This document shows positions 1 through 64,000 of a stretch of DNA of 64,000 bases, one piece after another; positions within the stretch are counted from its first letter, which is position 1; each line of letters begins with the position of its first letter. Under the pieces are notes generated by a model. The model saw nothing but the letters and a program-made list of their open reading frames with translations, ran no database searches and had not been told where the DNA came from. The translations under genes and the position numbers were made by a program. Origin of the DNA: Microbacterium wangchenii (lineage in GTDB: Bacteria > Actinomycetota > Actinomycetes > Actinomycetales > Microbacteriaceae); the NCBI RefSeq assembly GCF_004564355.1, contig NZ_CP038266.1, positions 1 through 64,000 on the forward strand. Direction: 5' to 3'.

Positions 1-1419
1 ATGTCAGACAGCGATGCATCGGACGTCCCCATCTGGTCGGCGGTGCTCGCACTCCTCCTCGCCGATGACCGGGTGACGCCCCAGCTCCAGGGATTCCTGC
101 ACCTCGTGGTCCCGAGCGGCGTGTACGCCGGAGTGCTGTACCTCGACGTTCCCAACGACCTCACCGCGGCGCAGATCAACAAGCGCCTCCGTCTTCCTCT
201 CCTCGAGGCCCTCACCAAGGTGGATGCTCCGGAGCCGGCCACCTCGTTCCGTGTCGCCGTGAATCCGGACCTCATCGACGCCCACCTGACCGCACCCATC
301 TCCGTGCAGTCCTCGGCACCGCCGCCGCCCGCCGTCTCCCGCCCTGCGCCCGACGATGCCGGCGAGGCCGCATCCCCGGCGTCGCGCAGCGACACGCGAC
401 TGAACCCGAAGTACACGTTCGACAACTTCGTCATCGGCCAGTCGAACCGGTTTTCGCACGCGGCCGCGGTGGCCGTCGCCGAAGCACCGGCGAAGGCTTA
501 CAACCCGCTGTTCATCTACGGCGACTCGGGCCTGGGCAAGACCCATCTCCTCCACGCGATCGGCGACTATGCCGTGAGCATGTACGCCGGCATCCGCGTG
601 CGGTACGTCTCCAGCGAGGAGTTCACGAACGACTTCATCAACTCCATCGTCAACAACCGCGGCTCGGCCTTCCAAGCCCGGTATCGCGACGTCGACATCC
701 TGCTCATCGACGACATCCAGTTCCTGCAGGGGCGCGCGGAGACACAGGAGGCGTTCTTCCACACCTTCAACACGTTGCATGACCACGACAAACAGGTCGT
801 GATCACCAGCGACGTGGCCCCCAAGCTCCTGACCGGGTTCGAAGACCGCATGCGCAGCCGGTTCGAGTGGGGTCTCATCACCGACGTGCAGGCGCCCGAC
901 CTTGAGACGCGCATCGCGATCCTCCGCAAGAAGGCGCAGAGCGAGCGACTCCAGATCCCCGACGAGGTGCTGGAGTACATCGCGAGCGTCGTGTCCTCGA
1001 ACATCCGCGAACTGGAGGGCGCCCTCATCCGCGTCTCCGCGTTCGCGAGCCTCAACCGCTCGAACCTCGACATGTCGCTGGCTCAGACCGTGCTGCGCGA
1101 CATCATCGATCAGGACGACGCCAACGTGGTGTCACCGACGGACATCATCACGGCGACGGCTCAGTACTTCAAACTCTCCGTCGACGACCTCTACGGGTCC
1201 AGCCGCTCCCAAGCGGTGGCGACGGCCCGCCAGATCGCGATGTACCTGTGTCGCGAGCGCACGAGCCTGTCGCTGCCCAAGATCGGGCAGCTGTTCGGCA
1301 ACCGCGATCACACCACCGTGATGTACGCCTACAAGAAGATCAGCGACCTCATGAAGGAGCGCCGCTCGATCTACAACCAGGTCTCCGAGATCACCACCCA
1401 GCTCGGCCGCTCTCGCTGA
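1..1419 (+). CDS. dnaA: Chromosomal replication initiator DnaA
   Basis: DnaA binds DnaA boxes in oriC, melts the origin and loads the replicative helicase. The 472-residue protein has the usual four domains: an N-terminal helicase/DciA-interaction domain (about 1-85), a Pro/Ala-rich linker (about 100-130), an AAA+ domain with Walker A GDSGLGKT at 174-181 and Walker B DILLIDD near 231-237, and the DNA-binding domain IV with signature GNRDHTTVMYAY from residue 433. It is complete and of normal family length. The window opens on its ATG, so the upstream promoter and rpmH side are not visible. Downstream lies oriC and then dnaN, the standard bacterial arrangement. Confidence 0.98.
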   Translation: MSDSDASDVPIWSAVLALLLADDRVTPQLQGFLHLVVPSGVYAGVLYLDVPNDLTAAQINKRLRLPLLEALTKVDAPEPATSFRVAVNPDLIDAHLTAPISVQSSAPPPPAVSRPAPDDAGEAASPASRSDTRLNPKYTFDNFVIGQSNRFSHAAAVAVAEAPAKAYNPLFIYGDSGLGKTHLLHAIGDYAVSMYAGIRVRYVSSEEFTNDFINSIVNNRGSAFQARYRDVDILLIDDIQFLQGRAETQEAFFHTFNTLHDHDKQVVITSDVAPKLLTGFEDRMRSRFEWGLITDVQAPDLETRIAILRKKAQSERLQIPDEVLEYIASVVSSNIRELEGALIRVSAFASLNRSNLDMSLAQTVLRDIIDQDDANVVSPTDIITATAQYFKLSVDDLYGSSRSQAVATARQIAMYLCRERTSLSLPKIGQLFGNRDHTTVMYAYKKISDLMKERRSIYNQVSEITTQLGRSR

Positions 1420-1824
1420 ACCACGCGACGCGCCCGGCAGCCGGGCCTTCTTGACACCGCTCTGCGGTGCCTTCATCATGCAGTTCTGCACAGTGTGGAT
1501 AACCTGTGGATAACCGTGGATGACACGCCTGGGCCATGTGAGTCGATTTCCTCTTCGCTGTGGAGGACGCGGAATTACACGGATGTGATTACACGACGTT
1601 CTCCGAAGCCGTTCCGCAGGCGTCCCACATCTCACACGCGTGTAGTTCCCATGTCCCACCTGGCATCGCGCGATCTATCCACAGTTTCCACAGCTGTTAA
1701 CAAGATGAAGAGAAATCCCTTCGAGGAAATACACCCGATCACCTTGACGGTGAGAACGGTGCTTCCGGGAAGACACGACTCGGGCACTAGCATGGGTACG
1801 CCAGACGAAGCCGAGGGAGCACCC
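1420..1824. other. oriC: Replication origin oriC (dnaA-dnaN intergenic region)
   Basis: This 405-bp non-coding stretch between dnaA and dnaN carries a cluster of DnaA boxes. Two perfect TGTGGATAA boxes lie at 1494-1502 and 1505-1513, with a degraded CGTGGATGA at 1515-1523. A CTATCCACA box in the other orientation is at 1675-1683, followed by TTTCCACA at 1685-1692. The stretch after 1693 (AACAAGATGAAGAGAAATCC) is comparatively AT-rich and may contain the unwinding element. Also present are a direct repeat ATTACACG (1574-1581, 1588-1595) and a palindrome ACACGCGTGT (1634-1643) that recurs near 14.95 kb. Origin position follows from synteny and box density; the exact unwinding site is inferred. 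Confidence 0.9.
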
Positions 1825-2976
1825 GTGAAGTTTCACGTCAATCGCGATGTGTTCAGCGAAGCCGTGTCGTTCGTCGTCAAGCTCCTTCCGCAGCGCAATC
1901 CGCAGCCGATCCTTGCCGGCGTTCTGATCGAAGCCGGCGAAGGCGGGCTCTCCCTCGCCGCGTTCGACTACGAAGCCTCGGCACGTACGACCATCGAGGC
2001 GACGGTGGACGAACCCGGCACGATCCTCGTGCACGGACGCCTCCTCTCCGAGATCGCCAGCCGCCTGCCCAACGCGCCGATCCAGATCACCGTCGACGAA
2101 GACGGGGGCATCCTGCTGTCCTGCGGCTCGGCGCGCTTCACGCTCGCGTCCATGCCGGTTCAGGAATACCCCGCGATCCCCGAAGTGAGCGGGCAGTCGG
2201 GCCTCGTCCCGGCCGAGGATTTCGCCACCGCGATCGCCCAGGTCGCCTTCGCCGCCTCCCGCGATGACGTCACCCCCGTCCTGACCGGCGTGCAGCTCGA
2301 AGTCACCGGAACCACGCTGAGCCTCGTGGCCACCGACCGGTACCGCGTCGCTCTCCGTGAGATCCCGTGGGACGGCGGCTCCGCCGCCGGCGACGAGCCG
2401 ATCACCGCTCTGGTCCCGGCCCGTACCCTGCAGGAGGTCGGGAAGACCTTCGCGCACGGCGGCGATATCGCCATCGCCTTCTCCGGATCGGGTGACCGCG
2501 AGATCATCGCGTTCACCGCGGGCAACAAGACGGTCACTTCTCTGCTGATCAAGGGCAATTTCCCACCCGTACGGCGCCTCTTCCCCGCTCAGACGGAGCA
2601 TCACGCGGTGGTCAACACCGCAGAGCTCGCCGAAGCTGTGCGCCGCGTGTCGCTCGTGCTGGACCGGTCCGCCCCGCTGCGGTTCACGTTCGCAGGCGAC
2701 TCCGTGTCGATGGATGCCTCGGGCACCGAGCAGGCGCGAGCCACGGAGTCGGTCGACGCGACGCTCCTGGGTGAGGACGTGACGCTGGGTTTGAACCCGC
2801 AGTACCTGCTGGAATCGCTCGGCGCGGTCAAGAGCGAGTTCACCCGGGTGACCTTCACCTCGAGCGAGAACGCCAACAAGCTCAGCCCCGTGCTGATCAC
2901 CCCGCAGACCTCGGTCGACAAGGGCGGCGCGGAGTCGTTCAAGTACCTGCTGCAGCCCAATCTCCTCCTGCGCTGA
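1825..2976 (+). CDS. dnaN: DNA polymerase III subunit beta (sliding clamp)
   Basis: The beta clamp encircles DNA and tethers polymerase III and repair enzymes. From the GTG at 1825 the protein has 383 residues, the normal size for three repeated clamp domains. The reading frame stays open upstream to 1495, but that extension runs through the DnaA boxes of oriC and has no family counterpart. The GTG has a good ribosome site (GAGGGAG at 1813-1819) and gives the usual start VKFHVNRDVF. Family hallmarks include EYPAIPE in the middle domain and the C-terminal region ending ISPVL-like (LSPVLITPQ) before the last strand. It lies 51 bp upstream of recF. Confidence 0.96.
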   Translation: MKFHVNRDVFSEAVSFVVKLLPQRNPQPILAGVLIEAGEGGLSLAAFDYEASARTTIEATVDEPGTILVHGRLLSEIASRLPNAPIQITVDEDGGILLSCGSARFTLASMPVQEYPAIPEVSGQSGLVPAEDFATAIAQVAFAASRDDVTPVLTGVQLEVTGTTLSLVATDRYRVALREIPWDGGSAAGDEPITALVPARTLQEVGKTFAHGGDIAIAFSGSGDREIIAFTAGNKTVTSLLIKGNFPPVRRLFPAQTEHHAVVNTAELAEAVRRVSLVLDRSAPLRFTFAGDSVSMDASGTEQARATESVDATLLGEDVTLGLNPQYLLESLGAVKSEFTRVTFTSSENANKLSPVLITPQTSVDKGGAESFKYLLQPNLLLR

Positions 2977-3015
2977 CGCTCGAGCCGCGAGGTCCGCGGC
3001 GTCGCACGTCGGAAT

Positions 3016-3027
3016 TAGGGTGGTCGC
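3016..3027 (+). promoter_or_regulatory. Candidate leaderless promoter of recF
   Basis: A -10 hexamer TAGGGT at 3016-3021 stands exactly six bases before the recF ATG, which would place the transcription start on the start codon. No clear Shine-Dalgarno sequence is present. The same spacing recurs before many other genes in this window (see findings). Confidence 0.55.
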
Positions 3028-4185
3028 ATGATCGTGGAGCAGCTCGGGCTCGTCGACTTCCGTAATTACGCGGTCGCCGACCTCTCGCTGCACCCCGGTC
3101 CGAATGTCTTCGTGGGCCGCAACGGGCAGGGCAAGACCAATCTCGTCGAAGCCGTCGCCTATCTCGCGACTCTGGGCTCGCACCGCGTGTCCTCCGACGC
3201 ACCGATGGTCCGCGACGGGGCGGAGGCCGCGATCGTGCGTGCGCGGCTGGCCCATGGCGACCGGCGCGTGCTGCTGGAGCTCCAGCTGAACCGCACCGGA
3301 TCCAACAAGGCGCGCGTGAACGGCTCCGCCGTGCGCACCGCCGAGTTGCCGCGGTATGCGCAGGTCGTGCTGTTCGCCCCTGAAGACCTCCAGATCGTGC
3401 GGGGTGATCCCTCCGCTCGTCGTCGCTTCGCCGACGCGCTGCTCATCCAGCGCACACCGCGGTTGGCCGGGGTGCTGGCCGATTACGACCGTGTGCTGCG
3501 CCAGCGAGGCGCGCTGTTGAAATCGGCGCGGGCGCGCGGCATCCGCGGCGACGCGCTGTCCACCCTCGACGTGTGGGATGACAAACTCGTCGCCCTCGGC
3601 ACAGAAGTGATCCAGGCGCGCCTGGCCCTTGCGGCCGACCTGTCCGAGCCGGTCGCGGCTGCCTACACCGCCATCGCCGGCGCCGACCACGAGCCCCGGC
3701 TGGAGTGGGCGCTGTCGGTGCGCGGCGGCGACCCCGAGGAAGGCGATTCGGCGTCCTCGGATGCGGCCGACCCCGCCTCCATCGCAGAGCAGTTCCGCGC
3801 GGCGCTGGCCGCCCGGCGCGCGGCGGAGCTGGAACGCGGGCTGAATCTGGTGGGCCCACACCGCGACGACCTCGTCCTGCGGGTGCGGGGCCTGCCCGTC
3901 CGCGGGTACGCGTCGCACGGCGAATCCTGGTCCGTCGCCCTCGCCCTGCGGCTCGCATCGGCCGAACTGCTGCGCGCCGAGTCCCGGCTCGGTGACCCTG
4001 TGCTCATCCTCGACGACGTCTTCGCCGAGCTGGACGCGGGCAGACGCGCGCGGCTGGCGGAGCTGGCGGGCGGCTACGAGCAGGTGATCGTCACCTCCGC
4101 CGTGGAGGAGGACGTGCCCGACGGCCTCCGTGCCCACGTGGTGCGGGTCGAGGCCGGCCGCATCCTGGAGGAAGCGGATGCCTGA
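3028..4185 (+). CDS. recF: DNA replication and repair protein RecF
   Basis: RecF is an SMC/ABC-like ATPase that helps load RecA at single-strand gaps and stalled forks. The 385-residue protein has Walker A GRNGQGKT at 30-37, a signature-like SHGESWSVALALRL segment near 292-305 and Walker B LILDDVFAELD near 327-337. It follows dnaN and overlaps the next gene by eight bases (the dciA ATG at 4178 lies before the recF stop at 4183). It appears to have its own leaderless-type promoter besides read-through from dnaN. Confidence 0.96.
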   Translation: MIVEQLGLVDFRNYAVADLSLHPGPNVFVGRNGQGKTNLVEAVAYLATLGSHRVSSDAPMVRDGAEAAIVRARLAHGDRRVLLELQLNRTGSNKARVNGSAVRTAELPRYAQVVLFAPEDLQIVRGDPSARRRFADALLIQRTPRLAGVLADYDRVLRQRGALLKSARARGIRGDALSTLDVWDDKLVALGTEVIQARLALAADLSEPVAAAYTAIAGADHEPRLEWALSVRGGDPEEGDSASSDAADPASIAEQFRAALAARRAAELERGLNLVGPHRDDLVLRVRGLPVRGYASHGESWSVALALRLASAELLRAESRLGDPVLILDDVFAELDAGRRARLAELAGGYEQVIVTSAVEEDVPDGLRAHVVRVEAGRILEEADA

Positions 4186-4669
4186 CAAGGGAGCACCCGA
4201 GGTTCCCGAGACCCTCGCGACCTATCTGCGCCTGCGCGGGCTGGAGCCCTCGAAGTACCGCCGCCGGCGCGGGCCCCGCCCCGTGGCCGATGAGAACCAG
4301 CCCTTCATGGGCGGGCGCGATCCGCACGGCGTCGGTGACGTCCTCGACACCCTGACGCGGGATGCCGGGTGGGAGCCGCAGCTCGCACGCGCGGACATCG
4401 CCCGGACGTGGGAGGAGGTGGCCGGTACCGAGACCGCGCAGCACACCCGCCCGGTCGCGCTGGATGCGGGCCTCCTCACTGTGCAGGCCGACTCCACGGC
4501 GTGGGCGAAGCAGCTGCAGCTCATGCGTGCGCAGGTGCTGTCGGAGATCATGCGGCGCTTCCCCGAGGCGGGGGTCGACGCGATCCGCTTCATCGGACCG
4601 GACGTCCCCTCCTGGAAATGGGGTCCCAGAGCCATTCCAGGCCGTGGTCCTCGCGATACCTACGGCTGA
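4178..4669 (+). CDS. dciA: DUF721/DciA-like helicase-associated protein
   Basis: Small DUF721 protein of 163 residues; the family (DciA, Rv0004 in Mycobacterium) interacts with the replicative helicase DnaB in bacteria without DnaC/DnaI. The core shows WEEVAG near residue 79, then a strand-rich KH-like region with LTVQADSTAWAKQLQ and a late RFIGPD segment. The open frame extends upstream to 4130, but the ATG at 4178 overlaps the recF stop, as is normal for this pair. The helicase-loading role is taken from the family, not from this sequence. Identity is supported by its fixed place between recF and gyrB. Confidence 0.88.
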   Translation: MPDKGAPEVPETLATYLRLRGLEPSKYRRRRGPRPVADENQPFMGGRDPHGVGDVLDTLTRDAGWEPQLARADIARTWEEVAGTETAQHTRPVALDAGLLTVQADSTAWAKQLQLMRAQVLSEIMRRFPEAGVDAIRFIGPDVPSWKWGPRAIPGRGPRDTYG

Positions 4670-4746
4670 ACCACGTTCTGGGCTGTCCGGGCGGATTTCA
4701 ACGCGCCACAGCGCCGCACACGCATCGGAGGGGAGCTCCGGGTTGG

Positions 4747-4752
4747 TAGACT
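4747..4752 (+). promoter_or_regulatory. Candidate -10 element of the gyrB-gyrA operon
   Basis: TAGACT at 4747-4752 is a good actinobacterial -10 match in the 122-bp gap between dciA and gyrB. It would give a leader of about 33 bases. I see no convincing -35 element. Confidence 0.35.
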
Positions 4753-4791
4753 GGACGAACATCTGCCGACCTGTATGGAGCGCGCGAACTT

Positions 4792-6828
4792 ATGACGTCC
4801 GAGAACCCCGCTAACGTTCCCGAAGAAGCCGCTTCCGCTCCCACCAAGAACACGCACGAGTACGGCGCCGACGAGATCCAGGTGCTCGAAGGCCTCGAGG
4901 CGGTGCGCAAGCGCCCGGGCATGTACATCGGTTCGACGGGCGAGCGCGGTCTGCACCACCTGGTCTACGAGATCGTGGACAACTCGGTGGATGAGGCCCT
5001 CGCCGGGTACTGCGACACGATCGGCGTGACGATCCTGCCCGACGGCGCGGTGCGCGTGGTCGACAACGGTCGAGGCATCCCGGTAGACATGCACCGCACG
5101 GAGAAGAAGTCGACCGTCGAGGTCGTCCTGACCGTGCTGCACGCCGGCGGAAAGTTCGGCGGCGGCGGGTATGCCGTCTCCGGAGGGCTCCACGGCGTGG
5201 GTTCCTCCGTCGTCAACGCCCTCTCCTCTCGTCTGGAGGTCGAGGTCCGGCGACAGGGACACGTGTGGCGGCAGTCGTTCCGCGACGGCGGCGTGCCGGT
5301 GGCGCCACTGGAGAAGGGCGAGGCCAGCGACGAGACGGGCACGACCATCACGTTCTGGCCCGATGAGAGCATCTTCGACACGGTCGACTTCGACTACGAG
5401 ACGCTCCGCACGCGATTCCAGCAGATGGCCTTCCTCAACAAGGGACTGCGCATCGACCTGAGTGACGAGCGGCCGCAGGCGGTCTCGGTCGAGGCGAGCG
5501 AGACCGGTGAGGAGATCCCCCACCAGCCGCACGACAGCTTCCTGTACGAGCGCGGACTCGTCGACTACGTCGAGTACCTCAACAAGGTGCGTCGCTCGGA
5601 GGTCGTCAACGACGTCATCATCGACTTCGAGTCGGAGGACAACAACCGCAAGATCGCGCTCGAGATGGCGATGCAGTGGACGACGAGTTACAGCGAGAAC
5701 GTCTTCACGTTCGCCAACACGATCAACACCCACGAGGGCGGCACCCACGAAGAGGGATTCCGCGCCGCGCTGACCACGCTGGTCAACCGGTACGCGCGGG
5801 CCAACAACCTGCTCAAGGAGAAGGACGACAACCTCACGGGTGAGGACGTGCGTGAAGGGCTGACAGCCGTCCTGTCGGTCAAGCTGTCGGAGCCGCAGTT
5901 CGAGGGTCAGACCAAGACGAAGCTTGGCAACACCGAGGCCAAGGCGTACGTCCAGAAGGTGGTCGGCGACCAGCTCGGCGACTGGTTCGACCGCAACCCG
6001 GTGCAGGCGAAGAACATCATCCGCAAGGCCATCGACGCCGCCACCGCCCGCTTGGCCGCGCGCAAGGCCCGCGAGACCGCGCGTCGAAAGAGCGTGTTCG
6101 AGTCGGCCGCGATGCCCGACAAGCTCAAGGACTGCACGAGCAAGGACCCCTCGATCAGCGAGATCTTCCTGGTGGAGGGTGACTCCGCCGGCGGCTCGGC
6201 CGTACAGGGACGCGACCCGCACACGCAGGCGATCCTGGCGCTGCGCGGCAAGATCCTCAACGTCGAGCGTGCGCGGCTGGACCGTGCCCTGGGCAACAAG
6301 GAAGTCCAGGCGATGATCCAGGCCTTCGGCACCGGCATCGGCGAGGACTTCGACATCCAGAAGGCGCGGTACCACAAGATCGTCCTGATGGCCGATGCCG
6401 ACGTCGACGGTCAGCACATCACGACGCTGCTGCTGACGCTGCTGTTCCGCTACATGCGCGGGCTCATCGAGGCCGGGTTCGTCTACCTCGCGCAGCCCCC
6501 GCTGTACCGCATCAAGTGGTCCAACCACGCGCACGAATACGCCTACAGCGACCGGGAGCGCGACGCGCTGCTGGTGGCCGGGCAGGCCGAGGGCAAGCGC
6601 ATCCCGAAGGACAACGCCATCCAGCGGTACAAGGGTCTGGGCGAGATGAACGACCACGAACTGTGGGAGACCACCATGGACCCGCAGACCCGCACGCTCC
6701 GGCAGGTGACGATCGATGACGCCGCCTCGGCGGATGAGATCTTCTCCGTGCTGATGGGCGAAGACGTGGAATCCCGCCGCGGGTTCATCCAGCGCAACGC
6801 CAAAGACGTGCGCTTCCTCGACATCTGA
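4792..6828 (+). CDS. gyrB: DNA gyrase subunit B
   Basis: ATPase subunit of DNA gyrase, which introduces negative supercoils with GyrA. The 678-residue protein has the GHKL ATP-binding domain (VDNSVDEAL near 62-70, DNGRGIP near 89-95, GLHGVG lid), the transducer domain, and the TOPRIM domain with EGDSAGG from residue 462 and DADVDGQH near 537-544. It ends with the usual RDVRFLDI-like tail (KDVRFLDI). Length fits actinobacterial GyrB, which lacks the insertion of the Escherichia coli protein. gyrA starts 27 bp downstream. Confidence 0.98.
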
Positions 6829-6855
6829 GCCTCACCGACGAAGAACTGAGAAGAC

Positions 6856-9453
6856 ATGTCTGACGACGCTTCGACCGGCGCGGGCGAGCCCCGCCCCGAG
6901 CCCATCCACGAGCACGGCAAGATCGACCAGGTCGACCTGCAGCTGGAGATGCAGCGCAGCTACCTCGACTACGCGATGAGCGTCATCGTGGGTCGCGCGC
7001 TCCCCGACGTGCGCGACGGGCTCAAGCCCGTGCACCGCCGCGTGATCTACGGCATGTACGACGGTGGATTCCGCCCCGACAAGTCGTTCTCCAAGTGCGC
7101 CCGTGTCGTCGGCGAGGTGATGGGTCACTACCACCCGCACGGTGATGCCCCGATCTACGACGCCCTCGTGCGCCTCGTGCAGCCGTGGTCGCTGCGCTAC
7201 CCGCTCGCGCTGGGACAGGGCAACTTCGGCTCCCCCGGAAACCAGGGCGCCGCCGCCCCCCGGTACACCGAGACGAAGATGGCTCCCCTCGCGCTGGAGA
7301 TGGTGCGCGACATCGAAGAGGAGACCGTCGACTTCCAGGACAACTACGACGGTCAGACGCAGGAGCCCACGGTCCTGCCCGCCCGCTTCCCGAACCTCTT
7401 GGTGAACGGGTCGGTCGGCATCGCCGTCGGCATGGCCACGAACATCCCGCCGCACAACCTCCGCGAAGTCGCCGCCGGCGCCGTGTGGGCGCTGGATCAC
7501 CCGGATGCCACGCGCGAAGAGCTGCTCGAAGCCCTCATGGCGCGCATCCCCGGGCCCGACTTCCCCACCGCCGCGCAGATCCTCGGCACCCGCGGCATCA
7601 AGGACGCCTACCGCACCGGCCGCGGCTCGATCACGATGCGCGCCGTCGTCAACGTCGAAGAGGTCCAGGGCCGCACGTGCCTGGTCATCACCGAACTGCC
7701 GTACCAGGTCAACCCCGACAACGTCGCGGTGAAGATCAGCGACCTCGCGCGCGACGGCAAGATCACCGGTATCGCCGACATCCGCGACGAGTCCTCCGGG
7801 CGCACCGGACAGCGCCTGGTCATCGTGCTCAAGCGGGATGCCGTCGCCAAGGTCGTGCTGAACAACCTGTACAAGCACACGCAGCTGCAGGAGAACTTCG
7901 GCGCCAACATGCTGGCGATCGTGGACGGCGTGCCGCGCACGCTGCCGCTGGACGGCTTCATCTCGTTGTGGATCGAGCACCAGGTCGAGGTCATCGTCCG
8001 CCGCACGCGGTACCGGCTCCGCGAGGCCGAGAAGCGCATGCACATCCTGCGCGGCTACCTCAAGGCGCTCGACGCGCTCGATGAGGTCATCGCGCTCATC
8101 CGCCGCTCCCCCACCGTGGAGGAGGCGCGTGAGGGCCTCAAGACCCTGCTCGACGTCGACGACGATCAGGCGCAGGCGATCCTCGACATGCAGCTGCGAC
8201 GTCTCGCGGCGCTGGAGCGGCAGAAGATCGTCGACCAGGCCACCGAGCTCGAGGCGCGCATCGCGGACTACAACGACATCCTCGCCGACGAGCTTCGCCA
8301 GCGCTCGATCATCCGCGACGAACTGAGCGTCATCGTGGAGAAGTTCGGCGACGACCGCCGCACCGAGATCGTGCCGGGCTACGACGGCGACATGAGCATC
8401 GAAGACCTCATCCCCGAAGAGGAGATGGTGGTCACCGTCACCCGCGACGGGTACATCAAGCGCACACGCAGCGACAACTACCGGTCGCAGCACCGCGGCG
8501 GACGCGGTGTGAAGGGCGCGCAGCTGCGCGCCGACGACGTCGTGGAGCACTTCTTCGTCACCACGACGCACCACTGGCTGCTGTTCTTCACGAACAAGGG
8601 CCGCGTGTACCGCGCCAAGGCGTACGAAGTGCCCGAGGCCGGGCGCGACGCGAAGGGCCAGCACGTCGCCAACCTGCTCGCCCTGCAGCCGGAGGAGGAG
8701 ATCGCGCAGATCCTCGACATCCGCGATTACGAAGTGGCCACCTACCTCACCCTGGCCACGCGCGGTGGCCTGGTGAAGAAGACGCGCCTGTCGGAGTACG
8801 ACACGAACCGTCAGGGCGGCGTCATCGCGATCCGCCTCCGCGAGGGCGACGAGCTCGTGAGCGCCCTCCTCGTGGACGAGGGCGATGACATCATGCTCAT
8901 CAGCCGCCACGGCATGTCGTTGCGCTTCACCGCCACCGACGAGTCGCTGCGGCCGATGGGCCGGGCCACCGAGGGTGTGAAGGGCATGTCCTTCCGTGGG
9001 GATGACAGCCTCCTGTCGGCATCGGTCGTCTCCGAGGACGGCTACGTCTTCGTCGTCACCGAGGGCGGCTACGCCAAGCGCACTGCGGTGGACCAGTACC
9101 GGACCCAGAGCCGCGGCGGTTTGGGCATCAAGGTCGCCCGCCTGAGCGATGATCGCGGCGATCTCGCCGGTGGTCTCATGGTGTCGGAGGACGACGAGGT
9201 GCTTGTGGTTCTTGCCAGCGGCAAGGTGGTACGCTCTGCCGTGGCCGAGGTGCCTGCCAAGGGACGTGACACCATGGGAGTCGTTTTCGCCCGCGCCGGT
9301 GGAGACGATCGCATCATCGCGATCGCCCGCAACAGCGAGCGGAGCATGACCGCCCTGGCCCAGGATTCCGAGCCCGTGGCCGATGCGCCCGCCGTCGATG
9401 CGGCCGCATCCGAAGCCTCCGCCGAGACCACCGAGGAGAGTACTGACGCATGA
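6856..9453 (+). CDS. gyrA: DNA gyrase subunit A
   Basis: Breakage-reunion subunit of gyrase, 865 residues. The catalytic tyrosine is Y137 in the motif APRYTE. The C-terminal half carries beta-pinwheel repeats for DNA wrapping, with GyrA boxes visible as [10 protein letters not shown] near 546 and QSRGGLGIK near 756. The quinolone-determining region reads [13 protein letters not shown], so Ala98 and Pro99 stand where E. coli has Ser83 and Ala84 (Mycobacterium Ala90/Ser91); the acidic Asp102 is kept. The tail after about 830 is Ala/Glu-rich and probably disordered. The stop overlaps the next ATG (ATGA). Confidence 0.98.
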
Positions 9454-9854
9454 GCACGGTAGCCGACAAGCTCGCCAAGAAGTCCACCCACAAGACCGGT
9501 GCCAAGCAGGTGCGCCTGCGGCTGGTCTATGTGGACTTCTGGTCGGCGGTCAAGCTCTCGTTCCTGGCCGCCGTCGCCCTGGCGATCGTCACCGTGGTGT
9601 CGTTCTTCCTCATCTACATGGTCGTGAAGACCACCGGGCTCATCGACCGGGTGGATGAGTTCTTCACGAGCTTCTCCGACGGCGGCGTGTCGCTGGAGGC
9701 GTTCGTGGGGCTGCCACAGGTGATGGCGTTCGCGGCGATCGTCGCGATCCTGAACCTCATCGTCGTGACGGTGCTGGGCGCCGTGGTCGCCGGCATCTAC
9801 AACCTCGCGGTGAAGGTCACCGGGGGACTCCTCGTCGGCTTCACGTCGAACTGA
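9450..9854 (+). CDS. DUF3566 transmembrane protein
   Basis: Small membrane protein of 134 residues that follows gyrA in many actinobacteria (compare Rv0007). A basic N-terminus ([16 protein letters not shown]) is followed by one hydrophobic helix near 34-57 and a second near 90-118, with a short polar segment between. The ATG overlaps the gyrA stop, so it is co-translated with gyrase. Its function is not established, and nothing in the sequence suggests an enzyme. Confidence 0.9.
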
Positions 9855-9868
9855 TCCGATTCGGAAAA

Positions 9869-9900
9869 ACCTCGCGCGTCGGGTAAAGTCGACGAGGTTG
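9869..9900. terminator. Possible hairpin after the gyrase operon
   Basis: An inverted repeat AACCTCG (9869-9875) with CGAGGTT (9894-9900), plus inner GTCG/CGAC pairing, lies between the DUF3566 gene and tRNA-Ile. No T-tract follows. It may be a weak terminator or only part of the tRNA leader. Confidence 0.3.
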
Positions 9901-9924
9901 ACGACATGCGCGTCAGCGCGATTC

Positions 9925-9998
9925 GGGGCTATAGCTCAGGCGGTTAGAGCGCTTCACTGATAATGAAGAGGTCCCAGGTTCAAGTCCTGGTAGCCCCA
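9925..9998 (+). tRNA. tRNA-Ile (anticodon GAT)
   Basis: Full cloverleaf: acceptor GGGGCTA pairs with TAGCCCC, the D arm is GCTCAGGCGGTTAGAGC, the anticodon stem CTTCA/TGAAG encloses loop CTGATAA with GAT, and the T arm is CCAGGTTCAAGTCCTGG. CCA is not encoded. It is paired with tRNA-Ala 13 bp downstream; the Ile-Ala pair is more often seen inside rRNA operons, but here it follows gyrase, as in other actinobacteria. Confidence 0.97.
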
Positions 9999-10011
9999 CT
10001 TTCAACGCCCC

Positions 10012-10087
10012 GGGGCCTTAGCTCAGTTGGTAGAGCGCCTGCTTTGCAAGCAGGATGTCAGCGGTTCGAATCCGCTAGGCTCCACCA
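10012..10087 (+). tRNA. tRNA-Ala (anticodon TGC)
   Basis: Cloverleaf with acceptor GGGGCCT pairing AGGCTCC (one G-U), anticodon stem CCTGC/GCAGG with loop TTTGCAA (TGC), T arm GCGGTTCGAATCCGC, discriminator A and an encoded CCA at 10085-10087. It lies 13 bp after tRNA-Ile and is probably co-transcribed with it. Confidence 0.97.
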
Positions 10088-10116
10088 CTCCCCACCCCCG
10101 GAGCCCTCCAGCGGCG

Positions 10117-10686
10117 TCAGTCCGGGAACAGCGCGGCCACCGCACGATCGTGCGCGTCGTCGAGGGTATCGGTGTCGACGCCCTCCAGCAGGGCGAACTG
10201 CAATCCGCGCCACAGCGCCAGGAGCCGGGATGCGGCGGCCTCGGCATCGGCCTCGGCGTATCCGTGCACCACGAACGCTCGCTGGACCTCGCCGGGCCAC
10301 ACCGCGGCGATGTCGGTCAGCTGACTGCGGTTTCCGTCGGGGTCTCGCACGGCAGTTCCGAACGCCTCGAAGAACAGGCGGATGTAGGGGACGTTCTCCG
10401 GCGCCCGCAGCATGCGCCACGCCTCCCCCAGCTGCGTCCTGATGTCTCCCGGGCGCTGCAGATGCGCGAGCAGCGTCCGCTCGGCGGGCATGCCCTCGTA
10501 CGCGCGTCGCAGCGCGGCGGCGAACAGGGCGTCCTTCGACTCGAAGTAGTACAGCAGCATCCGGTTGTTCGAGCCGATGGCCCGCGCCAACTGCGACAGC
10601 GAGAGCTGACTCACGCCGTGCGTGAGCATGTGCTCGGCGGCCAGGGTCAGGAGCCGCTCGGCCTCGCTGCTTCGCGCCGCCGTCAT
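10117..10686 (-). CDS. TetR/AcrR family transcriptional regulator
   Basis: One-component repressor of 189 residues. The N-terminal helix-turn-helix spans about 10-55 (SLSQLARAIGSNNRMLLYYF), followed by a helical ligand domain. I start at the ATG at 10686 because the first helix follows directly; the frame is open further upstream but without family character. A -10-like TATCAT (10693-10698, minus strand) sits six bases before this ATG, suggesting leaderless transcription. It is divergent from the NUDIX gene with only 52 bp between starts. The target and ligand are unknown. Confidence 0.85.
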   Translation of the reverse strand: MTAARSSEAERLLTLAAEHMLTHGVSQLSLSQLARAIGSNNRMLLYYFESKDALFAAALRRAYEGMPAERTLLAHLQRPGDIRTQLGEAWRMLRAPENVPYIRLFFEAFGTAVRDPDGNRSQLTDIAAVWPGEVQRAFVVHGYAEADAEAAASRLLALWRGLQFALLEGVDTDTLDDAHDRAVAALFPD

Positions 10687-10724
10687 GGCCCCATGATAAG
10701 AGCGCCCGGCGACAACCGGATGGG

Positions 10725-10730
10725 TAGGGT
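10725..10730 (+). promoter_or_regulatory. Candidate -10 of the NUDIX gene
   Basis: TAGGGT lies eight bases before the ATG at 10739 with no ribosome site, consistent with a leaderless or near-leaderless transcript. The divergent TetR promoter is within 30 bp, so the regulator could act on both. Confidence 0.4.
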
Positions 10731-10738
10731 GTGGATTC

Positions 10739-11173
10739 ATGGACATGAGGGTCGCCGCGTACGCCATCGTCGCGGATGCGGAAGGTCGGGTGCTGCTCGC
10801 GCACTGGAACGAAGGCCGCCACTCCGCCTGGACCCTGCCGGGAGGAGGATTGGAGCCCGGCGAAGACCCGGAACACGCCGCGCGCCGGGAAGTGCTGGAG
10901 GAGACCGGCTTCCGGGTGGTCCTGGACGAGCTGCTAGGCATCCACTCCCGCGTGATCCCCGCCACCGATCGCCTCACCAGCGATGCCGCGGGGCCGCTTC
11001 AGGCACTGCGGATCGTCTACCGCGCCCACATCACCGGCGGACGGCTGCGCGACGAGGTCGGCGGATCCACCGACAAGGCCGAGTGGTTCTCGCTCGAACA
11101 GATCGAGGCGCTCCCGCGCGTGAAACTCGTCGACATCGGGCTGCGGATGGCCGGGCTGCGGGATCGGCCCTGA
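10739..11173 (+). CDS. NUDIX hydrolase
   Basis: 144-residue pyrophosphohydrolase of the NUDIX superfamily. The NUDIX box runs from about 37 to 59 and reads GGLEPGEDPEHAARREVLEE followed by TGF, so the catalytic REVLEE core is intact. Substrate cannot be deduced; such short single-domain proteins often hydrolyse oxidised or non-canonical nucleotides. Start ATG (MDMRVAAYAI) leads directly into the first strand. It is divergent from a TetR gene and convergent with the VOC gene. Confidence 0.88.
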   Translation: MDMRVAAYAIVADAEGRVLLAHWNEGRHSAWTLPGGGLEPGEDPEHAARREVLEETGFRVVLDELLGIHSRVIPATDRLTSDAAGPLQALRIVYRAHITGGRLRDEVGGSTDKAEWFSLEQIEALPRVKLVDIGLRMAGLRDRP

Positions 11174-11200
11174 CGCCGGGGACGGATCCGGGCGGAGGGA

Positions 11201-11605
11201 TCAGCTCGCGAAGCCGGCGGCGTACTCCGGTGCCGGAGGAATCTCCTCGATGACGTCGACGAGGACTCCGCCGGGACCTTCGAAGATGAAATGCCGCTGT
11301 CCGAACGGCTCATCGCGCAGGTCCAGTCGCATCTCGACCTCGCCGGCTTCGGCCAGGCGGCGGTACTCCCCCGCAGCGTCGTCGACCTCCACGTTCAGCA
11401 ACAGCCCCGACGCCGCCCCGCGGTGCCCGGCGGGGATCGTCGGGTGGTCGGCCTGGAGGAAGGCGACCTCGTGCGGACCGTGTCGCAGACTCACGTACCA
11501 GTCGGCTCCGAAGGTCTCCTCGAATCCGAAACTCCGGATGAAGAAGTCCGCCGCCTCCCGGGGCTCGGCGGTCTGAACGACGGGGTAGAAAGCGGTCAGT
11601 GCCAT
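11201..11605 (-). CDS. VOC family (glyoxalase-like) protein
   Basis: 134-residue protein of the vicinal-oxygen-chelate fold, related to glyoxalase I and bleomycin-resistance proteins. Two beta-alpha-beta-beta-beta halves are visible: [18 protein letters not shown] at the start and [17 protein letters not shown] in the second half, ending with [19 protein letters not shown] start at the ATG at 11605, giving the standard first strand; the longer open frame runs across an operator. The gene is divergent from a TetR regulator (11673) with a palindrome between them, so it is probably the regulator's target. The substrate is unknown. Confidence 0.85.
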
Positions 11606-11614
11606 GGTGACTCC

Positions 11615-11637
11615 TTTACGTACATTGTGAACGTAAA
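11615..11637. promoter_or_regulatory. Palindromic operator between VOC gene and TetR gene
   Basis: TTTACGT (11615-11621) and ACGTAAA (11631-11637) form a perfect inverted repeat with a 9-bp spacer, typical of a TetR dimer site. It lies ten bases before the VOC start codon. A second partial copy of the right half, CACGTAAA, occurs at 11657-11664 and overlaps the TetR -10 element (TAAAGT 11661-11666), consistent with autoregulation. Confidence 0.65.
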
Positions 11638-11672
11638 AGAGGATACATGCGATGTGCACGTAAAGTAAGGGG

Positions 11673-12263
11673 ATGCCACGCGCATCTGCCGCCGACGCGG
11701 CCCGCACCGCCGAGCGCATCCTCGACGCGGCCCTCGAGCGGTTCACCGCCGAAGGGTATGCCGAGGCCTCCGTCGACGACATCGCCCGCGCTGCAGGGGT
11801 GACCCGGGGCGCGGTGTACCACCACTACGCCGACAAGCGCGGCCTCCTGCGGGCCGCGGCCCGGGCGGGGCACGAGCGCGTTGCGGCGGCGATCGTTCGC
11901 CGCGCCGATGGCGAGACCGAGCCGGCGGAGCAGCTGCGTGCGGGATGCCACGCGTTCGTCGACAGCATCACCACCGACACCGCGGCCCGCCTCCTTCTGG
12001 TCGAGGCGCCCGCCGTGCTCGGATGGTCGGAGTGGCGCGGACTGGATGCCGCGGCATCCGTCGCCGAGCTGCGTGAGGCGGTCGCCCTGGTGGCCCCGGC
12101 GAGTGACGTGGAGGCGCTCACGCAGCTGCTCTCCGGCGCGATGAACGAGGGCGCGCTGTGGCTCATGGAACGCGGCGGCGATGTGGAGGCGCGCGCAGCG
12201 CTCCACCGGTCGCTGGACCGGCTGATCGACGCGGTGATCAGCTCGCCGGCGCCGCCACGGTGA
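11673..12263 (+). CDS. TetR/AcrR family transcriptional regulator
   Basis: 196-residue repressor with an N-terminal helix-turn-helix at about 12-58 ([20 protein letters not shown], then YADKRGLL), a strong TetR signature, and a C-terminal helical domain resembling TetR_C-type regulators. The start ATG has AAGGGG just before it and a TAAAGT -10 six bases upstream. Probable target is the divergent VOC gene through the palindrome at 11615-11637. Its end overlaps the convergent deacylase gene by 26 bp. Confidence 0.9.
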
Positions 12264-12720
12264 TGTCGGCGACCGTGGCGTCGTAGGCGGCGATAAGCGC
12301 ATCGGCGTCGACGAACAGGCTGTAGCCGTGCGCGCCCGCCCCCATCGCGATGCGTCGACCTCGGATGCTCTCATCGGCATACACCGGCCAGTCGGTGGTG
12401 CTGCCGATCGGGACGATCGTTCCGCGGGCGTACCCCGTCGCTGCCAGCGCCCGCTCCGCGTCGGGGAGCTGGAGCCGGTTGACTCCGACCACCGCCCGCA
12501 GCTTCGGCCAGGAGATTGCCCGGTCGCCGGGCACGAGCGCGAACAGATACGTGTCGTCGGCCCGTTTGACCACGAGCGTCTTGACGATGTCGGCGGGCGT
12601 CAGGCCCAGAAGGGCCGCTGCGTCGGCGAGGCTGGATGCGGCGGGCCGCCGAACCAACTCCACCTCGAGGCCGCGCGCGGCAGCCGCGTCACGGACCCTC
12701 GAGGTGGAGTCATCGCTCAC
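12238..12720 (-). CDS. YbaK/EbsC family aminoacyl-tRNA deacylase
   Basis: 160-residue trans-editing domain protein. YbaK-type enzymes hydrolyse mischarged tRNAs, typically Cys-tRNA(Pro). The family core is visible: DIVKTLVVK near 42-50, containing the conserved lysine, LFALVPGD near 58-65, RGTIVPIGS near 104-112 and GAGAHGYSL near 134-142. The start is GTG at 12720, overlapping the stop of the upstream gene by GTGA, so the two are translationally coupled. The exact tRNA substrate cannot be decided from sequence. Confidence 0.87.
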   Translation of the reverse strand: MSDDSTSRVRDAAAARGLEVELVRRPAASSLADAAALLGLTPADIVKTLVVKRADDTYLFALVPGDRAISWPKLRAVVGVNRLQLPDAERALAATGYARGTIVPIGSTTDWPVYADESIRGRRIAMGAGAHGYSLFVDADALIAAYDATVADITVAAPAS

Positions 12721-13295
12721 GCGTCAGGCGCGCGCAGCGGGTCGTCGGCGACCCAGAGCTCGTCGTCGGCGCGCAGGGTCTGCCAGGCGGCGTAGACGAC
12801 GCCGGCCGCAGCGGCGATCCCGAGAAGGATCGCGATGACCCCGCCGGCGCCCATGCCCGAGCGCTTCGGCTCGGCGAACTTCGCGGACAGCGCCTTGGTG
12901 GCCTTCTTGCCGTACTTGTCGGCCTTCTTCGCGTAGGTCTTCGCGTCCGGCAGGGCCAGGCCGCGGCCCGAGGCCAGACGTGCGCGGGTGTCGTGCGCGG
13001 CATCCCACACCGACATGGCGGACCCGACGACCGCACCCGCGGTGGGGACGACCTTGTCGGTCAGCAGGTGACGCGACAGCTGCACGCTCTTGTCCACGTA
13101 GGGAGCGGCGTACTTGCCGTAGCTCTGCTGTACGACGGGGACCACCTGCTCACGGCCGTAGTTGCCGATCTGGCGCCCGGCCTCGCGGGCGACGTTCGCG
13201 CTCTGATTCAGCAGCACCTGCTGCGATTCCCAGAGCTTGGTCGCCTGCTCCTGGAGCTTGCGGAGTTCTTTCTTACGCTTGCGGCTGACGCTCAC
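12717..13295 (-). CDS. Conserved hypothetical basic protein with C-terminal membrane helix
   Basis: 192-residue protein of unknown function. It begins with a very basic stretch (VSRKRKKELRKLQ) and a predicted amphipathic helical region, continues with Lys/Ala-rich helices (YAKKADKYGKKATKALS near 125-145), has one transmembrane helix near 155-178 (GVIAILLGIAAAAGVVYAAW) and a short acidic tail. The GTG at 13295 follows a good ribosome site (GGGAGGG); the longer open frame upstream has no such support. It overlaps the YbaK gene by four bases. Homologues seem common in Microbacteriaceae; I know no function. Confidence 0.75.
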   Translation of the reverse strand: MSVSRKRKKELRKLQEQATKLWESQQVLLNQSANVAREAGRQIGNYGREQVVPVVQQSYGKYAAPYVDKSVQLSRHLLTDKVVPTAGAVVGSAMSVWDAAHDTRARLASGRGLALPDAKTYAKKADKYGKKATKALSAKFAEPKRSGMGAGGVIAILLGIAAAAGVVYAAWQTLRADDELWVADDPLRAPDA

Positions 13296-13395
13296 GGTTG
13301 TGCCCTCCCGATCGATGGGACGTATCCGCCCATCTTGCCAGACGCGGCCTCCGACGGACGGAGGGGCTTGCAGATAACTCTGCGAGAATGTACCC

Positions 13396-13953
13396 ATGCC
13401 TTCCCACAGCGCCGTCGCCACCATCCACACCAACCACGGCGACATCGTCGTCAACCTCTTCGGGGATCAGGCTCCCCGCACCGTGCAGAACTTCATCGGA
13501 CTCTCCGATGGATCACAGGCGTGGACGCATCCCGCCACCGGCCAGCCGGGCGAGGGACCGCTGTACTCCGACGTCATCTTCCACCGCATCATCCCCGGCT
13601 TCATGATCCAGGGCGGCGACCCGCTCGGCCAGGGCGTGGGCGGACCGGGCTACAACTTCAACGACGAGATCAGCCCTGAACTGGACTTCAACGCCCCGTA
13701 CAAGCTGGCGATGGCCAACGCCGGGATGCGCCGCAACGCCATCACGGGCCAGCTCGAGGGCACCAACGGCTCGCAGTTCTTCATCACCACCGACCCGACC
13801 CCGTGGCTGCAGGGCAAGCACACGATCTTCGGCGAGGTCGCCGACGACGCCTCCAAGGCCGTCGTCGACGCCATCGCGGCCGTGCCCACGGCGGCGGGCG
13901 ACCGCCCGATCGAGCCGGTGGTCATCAGCTCGATCGACGTCGTCCCGGTCTGA
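13396..13953 (+). CDS. ppiA: Peptidyl-prolyl cis-trans isomerase (cyclophilin)
   Basis: Cytoplasmic cyclophilin-type prolyl isomerase of 185 residues. Active-site motifs are intact: FHRIIPGFMIQGGDP near 56-70, with the catalytic arginine, MANAG near 112-116 and NGSQFFITT near 129-137, plus WLQGKHTIFG. No signal peptide. GAGAAT at 13384-13389 stands six bases before the ATG and there is no ribosome site, so it is probably leaderless. The rhomboid gene follows after 16 bp. Confidence 0.93.
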   Translation: MPSHSAVATIHTNHGDIVVNLFGDQAPRTVQNFIGLSDGSQAWTHPATGQPGEGPLYSDVIFHRIIPGFMIQGGDPLGQGVGGPGYNFNDEISPELDFNAPYKLAMANAGMRRNAITGQLEGTNGSQFFITTDPTPWLQGKHTIFGEVADDASKAVVDAIAAVPTAAGDRPIEPVVISSIDVVPV

Positions 13954-13969
13954 GCCGAGGATCCCGGCG

Positions 13970-14896
13970 GTGACCACGGACGAGTTCCACCGCAACCGCG
14001 ACAACTTCTGCTACCGGCATCCCGACCGGCAGAGTTTCGTCCTGTGCCAGCGGTGCCTGCGCACGATCTGCCCGGAGTGCCAGACGCAGGCCGCCGTCGG
14101 GGTCATCTGCCCGGAGTGCCTCGCCGAGCAGCGCGCGGCGGCGACGCCGGCGCAGCGCAAGGCCGAGCGGCGCTGGTCGCGCCCGGCGGCGATGACCGCC
14201 GTGAGCGGGCGCCCCACGGTGACGTACGCCATCATCGCCGTGACAGCGCTGGTGTTCGTCGTGACCCTGATCCCGGGGATCGGACGGGTCATCGAGGGGT
14301 ACCTGTCGTTCTACGCGCCCGCGATCTATCCACAGGTCAGCGGTGTCTTCCAGCCGTGGCGCGTGCTGACGGTCGCCCTGGTCCACAGCGGGTTCTGGCA
14401 CGTGGGTCTGAACATGCTCGCGCTGTGGTTCATCGGCCGGAGCCTCGAGCCGCTCCTGGGCGCCGCACGATTCCTCCTGCTGTACGTGCTCAGCGCAGCG
14501 GGGGGATCCGTCGCCGTCGCGCTGCTGGCACCGAACGTGCCCGTGGTGGGAGCCTCCGGGGCGATCTTCGGTCTGTTCGGCGCCCTGCTGGTGATCGGGC
14601 GGCATCTGGGCGCGAATATCCGCGTGATCGCGATCCTGATCGGCGTGAACTTCGCGCTGCCGTTCGTGCTGGCGCTTCTCTCCGCGGCCGGAACCGGATC
14701 CTTCGCGGGGGCGCTTTCGGCCATCCAGATCTCGTGGCAGTCGCACCTGGGCGGGCTCATCGTGGGAGCCGCCGTCGGGCTGATCTACGCACGCACCCGC
14801 GCGGCGCGACAGGCGCGGCTGAGGGTGGGTCTGCTCATCGCGCTGACGGGAGTGCTGGTCGGGCTCCTCGCCCTTCCGCCGGTTCTCTACACGTGA
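13970..14896 (+). CDS. Rhomboid family intramembrane serine protease with N-terminal zinc ribbon
   Basis: 308-residue membrane protease. The N-terminus (about 14-58) has CxxH- and CxxC-type pairs (CYRHPD, CQRC, CPEC, CPEC), a B-box-like zinc-binding domain common in actinobacterial rhomboids. Six or more transmembrane helices follow from about 82. Catalytic residues are visible: the serine in GASGAIFG near 192-199 and the histidine in QSHLGG near 258-263; WHVGLNML precedes them. Starts with GTG 16 bp after ppiA and is likely co-transcribed. Substrates are unknown. Confidence 0.9.
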   Translation: MTTDEFHRNRDNFCYRHPDRQSFVLCQRCLRTICPECQTQAAVGVICPECLAEQRAAATPAQRKAERRWSRPAAMTAVSGRPTVTYAIIAVTALVFVVTLIPGIGRVIEGYLSFYAPAIYPQVSGVFQPWRVLTVALVHSGFWHVGLNMLALWFIGRSLEPLLGAARFLLLYVLSAAGGSVAVALLAPNVPVVGASGAIFGLFGALLVIGRHLGANIRVIAILIGVNFALPFVLALLSAAGTGSFAGALSAIQISWQSHLGGLIVGAAVGLIYARTRAARQARLRVGLLIALTGVLVGLLALPPVLYT

Positions 14897-14908
14897 GGGG
14901 ACCGGCGG

Positions 14909-14954
14909 TTATCCACAGGTCTATCCACACATGGGGACAAAATCACACGCGTGT
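14909..14954. promoter_or_regulatory. DnaA-box pair and oriC-like palindrome outside oriC
   Basis: The 60-bp gap between the convergent rhomboid and crgA genes holds a perfect DnaA box TTATCCACA (14909-14917), a one-mismatch box CTATCCACA (14921-14929) and the palindrome ACACGCGTGT (14945-14954). The palindrome with its flanks (TCACACGCGTGTA) is identical to a 13-mer inside oriC at 1632-1644. Confidence 0.6.
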
Positions 14955-14956
14955 AA

Positions 14957-15196
14957 TTAGCGCCAGCGGGTGGTCATCAGGAAGCCGATGAACGCGATGC
15001 CGAAGCCGATCGCGAGGTTCCACGCGCCGATGCCCGGGATCGGAAGATTGGTTCCGCTCAGGTAGAAGACGAGCACCCAGATCAAGCCGATCACCATGAG
15101 GCCCAGCATGACCGGCTTGAACCAAACCGGGTTGGGTGCCGCAGCACCTTCGCTGCGCTCGGCGATCGGGTCGTCGCCGTTGCCAGTTCGTGCCAT
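14957..15196 (-). CDS. crgA: Cell division protein CrgA
   Basis: Small divisome-associated membrane protein of actinobacteria that coordinates FtsZ-ring and cell-wall proteins. The 79-residue protein has a polar N-terminus, a helix near 28-48 (MLGLMVIGLIWVLVFYL), a short turn containing the typical IPGIGAWN, and a second helix near 58-74, ending TTRWR. The start ATG is preceded at six bases by TAGACT (15203-15208, minus strand), so it is probably leaderless. Position next to srtE, pabA and pknB matches the mycobacterial and Streptomyces arrangement. Confidence 0.95.
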   Translation of the reverse strand: MARTGNGDDPIAERSEGAAAPNPVWFKPVMLGLMVIGLIWVLVFYLSGTNLPIPGIGAWNLAIGFGIAFIGFLMTTRWR

Positions 15197-15202
15197 GCCG
15201 AC

Positions 15203-15243
15203 AGTCTAGCTGGCAGCTGCCGCATAGCCTGCGGCTCTAAGAT
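15203..15243. promoter_or_regulatory. Divergent leaderless-type promoters of crgA and srtE
   Basis: On the minus strand TAGACT (15203-15208) stands six bases before crgA. On the plus strand TAAGAT (15238-15243) stands seven bases before the srtE GTG. Neither gene has a ribosome site. Confidence 0.5.
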
Positions 15244-15250
15244 CGCAACC

Positions 15251-16045
15251 GTGATGGCGAGCGAGACGGTGGTGACCCGGCGTGCACGACGTGCACGGCC
15301 GCGGCGACGCGTCTCTCTCGTCGGGGTCCTCGGCGAGGTGCTCATCACCATCGGTGTCGTGGTGCTCCTCTACGTCGCGTGGCAGCTGTGGATCGGCGAC
15401 GTGATCTACGCGGCGGAGAAGAACCGGGCCGGCGTCGAGCTGTCCGAGCAGTGGCAGCAGGAGGTCGCCCCGGTGGTTCCCACCGAGGAGCCGGCGCCCG
15501 AGGAGACGGATGCTCCCACCGAGCCCGCTGCGGTTGAGCCGGTGATCCTGCCGCAGCCCGCGGATGCCGAGATCTTCGGAGTCATGCACATCCCGCGCTT
15601 CGGCGCGGACTACGCCATGCCGATCGCCGGGGGTGTGAGCCGCCCCCGGACCCTCGACCCCATCGGCATCGGTCACTACCCCGACACGGCGATGCCCGGG
15701 GAGGTCGGCAACTTCGCCCTCGCCGCGCACCGGACGACTTTCGGCAAGCCCTTCAACCGCATCGCCGAGCTGCGTGTGGGCGACCCGATCGTCGTCGAGA
15801 CGAAAGAGGGCTGGTACACCTACCGCTTCCGTACGCTGGAGTACGTCACACCCGATGCGGTGGACGTGCTGCTGGATGTCCCGCAGCGGCCCGAGGTCCC
15901 GGCGGGGGAGCGGTACATCACTTTGACCAGCTGCAGTCCGATGAATTCCATGGCGGAGCGGATCGTGGGCTACGGCCTGTTCGAATCCTTCATGCCCCGC
16001 ACCGGCGACGCGGTGCCGCCCGCGCTGACCGAGGCGGCGAGCTGA
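15251..16045 (+). CDS. srtE: Class E sortase
   Basis: Membrane-anchored transpeptidase that cleaves sorting signals and attaches proteins to peptidoglycan. 264 residues: basic N-terminus, a transmembrane helix near 32-52, an acidic/Pro linker (about 75-105), then the sortase domain. Catalytic residues are visible: His in LAAHRTT near 159, Cys228 in TLTSCSP (the TLTxC of class E enzymes) and a basic segment RIVGYG after it. Class E sortases usually recognise LAxTG. Start may be GTG 15251 or ATG 15254. Stop overlaps the next gene by one base (TGATG). Confidence 0.92.
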   Translation: MMASETVVTRRARRARPRRRVSLVGVLGEVLITIGVVVLLYVAWQLWIGDVIYAAEKNRAGVELSEQWQQEVAPVVPTEEPAPEETDAPTEPAAVEPVILPQPADAEIFGVMHIPRFGADYAMPIAGGVSRPRTLDPIGIGHYPDTAMPGEVGNFALAAHRTTFGKPFNRIAELRVGDPIVVETKEGWYTYRFRTLEYVTPDAVDVLLDVPQRPEVPAGERYITLTSCSPMNSMAERIVGYGLFESFMPRTGDAVPPALTEAAS

Positions 16046-16200
16046 TGTACGCCGCACTGTGGCGGGTGCTCCCCGGGCCGTGGTGGGTGCGCGTGCTGAT
16101 CCTGCTGATCCTTGCGACCGCCATCGTGTACGGGCTGTTCACGTGGGTGTTCCCGTGGGTGAGCCAGTTCGTCAACCCGCAAGACGTCACCGTCCAGTGA
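16045..16200 (+). CDS. 51-residue membrane protein
   Basis: Short open frame between srtE and pabA. The product starts MYAALWRVLPGPWWVRVLI and consists of one transmembrane helix (about 15-37) followed by a Trp-rich turn and a polar tail ending QDVTVQ. It starts on TGATG with the srtE stop and its own stop overlaps the pabA start (GTGA), so it is embedded in a translationally coupled chain. A short membrane protein is commonly annotated here in Microbacteriaceae. Function unknown; a role alongside the sortase or CrgA is only guessed from position. Confidence 0.75.
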   Translation: MYAALWRVLPGPWWVRVLILLILATAIVYGLFTWVFPWVSQFVNPQDVTVQ

Positions 16201-16856
16201 GTGGCTTCCGCGTGGTCGTGGTGGACAACCATGACAGCTTCGTGCACACCCTCGCCGGCTACATCCGGCAATTGGGTGCGGACGTGGAGCTGATCGAGGC
16301 CGACGCGGTCGACCCGCACGACGCGGCATCCGTCGTGTCGCACGCGGACGCGGTGCTCGTCTCCCCCGGACCGGGCGACCCGGAACACGCCGGCGCGTCG
16401 ATCGACATCGTCCGCGCGGCCGCGGAGCGCGATGTGCCCCTGCTCGGGGTGTGTCTCGGACACCAGGCCATCGGCGTCGCCTTCGGCGCCACCGTGGGCC
16501 ACGCACCCGAACTCATGCACGGCCTGACCTCGCTCGTCGAACACGACGCCACCGGCCTCTTCCGGGGCCTTGCCCGCCCCATGGTCGCCACGCGGTACCA
16601 CTCCCTCACGATCGTCCCCGAGTCGCTGCCGCCGGAACTGGCGGTCACGGCGGTCACGGAGTCGGGTGTGATCATGGGCGTCGCCCACCGCAGCGCGCCG
16701 ATCCAGGGCGTGCAGTTCCATCCCGAGAGCATCCTCACCGAGGGCGGTCACCGGCTCCTGGGCAATTGGCTGGCCTCGGCAGGCCTCGCCGAAGCCGAGG
16801 AACGCGGGCGCCGGCTGCACCCGCGAGGGGCGGTCACGGCCCCGTGCACACCGTGA
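16197..16856 (+). CDS. pabA: Aminodeoxychorismate/anthranilate synthase component II (glutamine amidotransferase)
   Basis: Class I glutamine amidotransferase subunit, 219 residues, that supplies ammonia for p-aminobenzoate (folate) and possibly anthranilate synthesis. Motifs: VVVVDNHDSFVHTL at the start, SPGPGDP near 60, nucleophile in GVCLGHQA near 84-91, and the His/Glu pair in QFHPES near 174-179. I start at GTG 16197, which overlaps the stop of the preceding small gene; the upstream frame lacks family residues. It lies next to pknB, as Rv0013 does in Mycobacterium. PabA versus TrpG cannot be separated by sequence, and both roles may be served. The 3' end overlaps pknB on the other strand by 23 bp. 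Confidence 0.9.
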   Translation: MSGFRVVVVDNHDSFVHTLAGYIRQLGADVELIEADAVDPHDAASVVSHADAVLVSPGPGDPEHAGASIDIVRAAAERDVPLLGVCLGHQAIGVAFGATVGHAPELMHGLTSLVEHDATGLFRGLARPMVATRYHSLTIVPESLPPELAVTAVTESGVIMGVAHRSAPIQGVQFHPESILTEGGHRLLGNWLASAGLAEAEERGRRLHPRGAVTAPCTP

Positions 16857-18534
16857 GGACGATCTCCGAATGGATCGGCACCTCACCCGGTCCGATCGAC
16901 TGACGCGACACCGTCGGGGTCGCCGCCGCCGGGCACGCCGGGTCTTCCTCCGTGACGACGGTCAGCTGGATCTCGGGGCTCTGCAGCTCGCGGGTCGCGG
17001 CGTCCAGGGTGTAGCCGGCGTAATCGACGATCACGACGCGGCCGGTGGCCACGACGAGGTTCACCGTGGTCCCCAGCGGCACGGTGGCGCCCTCGGGCTG
17101 ATCCGTCTCGAGCACCGTCCCGCCCGCCGCGCTCGGGTCGTTGCGCTGACGGATCGCGCCCACGGTCAGGCCGGCGTCGGTGATCGCCTGCCGGGCCGAC
17201 TCCTCGGGGAGCCCGGCGAGGGTCGGCACGGTCGCCGTCTCCTCGCCGCGGGAGACGTAGACCGTCACTTCGTTCCGCCGCGCCACCGAGATGCCGGCGG
17301 CCGGGTCGGTGCGGATGACGTTGCCCTCGGCGACCGTCGCGCTGGATTCGTCGACGCGGATCGGCACGAGGTCTTCGGCGAGCAGCAGTTCCTCGGCGCG
17401 GTCCCACGCGACATCCGACACATCGGGCACGATGCGCGCGTTGCCGGGCACCTCGGTGGCCGGGCGGATCGACATGGTCCAGATCAGCACCGAGACCAGC
17501 AGCACGGCCAGCAGGGCGACTCCGGCCCAGATCCACGCCACCGGGGGGCCGGACTGCGTGCGACGCATGGTGGTGTCGGTGCTCAGCTGCCGCAGCGACC
17601 GTGCCGTCTCCGCCGCGTGCCGCGGGTTGGGTCCGTAGAGCTCGCTCGTCAGGGCGCCCAGCTGCTTCTTGCTGGGCTCCTTGCCGTCGACGGTGGCATC
17701 CAGCGCGGCACGGAAGCTCGCCGCATCCGGGAACCGCTGGAACGGATCCTTCGCCAATGCGCGCAGCACGACGGCATCCAGTGCGCGCGGGACCGTGTCG
17801 GTGATCTCCGACGGCGGCACGGGCGCTTCGCTGACGTGCTGGTAGGCCACCGCGACCGGCGACTCGCCCCGGAAGGGAGGACGGCCGGTGAGCAGCTCGT
17901 AGAGCACGACGCCGGTGGAGTACAGGTCGGCGCGGGCGTCGACGGGTTCGCCCTTGGCCTGCTCGGGGGAGAAGTACGACGCCGTGCCGAGGATGGTCGT
18001 GGTCTCGGCGACCGTCGAGGAGGAATCAGACACGGCACGGGCGATGCCGAAGTCCATCACCTTCACCTGACCGGCATCGGTGACCATGACGTTGCCGGGC
18101 TTGATGTCGCGGTGCACCACACCGGCGCGGTGGGAGAACTCCAGCGCCTCCAGGATGCCGTCGACGTAGCGCCGCGCGTCGTCGACGGAGACCGGACCCT
18201 CGGAGATGACGTCCTTCAGCAGCTTGCCGTGGACGAGCTCCATGACGATGTAGGGCACCGGGTGCTGGGCGCCGTCGGTGCCGACCTCGGAATCCTCGCC
18301 CGCGTCGAAGACGCGCACGATCGCGGGGTGCGCCATGCGCGAGGCGGCCTGGGCCTCCAGCCGGAAGCGGGTGCGGAACGCAGCATCCTCCGCCAGTTCC
18401 CGTCGGAGGATCTTGATCGCCACCGCCCGGCCGAGGGTGACGTCGTACCCGCGGTACACGCTGGCCATGCCGCCTCGCCCGATGAGCTCATCGATGCGGT
18501 AGCGGCCGGACAGCACGCGTGTCTCGGTCGTCAC
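16834..18534 (-). CDS. pknB: Serine/threonine protein kinase PknB with PASTA domains
   Basis: Receptor-type Hanks kinase, 566 residues, controlling cell-wall growth and division. Kinase domain about 12-275 with GRGGMASVYRG, the lysine in [13 protein letters not shown] near 139 and DFGIAR. A juxtamembrane linker leads to a transmembrane helix near 331-350. The extracellular part has three PASTA repeats, the first starting near VPDVSD, the second near VPTLAG and the third near VIVDYAG. PASTA domains bind muropeptides or lipid II. It is the last gene of the fhaA-to-pknB operon and starts 35 bp after pknA. Confidence 0.96.
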   Translation of the reverse strand: MTTETRVLSGRYRIDELIGRGGMASVYRGYDVTLGRAVAIKILRRELAEDAAFRTRFRLEAQAASRMAHPAIVRVFDAGEDSEVGTDGAQHPVPYIVMELVHGKLLKDVISEGPVSVDDARRYVDGILEALEFSHRAGVVHRDIKPGNVMVTDAGQVKVMDFGIARAVSDSSSTVAETTTILGTASYFSPEQAKGEPVDARADLYSTGVVLYELLTGRPPFRGESPVAVAYQHVSEAPVPPSEITDTVPRALDAVVLRALAKDPFQRFPDAASFRAALDATVDGKEPSKKQLGALTSELYGPNPRHAAETARSLRQLSTDTTMRRTQSGPPVAWIWAGVALLAVLLVSVLIWTMSIRPATEVPGNARIVPDVSDVAWDRAEELLLAEDLVPIRVDESSATVAEGNVIRTDPAAGISVARRNEVTVYVSRGEETATVPTLAGLPEESARQAITDAGLTVGAIRQRNDPSAAGGTVLETDQPEGATVPLGTTVNLVVATGRVVIVDYAGYTLDAATRELQSPEIQLTVVTEEDPACPAAATPTVSRQSIGPGEVPIHSEIVLTVCTGP

Positions 18535-18569
18535 GGTGCACTCCCCAGGTGGTGGAACAAGAGGCTAGT

Positions 18570-20315
18570 TTATTCCCCGTCGGTCGTCGGCGAAGGGTCC
18601 GGGGTCGGGGCCGCGGCGATCGAGACCTGCGACGTGGGCGAAGGTCCCGACTCGCGCTGCCCGCCCTGCCCGCTGCACAGGGCGACGTAGCTGGCGGTGA
18701 TGTTCCCGGTGGCGGGCACCTGGATGTCGGCGGACTGCTCACCGGCGCCGAAGCTGCGCTGGGTCGTGCCGTCGGCGGCGAAGATCGCTCCCGTGATGGT
18801 CACGGTGTAGCCGCTCAGGGTGCCGGTGCCGCTCGGGCACGTGAACCCGTCCCACGACACCGTCGCCGTCCCGCCCGAGGGCGCGGGGTTCGGGGTCACG
18901 GTGGGCCCGTTCCCGGGGCTGGGGATCTGCGTCTGTTCGACGAAGCACGTCACCGTCAGCGCCTGGCCCTCATCGAGGTTTCCGCGCGCGGGATCGGTGG
19001 ATTCGACCGTGCCGACCTGTTCCGCGCTGGGCGCCGCGGAGCCGTCGGCCCGGCTGGCCCGCAGACCCGCGTCGTTGGCGGCCTGGATGGCGGCGTCGCA
19101 GCTCATGCCGATGAGCCCGAGCGAGTCGAGGTTCACGGTCGCGGTCGTGGGTTCCGGTGTGGGCGTGTCTCTCGGCGTCGGTGTCCGGGGCGTGCTCGAG
19201 GTGGTGGAGCTCTCCGGGGCGGGGTCGCCCTGGTTCACGAAGAACGCGATGAGCGTGCCGCCGAGCACGAGCACGAGCAGGGCGATGAGGGCGATGAGCG
19301 GCCACGTCCACGGGCTGCGCTTGCGCTTCTTCTCCGCCGCATCCTCTTCCGGAGCCGGCGTGGTGGTCGCCAGGGTCGGGGAGGGGAGGAGGCGCGTGGC
19401 GGCCGCGGTGTCACCGCCGGCCGTGAGCAGCTGGGTGACGTCGTCGGCAGCGGCAGCCCCGCCGACCGCGGGGACGGCCGCGATCGCGGCGGTGAGGTCG
19501 CCTCGGCGCAGCGCTGACGCCGCGCGGGAGACAGCGGCGGCCGAGGCGGGCCGCTCCTCCGGCTTCTTGGCGATCATGGCCATGACCAGTCGCTGCACCG
19601 GCTCGGGGACGGTGGGCGGAAGCGGTGGCGGCTGCTCGTTGATCTGCGCCATCGCGATCGCGACCTGCGACTCCCCGGTGAACGGGCGCTTGCCGGCGAG
19701 GCATTCGTACGCGACGATGCCGAGCGAGTAGATGTCGGTGGCCGGCGACGCGGGATGCCCCGACGCCTGCTCCGGCGAGAGGTACTGCACCGTTCCCATG
19801 ACCTGACCGGTCGCGGTGAGCGGGACCTGGTCGGCGATGCGCGCAATGCCGAAGTCGGTGATCTTGACCCGTCCGTCGGGCGTGATCAGCAGGTTGCCCG
19901 GCTTGATGTCACGGTGGACGAGACCGGCGGCATGGGCGGCCTGCAGGGCGGCGGCCGTCTGCGCGACGATGTCGAGCGTCTTGTCGGTGGGCAGCGTGCC
20001 CTCGCGCTCGAGGATCGTGGAGAGCGCCTCGCCCGGGACGAGCTCCATCACCAGGAACGCGCTGCCGTTCTCCTCGCCGTAGTCGAAGACGCTCGCGATG
20101 CCCTCGTGGTTGACCAGCGCGGCGTGGCGGGCCTCGGCGCGGAAGCGCTCCAGGAAGCCCGGATCGCCCATGTACTCGTCCTTGAGGATCTTGATCGCGA
20201 CCGTCCGTCCGATGACGTGATCGGTCGCCTCCCAGACCTCGCCCATCCCCCCGATCGCGACTCGCGACTCGAGTTCGTAGCGTCCGCCGAAGGTCACACC
20301 CTGTGTCGGTCTCAT
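18570..20315 (-). CDS. pknA: Serine/threonine protein kinase PknA with extended extracellular domain
   Basis: Hanks-type kinase of 581 residues. Kinase domain about 12-270: [11 protein letters not shown] glycine loop, AIKILK lysine, HRDIKPGN near 135, DFGIARI. A cytoplasmic linker with Thr/Ala-rich segments leads to a transmembrane helix near 331-352. Beyond it lie a Thr/Pro-rich stalk, a PASTA-like unit ([20 protein letters not shown]), and a beta-rich C-terminal region with paired cysteines. Mycobacterial PknA has almost no such ectodomain, so this one is unusually large. The ATG overlaps the pbpA stop (ATGA). Confidence 0.93.
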
Positions 20316-21766
20316 CTACCCAGCACCGCCTCCATGACCTTCTTCGCGATGGGAGCGGCGATGGTGTCTCCGCTGCCCGACTGTCCTTGTCCTCCGCCGG
20401 CTTCGACCACAACCGCCACGGCGACCTGCGGGTCATCCGCCGGCGCGAAGCCGGTGAACCAGAGCGTGTAAGGGCGGTCGCCGTTCTCCGCGGTGCCCGT
20501 CTTACCGGCCACCTCGACCCCGTCTATTCTTGCACCGGAGGCCGCACCCTCACGGACATTGGCGACCATCATGCCCGCCAGCTCGTCCGCGAGCGTCTCC
20601 TCGAGGGCACGGCCGTACTCGGTGCTGTCGAAGGTCTCCTGCACCGTCAGATCGGGGCCGATGACGGCGTCCACCATCCGCGGGTTCATCACGACCCCGC
20701 CGTTGGCCACGCCCGCCGACACCATCGCCATCTGCAGCGGCGTCGCGATGACCTGGCCCTGACCGAAGCCCGTCAGCGCGGTCTGCGCGTCATCCAGTCC
20801 GCTGGGGTAGGACGAGGGCGTCGAGGTGAGCGGCAACTCGAAGGCGCGGTTGAAACCGTACTTCTCCGCCTCCTCGCGGATCGCGTCGTCCCCCAGGCGC
20901 ACCGCCAGCTCGGCCATGGGGATGTTGCAGCTGAGGCGCAGGGCGGTGGCGATCGTGACCTCTTCGCCCGGACCGCACGTGCCGCCGCCGGCGTTACGCA
21001 CGGTGCGGGATGACTGGGGCAGCTGGTACAGAGCCGGGTTGGGCAGCGTCGAATCGGGCGTGTAGTCCCCCGACGCCAGCGCGGCGGAGACGACGACGAG
21101 CTTGAACGTCGAACCCGGCGGGTTGAGGTCTCCGGCGATCGCGCGGTCGGCGAGGGGATCGGCGGGGTCGTCCAGGAGCGCCTGGTACGCCGCCTCGACC
21201 GCTTCGGTGTCGTGGGAGGCGAGCGCGTTCGTGTCGTAGCTGGGGCTCGTGGCCATCGCCAGCACGCGCCCGGTGTCGGGCTCGATGGCGATGACGGCAC
21301 CCTGCAGCCCGGCGAGGGCGTCGAAGGCGGCGCGCTGGACCACCGGGTCCAGGGAGGTCTCCACGTTGGATCCGCGCGGCGGCTGACCGGTCACGATCCG
21401 GTCGAGCCGGGAGAGGAACTGCGAGTCCGCGGTGCCGCTGAGGGCCTGCGTCATGGCCTGCTCGAGCCCGCGTGCAGAGCCCAGTACAGGGTTGATGTAT
21501 CCGGTCACGGGGGCCCACATGTCGGCATCGACATACACGCGCTGCCAGCTGTAGACGTCGTCGGAGGGCACGGACGATGCGATGGCCGTGCCGCCGGCGA
21601 TGATCGATCCGCGCTGGATCTCATAGGAGTCGTACAGTGCCCGGGTGTTGGCCGGGTTGCGGGCCAGGTCGTCGGCCTGCACGACCTGGATGACGCTGGT
21701 CGACCCGAACAGGGCGAGGAACATCACCAGCATGAGGATGCTGAGGCGGCGGAGTTCCTTGGTCAT
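20312..21766 (-). CDS. pbpA: Penicillin-binding protein 2-type transpeptidase
   Basis: 484-residue D,D-transpeptidase that crosslinks peptidoglycan, partner of the RodA glycosyltransferase. N-terminal membrane anchor near 8-28 ([14 protein letters not shown]), a dimerisation-like region, then the transpeptidase domain with the catalytic triad motifs SxxK (STFK near 218), SxN (SCN near 277) and KTG (AGKTGTAE near 419). I start at ATG 21766, which overlaps the rodA stop by four bases; the longer open frame runs through rodA and is spurious. Same order as Mycobacterium Rv0016-Rv0018. Confidence 0.95.
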
Positions 21767-23175
21767 CCGATCACCACCCGGGGTCGGCTGCGCACGGCGT
21801 CGGAGATGCGCAGGAGGAGCGCGACGATGAGCCAGTTGGAGATGAGCGAGGATCCTCCCGCGGTGAGGAACGGTGTGGTCAGGCCGGTCAGGGGGATCAG
21901 CCGCGTGACGCCGCCGACCATGATGAACACCTGCAGCGCGATAGTGAACGACAGCCCCGTGGCCAGGAGCTTGCCGAAGTCGTCCTGTCCGGCCAGGCCG
22001 ATCCGCACGCCGCGGCTGGCGAACACCATGTACAGGCACAGGATCGCGAAGACCCCCACGAGCCCCAGCTCTTCGCCCAGGCTCGGCAGGATGTAGTCGC
22101 TCTGCGACAGCGGCGTCAGGTACGGCCGCCCCTGACCCAGGCCCGTGCCGATCAGTCCGCCCTGGGCGAGGCCGAAGATGCCCTGCACGAGCTGGTAGCT
22201 GCTGCCGTTGATGAGGTCGGGGTTGAACGCATCCAGCCAGTTCGAGAAGCGCGCGCCCACGTAGGGCAGCACGCGTGAGGCCAGGAACGCGCCGCCGCCG
22301 GCGAGGACGACGCCGATGAGCACCCAGCTCGTCTTGCCGGTGGCCACGTACAGCATCGCCACGAACATGCCGAACAGCAGCAGTCCGGTACCGAGGTCGC
22401 GCTGGAGCACGATGATGCCGAGGGAGATCAGCCAGATGACCAGCAGCGGGCCGAGCTCCCGCGCGCGCGGCCACGTCATCCACAGGAACCGGGTGCCGAC
22501 GGAGGTGAGGCTTTCGCGCGTGCGCACGAGGTAGCCGGCGAAGAAGATCGCCAGCGAGATCTTCGCGAGCTCGCCCGGCTGGAACTGGAACAGGCCGCCG
22601 ACCGAGACCCACACGTCGGCATTCTGGTTGGTGCCCAGGCCCGGGACGAAGGGCAGCAGGAGCAGCAGGACGCCGGCCAGGCCGAACAGATACGTGTAGC
22701 GGAACAGCACACGGTAGTTGCGCAGCAGGAGCACCAGGGCCATCGCGCCGCCGATCGCGAGCGCCGACCACGCGAGCTGCCGCGTCGACGAGGCATCCCA
22801 CCCCAGGTGGTCGCGCGCGATGTCGATGCGGTAGATCTCGGCGATCCCCAGGCCCGTCAGGAGCGTCGCGATCGGGAGCACGAACGGGTCGGCGTCGCGC
22901 GCGCGCAGCCGCAGGACGACGTGCAGTGCGAGGGCGAGGGCGGCGGGGAGCGCGCCGTACAGGGCGACATCGGTGCCGGGCGTGCGGCCGGTGCCCAGAT
23001 CGACCAGCGTCACGGCGGCGAGGTTGAGCACGAGGGCGAACAGCAGCAGCGCCAGCTCGCGGTTGCGCTGGGTCTGCGGGACGCGCAGGAGCTTGAGCGC
23101 CCGCACGACGGCGGTATCGGTGCTCACGCCGTCGGCCGGAGCGGACGGGCGGGCAAGAGGCGTGCCGGCGGCCAT
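21763..23175 (-). CDS. rodA: SEDS peptidoglycan glycosyltransferase RodA/FtsW family
   Basis: 470-residue polytopic protein that polymerises lipid II. About ten to twelve transmembrane helices; SEDS hallmarks include QPGELAKI near 238-245, RDLGTGLLLFG near 296-306 and LIPLTGLTTPFLTAGGSSL near the C-terminus. ATG 23175 begins MAAGTPLARP and its last stop bases overlap pbpA. The pairing with pbpA indicates a dedicated RodA-PBP synthase unit, as in other actinobacteria. The start codon touches the pstP stop (TGATG). Confidence 0.95.
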   Translation of the reverse strand: MAAGTPLARPSAPADGVSTDTAVVRALKLLRVPQTQRNRELALLLFALVLNLAAVTLVDLGTGRTPGTDVALYGALPAALALALHVVLRLRARDADPFVLPIATLLTGLGIAEIYRIDIARDHLGWDASSTRQLAWSALAIGGAMALVLLLRNYRVLFRYTYLFGLAGVLLLLLPFVPGLGTNQNADVWVSVGGLFQFQPGELAKISLAIFFAGYLVRTRESLTSVGTRFLWMTWPRARELGPLLVIWLISLGIIVLQRDLGTGLLLFGMFVAMLYVATGKTSWVLIGVVLAGGGAFLASRVLPYVGARFSNWLDAFNPDLINGSSYQLVQGIFGLAQGGLIGTGLGQGRPYLTPLSQSDYILPSLGEELGLVGVFAILCLYMVFASRGVRIGLAGQDDFGKLLATGLSFTIALQVFIMVGGVTRLIPLTGLTTPFLTAGGSSLISNWLIVALLLRISDAVRSRPRVVIG

Positions 23176-24413
23176 CAGTTCTCCGCTCCCGCCATCTCGC
23201 GCAGGCGATCCACGATCAGCTCCGCGTCGGACAGTGAGCGCGCCGAGATCGTGCGCTCGACGGTGGCGCGTTCGAAGTCGGGCAGATCCGCCAGGGCGAT
23301 GCCGGTGTCTTCGTGCGGGGTGGACAGGGGGATGGGGCCGATCGACTGCTGGACGCCGCGGTACACGACCACGGTGTCGTCGTCGGCGCCGATGTAGTAG
23401 CGGGTCTGCGTCCAGTTGTAGCCGACGGCCAGTGCGGCGGCGATGGCGGCCAGCACCAGGACGAATCCGACGATCCACCCGATGCGGCGCCGCCGCGCCC
23501 GTCGACGGTCCTCCTCGATGAGCTCCTCGAGGAACTCCGCATCCGGCTCGAAGTGCGTCGGCTCGTTGGCGGCCTGACGGTTCGGGTGCAGCCAGCTGCT
23601 GCGCCCGGGGCGGGCGGCGGGCACCTCCACGCCGATGGGGTTCGACGCCGAGCCGACGATCGAGGGTGTGCCCAGGAACACCGGATGCTGGCCGCCGACG
23701 TCGACGATCACGATCGTGACGTTGTCGGGGGCGCCGCCGTCCAGAGCGTGCTTGAGCAGCAGGTCGGCGGTGCGACCGGGGGCGAGGCCCTGGCTCAGCG
23801 CCTTGGCCGTGTGCGCATCATCCAGCACTCCCGACAGACCGTCGGAGCACAGCAGCCACCGGTCTCCCGGCTGCGTCGGCATGATGAACGTGTCGACCTC
23901 GGGGTCGGGGTCCATGTCGCCCAGCACGCGCATGAGCACCGAGCGGCGCGGGTGGTAGCGCGCCTCCTCGGGCGTGATGCGGCCGGAGTCCACGAGGCGC
24001 TGGACGAACGTGTGGTCGGTCGTGATCTGAGTGAGCGCGCCCTCGCGGTAGAGGTAGATGCGGGAGTCGCCGATGTGGGCGATGACGGCGTAGTCGTCGA
24101 CCATGACCAGCGCGCTGACGGTCGTGCCCATACCGGCCAGCTCAGGGCGGCGGCCGACGGTCTCGATCAGCTCGGTCGCGGTGTCGGCGATCGAGTCGCG
24201 CAACGCCAGCTCTGCTTCGGCGGTGGAGGAGAACGGCTGGTCGAGGAGCGCGAGCCGGGCGATCGCGAGGCTCGAGGCGACATCTCCGCCCGCGTGGCCG
24301 CCCATGCCGTCGGCCACGACGAACAGGTTCGACCCGGCGTAGCCGGAGTCCTGGTTGTTGGAGCGCACCTTGCCGGTGTGTGAGATGGCGGCGCTCGAGC
24401 CCTGGAAGACCAT
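23175..24413 (-). CDS. pstP: PP2C-family serine/threonine phosphatase PstP
   Basis: Metal-dependent phosphatase that reverses PknA/PknB phosphorylation. 412 residues. Catalytic domain about 1-240 with NNQDSGY near 19-25 and DGMGGHAGGD near 36-45, then IGDSRIYL, SDGLSG and APDNVTIV late metal motifs. A cytoplasmic linker is followed by a basic stop-transfer stretch (RRRARRRR) and a transmembrane helix near 310-335, and a C-terminal extracellular part of about 75 residues. This topology matches mycobacterial PstP. Located between fhaB and rodA in the same operon. Confidence 0.95.
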   Translation of the reverse strand: MVFQGSSAAISHTGKVRSNNQDSGYAGSNLFVVADGMGGHAGGDVASSLAIARLALLDQPFSSTAEAELALRDSIADTATELIETVGRRPELAGMGTTVSALVMVDDYAVIAHIGDSRIYLYREGALTQITTDHTFVQRLVDSGRITPEEARYHPRRSVLMRVLGDMDPDPEVDTFIMPTQPGDRWLLCSDGLSGVLDDAHTAKALSQGLAPGRTADLLLKHALDGGAPDNVTIVIVDVGGQHPVFLGTPSIVGSASNPIGVEVPAARPGRSSWLHPNRQAANEPTHFEPDAEFLEELIEEDRRRARRRRIGWIVGFVLVLAAIAAALAVGYNWTQTRYYIGADDDTVVVYRGVQQSIGPIPLSTPHEDTGIALADLPDFERATVERTISARSLSDAELIVDRLREMAGAEN

Positions 24414-24427
24414 GGAGGATCCGGTGC

Positions 24428-24967
24428 TTACTTCCGCAGCTCGAAGGTCGTCGCGCCGACCTTGATGGGCGCACCGATCTTCACCGGGACGGGAGCGGCC
24501 ACGCGGGTGCCGTCATGGAACGTGCCGTTGGTGGAATCCAGGTCCTGGATCATCCACTTGTCGCCCCACAGCACGAGGCGCGCGTGGTGGCTGGAGGTGT
24601 AGTCGTCGCGGATGACGAGGGCCGACTCGCTGGACCGGCCGATCGTGAGCGGCTCGTTGCCCAGGGGCAGCTCGACACCGGCCTTCGGTCCGCTCGTGAT
24701 GACGATGCGGGAGACGGTGCTGGTCGTCGCGGCACCCCCGGGCGCAGCATCCCTCGCCTTCGAGGCCGGCGCGGGACGTCCCACCGGCTCGGTGACGCCC
24801 GCCGGCCCCGCGGTGGCGGCCGCTGCCGCTGCCGGGGCGGGCTCGGGGAGTTTCCGCACCTTGACGCCGAACAGATCGGCGCGCAGCGAGTAGACGACGG
24901 CGAAGACGAAGAACCACAGCAGCAGCAGGAATCCGATGCGCAGCAGCAGGAGGGTGAGTTCGCTCAC
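24428..24967 (-). CDS. fhaB: FHA-domain membrane protein FhaB (FipA)
   Basis: 179-residue phosphothreonine-binding adaptor. N-terminal transmembrane helix near 4-24 (LLLLRIGFLLLLWFF), an Ala/Pro-rich linker, and a C-terminal FHA domain near 95-178 with the conserved GRSSES loop, SSHHARL and STNGT motifs. FHA domains read phosphorylated PknA/PknB targets; mycobacterial FipA links FtsZ and FtsQ under stress. Start is GTG 24967, overlapping the fhaA stop by GTGA. The longer open frame upstream is inside fhaA. Confidence 0.94.
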   Translation of the reverse strand: MSELTLLLLRIGFLLLLWFFVFAVVYSLRADLFGVKVRKLPEPAPAAAAAATAGPAGVTEPVGRPAPASKARDAAPGGAATTSTVSRIVITSGPKAGVELPLGNEPLTIGRSSESALVIRDDYTSSHHARLVLWGDKWMIQDLDSTNGTFHDGTRVAAPVPVKIGAPIKVGATTFELRK

Positions 24968-25704
24968 GCGGAGGGACCCCTCTCGGGCAGGCCGAACGCA
25001 CGCGTCGCGTCCGCGTCGGCGCTGCGCGGACGGGCCGGCGCCGCCTGCGGGACCACGCGGAAGACGATGTCGGTGCGGCCGATCGTGACGGTGGAATCGG
25101 GGGGCAGCGGGGCTTCGGAGATCTTCTGGCCGTTCAGCTGCGTGCCGTTGGTGGACTTCAGGTCGCGCACCATGGCGCGCTCGCCGTCCCACAGGATCTC
25201 CACGTGCCGGCGGCTGGTGCCCGCATCCGGGATCGTGATGTCGGCGTCGCTGCCGCGCCCGATCACGGTGCGTGCCTTCACGAGCGGATGCCGCTGCCCG
25301 TCGATGTCCACCACCCCGCGCCACGACACCGTGCCGGCGGCCGTTTCCGAGTCCACGCGGAGCGTGCCGGTGGAGAGCGACTCGTCTCGCGTGAGGGAGA
25401 TGCCCACCGGCCCGGCGAACGAATAGCCCTGCGTGCGGGCGTGCGCTTTCACGAGGGTGTCGAGCTCATCGCCGAGCGCGGCGCCGAGCTGCGCCATCCG
25501 TTCGTCGTCGGTGGGGGAGAGGCGCACCGTGAAGGTGTTGGGGGCCAGGATGCGGTCGCGGCTGACCACCGCGGCCTTCTTGTCGAGTTCGCTGCGCAGG
25601 GCGGAAGCGATCTCCACGGGCTGGATGCCGCTGCGGAAGGTCTTCGCGAAGGCGCTGTTGACAGCGCGTTCGAGACCCTTCTCGAAACTGTCGAGTAGTC
25701 CCAC
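24964..25704 (-). CDS. fhaA: FHA-domain protein FhaA (DUF3662)
   Basis: First gene of the operon, 246 residues. The N-terminal DUF3662 domain (about 1-115, MGLLDSFEKGLERAVNSAF) is typical of FhaA; a C-terminal FHA domain near 150-225 shows GRGSDAD, SRRHVEI and STNGTQLNG. In Mycobacterium FhaA binds phosphorylated MviN/MurJ and regulates lipid II export; murJ is not in this window. It lacks the long Pro/Gln linker of mycobacterial FhaA. Start GTG 25704 has ribosome site AAGGAG; a -10-like TACGAT lies about 40 bases upstream on the minus strand. Confidence 0.94.
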   Translation of the reverse strand: MGLLDSFEKGLERAVNSAFAKTFRSGIQPVEIASALRSELDKKAAVVSRDRILAPNTFTVRLSPTDDERMAQLGAALGDELDTLVKAHARTQGYSFAGPVGISLTRDESLSTGTLRVDSETAAGTVSWRGVVDIDGQRHPLVKARTVIGRGSDADITIPDAGTSRRHVEILWDGERAMVRDLKSTNGTQLNGQKISEAPLPPDSTVTIGRTDIVFRVVPQAAPARPRSADADATRAFGLPERGPSA

Positions 25705-25804
25705 GAGACTCCTTCAGGCAGGCAGACCGGTGGGTACATCGTAGTCAGGGCGGCTGGGGAGGCCATGGACGCCGCTCTCCGGCTCGCCCGCCGCATCCGC
25801 TTCG

Positions 25805-25884
25805 CCGTTCAGAACTCAGGAGAATCCGGGGGTTTCCGGGGTGGTGGGGGTCGGATGTGGCGGAATCTCCTGAGTTCTGAACGG
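25805..25884. repeat. 80-bp hairpin repeat, copy 1
   Basis: Terminal inverted repeats CCGTTCAGAACTCAGGAGA (25805-25823) and its complement (25866-25884) are perfect over 19 bp and continue with one mismatch, flanking a G-rich core. Copy 2 (25948-26027) has the same length and a conserved core (TTTCCGGGGT ... CGGATGTGGCG). No open frame inside. It fills the 406-bp gap between fhaA and tRNA-Leu, in which I see no gene. Confidence 0.85.
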
Positions 25885-25947
25885 TGGTGCCGCCGGACCC
25901 GCTTCCGCCGGCTGGCCGTTGGCCTCGCTCCTCTTGCGCGGGCTGCC

Positions 25948-26027
25948 CCGTTCAGAACTCAGGAGGATCTGACGTTTTCCGGGGTTATGGGGGGCGGATG
26001 TGGCGCGATCTCCTGAGTTCTGAACGG
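25948..26027. repeat. 80-bp hairpin repeat, copy 2
   Basis: Same structure and orientation as copy 1, with start points 143 bp apart. Terminal repeats CCGTTCAGAACTCAGGAG (25948-25965) and complement (26010-26027) are perfect over 18 bp. The core differs at scattered positions, so the copies are diverged rather than a recent tandem duplication. Confidence 0.85.
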
Positions 26028-26110
26028 TGGACCGGGGGAGCGCTTTGCGGTGGCGGGCGTGGGCCGTGATATCCTCGGGAAGTTGAGTGCGCGGATCCGT
26101 TCCGCGCCTC

Positions 26111-26194
26111 GCGCGAGTGGCGGAATAGGCAGACGCGCTGGCTTCAGGTGCCAGTGCCCGAAAGGGCGTGGGGGTTCAACTCCCCCCTCGCGCA
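26111..26194 (+). tRNA. tRNA-Leu (anticodon CAG)
   Basis: 84-nt class II tRNA. Acceptor GCGCGAG pairs CTCGCGC (26187-26193), anticodon stem CTGGC/GCCAG with loop TTCAGGT (CAG), variable arm TGCCCGAAAGGGCG, T arm GGGGGTTCAACTCCCCC, discriminator A. CCA is not encoded. Downstream DNA has accessory character. Confidence 0.97.
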
Positions 26195-26246
26195 CAGCGG
26201 GGCCTTGTATGTGAAATACAGGGCCCATGTGCTTCGACATACAGAG

Positions 26247-26290
26247 AAAGACCCGGCGAGAGCGAGATGCTCCGGCCGGGTTCTTTTGTT
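26247..26290 (+). terminator. Rho-independent terminator after tRNA-Leu
   Basis: ACCCGGC (26251-26257) pairs with GCCGGGT (26275-26281), preceded by AGAAAG and followed by TCTTTTG, a classical stem and T-tract. A smaller inverted repeat TGTATGT/ACATACA (26206-26212, 26237-26243) precedes it. The rest of the gap to 26402 shows no gene. Confidence 0.8.
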
Positions 26291-26402
26291 TCCGCTTCCG
26301 CGCTGGTGGACCGTTCCGGCATGGGAAGTTGCGTTCGCAACATAATGCACTTGCGGGCGAGCTCGCCGCGCAAGTCGTTGGTTTGAACTTCCGGGAGAGT
26401 CG

Positions 26403-27050
26403 ATGCCCCAGTCCGTCAGAGCCGTGGCGTCGGTCCTGCCGCCGCAGTTCCGGTTCATGGGCGCCCTTTACGTGTGTGGGTTCGTGATCACCGGTTTCCT
26501 TTCGTTCGGCATCGCGTTTGCGCCCCTAGCAGCCGGTGAACCGGCCCAACCGCGGTGGATCATGCTCCCGTTCGGATTCCTGATCGTGGCGATCGTTCTC
26601 TCGGTGGTCGTCCTCCGCCACCGCGGGCTGAAGGATGCAGCCGAAGCGCAGGTGGAACGAGACGGCGGAAGGGTTTATCTTCTGTCGGCTGCCGCGATCT
26701 CGAAACAGTTGGGGCCGAAGAATCTGATCGCGCAGCTCGATCACCGCGCCAGCGGCGGATGGTTGTGGCTGGGAGAGGACTCTCTGAAGGTCTGGATCCG
26801 CGACGCGGGCGAGGTGCGAGTCGTGCCAGCCGGCGACCTCACCGGCGTCGCCGAGGTGCATGTGCTGGGCGGTGTGCTGACGGACACGCAGCTGGCGGTG
26901 TGGTTCTCGGACGGAAGCGTGCTCGAGGCCGTCCCGACCCGGTACGGGATCCGCAGCATGTTCCCCTACGGCAGAAGCCGTCTGCGTGCGCTGGCCGACC
27001 GGATCGACGCTCTGCCGTCATCCCGCCCCGCCGACGGCTTCTCGCGTTGA
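26403..27050 (+). CDS. Hypothetical membrane protein (2 TM)
   Basis: 215 residues, not recognised. Two hydrophobic helices, near 18-41 (MGALYVCGFVITGFLSFGIAF) and 51-70 (IMLPFGFLIVAIVLSVVVL), are followed by HRGLKDAAEA and a soluble C-terminal domain of about 140 residues rich in beta strand with Trp-containing turns (GGWLWLGED). The layout resembles a PH-like or YdbT-like domain after a hairpin anchor, but I cannot confirm that. A ribosome site GGGAGA precedes the ATG. It looks like a distant relative of the next gene, sharing the anchor-HRGL-beta layout. Confidence 0.7.
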   Translation: MPQSVRAVASVLPPQFRFMGALYVCGFVITGFLSFGIAFAPLAAGEPAQPRWIMLPFGFLIVAIVLSVVVLRHRGLKDAAEAQVERDGGRVYLLSAAAISKQLGPKNLIAQLDHRASGGWLWLGEDSLKVWIRDAGEVRVVPAGDLTGVAEVHVLGGVLTDTQLAVWFSDGSVLEAVPTRYGIRSMFPYGRSRLRALADRIDALPSSRPADGFSR

Positions 27051-27173
27051 TACTGCAACGCTACGGCGTTCCTGAAGGCCGCCGACAGTGACAAACCGCT
27101 CCCCTCTACGGCATCATCGACGGGACATCGACCTGCCGGTCGGTGCTTCGTCATCGTCGAGAGCAGTTGTGCC

Positions 27174-27773
27174 ATGACTGATGATTCCACCCCGCCTCTG
27201 CAGCTTTCCCGCGCGCGGGGGAAAATCGGAACGGCCGCGTTCGTGGCTGCGATAATCGTCGGCGTGTCCGTCGCCGGGGCCATCGTGAACGCACGCCTAG
27301 GGGCTTCTCCGGGGGCTGTCGTCGGATGGGTAGGATTGGCGATTCCGCTGCCGGCCGCTCTCGCCCTGATGATGGCGACCAGCCACCGCGGTCTTGCACG
27401 GCAAGCCGATGCCCGCGGCGCTCAGGTCGTCTGTCTGTTCACCCGGGGATACGCGTTCGACGCGTCAACGGGCCGCGAACACCGTATCGGCGAAGGTTGG
27501 ATACAGATGACGAACGGGACCCCCGAGATCCGGACTGCCGATGGTGGGCCTCCCGAGTCCGTCACCATTCCGGGTGCCGTGACGGTGCAGCGCGAGCATT
27601 TCCTGTCGCCGTTGATCGCCCTGCCCTCGCTGACCCTTCGCTCACCCGATGGTTCGGTCATCGAGTTGGAACTCGCCCGGACTGGTTTCCGTTCGCTGTC
27701 GGGCCCGTCCAACAAGTACGTGGATGAGGTCGCGGCGAGGATCTCCGCCGCACTTCACCAGGCCGTACCGTGA
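27174..27773 (+). CDS. Hypothetical membrane protein (2 TM), possible paralogue of its upstream neighbour
   Basis: 199 residues, not recognised. Helices near 19-39 (TAAFVAAIIVGVSVAGAIV) and 46-67 (GAVVGWVGLAIPLPAALALMM), then SHRGLARQADARGAQVV and a beta-rich soluble part ending with a helix (DEVAARISAAL). The HRGL junction and overall plan match the gene at 26403, suggesting an old duplication. It lies 123 bp after that gene and 3 bp before the next. No clear ribosome site. Confidence 0.68.
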   Translation: MTDDSTPPLQLSRARGKIGTAAFVAAIIVGVSVAGAIVNARLGASPGAVVGWVGLAIPLPAALALMMATSHRGLARQADARGAQVVCLFTRGYAFDASTGREHRIGEGWIQMTNGTPEIRTADGGPPESVTIPGAVTVQREHFLSPLIALPSLTLRSPDGSVIELELARTGFRSLSGPSNKYVDEVAARISAALHQAVP

Positions 27774-27776
27774 ACC

Positions 27777-28121
27777 ATGGCAACCACGTGGCGGCGGGTC
27801 GCGATCGCCGTCGTCGTGGTGGGCGGTTTCGCCGCCTACTGGGCCTCGATCGCGTTCGTGTGGCGGGTTCCGCTGTGGGGATACGTCGTGGGCGGGGTCG
27901 CGTGGCTGGCTGCGATCGGTGCGCTGTCGATCCGCGGGCGTCGTCGGCCGTCGGAGGCCGACCTCGTCGCGTCGGACCCCTACTCCGATGCGTACCTCGG
28001 ACGCTCGGCCGCGACGCACCCGCACAGGGAGCCGGCCCAGTCCGCCCAGATCGACGAGTCATTCCGACCCGACCCGCTGCGCCTGCCGCCGGCGGATGAG
28101 ACGAAGCCGCCGGGCCACTGA
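27777..28121 (+). CDS. Hypothetical small membrane protein
   Basis: 114 residues, not recognised. Two hydrophobic helices near 8-28 (AIAVVVVGGFAAYWASIAFV) and 32-50 (LWGYVVGGVAWLAAIGAL), then a polar, probably disordered tail rich in Pro, Asp and Ser. Starts 3 bp after the preceding stop, so the two are likely co-translated. Convergent with the GNAT gene. Confidence 0.65.
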   Translation: MATTWRRVAIAVVVVGGFAAYWASIAFVWRVPLWGYVVGGVAWLAAIGALSIRGRRRPSEADLVASDPYSDAYLGRSAATHPHREPAQSAQIDESFRPDPLRLPPADETKPPGH

Positions 28122-28137
28122 TCGCCGTCGGTGAGGC

Positions 28138-28587
28138 CTACTCGAGCGTCGGAGGCAGGACGTAGCGGAGGGCGCCGTCGGCGGATGGCGTCGCCGGGGT
28201 GAACCCGATCCGCTCGAGCATGGCCTCCGGCGGCGACTCGGATGCGGGCACCCGCGCGTACAGCGGCCGCTCCGGCTCCAGGGTCGCGAGCAGACGTACG
28301 GCATGGCCGCCCACTTCTCGCCCGCGCGCGTGCGGGGCGATCCACCACGCCACTTCGCGCTCGCCGTCGACGGTGTACGCGGCCGCTGCTCCGGCGAAGG
28401 CGCCACTCTCGGTCACGACCTTGATCCAGGCGTCCGGATCCTGCCGCTGCCGGGCCACCCACTCATCGATCCCGTCCCGATCGGCGGCGCCCACACCGGC
28501 AGGAGCGACCTCGTCCGGATCGATCAGAACTGCGCCCACGGCGTCCAGATCGTCGTCGTCGAGGTCGCGCAGATCGATGTGGGCCAC
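28138..28587 (-). CDS. GNAT family N-acetyltransferase (divergent)
   Basis: 149 residues with the GNAT plan: N-terminal strand and acidic segment, AWIKVVTESG near 53, central strand EVAWWIAPHARGREVGGHAVRLL containing the acetyl-CoA-binding turn (ARGREVGGHA instead of the usual QGxGxG), and a late ERIGF motif. Substrate unknown. GTG start preceded at six bases by TAGGGT (28594-28599, minus strand), so probably leaderless. Confidence 0.75.
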   Translation of the reverse strand: MAHIDLRDLDDDDLDAVGAVLIDPDEVAPAGVGAADRDGIDEWVARQRQDPDAWIKVVTESGAFAGAAAAYTVDGEREVAWWIAPHARGREVGGHAVRLLATLEPERPLYARVPASESPPEAMLERIGFTPATPSADGALRYVLPPTLE

Positions 28588-28710
28588 GCCGACACCCTAC
28601 GAAGACAAAGACGTCGACACGAGTTTGCCTCCGGCTATCGCGTTGGCCGGGGTGATGTCAGTAGAGTGAGGGCAGCCGCGCTCTGCGCGGCCTATCCGGG
28701 GGGATCCGTC

Positions 28711-28749
28711 GACGCCCGGGCTTTGAGCTTCTGGCTCGGCCCGGGCGTC
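28711..28749. other. GC-rich hairpin upstream of cspA
   Basis: GACGCCCGGGC (28711-28721) and GCCCGGGCGTC (28739-28749) form a perfect 11-bp stem with a 17-nt loop. It lies about 135 bp before the cold-shock gene and lacks a T-tract on the plus strand. It could be a 5'-leader structure of cspA or an independent terminator. The rest of the 296-bp gap 28588-28883 shows no gene. Confidence 0.5.
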
Positions 28750-28883
28750 GTATGGTTAACGGCTTCGCCGCCTCCGCCCGCGTGCAACGTTTCTGTCACC
28801 ACCCCGTGACGCGGGCGCCCGCGAGCGTTAGCGTGGGAGACCCACGGCGCATGAGGGCGCCGGAAAGAACAGAACGGCATGCA

Positions 28884-29090
28884 ATGAGCACCCAGGGCAC
28901 GGTCAAGTGGTTCAACTCGGAGAAGGGGTTCGGTTTCATCGCGCCCGATGAGGGCGGCGCGGATGTGTTCGCCCACTACACGGCGATCGAGGCGTCGGGA
29001 TACCGCTCGCTCGAGGAGAATCAGCGCGTCGAATTCGAGATCGCACAGGGCCCCAAGGGCCTGCAGGCGGAGAACATCCGCCCGATCTGA
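28884..29090 (+). CDS. cspA: Cold-shock protein (CspA family)
   Basis: 68-residue single cold-shock domain, an RNA chaperone. RNP1 motif KGFGFI near 14-19 and RNP2 DVFAHY near 27-32 are intact. The open frame extends upstream, but ATG 28884 gives the standard [11 protein letters not shown] start. The long upstream region with a stable hairpin would fit the structured 5' leaders known for csp genes, though no regulation can be shown from sequence. Confidence 0.96.
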
Positions 29091-29100
29091 TCGCTGAAGC

Positions 29101-29122
29101 GACCGCCGTTACGGGTGGTCGG
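29101..29122. terminator. Weak hairpin between cspA and the DUF2156 gene
   Basis: CGACC (29101-29105) pairs with GGTCG (29118-29122), with inner CC/GG pairing, between two convergent genes. No T-tract follows. A possible bidirectional terminator. Confidence 0.35.
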
Positions 29123-29124
29123 GT

Positions 29125-31185
29125 TCAGTGTGCGCCACGCACGAGCTCGCGCCCGGCGTCGGCGAACTGCCGCAGCGTCGCGGTGGGCAGATACGCGCGC
29201 GTGAGCGCCGCGGCGATGCGGGTGAGGTCGGCCTCGTCCCGATAGAGCAGATACATCTGCTCGTAGCGCGGCTGGAACTTCTGCTTGAAGCGGTGCAGCG
29301 ACGCGAAGCCGTACACCGGCTCGATCAGACCCGCGACCCACGTGGTCACCTCCGCGATCGCGCCGGAACCGGGCGGATGCGTGAGCGGCGCCCCCGACAG
29401 CGACATGATCTCCGCCCCCTCCTCCGCGAACAGAGCGGCGGACGAGCCGATGAGGTACTCCATCACCGGGCCGAATCCGCCCTGGCGACGGCGCATGAGG
29501 TCGAGCGTCCAGCCGCGCACGCGCCCCTCGCCGTACACCGGCAACCAGGAGAGGAAGCCGTCGACATCGCCCACCGCCGAAACGGCGAGAGCGACGCGCA
29601 CCTCCGGGTCGCCCGCCTCCTGCAGCGTCCCCAGGGTGAATCCCATCTCGGGCAGCCCCTTCTCGGCCACCCAGCTCTCCGAGATGGCCCGCAGCTGCTG
29701 CTGGATGCCCCACGGCTCGTCGCGCAGGCGCGTCATCCGGAACTTCATCCCCTCCCGCCCCGCACGGTTCAGCGCCGTCCGCACATCGCCCCATGCCTTG
29801 CCCCTGAACCGGAGGCCGGGCAGGTCGACGATCGCATCGTCGGCCACGACGAAGCTCCGCCACCCCCGCGGCACGGCGGCGCGGGTGGCTTCTCCGGCAC
29901 TGAAGAAGCATGGGACGAGCCCCGCGCGCTCGGCGTCGCGGATGAACACCCTCACCGCGTCGGCACGGGATGCGGCGGGCCCGACCGGATCCGCCAGAGC
30001 CAGCGCGACTCCTGCCCTGCGCTGATATGCGACGATCCCGCCCGCGGCCCGGGCGTACTGGTTGCCGTCCCACGTCGTCATCCACGACAGCGTCCCGCCG
30101 CCGTGGCGGCGGATCTCGTCCTTCACCTCGTCGGTGGTCGGACGCGCACCCTGGCCGATGTGCGCCCTGCGCCGCGCGCGGAACGCGCCGCGGACCTCGA
30201 CGAGATAGCCGAGCGTCACCGCTGCCAGCACCGAGGTCGCCAGCGCCACGCTCACGTCCGAGTCGATGGCCGCTTCCACCGTGTCGACGCCGAGGGCGGA
30301 GATCAGGATCATCAGCGCCACCCCGAACAGCACGTTGACGGAGGTCAGCACGACGCTGACCACCCACGCCCAGCGCCGGCCCCGCCGCATCCCGTGGGCC
30401 ACCCCGACGACCACCACGACGTCGACGACGACATCCACCCATGAGGTCGCGAGGGGCGCCGTGCGGCCGAAGGGGCCGTCGGTGGGAACGAGGAGCGTCA
30501 CGATCTGGATCGCGCCCAGACCCAGCATGAGGACGAAGGCGATGAGGCGCTGCTCGCGCACGGTCACCCGCTGGGGACGCAGCGACCGGTCCACGGCCAG
30601 GACGAGGGCCACGCCGAGGAGATGCTCGAGGTCGGCGAGCGAGCCGGAGAACAGCACCATGAGGAGGACGATCGCCACCAGGGCGACCCACGCGCGCAGG
30701 CGCCACGGCGGGGCGAACAGGCTGACCGCCGCGGCGATGCAGGCCATCGTGCCACCCGAGGGCCCCGCATCCAGGGCGGCCGCCTGCTCCTGCGCCCACG
30801 GCCACGTCAGCATCGCACACAGCCACAGGAGCAGCATGGTGCCGAGGACCGCGAACAGCTGGCCGACCACGAAGTAGGTCAGCGCGACCCGCGATCCGCG
30901 CCGGTACTCCAGATACGCCATGCCCGCGAATCCGGTGAGGGCGACGGCGTACACCCACGGGCGGGCGAGGAAGAACGAGCCCGTCAGCGGCGTCCACCAC
31001 CGGCCCGCCTCCAGAGCGGGCACGCCGTAGGCGATGCTCTCCCACAGCGGGGAGTCGATGAGGGGCGACCACAGCCCCTGCGTCACGACACCGCCGGCGG
31101 TGACGACGGCCACGAGCGCGAGCGTGGCGGGGATGCGCCCGGCGAGTTGCCGGATGCGGCCGGCCCACTTCGGCTGCTCGCCCAT
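29125..31185 (-). CDS. Rhomboid-like/DUF2156 membrane protein (MprF-type lysyltransferase domain)
   Basis: 686 residues. The N-terminal half (about 20-330) is hydrophobic with roughly eight or more helices and a rhomboid-like look, but I do not see a GxSG serine motif equivalent to active rhomboids. The C-terminal half (about 345-686) resembles DUF2156, the catalytic domain of phosphatidylglycerol lysyltransferases: SWMTTWDGNQY, PVGP, RGKAWGDVRTALNRA, KGLPEMGFTLG and YGFASLHRFKQKFQPRY are typical. A role in aminoacylating membrane lipids is plausible but unproven, since related enzymes act on other acceptors. TAGGGT six bases before the ATG suggests leaderless transcription. Confidence 0.82.
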   Translation of the reverse strand: MGEQPKWAGRIRQLAGRIPATLALVAVVTAGGVVTQGLWSPLIDSPLWESIAYGVPALEAGRWWTPLTGSFFLARPWVYAVALTGFAGMAYLEYRRGSRVALTYFVVGQLFAVLGTMLLLWLCAMLTWPWAQEQAAALDAGPSGGTMACIAAAVSLFAPPWRLRAWVALVAIVLLMVLFSGSLADLEHLLGVALVLAVDRSLRPQRVTVREQRLIAFVLMLGLGAIQIVTLLVPTDGPFGRTAPLATSWVDVVVDVVVVVGVAHGMRRGRRWAWVVSVVLTSVNVLFGVALMILISALGVDTVEAAIDSDVSVALATSVLAAVTLGYLVEVRGAFRARRRAHIGQGARPTTDEVKDEIRRHGGGTLSWMTTWDGNQYARAAGGIVAYQRRAGVALALADPVGPAASRADAVRVFIRDAERAGLVPCFFSAGEATRAAVPRGWRSFVVADDAIVDLPGLRFRGKAWGDVRTALNRAGREGMKFRMTRLRDEPWGIQQQLRAISESWVAEKGLPEMGFTLGTLQEAGDPEVRVALAVSAVGDVDGFLSWLPVYGEGRVRGWTLDLMRRRQGGFGPVMEYLIGSSAALFAEEGAEIMSLSGAPLTHPPGSGAIAEVTTWVAGLIEPVYGFASLHRFKQKFQPRYEQMYLLYRDEADLTRIAAALTRAYLPTATLRQFADAGRELVRGAH

Positions 31186-31223
31186 GCGCCCACCCTACGG
31201 CCGGGGCGGACGAGCGGACCCGG

Positions 31224-31907
31224 CTATGCGGGGGAGTCGGGAAGCAGGAGCAGCCGGGCCAGTTCGTCGGCGTCGTCGACCGCGGCCTGGGCGCCGTCGG
31301 CCTCGTGCGGCCAGCTGAATCCCCAGCGGACGAAGATGACGGGTACGCCGTGCTCGGCGGCGCCTTCGACGTCGTGGTGGCGGTCGCCGACGAGAACGGG
31401 CCGGCTGATGTCCACGCCGGCCGCGGACAGGCGCCGCAGCGCCTCGGCGACGATGTCGGATTTCGCGCTCAGTGTGCGCTCATCCGGTGTGGCACCCACC
31501 ACGGCGGTGAAGTACTGCGTGAGCCCGAAGTGGTCCATGAGGGCGGAGACCTGCACCTCGGGCTTGGAGCTGGCCGTGGCCTGCGGGACGCCGGCGGCGC
31601 CCAGTGCGGCGATCACGTCCGCCACGCCGGGGAAGAGCTTGGCGCTGGAGGTGTATCCCTCTGCTTTGTTGAGTCCGCGGTAGAACGTCACCGCCTCGGT
31701 GGACTGCTCGGGGGTCATCCCGACGTTCGTCTGGAACGACTCGAACATCGGCGGTCCGATCCAGTGCGCCAGCTCGCCGCGCGTGGGCGGCTGCAGCCCG
31801 AAGTGCTCGAGGGTGGTGGTCAGGCGCCGGAGGATTCCCTCCGAGGCGTCGACGATGGTGCCGTCCACATCCCAGAGGATGCACGACCAGGGTGAGCGCG
31901 TGGGCAT
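31224..31907 (-). CDS. HAD family hydrolase (phosphoglycolate phosphatase-like)
   Basis: 227 residues from ATG 31907. HAD motifs: nucleophile DVDGTIVDAS near 13-22, motif II serine/threonine in ATASSKPEVQ near 111-120, motif IV VGDRHHDVEGA near 172-182. A helical cap lies between the first two, as in Gph/PPase-type enzymes. I prefer the ATG nine bases inside the longest frame because a TAGCGT -10 (31915-31920, minus strand) overlaps the alternative GTG. Substrate unknown. Confidence 0.85.
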   Translation of the reverse strand: MPTRSPWSCILWDVDGTIVDASEGILRRLTTTLEHFGLQPPTRGELAHWIGPPMFESFQTNVGMTPEQSTEAVTFYRGLNKAEGYTSSAKLFPGVADVIAALGAAGVPQATASSKPEVQVSALMDHFGLTQYFTAVVGATPDERTLSAKSDIVAEALRRLSAAGVDISRPVLVGDRHHDVEGAAEHGVPVIFVRWGFSWPHEADGAQAAVDDADELARLLLLPDSPA

Positions 31908-31963
31908 GCCCTCCACGCTATCGGCGGTCTCGGGTGCCGGCGTCCTGGGGTGACCGGCGCAGG

Positions 31964-32659
31964 TCAGAACAGGCGGGGGGCGCCGGATTCGATCCCCTTC
32001 ATCTCGGCGTAGTCGAGCGTGAGACAGCGGATGCCGCGGTCGGTGGCCAGCACGCGGGCCTGCGGCTTGATCTCCTGAGCGGCGAAGACGCCGGTGACGG
32101 GGGCGAGGTGCGGATCGCGTCCGAGCAGCTCGAGGTAGCGCGTGAGCTGCTCGACGCCGTCGATGTCGCCGCGGCGCTTGACCTCCACGGCGATGGTCCC
32201 CCCGGCCGGGTCGCGCAGCAGGAGGTCGACCGGGCCGATGGCGGTCGGGTACTCGCGGCGCACGAGGGTCAGGCCGTCGCCGACGAGGGCGACCTGTTCG
32301 GCGAGCAGGCGCTGCAGGTCAGCCTCCACGCCGTCCTTGACCAGGCCGGGGTCCACGCCGAGGTCGTGCGAGGTGTCGTGCAGGATCTCGTGGATGCGCA
32401 CGAGCAGCGCATCGCCGGACTTGGCGTGGGTGACGCGCCAGCGCTGGGTGACGCCGTCCTCGAGGTCGGCCGCATCCGGCTCCTCGGCCGTGAGCGTGCA
32501 GGGCGGGCTCATCCAGTTCAGCGGCTTGTACGATCCGCCGTCGGAGTGCACGAGGAGGCTGCCGTCGCCCTTGTGCACGAGCAGGCGGGTGGCCAGGGGC
32601 AGGTGCGCGTTGAGCCGTCCGGTGTAGTGGACGGAGCAGCGGGCGATGACGAGACGCAC
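31964..32659 (-). CDS. nucS: Endonuclease NucS (non-canonical mismatch repair)
   Basis: 231-residue mismatch-specific endonuclease that replaces MutS/MutL in Actinobacteria and cuts both strands at mismatches. N-terminal dimerisation/DNA-binding domain, C-terminal RecB-like nuclease with catalytic residues visible as GPVDLLL (Asp near 157) and [10 protein letters not shown] (Glu and Lys near 171-173). GTG start with TAGGCT six bases upstream (32666-32671, minus strand), so probably leaderless. The C-terminus ends SGAPRLF, resembling clamp-interacting tails of NucS proteins. Confidence 0.95.
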
Positions 32660-32686
32660 CCGTCGAGCCTAACCGCCGCGCCGAGA

Positions 32687-32744
32687 GTGCATCACCTCGG
32701 CGAGGGTGCACCGGATCCGGTGCACTCTCGCCGGGTTGATGCAC
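32687..32744. repeat. 58-bp near-perfect palindrome
   Basis: Centred on GGATCC (32713-32718). The inner 36 bp (32698-32733) are self-complementary apart from one symmetric mismatch; the outer arms GTGCATCA (32687-32694) and TGATGCAC (32737-32744) also pair. GTGCA occurs four times in alternating orientation. It lies 28 bp upstream of nucS and about 128 bp before the TrpA-like gene. Confidence 0.8.
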
Positions 32745-32828
32745 CTTCGCGGCGCGCTGGCTGAAGGCGGAGGCAGGGGCCGGAGGCGGAGCGGCGCCGC
32801 CGGTTTGCTGCGCGACGGGACAGACCCC

Positions 32829-32851
32829 TACTGTGTTCTAGTCATCTAGAA
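32829..32851 (+). promoter_or_regulatory. Promoter -10 and GntR-type operator of the TrpA-like operon
   Basis: TTCTAG (32836-32841) and CTAGAA (32846-32851) form a perfect inverted repeat around TCAT. HutC-subfamily GntR regulators typically bind CTAGA-containing palindromes. A -10-like TACTGT (32829-32834) directly precedes it, so bound regulator would cover the transcription start. The operon's second gene encodes a HutC-type GntR protein. Confidence 0.7.
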
Positions 32852-32871
32852 GAGTTCGATGAGGAGCATCC

Positions 32872-33678
32872 GTGGCCAACCGCCTGAGACACCGGCTGGC
32901 GCAGGCACGCGCCGAGCGCCGCGGCATGCTGATGGGCTTCCTGCCCGCCGGCTATCCCGACCCCGACCGCTTCCGCCGGGCCGCCGGTGCCGCGTTCGAG
33001 GCCGGGTTGGACGCGCTGGAAGTGAGCATGCCCGGGCCGGCACCCGCGCTGGACGGACCCCTCATCCAGGCCGCCGCCCTGCAGGCCTCGCACCACCTCG
33101 GCTCGATCGCGGAGGCGCTCGAGCTGGCCGCCTCCAGCCGCCGCGACCCGGGGGATTCGATCATCGCCCTCGCGTACGCCCGCACGCTGGAGCGCCTCCC
33201 CGCCGAGGAGTTCCTCGACGCGCTCGCCGCCGCCGACATCGACGGCGTGCTGTTGCCGCAGCATCCGGTCGCCGAGCAGCTCCGGATCGGCGCCCTGGCG
33301 CGTGAGCGGGGCATCGAGCCGGTGGTCTTCCTGCACCTGCAGGAGGACCTCGCGCTGCTCTCGTCGGGGGTGTTCCCCGACCCCTTCATCTACCTGCAGT
33401 CCGCCGAGGGCCAGACCGGCGGCCGCTTCAATGCGGCCAAGGCCGCCGAGCGCCTCGGTGAGCTGGCGGAGGCGTTCGGCCAGCGCCCGTACGGGGTGTG
33501 CGTCGGCTTCGGCGTGCGTGGCTACGAAGAGGTGCAGCGACTCATGATCGCCGGCGCGGACGGCGCGATCATCGGCACGCGCCTGGTCGCCGCCGCCAAC
33601 GAGGGTCCGGAGGAGGTGGCGGCGATCGTCGACGAGGTCGCGCCCATCCTCGTGCGCCGGGACGAGGTGCGCGCATGA
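32872..33678 (+). CDS. TrpA-fold aldolase-like protein (not biosynthetic TrpA)
   Basis: 268-residue relative of tryptophan synthase alpha, a TIM barrel that performs a retro-aldol reaction. Both catalytic acids are in register: Glu in ALEVSMP and Asp eleven residues later in ALDGPLIQ (E49 and D60 in E. coli). Phosphate-site elements persist: YLQSAEGQTGG, VGFGVRGYEEV and GADGAIIGTRLV. The loop FSDPLA of TrpA is replaced by GPAPAL, and no trpB or other trp gene is nearby. GTG start with GAGGAG ribosome site. First gene of a sugar ABC/kinase operon, overlapping the GntR gene by ATGA. I infer an aldolase for the phosphosugar made by the kinase; the reaction is unknown. Confidence 0.8.
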   Translation: MANRLRHRLAQARAERRGMLMGFLPAGYPDPDRFRRAAGAAFEAGLDALEVSMPGPAPALDGPLIQAAALQASHHLGSIAEALELAASSRRDPGDSIIALAYARTLERLPAEEFLDALAAADIDGVLLPQHPVAEQLRIGALARERGIEPVVFLHLQEDLALLSSGVFPDPFIYLQSAEGQTGGRFNAAKAAERLGELAEAFGQRPYGVCVGFGVRGYEEVQRLMIAGADGAIIGTRLVAAANEGPEEVAAIVDEVAPILVRRDEVRA

Positions 33679-34517
33679 GCGAGCGGACCCCGTGGAGCCC
33701 GCAGCGGATCTCCTTCAGCCGCAACGACGGCCTGCCCAAGTACCTCGCGATCGCCCGGGCCGTGGCGCTGGCGATCACCGAGGAGGAGCTCACCGCCGGC
33801 GAGACCCTGCCCTCCCAGAAGGAACTGGCCGAGAGCTTCGGTGTCACGGTCATGACCGTGCGTCAGGCCGTGCAGACCCTCACCGACCAGGGCCTGCTCA
33901 GCACCGAGCAGGGCAAGGGCACGTACGTGCGCAGCCGCCCGTATCGCCTGGAGATGGGCCCGCTGGCGAGCTTCGCGGCTCAGATCGCCGCGTCCGGGCG
34001 GACGCTGCGCACCGAGGTGCTCGGGTACGCCGCGATCGAGGTGTCGCCCCTGGAACAGCGGCGGATGGCGCTGCCCACGCGGGAGGCGTTCGAGCTCGTG
34101 CGGCTGCGTTACGTCGACGGCGAGCCCCTCATCCTCCAGACCTCGCTGCTCTCGCCCGCCGTCGCCGCGGGGATCGAGGTGGCGACGCTGGAGACGCGCT
34201 CGCTGTACGACGTGCTCTCCACCGACCTCGGCATCCGGATCGACCGGGCGACCGAGACCGTGCAGGCGACGAACCTCGACGCCGAGTCGGCCGGGCTGCT
34301 GCACCGCGCGGAAGGGGAGGCGGCGCTGCTGTCGGCCCGCCTGACGCTGAGCGCAGACGGGGTCGCGGTGGTGGATGACCGCGCCCTCACCGCCGGCGAC
34401 AGCGTGGTGGTCTCCGCCGAGCGCCGCGCCGACGAGCCGGGCCTGGAGCTCGTGCTCTCCAGCGACGCCCCCATCATCGCCGACGAATCCACGCCGTTCG
34501 TACGCGGCGGTCGCTGA
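33675..34517 (+). CDS. GntR family (HutC-type) transcriptional regulator
   Basis: 280 residues. Winged helix-turn-helix near 20-85 (LPSQKELAESFGVTVMTVRQ, then GKGTYV), followed by a UTRA ligand-binding domain (about 95-270), which in this subfamily senses sugar phosphates or similar effectors. ATG 33675 overlaps the TrpA-like stop. The longer frame upstream lies inside that gene. Likely autoregulator acting on the palindrome at 32836-32851. Confidence 0.9.
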   Translation: MSERTPWSPQRISFSRNDGLPKYLAIARAVALAITEEELTAGETLPSQKELAESFGVTVMTVRQAVQTLTDQGLLSTEQGKGTYVRSRPYRLEMGPLASFAAQIAASGRTLRTEVLGYAAIEVSPLEQRRMALPTREAFELVRLRYVDGEPLILQTSLLSPAVAAGIEVATLETRSLYDVLSTDLGIRIDRATETVQATNLDAESAGLLHRAEGEAALLSARLTLSADGVAVVDDRALTAGDSVVVSAERRADEPGLELVLSSDAPIIADESTPFVRGGR

Positions 34518-34540
34518 CGACCGCCGGGAACAGGAAGAGC

Positions 34541-36046
34541 ATGACCACCACCCTCACGGCCGCACCCGTGCTCGCCACGCGCGGCCTCAGCAAGGACTAC
34601 GGCCCCGTCCGCGTCGTCTCGGACCTGTCGCTGGAGTTCCACGCCGGCAGCATCCACGCGCTCCTCGGCGAGAACGGCGCAGGGAAGTCCACACTCATCA
34701 AGATGCTCGCCGGCGTGATCGCCCCGAGCGGCGGCGAGGTCGTGCTCGACGGGGTACCGGCCGCCCTGCGCTCGGTGCCCGACGGACAGGCGCGCGGGGT
34801 CGTCGCCCTGCCACAGGAGCTCACGCTCGTGCCGACCCTGGGGGCGGCGGAGAACATCTTCCTCGGCACGCGCCGACGCGGCATCCCCGGGATCGTCGAC
34901 CGCCGCAGGCTCGACCGCGACGCCCGTGCGCTCCTGGAACGCCTCGGCCAGGCGCTGCCGCTGAACGTGCCGGTGGGGGAGCTGTCCGCGGTGCAGCAGA
35001 CCATGATCGCCCTCGCCCGGGCGCTCGCGCGGGATGCGCGCGTGCTGATCCTGGACGAGCCGACCGCGGCGCTCACCGACACCGAGACCGAGCAGCTGTT
35101 CGTCGTGCTCCGTGCCCTCCGCGACGCCGGGACGGCCATCCTCTACGTCTCGCACCGCCTCGAGGAGGTGTTCGCCCTCGCCGACACCGCCACCGTGATG
35201 CGCAACGGCCGGCACGTGTGGACCAAGCCGATCGCCCAGACCCACACCGACGACGTGGTGTCGGCCATGATCGGGCGCGAGCACGGCCAGGTCTACCCCG
35301 CCCGGGCCGGTACCGCCGGTCCGGTGCTGCTCGCGGTGGACGACCTCGGCGGCTATACCCTCCGCGGGGTCAGCCTGCAGGCGCGCTCCGGCCGCGTGCT
35401 GGGCATCGCGGGCCTGGCCGGGGCCGGGCGCAGCGAGCTGCTGAAGATCATCGCCGGTGCCGAGCGCGCGCAGACCGGACGCGTGCTCCTGGACGGCGAC
35501 GACGTGACCCGCCTGGGACTGGCGCGGTCGATGGATGCGGGCATCGCCTACGTCCCGGAGGAGCGCCGCAGCCAGGGGCTCGTCATGACGCACTCGATCC
35601 AGGCCAACATCGCCCTCGGCAACCTGCGGGCGCTGAGCGTGGCGGGCGTGGCATCCGCCCGGCGCGAGCGAGAAGCGGCCGAGCGCGGCCGCACCGACCT
35701 GCAGATCAAGACGACATCGGTGGGCCAGCCGGTGGAGGAGCTGTCCGGCGGCAACCAGCAGAAGGTCGTCCTCGCCAAATACCTCCAGCGGCGGCCCCGC
35801 GTGCTGCTCCTGGACGAGCCGACGCGCGGCATCGACATCGGCACGAAGGCGGAGATCTACCAGCTCATCCGGCGCCTGGCGGACGAGGGCGTCGCCGTCG
35901 TGGTCGTCTCCAGCGAGATCCCCGAGCTGCTGGGGCTGGCCGACGAGATCGCCGTGCTGCACGAGGGCCGGCTCACCGGCGTCGCCGACCCCGCCGCATC
36001 CACCGAAGAATCCATCCTCCACCTCTGCTACAGGAAGTCCGAATGA
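34541..36046 (+). CDS. Sugar ABC transporter ATP-binding protein (RbsA/XylG type)
   Basis: 501 residues, two fused nucleotide-binding domains. First: Walker A GENGAGKST near 43-51, LSAVQQ signature variant and LILDEPTAAL. Second: degenerate Walker A GLAGAGRSEL near 291, full signature LSGGNQQK near 402-409, and LLLDEPTRGID. This is the standard asymmetric arrangement of CUT2 sugar importers. Ribosome site AGGAAGAG before the ATG. Its stop overlaps the permease start. Confidence 0.95.
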   Translation: MTTTLTAAPVLATRGLSKDYGPVRVVSDLSLEFHAGSIHALLGENGAGKSTLIKMLAGVIAPSGGEVVLDGVPAALRSVPDGQARGVVALPQELTLVPTLGAAENIFLGTRRRGIPGIVDRRRLDRDARALLERLGQALPLNVPVGELSAVQQTMIALARALARDARVLILDEPTAALTDTETEQLFVVLRALRDAGTAILYVSHRLEEVFALADTATVMRNGRHVWTKPIAQTHTDDVVSAMIGREHGQVYPARAGTAGPVLLAVDDLGGYTLRGVSLQARSGRVLGIAGLAGAGRSELLKIIAGAERAQTGRVLLDGDDVTRLGLARSMDAGIAYVPEERRSQGLVMTHSIQANIALGNLRALSVAGVASARREREAAERGRTDLQIKTTSVGQPVEELSGGNQQKVVLAKYLQRRPRVLLLDEPTRGIDIGTKAEIYQLIRRLADEGVAVVVVSSEIPELLGLADEIAVLHEGRLTGVADPAASTEESILHLCYRKSE

Positions 36047-37026
36047 TGTCCACGACCACTCCGCAGGCGCCCGCCGCCGGCACGCGCGGTGCAGCGCTGC
36101 CGGCGCGCCTGGCCTCCTACGGGACCCTGCTCGGCCTGCTCGCCCTCATCGTGCTGTTCGCGGTGCTCAAGCCGCAGGTGTTCCTCACCCCGGTGAACTT
36201 CACCAACATCCTCGAGCAGCTCGCAATCCTCGCCATGATCGCCGCCGTGCAGACGGTCGTCATGGTCGTGGGCGACTTCGACCTGTCGGTCGGATCGCTC
36301 GCGAGCCTCGTCGGCGTCATCACGGCGCAGCTCCTGGTGGGCGGGATGGATCCGCTGCTGGCCGTCGGGCTCGGCCTGCTCACGGGGCTCGCCGCCGGTG
36401 CGATCAACGGATTCCTGGTGGCCTACCTCGGCCTCTCGGCGTTCATCGCGACCCTCGCGACGATGACCTCCTTCACGGGCCTGGCGCTGCTGCTGTCCAA
36501 CGGCGCCACCGTCTTCGGCCTCCCCGAGGGCTTCGTGTGGCTCGGCCAGGGCCGCGTGGGCCCGGTCCCCGTTCCCGTCATCGTCGCGATCATCCTGGTG
36601 CTGCTGGTGTGGTTCGCGCTGTCGAAGACCGTCCTCGGGCGCAGCTGGTACGCCGTGGGCGGCAACGCGGAGGCGGCACGCCTGTCGGGCGTGAACACCA
36701 AGCTCGTGCGCTTCTCCGCCTTCGTCGTGGCGGGCTTCGGCGCGGCTCTCGCGGGCATCGTGCTCACCGCGCGGCTCGCGTCGGGTCACCCCACGGCGGC
36801 CGACCCGCTCATGCTGTCCTCGATCGCCGCCGTCTTCCTGGGCATCACCCTGTCGCGGGCGGGCCAGCCCACCGTCGGCGGCACCGTCGTGGGCCTGGGC
36901 ATCGTCGGCGTGCTCAACAACGGCCTGAACATCCTGCAGGTCAACAGCTACGTGCAGCAGGTGCTCACCGGCGTGATCATCGTCCTGGCCGTGAGCCTGA
37001 GCCGTCTCAGCAGGAAGCGGCGCTGA
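36043..37026 (+). CDS. Sugar ABC transporter permease (RbsC/XylH type)
   Basis: 327 residues, eight to ten transmembrane helices, BPD_transp_2 family. Typical features include DFDLSVGSLASLVG near 86-99 and YAVGGNAEAARLSGVNT near 200-216 (the ATPase-coupling loop). Start ATG 36043 overlaps the ATPase stop (ATGA); ATG 36046 is an alternative. Part of the CUT2 importer with the ATPase upstream and the binding protein downstream. Confidence 0.94.
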   Translation: MMSTTTPQAPAAGTRGAALPARLASYGTLLGLLALIVLFAVLKPQVFLTPVNFTNILEQLAILAMIAAVQTVVMVVGDFDLSVGSLASLVGVITAQLLVGGMDPLLAVGLGLLTGLAAGAINGFLVAYLGLSAFIATLATMTSFTGLALLLSNGATVFGLPEGFVWLGQGRVGPVPVPVIVAIILVLLVWFALSKTVLGRSWYAVGGNAEAARLSGVNTKLVRFSAFVVAGFGAALAGIVLTARLASGHPTAADPLMLSSIAAVFLGITLSRAGQPTVGGTVVGLGIVGVLNNGLNILQVNSYVQQVLTGVIIVLAVSLSRLSRKRR

Positions 37027-37027
37027 C

Positions 37028-38521
37028 ATGACGCTCATCGCGGGCCTGGATATCGGCACGTCGAGCGTCAAGCTCGCCGTGCTGACGTCCGAGGGGACGG
37101 TGATCGCGCGGGCCACCGCGTCGTACGACACCGTCCATGGCCCCGGCGGCATCGTCGAGCAGCGGCCGGAGGACTGGTGGGATGCGGCGTGCCGTGCGCT
37201 CGCCGACACCGGGGTGGCCGACCGCATCGACGCCCTGGGCGTCACCGGGCAGATGCAGGACCTCATCGTGGTCGGCGCCGGCGGCCGGTCGCTGCGCCCC
37301 GCGCTGCTGTACTCCGACACGCGCGCCGGCGCGCAGCATGAGCGGCTGCGCGCGAGCATCCCGGAGTGGGAGCGGCGCACCGGCAACCATCAGGACCTCA
37401 CGAACGTCGCCGCGAAGCTCGCGTGGCTCGCCGAGCACGAACCGCGCGTGCTGGCCGAGGCGACGCAGCTGTTCTTCGGTGCGGCCGGCTACCTGGCCTG
37501 GCGCGCGGGCGGCCGGGCCACGTGCGACGTGATGACCGCGTCCACGACGGGCCTGCTCGACATCGACGCGCGCACGTGGCTGGTCGACGCGATCTCGGCC
37601 GCCGGCGCACCCGCCGACCGCTTCCCCGTCCTCGTGGGGGCGGTCCCCGGCGACGCGGCGGCGGGGACCGTGTCGCCGACGGCGGCGGCCGAACTCGGCG
37701 TCCGCGCGGGCATCCCCGTCGTGGTCGCTCCCGGCGATGCCGGCTCGGCCACCGACGGGCTCGTCGGTTCCGCACCCGGCGACGCCTACCTGTACCTCGG
37801 CACCACCGGCTGGCTGGCGGGCGTGACCGCGGGTGCGCCGGCCGAGCCCTCGCCCATCCATTCCCTCGTCCTGCCCGGGTGGAACCATCGCCTGCGCATC
37901 GGCGCGGTGCAGTCGGCCGGATCGGCTGCCGCGTGGGCGCGGCGCACGTTCTTCCCGCGCAGCGACTTCGCCGACGTGGAGGCTGCCGTCGCGGAGCGCG
38001 TCGGCGACCTCTCCGCCCGGCCGCTGTGCCTGCCCGGACTGGCCGGAGAGCGCACGCCTGTGCGCGACGGGCACTTCCGCGGTGCGTTCGTGGGCGTCAC
38101 CGATGCCACGGACGCCGTCGACCACTACCTCGCCGTCCTCACGGGTGTCGCGATGGGCCTGCGGCACGCGGCCGAGGCGATGCAGATTCGCCAGACCCGC
38201 ATCCCCGCCGTCGGCGGCGCGGCCTCCTCGCCCGCGTGGCGGCAGATCCTCGCCGACGTCTTCGACGCGACGATCGTCACGGGCGACGCGGAGGACCCCG
38301 GTTGCGTGTCGGCGGCGCGCGCGGCCGCCGACGCGGCGGGCCTGGGCGGCGGCATCCGTCCGCTGCTGGGACCCGGAGCCGAGGCGGAGGAGACGCACCC
38401 CGGCCCGGCGCGCAGTGCCTACGCGCGTCTGCTGGCCACCCACCGTGAGCTCTATCCGGCTCTGGCCGGAACCTTCCACGCGCTGGCCGGCATGCCGCCG
38501 CAGGCGCCGTACGACGAGTGA
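37028..38521 (+). CDS. FGGY family carbohydrate kinase (xylulokinase-like)
   Basis: 497 residues. N-terminal GLDIGTSSVKLAVL (6-19) and TGQMQDLIV near 74-82 are typical of xylulokinases; GDAGSATDGLVGS near 237-249 and the C-terminal VGGAASSPAWRQILADV (ATP site) are FGGY hallmarks. MQDLIV replaces the MHGLV/MHGAV seen in true xylulokinases, so the substrate may differ. It starts one base after the permease stop. I infer it phosphorylates the imported sugar to give the substrate of the TrpA-like protein. Confidence 0.9.
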   Translation: MTLIAGLDIGTSSVKLAVLTSEGTVIARATASYDTVHGPGGIVEQRPEDWWDAACRALADTGVADRIDALGVTGQMQDLIVVGAGGRSLRPALLYSDTRAGAQHERLRASIPEWERRTGNHQDLTNVAAKLAWLAEHEPRVLAEATQLFFGAAGYLAWRAGGRATCDVMTASTTGLLDIDARTWLVDAISAAGAPADRFPVLVGAVPGDAAAGTVSPTAAAELGVRAGIPVVVAPGDAGSATDGLVGSAPGDAYLYLGTTGWLAGVTAGAPAEPSPIHSLVLPGWNHRLRIGAVQSAGSAAAWARRTFFPRSDFADVEAAVAERVGDLSARPLCLPGLAGERTPVRDGHFRGAFVGVTDATDAVDHYLAVLTGVAMGLRHAAEAMQIRQTRIPAVGGAASSPAWRQILADVFDATIVTGDAEDPGCVSAARAAADAAGLGGGIRPLLGPGAEAEETHPGPARSAYARLLATHRELYPALAGTFHALAGMPPQAPYDE

Positions 38522-38561
38522 TCCCACTCGCACACCGTCCTCATCCATGAAAGGGAAGACA

Positions 38562-39491
38562 ATGAAGTTGAACAGAACCCTCGCGGCTCTGACCGTGACC
38601 GCCGTCGCCGGGCTCGGACTGACCGCGTGCGCCGGTGGTGCGGAGGCCGGCGACGGCGGCGACGGAGTCACCGTCACGGTCGTCACCCCCTACCTCGCCA
38701 ATGCCGCCACCAAGGAGGCCATCGACCTCTTCACCGCCGAGGGCGAGGAGCGCGGCTGGACCGTGTCGGTCGTGGACACCGCCGGCGACATGAACAAGCT
38801 CAACAGCGCGTTCCAGGATGCTGCCGCCCAGCAGCCCGACGCCATCGTTCTCGGCACCGGCGACCCGACGCAGATCTCGCTCGGCCTGAAGGCTGCCGCC
38901 GATGCGGACATCCCGGTGTTCGCGATCGACGCGGGCGCCGCCGACGGCATCGCGGCCAACGTCACGAGCGACAACGTCGACCTCGGCCAGCAGAGCGCCG
39001 GCGCCCTCATCGAGGCGATGGGCGGCACGGGGTCGGTGGTCATGCTCACCCACGACCCGCACCCCGGCGTGCGCGCGCGGGCGGAGGGTGCCCGCGAGGC
39101 GTTCGAGGCCGCCGGCATCGAGATCGTCGAGGAGAAGCACGTCAACGTGCCCGGTCCCGTGGATGACGCCCGCACCTCGGTCCAGGACGTCATCTCCGCC
39201 CGCGGCGGCGACGTCACCGGCATCTGGGGCGGCTGGGACGAGCCGGCCCTCGGCGCCGTGCAGGCGCTGCAGGCGGCCGGGGTCAGCGACATCCCGGTGG
39301 TCGGGGTCGACGGTCAGGACTTCGCGCTCGCCGAGATCGAGAAGGGCGGACCGTTCGTGGCGACCGTCAAGCAGGACTGGGCCGCGATCGTCCTCCAGGT
39401 GGCAGACCTCATCGGCGACTTCGTCGAGGAGGGCGCCGAGCCGGAACAGGGTCAGTACGAGCTGCCGGGGACGCTGGTCACCCAGCCCTGA
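38562..39491 (+). CDS. Sugar ABC transporter substrate-binding lipoprotein (RbsB-like)
   Basis: 309 residues. N-terminal signal peptide with lipobox LTAC (Cys near 22), then a two-lobed periplasmic-binding fold of the CUT2 class (Peripla_BP_4): VVTPYLANAATKEAIDLF, AIDAGAADGIAANVTSDN, IWGGWDEPALGAVQAL, VGVDGQDFA. Start ATG 38562 follows a ribosome site (AAGGGAAG). Last gene of the operon and ends 19 bp before a strong terminator. Ligand unknown. Confidence 0.93.
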   Translation: MKLNRTLAALTVTAVAGLGLTACAGGAEAGDGGDGVTVTVVTPYLANAATKEAIDLFTAEGEERGWTVSVVDTAGDMNKLNSAFQDAAAQQPDAIVLGTGDPTQISLGLKAAADADIPVFAIDAGAADGIAANVTSDNVDLGQQSAGALIEAMGGTGSVVMLTHDPHPGVRARAEGAREAFEAAGIEIVEEKHVNVPGPVDDARTSVQDVISARGGDVTGIWGGWDEPALGAVQALQAAGVSDIPVVGVDGQDFALAEIEKGGPFVATVKQDWAAIVLQVADLIGDFVEEGAEPEQGQYELPGTLVTQP

Positions 39492-39510
39492 CGGCAGCAC
39501 CGTGCACGAC

Positions 39511-39538
39511 GATGCCCCGGCCCGACGGCCGGGGCATC
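39511..39538. terminator. Bidirectional terminator hairpin
   Basis: GATGCCCCGGCC (39511-39522) pairs perfectly with GGCCGGGGCATC (39527-39538) around a CGAC tetraloop. It lies between the convergent sugar operon and the MFS gene. There is no T-tract, as is common in high-GC actinobacteria. Confidence 0.8.
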
Positions 39539-39557
39539 GCTGCATCCGGTCGTGGCG

Positions 39558-40832
39558 TCAGCGCTCGGACGCGGGGGAGCGGGGCGGATCCGCCGCCGCG
39601 GCGGGGGCGGCGTCAGCGTCGGCGGAGGCCACCGCCAACGGCCGTGCGGCGGAGGAGAACAGGCCCGACAGCACGATCAGCACGACGATCACCAGGAGCG
39701 TGTTCAGCAGGCCGACGTTCTCGCTGATGAAGCCGAGGATCGGCGGACCGCACAGGAACGCGACGTAACCGATCGTCGCGGCGGCACTCACTCGGGCGGG
39801 GGCCTTCGCCGGGTCGTCCGCGGCCGCCGACATCCCGAGCGGGAACCCGAGTGATGCACCCGCGCCCCACAGCGCGGCCCCGATGAAGACCAGCGGGAGG
39901 TTGGGGGCGAAGATGAACAGCAGCAGGCCCGCCGCGGCCGTGAAGGAAAGGGTGCGCAGCACCGCGACCCGTCCCACCCGGTCCACGAGCGGGCCGCCCA
40001 GGACGCGGACCACCGTCATGGCGACCGAGAAGACGGTCAGTGCCGCCGCACCGAACGCCTCATCGGCCCCGTGGTCCTCGACCACCGCGAGCGGCAGCCA
40101 GTCGTTGGCCCCGCCCTCGGCGAACGCCATGCCGAGCATGATGACCCCCAGCGCGTACGTGCGCGGCTCCCGCCAGGCGCTGATGGCGACGAGGAAGCGC
40201 TCGCGCAACGGCGGCCGTCCCGCCGGCGCGGCAGCCGCCTCCGCGCTCTCCCGCGCGGGGACGCCGGCGACGCTGACCAGCGCGACGAGCACGATCACCC
40301 CGCCCATGAGGCCCGTGTGGGCCAGCACGGTGATCCCCAGCGCGGCCGCCACCACCCCCAGTCCCGCGCCGATCACGGTGCCGAAGCTGAAGAAGGCGTG
40401 GAACAGCGGCAGCAGCGTGCGGCCGCTGGTCTTCTCGATCGCGGCCCCTTCGACGTTCATCATGACGTCGACGGCGCCGTTGCCGAATCCGAAGAGCGCG
40501 AGGCCCAGCAGCACCACGGGGTAGGAGGACAGCAGGTCGGTGCCGATTCCGATCGTGGCGACGCCGATGCCGACGATCACGAGGGCTGCCAGCATCCCGC
40601 GCCGCGCGCCCGCCCTGGCCATGACCATCGGTGCCACCGACAGCCCGATGATCGAGGCGATACCGGCCCCGAGAAGGAGCAGGCCGACCGCGATGTTGTC
40701 GATCTCCAGGCCCGACTTGATCGCCGGAACGCGAGAGGCCCACGTGGCGATGCTCAGGCCGCTGGCCAGGAAGATGGCGAAGGTCGCCGTTCGCCAGCGC
40801 ACGAGCTGGGAGCGGGTGAGGGCGTCGTTCAT
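39558..40832 (-). CDS. MFS transporter
   Basis: 424 residues, twelve predicted transmembrane helices. The N-terminal SRVPAIKSGLEI and GLLLLGAGIASIIGL, the inter-domain FGNGAVDVMMNVEG and C-terminal GPPILGF segments resemble the MFS group of FucP/YbjJ-like exporters. Substrate unknown. Divergent from a LacI gene with 49 bp between starts, so probably regulated by it. TAGCCT (40839-40844, minus strand) six bases before the ATG suggests a leaderless message. The last 40 residues are an Ala/Asp/Pro-rich tail. Confidence 0.87.
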   Translation of the reverse strand: MNDALTRSQLVRWRTATFAIFLASGLSIATWASRVPAIKSGLEIDNIAVGLLLLGAGIASIIGLSVAPMVMARAGARRGMLAALVIVGIGVATIGIGTDLLSSYPVVLLGLALFGFGNGAVDVMMNVEGAAIEKTSGRTLLPLFHAFFSFGTVIGAGLGVVAAALGITVLAHTGLMGGVIVLVALVSVAGVPARESAEAAAAPAGRPPLRERFLVAISAWREPRTYALGVIMLGMAFAEGGANDWLPLAVVEDHGADEAFGAAALTVFSVAMTVVRVLGGPLVDRVGRVAVLRTLSFTAAAGLLLFIFAPNLPLVFIGAALWGAGASLGFPLGMSAAADDPAKAPARVSAAATIGYVAFLCGPPILGFISENVGLLNTLLVIVVLIVLSGLFSSAARPLAVASADADAAPAAAADPPRSPASER

Positions 40833-40838
40833 GCGATC

Positions 40839-40875
40839 AGGCTACCGAATCGATTCGACGAGCGGAGGGTACGAT
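40839..40875. promoter_or_regulatory. Divergent MFS/LacI promoters with palindromic operator
   Basis: The palindrome CGAATCGATTCG (40846-40857) lies between two leaderless-type -10 elements: TAGCCT on the minus strand (40839-40844) for the MFS gene and TACGAT on the plus strand (40870-40875) for the LacI gene, each six bases before its ATG. A LacI dimer here would repress both genes. Confidence 0.6.
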
Positions 40876-40881
40876 CGCGAT

Positions 40882-41937
40882 ATGAGCGCGCGCCGAGCCA
40901 CCATCGCCGACGTCGCGCGCGCCGCCGGCGTGTCGCCCTCCACCGCATCGGTGGTCTTCAGCGGACGGGCGCCGGTCACCGATCCGACGCGACGGCGCGT
41001 CATCGACGCCGCCCAGCGCCTCGGGTACACCGGCCCCGACCCGCGTGCCGCGTCGCTGCGGCGCGGGAGCTCGGGCATCGTCGGGGTCGTCGTCGGCGCG
41101 CGCCTGGGGGCGGTCTTCTCCGACCCGGTCACCCGGCTCCAGATGGACGGCCTGGCCGAAGGTCTCGCCGGCGTGGGCGCGGGCCTGCTCCTGCTGCAGG
41201 ACACCGGCGAGGAGGCGGCCGGGCCGTCGCTGCTGACGACACCCCTGGATGCCGCGGTGCTGGTGGGCTGCAACGCGCGTATGCGGGATTCGCTCCAGGT
41301 GCTGCGCGCCCGGGACGTGCCGGTCGTGGTGATCGAGGGCGACGGCGGCGACGGGGTTCCGCAGATCAGGCTCGACAACCGCGAGGCGCAGCGTGAGCTC
41401 GCCGCCCACCTGGCCGGGCTCGGGCACCGCGACGTCGCGATCCTGACGCTGCCGACGGCGGCGGGTCGCCCGCCGGGGTGGCTGGATGCCGCAGCGGAGG
41501 CGGAGATCCAGGTCGACGTCGCCGCCGACCGCCTCGCCGGAGCCCGCGAGGTGTACCCGGAGGCTCCGGCCTACGCGGCCGGGGCCAGCCTCATCGACGA
41601 GGGGCTGGCGGCCGGGCGGATGCTGCTGGCCGACCCGGCCGCGCGCCCCACCGCGATTCTCGCCCAGAGCGACCTGCTCGCTGCGGGCGTCGTGCGCGCC
41701 GCTGAGGAGGCCGGCCTCCGCGTTCCGCACGACCTCAGCGTCACCGGGTTCGACGGCGTCGTCGTCGACGGACTCTCGCCGTACGAGCTCACCACGGCGG
41801 TGCAGCCCGCGGCCGAGAAGGGCCGCGCCGCCGGTTCCGCGGTGGCAGCCATGCTGGCCGGGTCGCCGGCGGAGAGCCTGCGGCTGACGTGCACGTTCCG
41901 CGCCGGGAACACCACGGGGCCCGCGCCGGCAGGCTGA
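40882..41937 (+). CDS. LacI family transcriptional regulator
   Basis: 351 residues. N-terminal LacI helix-turn-helix (TIADVARAAGVSPSTASVVF near 7-26) and hinge, then a type I periplasmic-binding-like effector domain (GIVGVVVGARLG near 63, RPTAILAQSDLLAAGVV, VTGFDGV). ATG 40882 gives the canonical start; the frame upstream overlaps the divergent MFS gene. It probably regulates the MFS transporter through CGAATCGATTCG. The effector is unknown. Confidence 0.92.
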   Translation: MSARRATIADVARAAGVSPSTASVVFSGRAPVTDPTRRRVIDAAQRLGYTGPDPRAASLRRGSSGIVGVVVGARLGAVFSDPVTRLQMDGLAEGLAGVGAGLLLLQDTGEEAAGPSLLTTPLDAAVLVGCNARMRDSLQVLRARDVPVVVIEGDGGDGVPQIRLDNREAQRELAAHLAGLGHRDVAILTLPTAAGRPPGWLDAAAEAEIQVDVAADRLAGAREVYPEAPAYAAGASLIDEGLAAGRMLLADPAARPTAILAQSDLLAAGVVRAAEEAGLRVPHDLSVTGFDGVVVDGLSPYELTTAVQPAAEKGRAAGSAVAAMLAGSPAESLRLTCTFRAGNTTGPAPAG

Positions 41938-42013
41938 GGCGAGCAGGGCGTACACGGGCGGCGTCCGGACCGGGACGGAGTGCCCGCCGGACCGGGCGGC
42001 TGCGGGCGCAACG

Positions 42014-42019
42014 TAGAAT
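42014..42019 (+). promoter_or_regulatory. Candidate -10 of the mrp operon
   Basis: TAGAAT in the 138-bp gap between the LacI gene and mrpA, giving a leader of roughly 50 bases with a good ribosome site (GAGGAGGG at 42064-42071) before the GTG. Confidence 0.4.
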
Positions 42020-42075
42020 GGTCAGGACACCCCGAGAGCCCCGGGCCCCGGCCCGTCGAACCCGAGGAGGGCGCA

Positions 42076-45015
42076 GTGCTGCCGCTCCTTGGCGCGTTCT
42101 TCCTGGTCCCGCTGCTGCTGCCGTGGCTCGTGAAACTCTTGGGCGCCCGCGCCTTCTACGTCGCCGCGCTGCTTCCGGTCGGCGCCTTCGTGCACGCGGC
42201 GATGTCCACGGCCGCCGTCATGCGCGGAGACATTCCGTTCGAGACATACGAGTGGATCCCGGCCCTGGGCATCGAGATCTCGATGCGGATGGACACCCTC
42301 GGCTGGCTGCTCGCGCTCATCGTGACGGGCGTCGGCGCGCTGGTGATGTTCTACTGCCGGTGGTACTTCCGCGGCAAGACGCAGGGAGTCGGGCTGTTCT
42401 CCGCCGTGCTGCTGGCCTTCGCCGGCGCCATGTACGGCCTCGTCCTCACCGACGACATCGTGCTGCTGGTGATGTTCTGGGAGATCACGAGCATCCTGTC
42501 GTACCTGCTCATCGGGTACTACCACGCGCGCGGCGCCAGCCGCCGCGCGGCCCTGCAGGCGCTCCTGGTCACCACGATCGGCGGGCTCGTCATGCTCGTG
42601 GGTGTGGTGCTGCTGGTCGTGGAGACGGGCACGACGAGTCTGTCCGCGATCCTGGAGATGGCCCCCACCGGGGCAACGGTGGATGCCGCGCTGGTGCTGG
42701 TGCTGGTGGGGGCGCTGAGCAAGTCGGCGATCTTCCCCTTCCACTTCTGGCTGCCCGGTGCGATGGCCGCCCCCACACCCGTCAGCGCGTACCTGCACGC
42801 GGCGGCCATGGTGAAGGCGGGCATCTACCTCATCGCCCGCTTCGCCCCCGTGTTCGCGTTCGCCGCGCCGTGGCGCCCCATCGTCATCGCCCTCGGCGTC
42901 TTCACGATGCTCCTGGGCGGGTTCCAGGCCCTGCGCGAGAGCGACCTCAAACGCGTGCTCGCCTTCGGCACGGTCAGCCAGCTGGGCTTCCTCACCGTCG
43001 TGCTGGGCTACGGCACGCAGGAGGCCGCGCTGGCCGGGCTCGCGCTGCTGCTCTCGCACGCGCTGTTCAAGTCGTCGCTGTTCCTGGTCGTCGGCGTCAT
43101 CGACCGTCAGCTCAACACGCGTGACATCGGCGAGCTCAGCGGCGTAGGCCGCCAGGCTCCCGTGCTGGCGACCTTCTCCGTCATCGCGGTAGCGTGCATG
43201 GCCGGAGTTCTCCCGACGATCGGCTTCGTCGCCAAGGAGGGGGTGCTCGCCGCGCTCCTCGAGGAGACGCTGCACGGCGGCGCATGGGCGCTCGTGGCGC
43301 TGCTGGGCGTGATCGCCGGCTCGATCCTGACGGCCGCCTACGGGCTGCGCTTCCTGTGGGGCGCGTTCGCCACCAAGCGCGATGCCGCCGGCGCGCGCCG
43401 CGAGCGCACCGAGTGGCCCGACCCGCCGCTGGGCTTCCTGGGGGCGCCGGTGGTCCTGTCCGCTCTGACCGTCGTCGCAGGCATCGCCACGCCGTGGCTG
43501 GACGCCGTGCTGCAGCCGTACGCCCGCACCGCGGCCCCCGCCAGCCCTGGGATTCCGGCACCGGAGAGCACGCCTCACCTCGCGCTGTGGCACGGATTCG
43601 AACCGGCCCTGTGGATCTCGCTCGGGACGATCGTGCTGGGTGTCGGGGTCTTCCTGCTCACTGCACGCCAGGGTCGCTTCGCCACGATGCGGATGCTGCC
43701 GTTCACGGCCACCGACGTCTACAACGCCACCATCCGTGCGATCGCCCGTCTGGCGGTGTTCACCACCTCGCTCACCCAGCGCGGATCGCTTCCCGTGTAC
43801 GTGGGGACGATCTTCGTCGTCTTCGTCGCGGCCGAGGGGACGGCGCTGCTGTCCGCGCCGGAATGGCGTGCCGACCTGGCCGCGTGGCAGACGCCGGTGC
43901 AGCTCGCCGTGGCACCCGTGATGATCGCCGCGGGGCTCCTGGCCGTCAACGCCCGGAAGCGCTACACCGGCGTCGTGCTCGTCTCGGTCACGGGCCTCGG
44001 CATGGTCGTGCTCTTCGCCACCAGCGGGGCGCCCGACCTCGCCCTCACGCAGATCCTCGTCGAGACGGTCACCCTCGTCGCCTTCGCCCTCGTGCTGCGG
44101 CGCATCCCGGCCCGCATGGGCGAGCACAACGCCTCGGTGTGGCCTATCGCGCGCGCGGTGCTCGCGACCGCGGTCGGGGTGACGATGGCGCTCGTGGCGA
44201 TCGTCGCCACCAGCGCCCGCGTGGAGCGGCCGATCTCGGACTCGTGGCCGATGCTGGCCTATGAGATCGGGCACGGGCAGAACGTCGTCAACGTCGCCCT
44301 CGTCGACCTGCGCGGCTGGGACACCATGGGGGAGCTGTCGGTCCTGATCCTCGCCGCCACCGGCGTCGCGTCACTCGTCTTCGTCACCCACCGCGCCGAC
44401 ACGCTGTCCGATTTCACCGCACCGCTGCCGCGCCTGCGCCGTCGCGTGCGCTCGCCGCTCGTGGAGACGTCCGAAGGCCCGCGCGCGCCGACGCCGGACA
44501 CGCGCCACCAGCCGCAGACGTGGCTGCTGGGCGGTCAGAAGGTGCGCCCGGAGAACCGCTCGATCGTGCTCGAGGTGATCGTGCGCGTCCTGTTCCACTC
44601 GATCATCATCGTGTCGCTGTACCTGCTGTTCGCCGGTCACAACCTGCCCGGCGGCGGGTTCGCCGGCGGCCTGGTGGCGGGGATGGCACTGGTCATGCGG
44701 TACGTCGCGGGCGGGCGCTACGAGCTCGGTGCCGCCGCCCCCGCCGACGCCGGCCGTCTGCTGGGGGCCGGCATGACCCTGGCGGCGGCGTGCGCCGTGG
44801 TGCCGCTGTTCTTCGGCGAGGCGCCGCTGACGAGTGCCTTCATCGAGACCACGCTCCCCGTCATCGGGCATGTCGAGTTCGTCACCTCCACGATCTTCGA
44901 CGTCGGGGTCTACCTCGTCGTGATCGGGCTCGTGCTCGATGTGCTCCGCAGCCTCGGCGCCGAGGTCGACCGCCAGAGCCAGGAGCTGCGCGACCGCGAG
45001 GCGGTGGCCGGATGA
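42076..45015 (+). CDS. mrpA: Na+/H+ antiporter subunit A fused to subunit B (MrpA-MrpB)
   Basis: 979-residue membrane protein of the Mrp (Mnh) multi-subunit cation/proton antiporter, which is related to complex I. About 1-800 is MrpA: NuoL-like core with SKSAIFPFHFWLPGAM near 215-230, VSAYLHAAAMVKAGIY near 236-251, then the MrpA-specific and DUF4040-like C-terminal parts. From about 825 a MrpB domain follows (ENRSIVLEVIVRVLFHS, HNLPGGGFAGGLVAG). I start at GTG 42076 because GAGGAGGG precedes it and the product begins at the first helix. First of six coupled genes, so the operon encodes all seven subunits. Confidence 0.94.
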   Translation: MLPLLGAFFLVPLLLPWLVKLLGARAFYVAALLPVGAFVHAAMSTAAVMRGDIPFETYEWIPALGIEISMRMDTLGWLLALIVTGVGALVMFYCRWYFRGKTQGVGLFSAVLLAFAGAMYGLVLTDDIVLLVMFWEITSILSYLLIGYYHARGASRRAALQALLVTTIGGLVMLVGVVLLVVETGTTSLSAILEMAPTGATVDAALVLVLVGALSKSAIFPFHFWLPGAMAAPTPVSAYLHAAAMVKAGIYLIARFAPVFAFAAPWRPIVIALGVFTMLLGGFQALRESDLKRVLAFGTVSQLGFLTVVLGYGTQEAALAGLALLLSHALFKSSLFLVVGVIDRQLNTRDIGELSGVGRQAPVLATFSVIAVACMAGVLPTIGFVAKEGVLAALLEETLHGGAWALVALLGVIAGSILTAAYGLRFLWGAFATKRDAAGARRERTEWPDPPLGFLGAPVVLSALTVVAGIATPWLDAVLQPYARTAAPASPGIPAPESTPHLALWHGFEPALWISLGTIVLGVGVFLLTARQGRFATMRMLPFTATDVYNATIRAIARLAVFTTSLTQRGSLPVYVGTIFVVFVAAEGTALLSAPEWRADLAAWQTPVQLAVAPVMIAAGLLAVNARKRYTGVVLVSVTGLGMVVLFATSGAPDLALTQILVETVTLVAFALVLRRIPARMGEHNASVWPIARAVLATAVGVTMALVAIVATSARVERPISDSWPMLAYEIGHGQNVVNVALVDLRGWDTMGELSVLILAATGVASLVFVTHRADTLSDFTAPLPRLRRRVRSPLVETSEGPRAPTPDTRHQPQTWLLGGQKVRPENRSIVLEVIVRVLFHSIIIVSLYLLFAGHNLPGGGFAGGLVAGMALVMRYVAGGRYELGAAAPADAGRLLGAGMTLAAACAVVPLFFGEAPLTSAFIETTLPVIGHVEFVTSTIFDVGVYLVVIGLVLDVLRSLGAEVDRQSQELRDREAVAG

Positions 45016-45557
45016 CCGCGTCGCTGGTGCTCATCGTGATCATGGCCGTGCTCTTCGCGGGCGGCGTGTACGCGATGCTCGAACGCAGCCTCACGCGCGT
45101 GCTCATCGGCTTCCTGCTGCTGGGCAACGCCGCCAACCTGCTGCTGCTGATCGTCATGGGCGACCCGGGCGCGGCGCCGTTCTACGGCGCCTCCGACGAC
45201 GCGGATGCGGTGTCCGACCCGCTCCCGCAGGCCCTGACCCTCACGGCCATCGTCATCACCTTCGCCGTGTCGGCGTTCCTGCTCGCCCTCATCTACCGCT
45301 CGTGGCAGCTCGGCCAGGCCGACACCGTGCAGGACGACGCCGAGGACGTCGCCATCCGGGAGCGCCCCAGCGACGAAGACGCCATGGACGTCGAGGTCGA
45401 GGAGGAGGACGACGACGCCACCACCGACTTCGTGGGAACCGAGGCCGCCCCCATCCGCCTGCTGCGCAGCGACGACGTGACCGCCATCCGCGATGACGCC
45501 CCCGCCGACCGGCCCTACCGCCGCACCCGTGCGGACGAGGACGGTGACGACCGATGA
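45012..45557 (+). CDS. mrpC: Na+/H+ antiporter subunit C with long acidic tail
   Basis: 181 residues, NuoK-like. Three transmembrane helices (about 4-24, 28-50, 78-98) with the family stretch LIGFLLLGNAANLLLL and DPLPQALTLTAIVITFAVSAF. After about residue 105 a strongly acidic cytoplasmic extension of some 75 residues follows (DVEVEEEDDDATTDF), longer than the usual MrpC of about 110-120 residues. ATG overlaps the mrpA stop by four bases. Confidence 0.93.
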   Translation: MTASLVLIVIMAVLFAGGVYAMLERSLTRVLIGFLLLGNAANLLLLIVMGDPGAAPFYGASDDADAVSDPLPQALTLTAIVITFAVSAFLLALIYRSWQLGQADTVQDDAEDVAIRERPSDEDAMDVEVEEEDDDATTDFVGTEAAPIRLLRSDDVTAIRDDAPADRPYRRTRADEDGDDR

Positions 45558-47110
45558 GCACGCTGGTTCCGCTGCTGGTCACCCTGCCGCTGCTGGGGGC
45601 CGGGATGGCGCTCATCGCCGGACGCCACCGCAAGACCCAGGTGGCGGTGTCGGTGACGACCCTGAGCGCGACGCTCGCGATCGCCCTCGTGCTGCTGTTC
45701 GCCGTGGACGCCTCCGACCAGCCCCTCGCCGTGTCGGTCGGCGGCTGGCCGATCCCGCTGGGGATCGTGCTGTACGTGGACCGCCTCGCCGCCCTCCTCG
45801 TCGTCATCTCCAGCGTCGTGCTGCTGGCGGTGCTGCTGTTCTCGGTCGGCCAGGGCGCAGCCGACGGAGACGACGACACCCCGGTGTCGATCTTCCACCC
45901 CTCGTACCTGATCCTGTCGGCGGGCATCTTCACCGCCTTCATCGCCGGCGACCTGTTCAACCTCTACGTCGGCTTCGAGATCCTGCTCGTGGCCTCGTAC
46001 GTGCTCATCACGCTGGGAAGCACGGAGTCGCGCATCCGCACGGGCGTCGTCTACATCGTGGTGTCGCTGGTGTCCTCCATCCTGTTCCTGGCCGCCATCG
46101 CGATGATCTACGGCGCGCTGGGCACCGTGAACATGGCGCAGCTGTCGGATCGCATGGGCGAACTGCCGCCGGATGTGCAGCTCGTCCTGCACCTCATGCT
46201 GCTGCTGGCCTTCAGCATCAAGGCGGCCGTCTTCCCCCTGTCGTTCTGGCTGCCCGACTCCTACCCGACGGCGCCGGCCCCCGTCACGGCGGTGTTCGCG
46301 GGCCTGCTGACCAAGGTCGGCGTGTACGCCCTGATCCGCACCGAGACGCAGATCTTCCGTGACAGCGACGTCAACTTCATGCTCATGATCGTGGCGCTGG
46401 CCACCATGATCGTCGGCGTGCTCGGCGCCCTCGCACAGGCCGAGCTCAAACGCATCCTGTCGTTCACGCTCGTCAGCCACATCGGCTACATGGTCTTCGG
46501 GCTCGCGATCGCCACGCCGGCCGCGATCGGCGCGACGATCTACTACACCGTGCACCACATCGTCGTGCAGACGACGCTCTTCCTGGCGATCGGGCTCATC
46601 GAGCGGCGCGCGGGGAGCACGTCAATCCTGCGCGTGCGGGGCCTCATGCGCGCAGCCCCCGTCATCGCGGTGCTGTACTTCATCCCCGCGATCAACCTCG
46701 GCGGGCTGCCGCCCTTCTCGGGCTTCATCGGCAAGTACGGCCTGTTCGACGCGGCGGCCGAGGTCGGCTCGCCCATCATGATCGTGCTGATCGTGGGCGG
46801 CATCGTGACCTCGCTCCTGACGCTGTACGCGCTCATGCGCGCCTGGAACCTCGCGTTCTGGCGCGAAGAGGAGGACTCGGCCGAGACCGAGGCCCGCATC
46901 GACTACCTGGGATCGGCCCCCGCCGCCGGCATCCAGACCGAACGGCGCGTCATCCCGCGCATCATGACCGCCGCGACGGCCGGGATGGTGGTCGTCACGA
47001 TCGCGCTGACGGTCTTCGCCGGCCCGCTCTACGCCGTGTGCGCGCGCGTGGGCGAGACGCTGCTGCAGCCCATCTCCGTCGTCCAGGTCGAGCAGGGGGT
47101 GGAGGAATGA
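45554..47110 (+). CDS. mrpD: Na+/H+ antiporter subunit D
   Basis: 518 residues, NuoM/N-like proton-pumping subunit with about fourteen helices. Typical motifs: FEILLVASYVLITLGS near 142-157, SIKAAVFPLSFWLPDSYPTAPAPVTAVFAG near 220-249 (split here by description only) and LKRILSFTLVSHIGYM near 298-313. Starts ATGA over the mrpC stop and its stop overlaps mrpE in the same way. Confidence 0.95.
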   Translation: MSTLVPLLVTLPLLGAGMALIAGRHRKTQVAVSVTTLSATLAIALVLLFAVDASDQPLAVSVGGWPIPLGIVLYVDRLAALLVVISSVVLLAVLLFSVGQGAADGDDDTPVSIFHPSYLILSAGIFTAFIAGDLFNLYVGFEILLVASYVLITLGSTESRIRTGVVYIVVSLVSSILFLAAIAMIYGALGTVNMAQLSDRMGELPPDVQLVLHLMLLLAFSIKAAVFPLSFWLPDSYPTAPAPVTAVFAGLLTKVGVYALIRTETQIFRDSDVNFMLMIVALATMIVGVLGALAQAELKRILSFTLVSHIGYMVFGLAIATPAAIGATIYYTVHHIVVQTTLFLAIGLIERRAGSTSILRVRGLMRAAPVIAVLYFIPAINLGGLPPFSGFIGKYGLFDAAAEVGSPIMIVLIVGGIVTSLLTLYALMRAWNLAFWREEEDSAETEARIDYLGSAPAAGIQTERRVIPRIMTAATAGMVVVTIALTVFAGPLYAVCARVGETLLQPISVVQVEQGVEE

Positions 47111-47703
47111 AGCACGACGCCCGCACCCTCCTGCACCTGCTGTGGCGGCAGCTGCCGTTCTTCGTGTGGCTGATCGCGCTGTGGATGCTGCTGTGGGGAC
47201 AGTTCACCGTGGTGTCGTTCCTGACCGGCCTGGTCGCCGCGATCGCGGTGACGCGCGTGTTCCGCCTCCCGCCCGTGGAGCTGTCGGGGCGGCTGAACTT
47301 CTGGTACGGCCTGGTCTTCGTCGTGACCTTCCTCACCGACGTCGTGCGGGGCTCGCTCATCGTGGCCGCGCAGGTCCTGGACTTCCGTCGCCAGCCGGGC
47401 GCGGCGATCATCGCCGTTCCCTTGCGCACGGACGACGACCTGATCATGACCCACGTCGGGGTCACGGCATCCCTCATCCCCGGCTCCCTCATCGTGGAGG
47501 CCGACCGTGACCGCCGCATCCTCTACCTGCACGTGATCGGCGTGCGCTCGGACGAGGACGTCGAGAAGCAGCGCGCCGCGGTGCTGCTGTTCGAGCGGCG
47601 CATCGTGCGTGCGGTCGGCTCGCGCGCGCAGCTGGCCCAGGTGGAGTCGGCCACGGACACGCGACGCACGGCGCCGCCCGCCCCGATGGGAGGCGTCGCA
47701 TGA
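47107..47703 (+). CDS. mrpE: Na+/H+ antiporter subunit E
   Basis: 198 residues. Two to three N-terminal helices (FFVWLIALWMLLWGQF near 18-33) followed by the conserved cytoplasmic MrpE domain: RTDDDLIMTHVGVTASLIPGS and a late ILYLHVIG. Starts with ATG 47107 after GGAGGA inside the end of mrpD; ends on mrpF (ATGA). Confidence 0.94.
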   Translation: MKHDARTLLHLLWRQLPFFVWLIALWMLLWGQFTVVSFLTGLVAAIAVTRVFRLPPVELSGRLNFWYGLVFVVTFLTDVVRGSLIVAAQVLDFRRQPGAAIIAVPLRTDDDLIMTHVGVTASLIPGSLIVEADRDRRILYLHVIGVRSDEDVEKQRAAVLLFERRIVRAVGSRAQLAQVESATDTRRTAPPAPMGGVA

Positions 47704-47969
47704 ACGTCGTGCTGATCGCGGTCTTCGTCGTCTTCACCGTCGCGGCGATCCTCACGCTGTGGCGCATCGTCATCGGCCCCTCGATCCTGGACCGGGCCGT
47801 GGCATCCGACGTGCTGCTGACCGAGGTGCTGTGCGTGCTGGGCGCGGAGATGGCGATCAACCAGCACACGCGCTCCCTCCCGATCATGCTGATCATCGCG
47901 GCCGTCGGCGTCTTCGGGTCGGTCTCCATCGCGCGGTTCGTCGCGAGGAAGGACAACACCGAGCGATGA
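47700..47969 (+). CDS. mrpF: Na+/H+ antiporter subunit F
   Basis: 89 residues, three helices, MrpF/PhaF family. Typical WRIVIGPSILDRAVASDVLL near 21-40. Four-base overlaps with mrpE and mrpG. Confidence 0.93.
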   Translation: MNVVLIAVFVVFTVAAILTLWRIVIGPSILDRAVASDVLLTEVLCVLGAEMAINQHTRSLPIMLIIAAVGVFGSVSIARFVARKDNTER

Positions 47970-48367
47970 ACGCCTTCGCCGCCCTCGGCACCGATGTCGC
48001 CGCCAGCCCGCTCCAGGCGTGGCTGGACGGCATCGCCCTCGTCCTCATCCTCTTCGGCGCGCTGCTGTGCCTGGTCGCCGGCATCGGCGTGCTGCGGTTC
48101 CGCGACGTGCCGGCGCGCCTGCACGCGGCGACCAAGCCGCAGGTGCTCGGCCTCATCGTGATCTGCCTCGCGATCGCGCTGTCGCTGCGGTCGTGGCCGG
48201 TCGTCGCGTTCCTCATCCCGGTCGTGCTGTTCCAGCTGGCCACCGCCCCGCTGTCGGCGCACATGGTGGGGCGACAGGCGTACCGCAACGAGACGATCGA
48301 CCGCACGAGCCTGTATATCGACGAGCTGCGCGGCGAGAAGGAGACCCCGCCCGCCTCCGGCGGCTGA
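47966..48367 (+). CDS. mrpG: Na+/H+ antiporter subunit G
   Basis: 133 residues, three helices, MrpG/PhaG family, with the family motif GVLRFRDVPARLHAATKPQ near 41-59. The C-terminal 30 residues are polar. ATG overlaps the mrpF stop. Last gene of the operon; its stop codon lies in a hairpin shared with the convergent yhgE-like gene. Confidence 0.93.
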   Translation: MNAFAALGTDVAASPLQAWLDGIALVLILFGALLCLVAGIGVLRFRDVPARLHAATKPQVLGLIVICLAIALSLRSWPVVAFLIPVVLFQLATAPLSAHMVGRQAYRNETIDRTSLYIDELRGEKETPPASGG

Positions 48368-48383
48368 CCCGTGGCGGTCAGCC
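48362..48383. terminator. Stop-codon hairpin between mrpG and the YhgE/Pip gene
   Basis: GGCTGACC (48362-48369) pairs perfectly with GGTCAGCC (48376-48383) over a 6-nt loop. Each arm contains the stop codon of one of the two convergent genes (TGA of mrpG at 48365-48367; TGA of the minus-strand gene at 48378-48380). Confidence 0.55.
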
Positions 48384-50231
48384 GAAGATGCTCGGCTGCA
48401 GGTCCGCGAGCGTGCGCCGTCGCGTGATGCGCGCTACGCCCACCGCCGACAGCACGAGCCCGGCGATGAGCCAGATCGCCAGGACGCCGAGGTCGAGCCA
48501 CACCCGCGAGAGGCTGCCGCCGTACATCAGCTGCCGCATCCCGTCCACGACGTAGGACATGGGCAGGACGTGGTGCGCGGCGGCGAGCGGCCCTGGCAGC
48601 GTCTGCCACGGGAACGTGCCGCCGGCCGAGACCAGTTGCACCACCATCAGAACCAGTCCGAGGAACTCGCCCACCTCCCCGAACCACACGTTCAGCGCCA
48701 GCACGATCGCGGCGTATGTCGCGGTGGCGGCGACCAGCAGGCCGAGCGTGGGCAGCGGGTTGGCGAAGGAGAACCGCAGCGCGAAGGCGAGCACGGTGAA
48801 CAGCCCCAGCATCTGCACCGCGCCGAACATCGCCGGGGTCAGCCATCCTGCCAGCGTCACCCGCACGGGGGCGCGCAGTGCCGTGACCGCGCGGCGCGAG
48901 ATCGGCTTGACGATCAGGAACAGCGAGTAGATGCCGATCCAGCCCGCCAGCGCCGCGAAGAACGGCGCGAGGCCCGCGCCGTAGTTCTGCGCCTGGGCCA
49001 GGTCGCTCGTGGACACCGACACCGGGTCGGACAGCGTCGCGGCCTGCGCCACCCGGGTGTCCTCGTCGCTTTCGGGGATCTGGCCGGCACCCTCGGCCAG
49101 GCCGGTCTGCAGTTCGGTGGCACCGGCCAGCAGCTCGGCGGTACCGGGCCCGAGCCGGGCTGCGCCGTCGTTGAGCTCCGCGGCTCCGGCGGCCGCCGAC
49201 GCCGTCCCCTCGGCCAGTCGCGCGCTCCCCTCGGCCAGCTGAGCGGCTCCGGCGGCGACCTCCTGCGCGCCGGCGTTGAGCTCGTCGATCCGGCCGACCG
49301 CGCCCTGGACACGGCTGTTGGCCGCGTCGAGCAGTTCGCCGACGGGGTCGAGGGCGGTGAGGATCCGCGCCGTCTCGGCGGGGTCCACTCCCGCGGCCGT
49401 CAGCGCCTGTGCGATGTCGTTGCGGGCGGTGGGCAGCTGCGCGACGGCCCCCGCGGATACCGCGCCGAGCTCGTCCGCGATCCGGTCGAGTTCGGCCGTA
49501 CCGCCCGCCACGCGCCCGGCGCCGGCGCTCAGCTCACCCGCCCCGCCGCTCAGCTGCGCGGCACCATTCCGCAGCTCCGCCGTGCCGGCGGCCAGGCTCG
49601 CGGCGCCGGCGGCGAGCTGCTCGGCGCCCGAGCGCGCGGTGCCCAGCCCGTCCACCAGCTCCTGGGCTCCGGTGGCCGCATCCGAGATCTTGACGCGGAT
49701 GGTCTGCAGGTCGGCCAGGAGCGTCAGGCCCGCCTCATCGATGACTTTGGTCACGATGTCCGCCTGAATGCGCTCCACCGCCTGCGACCCGATCGTGGAG
49801 GCGAGGTAGTTGTTGGCGTCGTCGGTGCGCAGCTGGATCTCGGCCTTCTTCGGCTCGGAGGAGGAGATGGAGGCGATCGCTGCGGAGAAGTCGGCGGGGA
49901 TCACGATGACGAAGTCGAAGCGCCCGGACGCGAGACCGCGTTCCGCCTCCGCCGACCCGACGCGGCGCCAGTCGAAGGTGTTGCTCGCCAGCAGCTCCTG
50001 AGCGACCTCGTCGCCGTAGCTGCGCTCCGCGCCGTTGACGCTCGCGCCGGTGTCGTCGACGACGATCGCGGCGGGGATCTCGGCGAGCTTCCCGTACGGG
50101 TCCTGATTGGCCCACAGGTACAGCCCGCCGTACAGGATGGGCACGAACAGCAGCGCGATGAGCGCGAGGAACAGCATCGGCGTGGACACGAGGCGACGCA
50201 GCTCGGCATGGATGATCTGAGGGATCTTCAT
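48378..50231 (-). CDS. YhgE/Pip domain membrane protein (ABC-2 type)
   Basis: 617 residues. One N-terminal helix (MLFLALIALLFVPILYGGLYLW near 19-40), a large extracytoplasmic region of about 360 residues with many Ala/Gly/Leu heptad-like repeats (TAELRNGAAQLSGGAGEL type, about 190-380), and five C-terminal helices of ABC-2 permease type (about 415-605). YhgE/Pip proteins include phage infection protein and parts of ESX-type or heme/antimicrobial export systems; the transported material is unknown. ATG overlaps the stop of the degenerate ABC ATPase upstream (ATGA), so the two work together. Confidence 0.88.
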   Translation of the reverse strand: MKIPQIIHAELRRLVSTPMLFLALIALLFVPILYGGLYLWANQDPYGKLAEIPAAIVVDDTGASVNGAERSYGDEVAQELLASNTFDWRRVGSAEAERGLASGRFDFVIVIPADFSAAIASISSSEPKKAEIQLRTDDANNYLASTIGSQAVERIQADIVTKVIDEAGLTLLADLQTIRVKISDAATGAQELVDGLGTARSGAEQLAAGAASLAAGTAELRNGAAQLSGGAGELSAGAGRVAGGTAELDRIADELGAVSAGAVAQLPTARNDIAQALTAAGVDPAETARILTALDPVGELLDAANSRVQGAVGRIDELNAGAQEVAAGAAQLAEGSARLAEGTASAAAGAAELNDGAARLGPGTAELLAGATELQTGLAEGAGQIPESDEDTRVAQAATLSDPVSVSTSDLAQAQNYGAGLAPFFAALAGWIGIYSLFLIVKPISRRAVTALRAPVRVTLAGWLTPAMFGAVQMLGLFTVLAFALRFSFANPLPTLGLLVAATATYAAIVLALNVWFGEVGEFLGLVLMVVQLVSAGGTFPWQTLPGPLAAAHHVLPMSYVVDGMRQLMYGGSLSRVWLDLGVLAIWLIAGLVLSAVGVARITRRRTLADLQPSIFG

Positions 50232-51016
50232 GATGATCCGTCCGTCGTGTCGGGTTCGGCACCAGGATCGGCGGCGCGCCCGCCCCGCGGGCGGCGACGG
50301 TGGCGCAGCGGGCGGGTGTCGGCCTCGGCGGGAGGAGCGACGGGATCGGCCGCTCGGTCGGCCGCGTGACCGCCCGCCTCACCCGCTTCGGAATCGGCCG
50401 CATGAATGGCCTCGTGAGGGGGGTCGCCGGCGTCGCCGAGGACCAGATGCGCGGGCACCCCGGCGATGGCCAGCACCGCGTAGTCGCGCGCGGCGAAGTC
50501 CTCGACGATGCGCCACCACGCGCGCGGATCGCCGCCGTGCCGATCCGGCGAGACCAGCACGAGCCCCTCCACGTCGGGTCGCAGGGCGGCGCACTCGAGC
50601 ACGATGCGGATCCGTGCCGCCGGCTCGATGTCGCCCACGGGGGTGGAGGCGAGGTCGCCGAACCCCTGCTCGTCCAGCCAGTGCCGGGCCCGGAACGGCG
50701 TCGGCGGGCGCCCGGCGAACATGAGCTCCTCGGCGACCATGCCCGCCACCGACACGTTGGGCTCGGGCTCGGAGATCTCGGGCGCGTCCACGAGGGCCAC
50801 CCGCCGGCGCAGCATCCGTGCATCCGGCGCGCCGTCGATCAGGACCGTGCCGGCGCCCGGCCGCATCCGTCCGGACGCCAGGAGGCCCAGCACCGTCGGC
50901 CGCTGTTCGGTCTCGGCGATCACACGCGTGGCCCGCGCGGACTCGTACGTCAGGGACGTCTCGGGCAGGGCGCGCCCGTTGCGCCCCTGGCTGACCCCGC
51001 GCAGTTCGATCCTCAT
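50228..51016 (-). CDS. Degenerate ABC-ATPase-like protein
   Basis: 262 residues. The fold order of an ABC nucleotide-binding domain is recognisable: N-terminal strand IELRGVSQGRNG, then GTVLIDGAPDARMLRRRVALVD (D-loop to Q-loop region) and the helical domain. But the Walker A position reads ETEQRPTVLGLLAS with no GxxGxGKST, the signature region reads VGDIEPAARIRIVLECAAL, and Walker B reads LVLVSPDRHGG with no DE. ATP hydrolysis is therefore unlikely. The last 60 residues are a low-complexity Arg/Ala/Asp tail. Coupled to the YhgE/Pip membrane protein, which otherwise lacks an ATPase here. Confidence 0.78.
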   Translation of the reverse strand: MRIELRGVSQGRNGRALPETSLTYESARATRVIAETEQRPTVLGLLASGRMRPGAGTVLIDGAPDARMLRRRVALVDAPEISEPEPNVSVAGMVAEELMFAGRPPTPFRARHWLDEQGFGDLASTPVGDIEPAARIRIVLECAALRPDVEGLVLVSPDRHGGDPRAWWRIVEDFAARDYAVLAIAGVPAHLVLGDAGDPPHEAIHAADSEAGEAGGHAADRAADPVAPPAEADTRPLRHRRRPRGGRAADPGAEPDTTDGSS

Positions 51017-51132
51017 GAGGCCTCCGCCCGGTCAGGGGCAGAGTACCTGCGCGTCGCGGCCGTGTCTCGGGCCCTTCGGCCCGGTGCGGTGGTGCAGCGA
51101 TCGTGGCCGGCGCGGACGCGCCGGCGGAGGCG

Positions 51133-52662
<1,530 letters not shown>

Positions 52663-52732
52663 TCACATCCCGGGCGGATGTGGACGAGCGGGGTCAACCC
52701 GCAAGGCCCTCAGCCAGGGGTCGTTACTCGAT

Positions 52733-52778
52733 TGTTACCGCTCACATGCTGGCGCAGAGCGAAATGTGAAGGCTAACA
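52733..52778. promoter_or_regulatory. Two LacI-type operators before the YtfQ-like operon
   Basis: TGTTACCGCTCACA (52733-52746) and TGTGAAGGCTAACA (52765-52778) both fit the actinobacterial LacI-family pattern TGTTAnCGnTnACA and are inverted relative to each other: the 15-mers at 52733-52747 and 52764-52778 are complementary at 12 of 15 positions. A TAACAT -10 candidate (52774-52779) overlaps the second site. Regulation by the LacI gene at 59127 is inferred. The rest of the 276-bp gap to argG holds no gene. Confidence 0.72.
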
Positions 52779-52851
52779 TTCGAGCCAGCAGACACCATGG
52801 CGGCGTCCGCGCCCCGGCTGCGAGCCGGACCCGAACGAGGAGGTTTTGGGA

Positions 52852-53823
52852 ATGAAGAAGAAGATCCTGGCGGCAGCAGCCCTGCTCAGTGCGGTCCTCT
52901 TGACCGCGACCGGATGCGCGGGCAACGCGGGCGGAGGCGACGGCGGGGGCGACGTCATCACGGTCGGCTTCGCACAGACCGGCTCGGAGTCGGGCTGGCG
53001 GGCCGCGAACACCGAATCGATGAAGGAGGCCTTCTCGTCCGAGAACGGCTTCGATCTGAAGTTCAACGCGGCCGACAACAAGCAGGAGGCGCAGATCGCA
53101 GCCGTCCGCAACTTCATCAACCAGGGCGTGGACGCGATCGTGATCGCCCCCATCACGGTCGATGGCTGGGACGACGTGCTCACCGAGGCCAAGGACGCCG
53201 GGATCCCGGTCATCCTGGAGGACCGTACGGTCAGCGCGAGCGAGGATCTGTACGCGTCGTGGGTCGGCCTGGACTTCGAGCAGGAGGGGAAGACCGCCGG
53301 CGAATGGGTGAAGGAGAACTTCGACGGCAAGGGCGCGAACCTGGTCGTCCTGGAGGGCACCACCGGATCGTCGGCGGCGCTGGATCGGGCCACCGGCTTC
53401 AACGCGGCGATCGAGGGCACCGACATCACCGTGATGGACTCGCAGACCGGTGACTTCACCCGCGACGGCGGCAAGAAGGTCATGGAGGGCTACCTGCAGA
53501 AGTACGGTTCGGACATCGACGTGCTGTTCGCGCACAACGACGACATGGGCCTGGGTGCGCTCGACGCGATCAAGGCCGCGGGCCTCGTCCCCGGCACGGA
53601 CATCCAGATCGTCACGATCGACGCCGTCAAGGACGGGATGACCGCACTGGCCAACGGCGAGTTCAACTTCATCGTGGAGTGCAACCCGCTCCTCGGCGAG
53701 CAGGCCGCCGAGCTGGTCAAGAAGGTGCTCGCCGGCGAGGAGGTCGAGAAGGCGACCATCGTCGAGGACCAGTCCTTCACGCAGGAGCAGGCGAAAGAGG
53801 TCCTGGACTCGCGTCCCTACTGA
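52852..53823 (+). CDS. ytfQ: Galactofuranose-type ABC transporter substrate-binding lipoprotein
   Basis: 323 residues. Signal peptide MKKKILAAAALLSAVLL with lipobox TGC (Cys near 24), then a CUT2 binding protein strongly resembling E. coli YtfQ: VGFAQTGSESGWRAANTES, DNKQEAQIAAVRNF, VDAIVIAPITVDGWDDVL, AHNDDMGLGALDAI. YtfQ binds galactofuranose and related pyranoses. ATG 52852 follows GAGGAGG; TTG 52846 is an unlikely alternative. A strong hairpin separates it from the ATPase gene, probably favouring excess binding protein. Confidence 0.93.
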   Translation: MKKKILAAAALLSAVLLTATGCAGNAGGGDGGGDVITVGFAQTGSESGWRAANTESMKEAFSSENGFDLKFNAADNKQEAQIAAVRNFINQGVDAIVIAPITVDGWDDVLTEAKDAGIPVILEDRTVSASEDLYASWVGLDFEQEGKTAGEWVKENFDGKGANLVVLEGTTGSSAALDRATGFNAAIEGTDITVMDSQTGDFTRDGGKKVMEGYLQKYGSDIDVLFAHNDDMGLGALDAIKAAGLVPGTDIQIVTIDAVKDGMTALANGEFNFIVECNPLLGEQAAELVKKVLAGEEVEKATIVEDQSFTQEQAKEVLDSRPY

Positions 53824-53845
53824 GTCCGTCGCATCCGACACCCGG

Positions 53846-53877
53846 CCGCCGGGACCGGGAATCCCGGTGCCCGGCGG
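53846..53877 (+). other. Intercistronic hairpin after the binding-protein gene
   Basis: CCGCCGGGACCGGGA (53846-53860) pairs with TCCCGGTGCCCGGCGG (53862-53877) with a single bulged G, a very stable stem in the 76-bp gap between binding protein and ATPase. Such stems partly terminate transcription or protect the 3' end of the upstream message. Confidence 0.75.
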
Positions 53878-53899
53878 TCCGCCTCGGAAGGAGGCCCGC

Positions 53900-55492
53900 A
53901 TGACCGACGACACCGTCGTCCGCCCCCGGAAGCACCGGGACATCTCCGCCGCACCCGTCGCCGAGCTGCGCGGCATCACCGTCGAGTTCCCCGGGGTGAA
54001 GGCACTGGACGGGGTGGACCTCACGCTTCGCGCCGGTGAGGTGCACACCCTCATGGGCGAGAACGGCGCCGGCAAGTCCACCCTCATCAAGGCACTCACG
54101 GGGGTGTATCCGGTCGCCGCCGGCACGATCACGATCGGTGGTGCGGCACGCGTGTTCCGCACCACGGCAGACGCCGAGGCGGCGGGGATCTCCACCGTCT
54201 ACCAGGAGGTCAACCTCTGCACCAACCTCTCCGTGGGCGAGAACGTCATGCTCGGCCACGAGGTGCGCCGCGCGGGGGCGATCGATTGGCGGGCGACCCA
54301 CCGGGAGGCAGCGCGCCACCTCGCCAACCTCGGCCTGGGCATCGACACCCGCTCGACGCTGGGGACGCACTCGATCGCCGTCCAGCAGCTGGTCGCGATC
54401 AGCCGGGCGATGGTGTCGGATGCGTCGGTGCTCGTGCTCGACGAACCCACCTCGAGCCTGGACCGCAGCGAAGTCGAGCAGCTCTTCGCCGTCGTGCGCG
54501 ACCTTCGCGACCGCGGGGTCGCGATCCTGTTCGTCACGCACTTCCTCGACCAGGTCTACGAGATCTCCGATCGGCTCACTGTGCTGCGCAATGGGCGCTT
54601 CGTGGGGGAGTACCTGATCGATGAGCTCCCCCGCGGTGAGCTCATCGCGAAGATGATCGGCCGCGAGCTCGATGAGCTCGAGGCGCTCTCCCGCACGGCG
54701 GAGCGGGAGATCGACCGCTCGGCGGTGCCGGTGCTCTCCGCGGTGGGGGTGGGCCGCAAGAGCGTCCTCGAGCCCGTCGACGTCGAGGTCTTCGACGGCG
54801 AAGTGGTCGGGATCGCGGGTCTGCTGGGCTCGGGACGCACCGAGCTGGCGCGGCTGCTGTACGGTGCCGACCGCGCGGACACCGGCCGGCACATCGTCCG
54901 CGGCCTGCCCGCACGCATCACGACGCCGCGGCATGCGATCGACCGGCGCATCGCGTTCTCGTCGGAGGATCGGCGGGCCGAGGGCATCATCTCCGATCTC
55001 ACCGTCGCCGAGAACGTCATCCTGGGCATCCAGGCCAAGCGCGGCGCACTGCGCAGGATGGGCAGGGCCGAGCAGGACGCGATCGTCTCCGAGTACATCG
55101 CGGCGCTGGGAGTGCGCCCGGCCGATCCGCACGCGCTCGTGCGCAACCTCTCCGGCGGGAACCAGCAGAAGGTGCTGCTCGCGCGGTGGCTGGCCACCGC
55201 CCCCCAGCTGATCATCCTGGACGAGCCCACGCGCGGTATCGACGTGGGCGCCAAGGCCGACATCCAGAAGAAGGTCGCCGAGCTGTCGGCCGAGGGACTG
55301 GCCGTCGTGTTCATCTCCTCCGAGCTGGAGGAGGTCATCCGGATCGCGCAGCGCATCGTCGTGATGCGCGACCGTCGTAAGATCGGCGAACTGGACGCCA
55401 CGGAGGTCGACGTCGACGATCTCGTCGCCGTCATCGCCGACGAATCCCGCGAGACGGAGCCGTCTCGCCAGAGCCCGGAGACAGCGGCATGA
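53900..55492 (+). CDS. ytfR: Sugar ABC transporter ATP-binding protein 1 (YtfR-like)
   Basis: 530 residues, two nucleotide-binding domains. First: Walker A GENGAGKST near 53-61, IAVQQLVAISRAM in place of LSGGQ, and LDEPTSSLD. Second: GLLGSGRTEL near 312 (degenerate Walker A), LSGGNQQKVLLAR near 417-429 and LDEPTRGIDVGAK. ATG 53900 follows GGAGG; the first 25 residues are a polar extension. Its stop overlaps the first permease. Paralogous to the ATPase at 57604 in the same operon. Confidence 0.94.
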   Translation: MTDDTVVRPRKHRDISAAPVAELRGITVEFPGVKALDGVDLTLRAGEVHTLMGENGAGKSTLIKALTGVYPVAAGTITIGGAARVFRTTADAEAAGISTVYQEVNLCTNLSVGENVMLGHEVRRAGAIDWRATHREAARHLANLGLGIDTRSTLGTHSIAVQQLVAISRAMVSDASVLVLDEPTSSLDRSEVEQLFAVVRDLRDRGVAILFVTHFLDQVYEISDRLTVLRNGRFVGEYLIDELPRGELIAKMIGRELDELEALSRTAEREIDRSAVPVLSAVGVGRKSVLEPVDVEVFDGEVVGIAGLLGSGRTELARLLYGADRADTGRHIVRGLPARITTPRHAIDRRIAFSSEDRRAEGIISDLTVAENVILGIQAKRGALRRMGRAEQDAIVSEYIAALGVRPADPHALVRNLSGGNQQKVLLARWLATAPQLIILDEPTRGIDVGAKADIQKKVAELSAEGLAVVFISSELEEVIRIAQRIVVMRDRRKIGELDATEVDVDDLVAVIADESRETEPSRQSPETAA

Positions 55493-56538
55493 CATCGACT
55501 CTGACGGGTGTGTTCCGACACCGCCTGGTATGGCCGGTGGCGGCCCTGGCCGTCCTGATCGTGGTGAACACTATCGCGCGGCCGTCCTTCATCGGCATCA
55601 CGGTGCAGAACGGGCAGCTCTACGGTCCGCTCATCGACATCCTGCGCAACAGCGCGCCGCTCATGCTGGTGGCGCTGGGGATGACGCTCGTCATCGCCAC
55701 GCGCGGGATCGACCTCTCGGTCGGCGCGATCATGGCGGTGTCGGGGGCGGTCGCCTTGACCTTCATCTCCTCCGCGCCCAACCCGGGATCCCCGGCGACG
55801 GTGCTCACCGCGATCGCCCTGGGCGTGCTCGTCTCCCTCGTGCTCGGGCTGTGGAACGGCTTCCTCGTGTCGGTGGTCGGCGTCCAGCCGATCATCGCCA
55901 CGCTCGTCCTCATGCTCGCCGGCCGAGGCGTGGCGCTGCTGATCACCGGCGGCTTCATCACGACGATCAACAGCGACCCGTACCGGTTCATGGCGCAGGG
56001 CTACCTGTTCGGGCTGCCCTTCGCGTTCTACGTCTCGGTGCTCGCCATCGCCGTCGTCGCGCTGCTGGAACGGCGGACCGCGCTGGGGGTGCTCACCGAG
56101 GCGGTGGGCATCAACCCCGAGGCCAGCCGTCTCGCGGGCGTGCGGTCGCGCGGAATCATCTGGGGCGCGTACGCCGCCAGCGGCGTCCTGGCGGGGCTGG
56201 CCGGCATCCTGTACTCCTCGAACATCATGGCCGCCGACGCCAACGCCGCCGGTCTGTACATCGAGCTGGACGCCATCCTCGCCGTCGTGCTGGGCGGCAC
56301 GAGCCTCATGGGCGGCAAGTTCACGATCGCCGGCACCGTTGTCGGGGTCTTCACCATCCAGACGCTGAAGTCGACGATCACCTTCCTCGGCGTCCCGCCC
56401 GCGATCAGTCCGCTGTTCCTCGCGATCGTCGTGATCATCGTGGTGCTCGTGCAGTCGCCCCGCACCCGCGGTGGCCTCGCCCGGCTGGCGGCATCGGCCC
56501 GCCGCGCGCCCGCGACCAAGATGGGAGCCGCCTCGTGA
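55489..56538 (+). CDS. ytfT: Sugar ABC transporter permease (YtfT-like)
   Basis: 349 residues, about ten helices, BPD_transp_2 family. DLSVGAIMAVSGAV near 72-85, coupling loop TEAVGINPEASRLAGV near 200-215 and LGGTSLMGGKF near 265-275. Position directly after the YtfR-like ATPase and before a second permease matches E. coli ytfT. ATGA overlap with the ATPase. Confidence 0.93.
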   Translation: MTSTLTGVFRHRLVWPVAALAVLIVVNTIARPSFIGITVQNGQLYGPLIDILRNSAPLMLVALGMTLVIATRGIDLSVGAIMAVSGAVALTFISSAPNPGSPATVLTAIALGVLVSLVLGLWNGFLVSVVGVQPIIATLVLMLAGRGVALLITGGFITTINSDPYRFMAQGYLFGLPFAFYVSVLAIAVVALLERRTALGVLTEAVGINPEASRLAGVRSRGIIWGAYAASGVLAGLAGILYSSNIMAADANAAGLYIELDAILAVVLGGTSLMGGKFTIAGTVVGVFTIQTLKSTITFLGVPPAISPLFLAIVVIIVVLVQSPRTRGGLARLAASARRAPATKMGAAS

Positions 56539-57566
56539 CCACCCTGACCGCATCCGGCACCGAGCGCCGCGGAGCCGTCACCACCGCCGTGCAGCGGTTC
56601 CGCAGCCGGCACGCCTCGTGGGTCCCCGTCTTCGGTGCCCTCGTGATCCTCATCGCGATGATGGGAGGCGCGCAGGCGTACTTCGGCACGTTCGTCACCC
56701 CCCGCGTCCTGTCCGCGCTCCTGCTGGACAACGCCTACCTGCTGATCCTGGCGGTGGGGATGACCTTCGTCATCCTCACGGGCGGAATCGACCTGTCGGT
56801 GGGCGCCGTGATGGCCTTCACCGGGATGCTGGGGGCGAGCCTGCTGAGCCAGGGGCTGCCCACCGCCGTGGTCGTCCCCGTCATGCTCCTGCTGGGGGCG
56901 GGGATGGGGCTGGCCGTGGGCGTGATGGTGCAGTACTTCGGTGTGCAGCCGTTCATCGCCTCGCTCGCCGCGATGTTCGCCGCGCGGGGGCTGGCGTTCA
57001 TGGTGAGCCTGTCCTCGATCAAGGTGGAGGACCCTGCGATCCTGTGGCTGCAGTCCGCGCGCATTCAGGGGGCGCCGGGGAGCTTCTATCTCACGCCCAC
57101 CGGGATCCTCGCGCTGCTGGTGGTGCTCGTCGGCATCCTCGTCCTGCAGTTCACGCGCTTCGGCCGCACGATCTACGCCATCGGCGGCAATGAGCAGTCC
57201 GCGCGCCTCATGGGTCTCCCGGTCGTGCGCACGAAGCTGCTCGCCTACGTCATCAGCGGTGTGTGCGCCGGTCTGGCGGGCGTCGTCTTCACCGCGTACA
57301 CCGGGGCGTCTTACCCCCTGAACGGCATCGGCACCGAACTGGACACGATCGCCGCGGTCGTGATCGGCGGGACGCTGCTGACCGGGGGAAGCGGTTACGT
57401 GCTGGGGTCGATGATCGGCGTCTTCGTGTACGGCACGATCAAGACCGTCATCTCCTTCCTCGGCGCGGAGCAGGCCTGGACGCGCATCACGATCGGCGGC
57501 CTGCTCCTGATCTTCGTCGTCGTGCAGCGCGTCATCGTGGCGCGATCGGCGACCCAGCGTTCGTGA
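56535..57566 (+). CDS. yjfF: Sugar ABC transporter permease (YjfF-like)
   Basis: 343 residues, second permease of the importer. DLSVGAVMAFTGML near 86-99, AIGGNEQSARLMGLPV near 216-231, VIGGTLLTGGSGYVLGS near 277-293. Start GTG 56535 overlaps the previous stop (GTGA); the longer open frame lies within ytfT. Together with ytfT it would form the heterodimeric channel. Confidence 0.93.
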   Translation: MTTLTASGTERRGAVTTAVQRFRSRHASWVPVFGALVILIAMMGGAQAYFGTFVTPRVLSALLLDNAYLLILAVGMTFVILTGGIDLSVGAVMAFTGMLGASLLSQGLPTAVVVPVMLLLGAGMGLAVGVMVQYFGVQPFIASLAAMFAARGLAFMVSLSSIKVEDPAILWLQSARIQGAPGSFYLTPTGILALLVVLVGILVLQFTRFGRTIYAIGGNEQSARLMGLPVVRTKLLAYVISGVCAGLAGVVFTAYTGASYPLNGIGTELDTIAAVVIGGTLLTGGSGYVLGSMIGVFVYGTIKTVISFLGAEQAWTRITIGGLLLIFVVVQRVIVARSATQRS

Positions 57567-57603
57567 ACGGGATGCCGCGCCCCGCACCGGCATGATGGAG
57601 CCT

Positions 57604-59130
57604 ATGGATTCGCGCCCGACGACGGTCGCGCCGGTGGTCGAGGTCACCGGCGCGACCGTCCGGTTCGGTGCGGAGACGGTGCTGGATGCGGTGGACTTCC
57701 GCCTCTTCCCCGGCGAGGTGCACTCGCTCATGGGGGAGAACGGCGCCGGCAAGTCCACGCTCATCAAGGCCATCACGGGCGCGCTGCGGCTGGACGAGGG
57801 GGTCGTGCGCGTCGGGGGAGAGCCCGTGCGCCTGCGCAAGCCGGCGGACGCGCTCGCCGCCGGCATCAGCGCGGTCTACCAGGAGATCGATCTCCTGCCG
57901 AATCTCACCGTGGCGGAGAACATCCTCCTCGGCCGCGAACCGCGCCGCTTCGGTGCGATCGACTGGCGCCGGCTGAACACGCGGGCAGCGGAGGTGCTCG
58001 CCGAGCTCGGGCTCGACATCGACCCGCGCAGCACCCTCGTGCGCCACTCGCTCGCCGTGCAGCAGCTCGTCGCCATCGCGCGGGCGATCTCGGTCGACGT
58101 GCGCGTGCTGATCCTCGACGAGCCCACGTCGAGCCTCGACCTCGACGAGGTGGCGGAGCTGTTCCGCGTCATGCGCGAACTGCAGCAGCGAGGGGTCGCG
58201 ATCCTGTTCGTGTCGCACTTCCTCGACCAGGTGTACGAGATCTGCGACCGCATCACGGTGCTGCGGGGAGGGCGGCTCATCGGCGAGTACGTCCCGGACG
58301 AGCTTCTGCGCATCGATCTGGTGGAGAAGATGCTCGGTCGCACGAGCGAGGAGCTTCAGGTGCGCCAGGCGGTCGAGCCGGCCCCGGCGGACGCGGCGGC
58401 GTACGTCAGCGGTACCGGCATCACGGTCGGGACGGCGGTCACCGACGCCTCCCTGGCGATGGCGGAGGGCGAGGTGCTGGGCCTGGCGGGGCTGCTCGGG
58501 TCGGGGCGCACCGAACTGGCGCGCGTGCTCACCGGCATCGACCGGCCGGATGCCGGCAGCATCCGCGTCGCGGGCGTGCCGACCGTGCTCGGCTCGCCGC
58601 GGCAGGCCATCGGGCTCGGCATCGTGTACTCCTCCGAGAACCGGCGCACCGAGGGGATCATCGGCGACCTCAGCGTGGAGGACAACATCACCCTCGCCCT
58701 CCAGGCCGAGCGCGGCGTGTTCCAGCTGCTGGGGCGCCCACGGCGGCGCGAACTCGCGGCCAGCTGGATCGAGGCGCTGGACATCCGTCCCGCCGATCCC
58801 GATCGCCCCGCCCGCACGCTCTCCGGCGGCAATCAGCAGAAGGTGCTGCTGGCGCGCCTCCTCGCCCTGTCGCCGCGGGCGCTCGTCCTGGACGAGCCGA
58901 CGCGGGGCATCGACGTGGGCGCGAAGATCGAGATCCAGCGTCTCGTGGCCGACCTCGCCGACAACGGCCTGTCGGTGCTGTTCATCTCCGCCGAGCTGGA
59001 GGAGGTCCTGCGCGTGTCCTCCCGGGTCGCGGTGCTGCGCGCGGGCCGGGTCGCCGACATCCTGCCCGCCGAGGCGCTCACCGTGGATTCGCTGCTCGCG
59101 CGCGTGGCGCGCCCCGAGGACACCCCGTGA
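57604..59130 (+). CDS. Sugar ABC transporter ATP-binding protein 2 (RbsA type)
   Basis: 508 residues from ATG 57604, which has a GGAG ribosome site six bases upstream; ATG 57592 is an alternative without one. Two nucleotide-binding domains with the same key motifs as ATPase 1: GENGAGKSTLIKAI, LAVQQLVAIARAI, LDEPTSSLD, then GLLGSGRTEL and LSGGNQQKVLLARLL with LDEPTRGIDVGAK. No motif is broken, so it should be active. Placed after the permeases and before the LacI gene, a second complete ATPase for one permease pair is unusual. It overlaps the LacI gene by GTGA. Confidence 0.92.
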   Translation: MDSRPTTVAPVVEVTGATVRFGAETVLDAVDFRLFPGEVHSLMGENGAGKSTLIKAITGALRLDEGVVRVGGEPVRLRKPADALAAGISAVYQEIDLLPNLTVAENILLGREPRRFGAIDWRRLNTRAAEVLAELGLDIDPRSTLVRHSLAVQQLVAIARAISVDVRVLILDEPTSSLDLDEVAELFRVMRELQQRGVAILFVSHFLDQVYEICDRITVLRGGRLIGEYVPDELLRIDLVEKMLGRTSEELQVRQAVEPAPADAAAYVSGTGITVGTAVTDASLAMAEGEVLGLAGLLGSGRTELARVLTGIDRPDAGSIRVAGVPTVLGSPRQAIGLGIVYSSENRRTEGIIGDLSVEDNITLALQAERGVFQLLGRPRRRELAASWIEALDIRPADPDRPARTLSGGNQQKVLLARLLALSPRALVLDEPTRGIDVGAKIEIQRLVADLADNGLSVLFISAELEEVLRVSSRVAVLRAGRVADILPAEALTVDSLLARVARPEDTP

Positions 59131-60140
59131 GCGATGAGCGCGGCGCGAAATCCGCCAACATCTTCGACGTCGCGCGGCTGGCGGGCGTATCGCACCAGAC
59201 CGTGTCCCGTGTGCTCAACGACCTTCCCAACGTCCGCCCCGCGACACGTGCGCGCGTGGAGCAGGCCATCACCCAGCTGCGATACAGCCCTTCGCCGGCG
59301 GCGCGGGCGCTCGTCACGCGGCGCACCCGCACGATCGGGCTGGTCACCCCGGGAAGCGCCGACTTCGGGCCGACGTCGATCGCGATGCACTTCACCGTCG
59401 CGGCCCGTGCCGAACGGTACTCCGTCGACACGGTCACCTCACCCGATCCCGATCCGGCCAGCGTGCGCTCGGCGGTCGAGACCCTCCTGCGTCAGCGCGT
59501 GGACGCGATCGTGCTCGTCGTGACGGACGTCGGGGTTCTCGAGGTGGTGCGCGGTCTCGACCTCAGCGTTCCTCTGGTCGCCGCCGCCGCGACGCAGCGC
59601 CGGCATCCGCACCTGGTCTCCATCGACCAGTACCGCGGCGCCCGGTCGGCGGTGCGGCATCTCGCCGAGCTCGGGCACAGCCGCATCCTGCACGTCGCCG
59701 GCCCGCCGCGGAACCCCGATGCCCTGGAACGCGTCCGCGGATGGCGCGACGAGCTGGCCGCGCGGCGCCTCGTGGCCGAGGAGCCGCGCAACGGGGACTG
59801 GTCGGCCGCGAGCGGCTACGAGCTGGGGCGGGAGCTCGACCTCGGATCGGGCACGGCCGTGTTCGTGGGGAACGACCACATGGCGATCGGCCTGCTGTCG
59901 GCGCTGCGGGGCCGCGGACTGAGTGTGCCCGAGGACATCAGCGTCGTCGGGTTCGACGACGTGCCCGAGGCGCCCTACCTCATGCCGCCGTTGACGACGG
60001 TGCGCCAGGACTTCCGCGCTCTGGGGGAGCTCATGATGCAGAAGGTGCTGCTGGCGGTCGAGGAGCCCGAGAGCCTGACCGAGGACACCCCCATCGCGAC
60101 CCACCTCATCGTGCGGGAATCCGCCCGCGCGCTGGGGTGA
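59127..60140 (+). CDS. LacI family transcriptional regulator
   Basis: 337 residues. Helix-turn-helix NIFDVARLAGVSHQTVSRVL near 11-30 and hinge with SPSPAARAL, then an effector domain (TIGLVTPGSADFG, GHSRILHVAGPP, FVGNDHMAIGLL, VVGFDDVPEAPYLMPPLTTV). Start GTG overlaps the ATPase 2 stop. Last gene of the YtfQ-type operon; likely represses it through the paired operators at 52733-52778, with a galactose-type sugar as inducer. Confidence 0.93.
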   Translation: MSDERGAKSANIFDVARLAGVSHQTVSRVLNDLPNVRPATRARVEQAITQLRYSPSPAARALVTRRTRTIGLVTPGSADFGPTSIAMHFTVAARAERYSVDTVTSPDPDPASVRSAVETLLRQRVDAIVLVVTDVGVLEVVRGLDLSVPLVAAAATQRRHPHLVSIDQYRGARSAVRHLAELGHSRILHVAGPPRNPDALERVRGWRDELAARRLVAEEPRNGDWSAASGYELGRELDLGSGTAVFVGNDHMAIGLLSALRGRGLSVPEDISVVGFDDVPEAPYLMPPLTTVRQDFRALGELMMQKVLLAVEEPESLTEDTPIATHLIVRESARALG

Positions 60141-60161
60141 CCGCCGCGTCGGGAGCGGTCA
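60138..60161. terminator. Stop-codon hairpin between LacI and cyclophilin genes
   Basis: TGACCGC (60138-60144) pairs with GCGGTCA (60155-60161) over a 10-nt loop. Each arm begins with the stop codon of one convergent gene, the same design as at 48362-48383. Confidence 0.45.
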
Positions 60162-60833
60162 GCCGACGGTGACGCCGGTGATGGTCACGGGTGTGGCCGG
60201 CGCGCCGTCGGGCTGGCCGCCCTCGGCTCCGGCGGCGGCGATGGTGCGCACGACCTCGAGACCCTCGGGGGCGAGCTGCCCGAAGACGGTGTAGGAGGGC
60301 GGGAGCTCGCTGTCCTCGTACACGAGGAAGAACTGGGATCCGTTGGTGTCGGGCCCGGCGTTGGCCATCGCGACCGTTCCCGCCGGATAGGTCTCCGTGC
60401 CGTCCAGCTCGTCGGGATAGCTGTAACCGGGGCCGCCGCGGCCGGTGCCGCTGGGATCGCCGCACTGCAGCACGAAGATCCCGGATGTGGTGAGGCGGTG
60501 GCAGGGGGTGTCGGTGAAGTACGACTGCTCGGCCAGCGAGACGAAGCTGCCCACGGTGCACGGCACCCCCTCGGCGTCGAGGGTCATCGGGATCGCCCCG
60601 GCGGAGGTCTCCACCACCGCCGTCAGTTCACCGGTGACCGTCGGCTCGGCCGGCGGAGGGGTCACCTCGCGCGCGGCCCCGCCGCCCGCGACGTAGCCGC
60701 AGCCGTCTGCGGCGGCCGGTGAGGACGCCGGCGGAGTCGTGGGGGAGGAGGACGCGTCGCCGGAGCCGGCGCATCCCGACAGGACGAGCAGACTCGAGGC
60801 GGCCAGGGCGAGGGTGAGGATCCGGATGCGCAC
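60159..60833 (-). CDS. Secreted cyclophilin-type peptidyl-prolyl isomerase lipoprotein
   Basis: 224 residues. Signal peptide with lipobox LSGC (Cys near 21), a Ser/Pro/Ala-rich linker to about 55, then a cyclophilin domain: FTDTPCHRLTTSGIFVLQCGDP near 105-126 and NGSQFFLVY near 163-171, with PPSYTVFGQL. It should fold exported proteins at the cell surface, complementing the cytoplasmic cyclophilin at 13396. GTG 60833 is preceded at six bases by TACGCT, so it may be leaderless; GAGGA also lies there. The longer upstream frame crosses the next gene. Confidence 0.88.
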   Translation of the reverse strand: MRIRILTLALAASSLLVLSGCAGSGDASSSPTTPPASSPAAADGCGYVAGGGAAREVTPPPAEPTVTGELTAVVETSAGAIPMTLDAEGVPCTVGSFVSLAEQSYFTDTPCHRLTTSGIFVLQCGDPSGTGRGGPGYSYPDELDGTETYPAGTVAMANAGPDTNGSQFFLVYEDSELPPSYTVFGQLAPEGLEVVRTIAAAGAEGGQPDGAPATPVTITGVTVG

Positions 60834-60837
60834 GTCC

Positions 60838-61590
60838 TCAGCGTATGGGCCCCTCGCCCTCGACCGAAACGGGCGGCCGCGACCGGGCGGTGCCCGCCGG
60901 GGGCCGGAGGCGGAGCCGCAGCACCGCGACCACGCCGAAGGCCACCACGATGATCCCGGCGGCGATCGCGACGAGATAGCCGACCACCCCGCCCCATCCG
61001 TCGGTGCCGGCGTACGGGTCCAGGAACGGATACGGGTACCAGTACGGCGCACCGGAGGACGGCGCCGTGACCAGCGGAGCGCGCACGAGCGTGTACGCGA
61101 TCCACGCGATGGGGAACAGCACGGCCGCCACCGCGACCCGCCAGCGCACGCGGCGGTGCCCGGTGCCGAAGATGAGGTCCACCATCAAGTACAGCGGCGC
61201 CCACACGTGCATGACCTCGTTCGCCCATCCGACCGTGTCGGGCCCGATCGACACGGCCCGCAGCAGCAGGTTGTAGACGACGCACGTGATGAGCATGTAC
61301 GTCGTCACCCACACCAGGCACGCCGCCAGCGCCGGCGGGTCGACCGCATCCCGCCGCCGCCGCGGCACCCGCGACAGCCCCGCCCAGGCGAGCACGATCG
61401 CGGTGGCGGCGTTGGAGAGGATCGTGAAGTAGCTGAAGAAGTTCGCGGTGGTCGTCGCGAGGTGGTACCCGGCGGCAGCGCCGGCGCTGACCGTGGAGAT
61501 GCCCTGCGCGGTCACGGCGGCGGTCACGACCGCGCCGGCGACGAGACGGGCGATCATCCACGCCGTGTGCGCACGGGGTGGCGGCTGCAT
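60838..61590 (-). CDS. Pr6Pr family membrane protein
   Basis: 250 residues with six to seven transmembrane helices. Pr6Pr-type features: NFFSYFTILSNAATAIVLAW near 49-68, VVYNLLLR, WANEVMHVWAPLYLMVDL near 122-139, and YPFLDP near 187. Function unknown. TAGGGT (61597-61602, minus strand) lies six bases before the ATG. It ends 4 bp before the cyclophilin gene start, so the two may be co-transcribed. Confidence 0.8.
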   Translation of the reverse strand: MQPPPRAHTAWMIARLVAGAVVTAAVTAQGISTVSAGAAAGYHLATTTANFFSYFTILSNAATAIVLAWAGLSRVPRRRRDAVDPPALAACLVWVTTYMLITCVVYNLLLRAVSIGPDTVGWANEVMHVWAPLYLMVDLIFGTGHRRVRWRVAVAAVLFPIAWIAYTLVRAPLVTAPSSGAPYWYPYPFLDPYAGTDGWGGVVGYLVAIAAGIIVVAFGVVAVLRLRLRPPAGTARSRPPVSVEGEGPIR

Positions 61591-61639
61591 GCGCTCACCC
61601 TAACCCGCGGCACGGCGGCGGCCGGGGGGCGGGCCTCGA

Positions 61640-61645
61640 TAGGAT
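61640..61645 (+). promoter_or_regulatory. Candidate -10 of purA
   Basis: TAGGAT about 36 bases before the purA ATG, followed by a clear ribosome site GAGGAG at 61669-61674. No evident -35. Confidence 0.45.
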
Positions 61646-61680
61646 GAGATGTACCGCCCGAATCCACGCGAGGAGCGTCC

Positions 61681-62967
61681 ATGCCCGCAATCGTGATCGT
61701 CGGAGTCCAGTGGGGGGACGAGGGCAAAGGCAAGGCCACCGATCTCCTCGGCGAACGCACCGACTGGGTCGTGAAGTTCAACGGCGGCAACAACGCCGGC
61801 CACACCGTCGTGATCGGCGATGAGAAGTATGCGCTGCACCTGCTGCCCTCCGGCATCCTCTCGCCCGGGGTCATCCCCGTCATCGGCAACGGCGTCGTGG
61901 TCGACCTGGAGGTGCTGTTCAACGAGCTCGAGGCGCTGAACGCGCGGGGCGTGGACACGTCCCGCCTGCGCGTGAGCGCCAACGCGCACGTCATCACGCA
62001 GTACCACCGCACGCTCGACAAGGTCACCGAGCGCTTCCTGGGCAAGCGGCAGATCGGCACGACCGGTCGCGGCATCGGACCGGCGTACGCCGACAAGATC
62101 AACCGCGTCGGCATCCGCATCCAGGACCTGTTCGACGAGAACATCCTGCGCCAGAAGGTGGAAGGCGCGCTGGATCAGAAGAACCACCTGCTGGTGAAGG
62201 TGTTCAACCGCCGCTCGATCTCGGTGGATGAGATCGTCGACGACCTGCTGTCGTACGCCGAGCGCCTCCGGCCCATGGTGTCGGACACCTCGCTGCTGCT
62301 CAACGACGCCCTCGACCGCGGCGACGTCGTGGTGTTCGAGGGCGGCCAGGCCACGATGCTCGACGTCGACCACGGCACCTACCCGTTCGTCACGTCGTCC
62401 TCGGCGACGGCCGGCGGCGCGGCCACCGGCGCCGGCGTGGGGCCCAACCGCCTGGATCGGATCGTGGGGATCGTGAAGGCGTACACGACGCGCGTGGGGT
62501 CGGGACCGTTCCCCACCGAACTGTTCGACGAGCAGGGGGAGTGGCTGCGCTCGCGCGGCTTCGAGTTCGGCACGACCACCGGACGCCCCCGCCGGGTCGG
62601 CTGGTACGACGCTCCCATCACCCGCTACGCCACCCGCATCAACGGCATCACCGACCTCGTGCTCACCAAGCTCGACATCCTCACGGGCCTGGACCGCATC
62701 CCCGTGTGCGTGGCCTACGAGATCGACGGCGAACGGTTCGACGAGATGCCGGTGAACCAGACCGACTTCCACCACGCGACGCCCATCTACGAATACTTCC
62801 CGGGGTGGAAGGACGACATCTCCGGTGCGCGCACGTTCGACGAGCTTCCGCGGGAAGCGCAGGACTACGTGCTCGCGCTGGAGGCGATGAGCGGCACGCG
62901 GATCTCCGTCATCGGGGTCGGCGCCGCGCGCGACGCGGTCATCGTGCGGCACGACCTCGTCGACTGA
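61681..62967 (+). CDS. purA: Adenylosuccinate synthetase
   Basis: First committed step of AMP synthesis: IMP plus aspartate with GTP gives adenylosuccinate. 428 residues, normal length. P-loop-like [11 protein letters not shown] near 10-20, NAGHTVV near 38-44, [16 protein letters not shown] near 125-140, and TTTGRPRR near 299-306. Complete and well conserved. Its stop overlaps the next ATG (TGATG). Confidence 0.97.
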
Positions 62968-64000
62968 TGCGGTTCTGGGTCGGCGGCTACGGCGAGGACC
63001 ACAACGGCGCGCCCGCCGAGGGCATCGGGATGCTGGTGGCCGGTGAGCCCGACGGCGCCCTGGCCGGCGGGCCGCTCGCCTACACCGGCACCGCCGCGCC
63101 CGCCCCGTCGCCGTCGTGGGTGACGGCGCATCCGACCCTCGACGTCGTCTATGCCGCCCTCGAGGGGGAGGGCGCCGTGCAGGCCTTCCGCCGCGTGTCC
63201 GAAGACCGCCTGGCGCCGATGGGTGCACCCGTTCCCGCGGGAGTGGCGGCCTGCCATGTCGCCGTCGAGCCGAACGGCGCATTCCTCCTGGTCAGCTGCT
63301 GGGGTGATGGCCGCGTCGTGCGGGTGCCGCTGGGCGCCGACGGCGCGCTCGGCGACGCCCGCGTCGCGCCGGCGGCGGCCGACCCGTACGGGTCGGGGTC
63401 GCCGGCAGCGGATGCGGTGGACCCGGGCCTCGCCGCGGCGGCGCGGGCTCTGCGAGCGGCGGCCGGGGCCGAGTACGCCGACCTCGTGCCCGGGTACGGT
63501 TCCGACGCTGACGCCGAGCCGGCGGGGCCGGAACCGGAGCCCGGGGAATCGCCCCGCGTGTCCCGCGCGCACGAGGCGCTGTTCCTCCCCGGCGGCACCG
63601 TCGTCACCACCGACCTCGGCTTCGACCTCGTGCGGGTGTGGCACGCCGCGGGCGCGGGGCTGCGCCGTGGGGAGCAGATCGCTCTGCCCGAAGGCTGCGG
63701 TCCGCGCCACATGGTGTGGCACCCGAGCGGGCACCTGTATGTGCTGACCGAGTACACGCACGAGGTGTTCGTGCTCTCCCCCGACGCGGACGGCGCGTGG
63801 CACGTCCGCGGCGGCGCGCCGGCGGCGGTCGGCGCGCTCGAGGGCGACACGGGAGCCGAGCTCGCGGCATCCCGCGACGGGCAGTTCCTCTACGCCGGCA
63901 TCCGCGGCAGCGACACGCTGGGCGTGCTGCGAGTGCGCGGCGGGGGAGAGGCCGTCGAACCGGTGGCGCTCGTCGAGGCGGGCGTGCGGCGTCCGCGGCA
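62967..64000 (+). CDS. Lactonase family beta-propeller protein (3' end outside window)
   Basis: At least 344 residues, open to the window end. [11 protein letters not shown] start, then repeated blade segments: SPSWVTAHPTLDVVYAALEG near 49-68, CHVAVEPNGAFLLVSCW near 98-114, HEALFLPGGTVVTTDLG, GPRHMVWHPSGHLYVLTE and AASRDGQFLYAGIRGSDTL. This is the pattern of the 7-bladed lactonase family (6-phosphogluconolactonase of YbhE type). A low-complexity insert of about 50 residues (Ala/Glu/Pro-rich) lies near 140-200. Start overlaps the purA stop by one base. Substrate unproven. Confidence 0.85.
   Translation, partial: MRFWVGGYGEDHNGAPAEGIGMLVAGEPDGALAGGPLAYTGTAAPAPSPSWVTAHPTLDVVYAALEGEGAVQAFRRVSEDRLAPMGAPVPAGVAACHVAVEPNGAFLLVSCWGDGRVVRVPLGADGALGDARVAPAAADPYGSGSPAADAVDPGLAAAARALRAAAGAEYADLVPGYGSDADAEPAGPEPEPGESPRVSRAHEALFLPGGTVVTTDLGFDLVRVWHAAGAGLRRGEQIALPEGCGPRHMVWHPSGHLYVLTEYTHEVFVLSPDADGAWHVRGGAPAAVGALEGDTGAELAASRDGQFLYAGIRGSDTLGVLRVRGGGEAVEPVALVEAGVRRPR

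Follow-up and report, generated by a model that had tools for sequence, protein, structure and literature searches.

To our knowledge, two forms of TrpA have been described: the half of tryptophan synthase that makes indole, and the stand-alone indole lyases of plants. One of the latter, the indole-glycerol-phosphate lyase BX1, has a biosynthetic role and is not known to be tied to an importer or a kinase. In Actinomycetota, trpB-trpA-gntR modules (e.g., those of Rhodococcus erythropolis pRLCBG43 and Prescottella equi p1-WH99) carry a GntR/UTRA regulator adjoining trpA or trpB. CUT2 importer and FGGY kinase operons of the ribose, arabinose and xylulose type combine an ABC ATPase, a permease, a binding protein and a kinase. 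The locus reported here, from a 64,000-nucleotide stretch of Microbacterium wangchenii DNA (the window), shares parts with all of these. Among the matches listed, the open-access literature contained no description of a TrpA homologue in an operon of this kind.

Layout and distribution of the operon

Six genes, all on the forward strand, follow one another in the order TrpA-like, GntR/UTRA, CUT2 ATPase, permease, FGGY kinase and binding protein, and profile searches confirmed the families that a sequence-only reading had assigned to an operon opened by the TrpA-like gene. That reading had set the start at 32829, where a -10-like hexamer was seen by eye; the gene itself begins at a GTG at 32872. 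The features are as follows (carriers are the genomes that have the locus).

32829..32834, + strand: -10-like hexamer TACTGT, identified by eye, ending two bases before the palindrome
32837..32850, no strand: palindrome TCTAGTCATCTAGA, putative GntR operator; 7/7 carriers have TCTAGTnnTCTAGA ahead of their TrpA-like gene
32872..33678, + strand: TrpA-like protein, 268 amino acids, GTG start; PF00290, 120.2 bits (gathering cut-off 27)
33675..34517, + strand: GntR/UTRA regulator; PF00392 and PF07702
34541..36046, + strand: CUT2-type sugar importer ATPase; ABC_tran in two stretches
36043..37026, + strand: CUT2-type permease; BPD_transp_2
37028..38521, + strand: FGGY kinase with a GQMQDLIV motif; PF00370/PF02782 (FGGY_N/C)
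38547..39491, + strand: periplasmic binding protein; Peripla_BP_4; alternative ATG 15 bases downstream

The TrpA-like gene and gntR are joined by an ATGA overlap at 33675, the ATPase and permease genes overlap at 36043-36046, and a single base separates permease and kinase. Unlike known CUT2 and FGGY operons, the six genes include no isomerase or dehydrogenase, and the TrpA-like protein is present instead. The NCBIfam sugar models listed all scored below their cut-offs. For the ATPase the best were AraG, XylG-type and RbsA (among the best 25 of 195), and for the permease the D-allose, GguB and ribose permeases. The nearest solved chains to the binding protein by sequence, 3l49 and 4wt7, were both near the top by fold as well; its model (pLDDT 82.9, six sequences) resembles ribose- and allitol-type proteins, a match that does not fix the ligand. 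The kinase reached 241.1 bits on the XylB model TIGR01312 (cut-off 380.25), which two other kinases of the same genome pass (401.1 and 396.3), in line with the earlier suggestion that it departs from true xylulokinases. Asp237, which we take to be its catalytic base, is invariant in the kinases of the seven carriers.

The seven carriers found among the genomes searched all belong to the Microbacteriaceae, and they are rare (3 of 366 genomes of the same genus). All six genes occur in the same order in 6/7, while the TrpA-like gene, GntR, an FGGY kinase, an ABC importer and the upstream palindrome are common to 7/7. As the six-gene order recurs in six carriers, the operon is more than a chance arrangement, and the proposed association with importer and kinase genes is kept in relatives despite their small number. 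The exception, L033, has an NMT1/SsuA-type importer in place of CUT2, a different kinase, an SDR and a second TrpA-like gene. The latter shared 32-42% identity with the matches listed among 297 genomes of the order, none of which stands out. Its placement next to the clade described below was weakly supported (75/68) on a very long branch and was not used. The TrpA-like genes of L039 and L040 were set aside; by eye, their neighbours are TrpD-like, carrier and ligase genes in one cluster.

The TrpA-like protein had no plasmid match at 1e-8, and in a plasmid DNA search (1,195 records) no place covered 80% of the query, the matches listed falling on the importer part. Kinase relatives in three other genomes of 198 had no TrpA-like gene within the 20 kb fetched.

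The TrpA-like protein and its kinship

The absence of a nearby trpB, noted from the sequence beforehand, was borne out: the best match of the genome's TrpB across the 64 kb had E=0.10, and TrpB was also absent from the loci of the other six carriers (search at 1e-3). A second, canonical trpA adjoins trpB elsewhere in the genome, so the TrpA-like protein is not its only TrpA. In a TrpA tree, the TrpA-like proteins form a separate, long-branched clade apart from biosynthetic TrpA; a tree including the GntR-linked copies does not tell whether this clade lies nearer to them or to canonical TrpA. The window protein thus differs from the tryptophan synthase alpha subunit (TrpA, PF00290, TIGR00262) in its clade, in the missing trpB and in the residues described below. 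Its score on TIGR00262 was 102.7, only 0.35 over the cut-off of 102.35, and those of the other six carriers (101.3, 89.8, 87.6, 85.7, 80.4 and 76.2) were all under it. As this curated model barely accepts the window protein, genes of the clade may carry a trpA annotation.

Residues E49, D60, Y102, Y175, T183, G184, G213 and G234 and the phosphate-binding loops are kept in 7/7 carriers. This agrees with the sequence-only reading, which had placed E49 and D60 in register and had considered the phosphate loops intact and the loop between the two acids altered. That loop is GPAPAL in the window protein against FSDPLA in Salmonella. In contrast, D56, N104 and D130 are each missing from all carriers (0/7). 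The TrpA encoded in trpBA-gntR modules have all three (13/13), and among the 50 canonical TrpA they are found in 50, 49 and 50, respectively; N104 is presumably a TrpB-side residue. P57 lies on the TrpB side as well and is retained in 7/7. According to one study, D56 contacts TrpB, and changes at D56 and P57 have significant effects only within the TrpAB complex (PMC6608616). D130 is a residue of the allosteric network according to another (PMC8187860).

At 23% identity to BX1, the window protein has 11 of the 14 pocket residues named for the maize enzyme ZmBX1. The carriers match 10-11, the 50 canonical TrpA 7-9 and the 13 GntR-linked TrpA with trpB 8-12. As trpB-paired proteins share so many, a BX1-like pocket is no mark of a stand-alone enzyme. 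Likewise, pocket conservation (58% versus 24%) does not prove that the reaction is the same, since canonical TrpA show a similar contrast against Salmonella (50% in the pocket, 27% in the rest). Apart from one polar change, the pocket is still like that of an enzyme cleaving indole-glycerol phosphate, which makes an aromatic leaving group conceivable. The change, Gln177, is found in 7/7 carriers, whereas the 52 TrpA used for comparison all lack it. Changes at the active-site mouth (G51S, D130Q, 180 to E/D and S215R) may signal another chemistry. All 50 PDB matches listed in a structure search with the predicted model were TrpA or BX1, which does not in itself exclude other families.

In a tree that also held nine unrelated-locus GntRs taken from plasmid records, the regulator groups with 13 trpBA-linked GntRs (support 98/97), although the tree does not fix where within this group the carriers fall. 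The trpA/gntR overlap of the window recurs in modules L103 and L104, and TCTAGTnnTCTAGA is also found in L044, L106 and L103 (3 of 13), the remaining modules having other palindromes or none of the kind. However, the modules have trpB, and their TrpA keep the TrpB-side residues D56, N104 and D130, both of which are lacking in the window operon. Inspection by eye of the surroundings of six modules revealed neither a sugar importer nor an FGGY kinase. A search of four further trpBA stretches (L111-L114) with the window GntR gave no match; such a regulator therefore does not accompany every second trpBA. The link to these modules lay beyond the reach of the sequence-only reading. On the best reading of these sequence comparisons, a GntR-linked tryptophan synthase module lost trpB and gained an importer and a kinase, and its alpha subunit would now split glyceraldehyde 3-phosphate off the compound that the kinase makes.

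The palindrome occurred once per genome in 6/6 genomes scanned (control pattern, 0), and this single exact site suggests a self-contained operon. In 1.04 Mb of fetched loci, which overlap and were chosen around trpA, it was present only at these operons and the three trpBA-gntR modules. GntR probably binds this putative operator. At the same place as the window hexamer, by eye, L035 and L071 have TATAGT and L034 has TATGGT, with nothing alike in L033; a sigma-70 scan gave no promoter pair at 32829..32834.

Proposed function and alternatives

Because it lacks the marks of a TrpB partner and belongs, together with its own switch, to a compact operon for importing and phosphorylating a sugar-like compound, the TrpA-like protein probably cleaves that compound for food. 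The CUT2 importer would take up a polyhydroxylated compound and the FGGY kinase would phosphorylate a terminal hydroxyl. The TrpA-like protein would then act on the product as TrpA does, by push-pull retro-aldol chemistry with E49 and D60. Cutting the C-C bond beside the phosphorylated glycerol end would release glyceraldehyde 3-phosphate and a leaving group, which might be an aromatic ring or else part of a ketose, and GntR would repress the operon at TCTAGTnnTCTAGA until the substrate or its phosphate appears. We give about an even chance to this role, in which the lyase works without a partner and the uptake pathway is complete in itself. Phosphorylation followed by cleavage to a triose phosphate had already been proposed from the sequence, and that part fits the kept catalytic and phosphate-binding residues. 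The claim that the substrate is a sugar is weakened by the 11 shared ZmBX1 pocket residues and by the NMT1/SsuA-type importer of one carrier.

A more specific, undescribed route is possible, although we regard it as doubtful: catabolism of a heteroaryl- or aryl-polyol. The imported compound would have a glycerol-like chain C-linked to an aromatic ring. Once the FGGY kinase had phosphorylated the chain, the lyase derived from TrpA would cut the ring-carbon bond, yielding glyceraldehyde 3-phosphate and the free ring. Such a route would bring into agreement the sugar-type importer and its NMT1/SsuA-type counterpart in one carrier, the pocket kept from an indole lyase and a regulator related to those of tryptophan synthase modules.

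TrpA and ribulose-phosphate epimerase are both phosphate-binding barrels of one broad group, and the protein could instead be a sugar-phosphate epimerase or isomerase. The kinase would then make a ketose phosphate (e.g., hexulose 6-phosphate), on which the E49/D60 barrel would move a proton; no C-C bond would be cut, and the product would be a common intermediate of glycolysis or the pentose-phosphate pathway. Such a scheme needs no further enzyme, fits the self-contained operon with its single palindrome and agrees with the D-allose type of the top permease score. We nevertheless consider it unlikely, as the pocket is mostly hydrophobic and BX1-like, the structural matches listed are all TrpA or BX1 (other families not being excluded thereby) and the two-Asp, metal-binding His pattern that we assume for epimerases is not evident.

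A BX1-kind lyase converting the cell's own indole-glycerol phosphate to indole, with importer and kinase adjacent for another reason, would account for the greater share of ZmBX1 pocket residues than in canonical TrpA, for the loss of TrpB-side residues expected of a stand-alone enzyme and for descent from a trpBA-linked regulator. Yet GntR-linked TrpA with trpB already share 8-12 of these residues, Gln177 is peculiar to the carriers among the TrpA compared, and the FGGY kinase and ABC importer of all seven would be left unexplained, making this reading quite improbable. The window protein's score just over the TIGR00262 cut-off would suit a backup biosynthetic subunit pairing with the genome's own TrpB. 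With the other six carriers under that cut-off, D56, N104 and D130 missing throughout and a canonical trpBA already in the genome, such a role is very improbable.

As the operon that would feed the stand-alone lyase is small and seemingly self-contained, its substrate could be identified in a binding screen. If the proposed role is true, this TrpA lineage, free of TrpB and equipped with a regulator, an importer and a kinase of its own, would illustrate how an allosteric biosynthetic subunit becomes catabolic, and its likely starting point, the trpB-trpA-gntR modules, would still be present in relatives.

The six-gene operon and its carriers

The families proposed by the sequence-only reading (TrpA-like protein, GntR/UTRA regulator, CUT2 importer and FGGY kinase) were all confirmed in an operon of six close-set genes in the window (32872 to 39491, + strand):

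Gene 1, 32872-33678, + strand: TrpA-like protein, 268 aa
Gene 2, + strand: GntR/UTRA regulator
Gene 3, + strand: CUT2-type ATPase
Gene 4, + strand: CUT2-type permease
Gene 5, + strand: FGGY kinase
Gene 6, + strand: sugar-type binding protein

An ATGA overlap joins the TrpA-like gene and gntR, the ATPase and permease genes overlap, and a single base separates the permease and kinase genes. None of the six encodes a dehydrogenase or isomerase. No trpB lies in the 64-kb window, as that reading had also held. Elsewhere in the genome, trpB stands beside another trpA, a canonical one scoring 232.5 bits with PF00290. A search confined to open-access papers found no account of such an operon, and we know of no report of one.

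The operon is flanked by nucS on one side and an MFS gene on the other, and occupies the same place in the close relative G127. Ten other same-genus stretches were fetched blind near the origin, one of which (G049) contained both flanks. As a ParA-like gene (by eye) fills the gap between them, slot content is variable, at least between the window and G049. The window start seems to be the chromosome's origin region; gyrB and gyrA were recognized by eye at 4792-9453. At 52846-60140 lie the genes of a further CUT2-type importer, judged by eye to be galactofuranose-like, together with one for a LacI-type regulator.

Clear orthologs of the TrpA-like protein were found in 3/366 same-genus genomes, 3/54 genomes from the genus of Leucobacter massiliensis, 2/299 genomes sampled from the family (one being the source genome, G000) and 1/396 sampled from the phylum (G000 itself). 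A GTDB contig scan returned three loci with 67% identity, in Candidatus Leucobacter sulfamidivorax (L033), Microbacterium resistens (L034) and Leucobacter massiliensis (L035). As genome G173 of the same-genus sample shares coordinates with M. resistens, it was counted once with it, leaving seven distinct carriers: G000, G127 (L042), L034, L035, L033, G689 (L071) and G1410 (L083). The suggested co-occurrence of these genes was borne out, with the same six in the same order in six of the seven carriers (in L042, the permease was assigned from an ORF in place and the remaining genes by match). Called flanking genes of L033, L034 and L035 did not match those of the window. Some neighbors are not common to other carriers: downstream of the L034 operon, at about 560 bases, lies an aldo/keto reductase, and upstream of the L071 operon lie SDR, aldehyde dehydrogenase and amine oxidase genes. 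Directly upstream in L083 (6009-9623) are MmgE/PrpD, PEP-mutase-type and citrate synthase genes (methylcitrate type).

The divergent carrier, L033, keeps the TrpA-like gene, GntR and the upstream palindrome TCTAGTnnTCTAGA. GntR is followed by an NMT1/SsuA-type importer, a second TrpA-like gene (14374-15138; 30% identity to the window protein), another FGGY kinase (27% to the window kinase) and an SDR, and the cluster is bounded by IS1595- and IS110-type transposase genes. Residue 175 of the second TrpA-like protein is Met, and positions 103-105 are missing from its alignment; its gene had no outstanding match among 297 order genomes.

Regulation and GntR-linked trpBA modules

Every one of the seven carriers has TCTAGTnnTCTAGA ahead of the TrpA-like start. 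In an exact-match scan of six carrier genomes, it occurred once per genome, each time at the TrpA-like operon, while its reversed control pattern did not occur. The regulon therefore appears, at exact match, to comprise this operon alone. A -10-like hexamer lies ahead of the palindrome in several carriers (by eye), a position compatible with a putative repressor acting at the transcription start; a promoter scan called no sigma-70 pair there.

In Rhodococcus erythropolis and Prescottella equi, a plasmid search with the window GntR returned operons of the order trpB-trpA-gntR, whose trpA and gntR overlap in the same way as those of the window. The class sample comprised 296 genomes besides G000; two PF00290 matches were present in 22, and 10 of these 22 had a second trpBA pair with a related GntR. 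With three plasmid-collection records, these make 13 modules (L103, L104, L043-L046, L105-L110, L115), spread over several actinobacterial families, two being on Rhodococcus/Prescottella plasmids. Gene order is trpB-trpA-gntR in 10/13; in L044, L045 and L106, gntR is divergent and precedes trpB. In four more of the fetched trpBA stretches (L111-L114), no such GntR was matched.

The GntRs of the seven carriers and 13 modules grouped together against nine others (98/97). Within this group, the tree did not place the carriers, and a grouping of the modules alone had 71/14. In 1.04 Mb of fetched loci, which overlap and were selected around trpA, TCTAGTnnTCTAGA occurred only at the carriers' operons and three modules (L044, L106, L103); the other ten have other palindromes. 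In contrast to the carriers, all 13 module TrpA proteins retain the TrpB-side residues D56, N104 and D130. The TrpA tree gave no resolution of the question of module origin. On the simplest account of these sequences, the present operon would have arisen from a GntR-linked tryptophan synthase module from which trpB was lost and to which an importer and kinase were added.

Active site, substrate and candidate reactions

The carrier clade and canonical TrpA share 58% identity in the pocket and 24% elsewhere, a contrast normal for TrpA, as canonical TrpA give 50% and 27% against Salmonella. Identity at eighteen hand-picked loop and TrpB-side positions was 15%. The one hydrophobic-to-polar pocket change is at position 177, Gln in 7/7 carriers but in 0/52 TrpA compared and 0/13 GntR-linked TrpA. 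Substitutions at the active-site mouth (G51S, Glu/Asp at 180, S215R) could suit a different substrate or reaction. We read the protein as probably still built for TrpA-type cleavage, and this weakens the case for a plain sugar fragment as the leaving group.

The kinase keeps Asp237, presumably the catalytic base. Its suggested departure from true xylulokinases was upheld: it scores below the xylulokinase cut-off, and two other kinases of the genome score above it. The GQMQDL motif is also present in FGGY kinases (42-44% identical) of L084, L085 and L086, whose fetched stretches have different surroundings and no TrpA-like gene. The nearest solved relatives of the binding protein by sequence are 3l49 and 4wt7. 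A paper naming 4WT7 (PMC10318746) describes a binding protein from Agrobacterium vitis with allitol as its bound ligand, which hints at a linear polyol-like ligand here.

Elsewhere, TrpA-like genes in L039 (9278-10114) and L040 (9688-10371) are clustered, by eye, with TrpD-like, carrier protein, adenylating ligase and acyl-CoA dehydrogenase-like genes, possibly a biosynthetic use of the TrpA and TrpD folds.

The TrpA-like protein could be an indole lyase like ZmBX1, the plant stand-alone enzyme, for whose active site 14 residues are named in PMC12930369. When BX1 was converted to Salmonella numbering by offset, not alignment, carriers had 10 or 11 of these in common and 50 canonical TrpA 7 to 9 (mean, 8.4). 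However, as the 13 GntR-linked, trpB-paired TrpA have 8 to 12, likeness to this set alone is no mark of a stand-alone lyase. An epimerase is also possible. Cleavage of the kinase product to glyceraldehyde 3-phosphate would be the most likely mechanism, with the balance for and against it roughly equal. That the carriers' TrpA is a separate, TrpB-free, operon-bound lineage is well supported.
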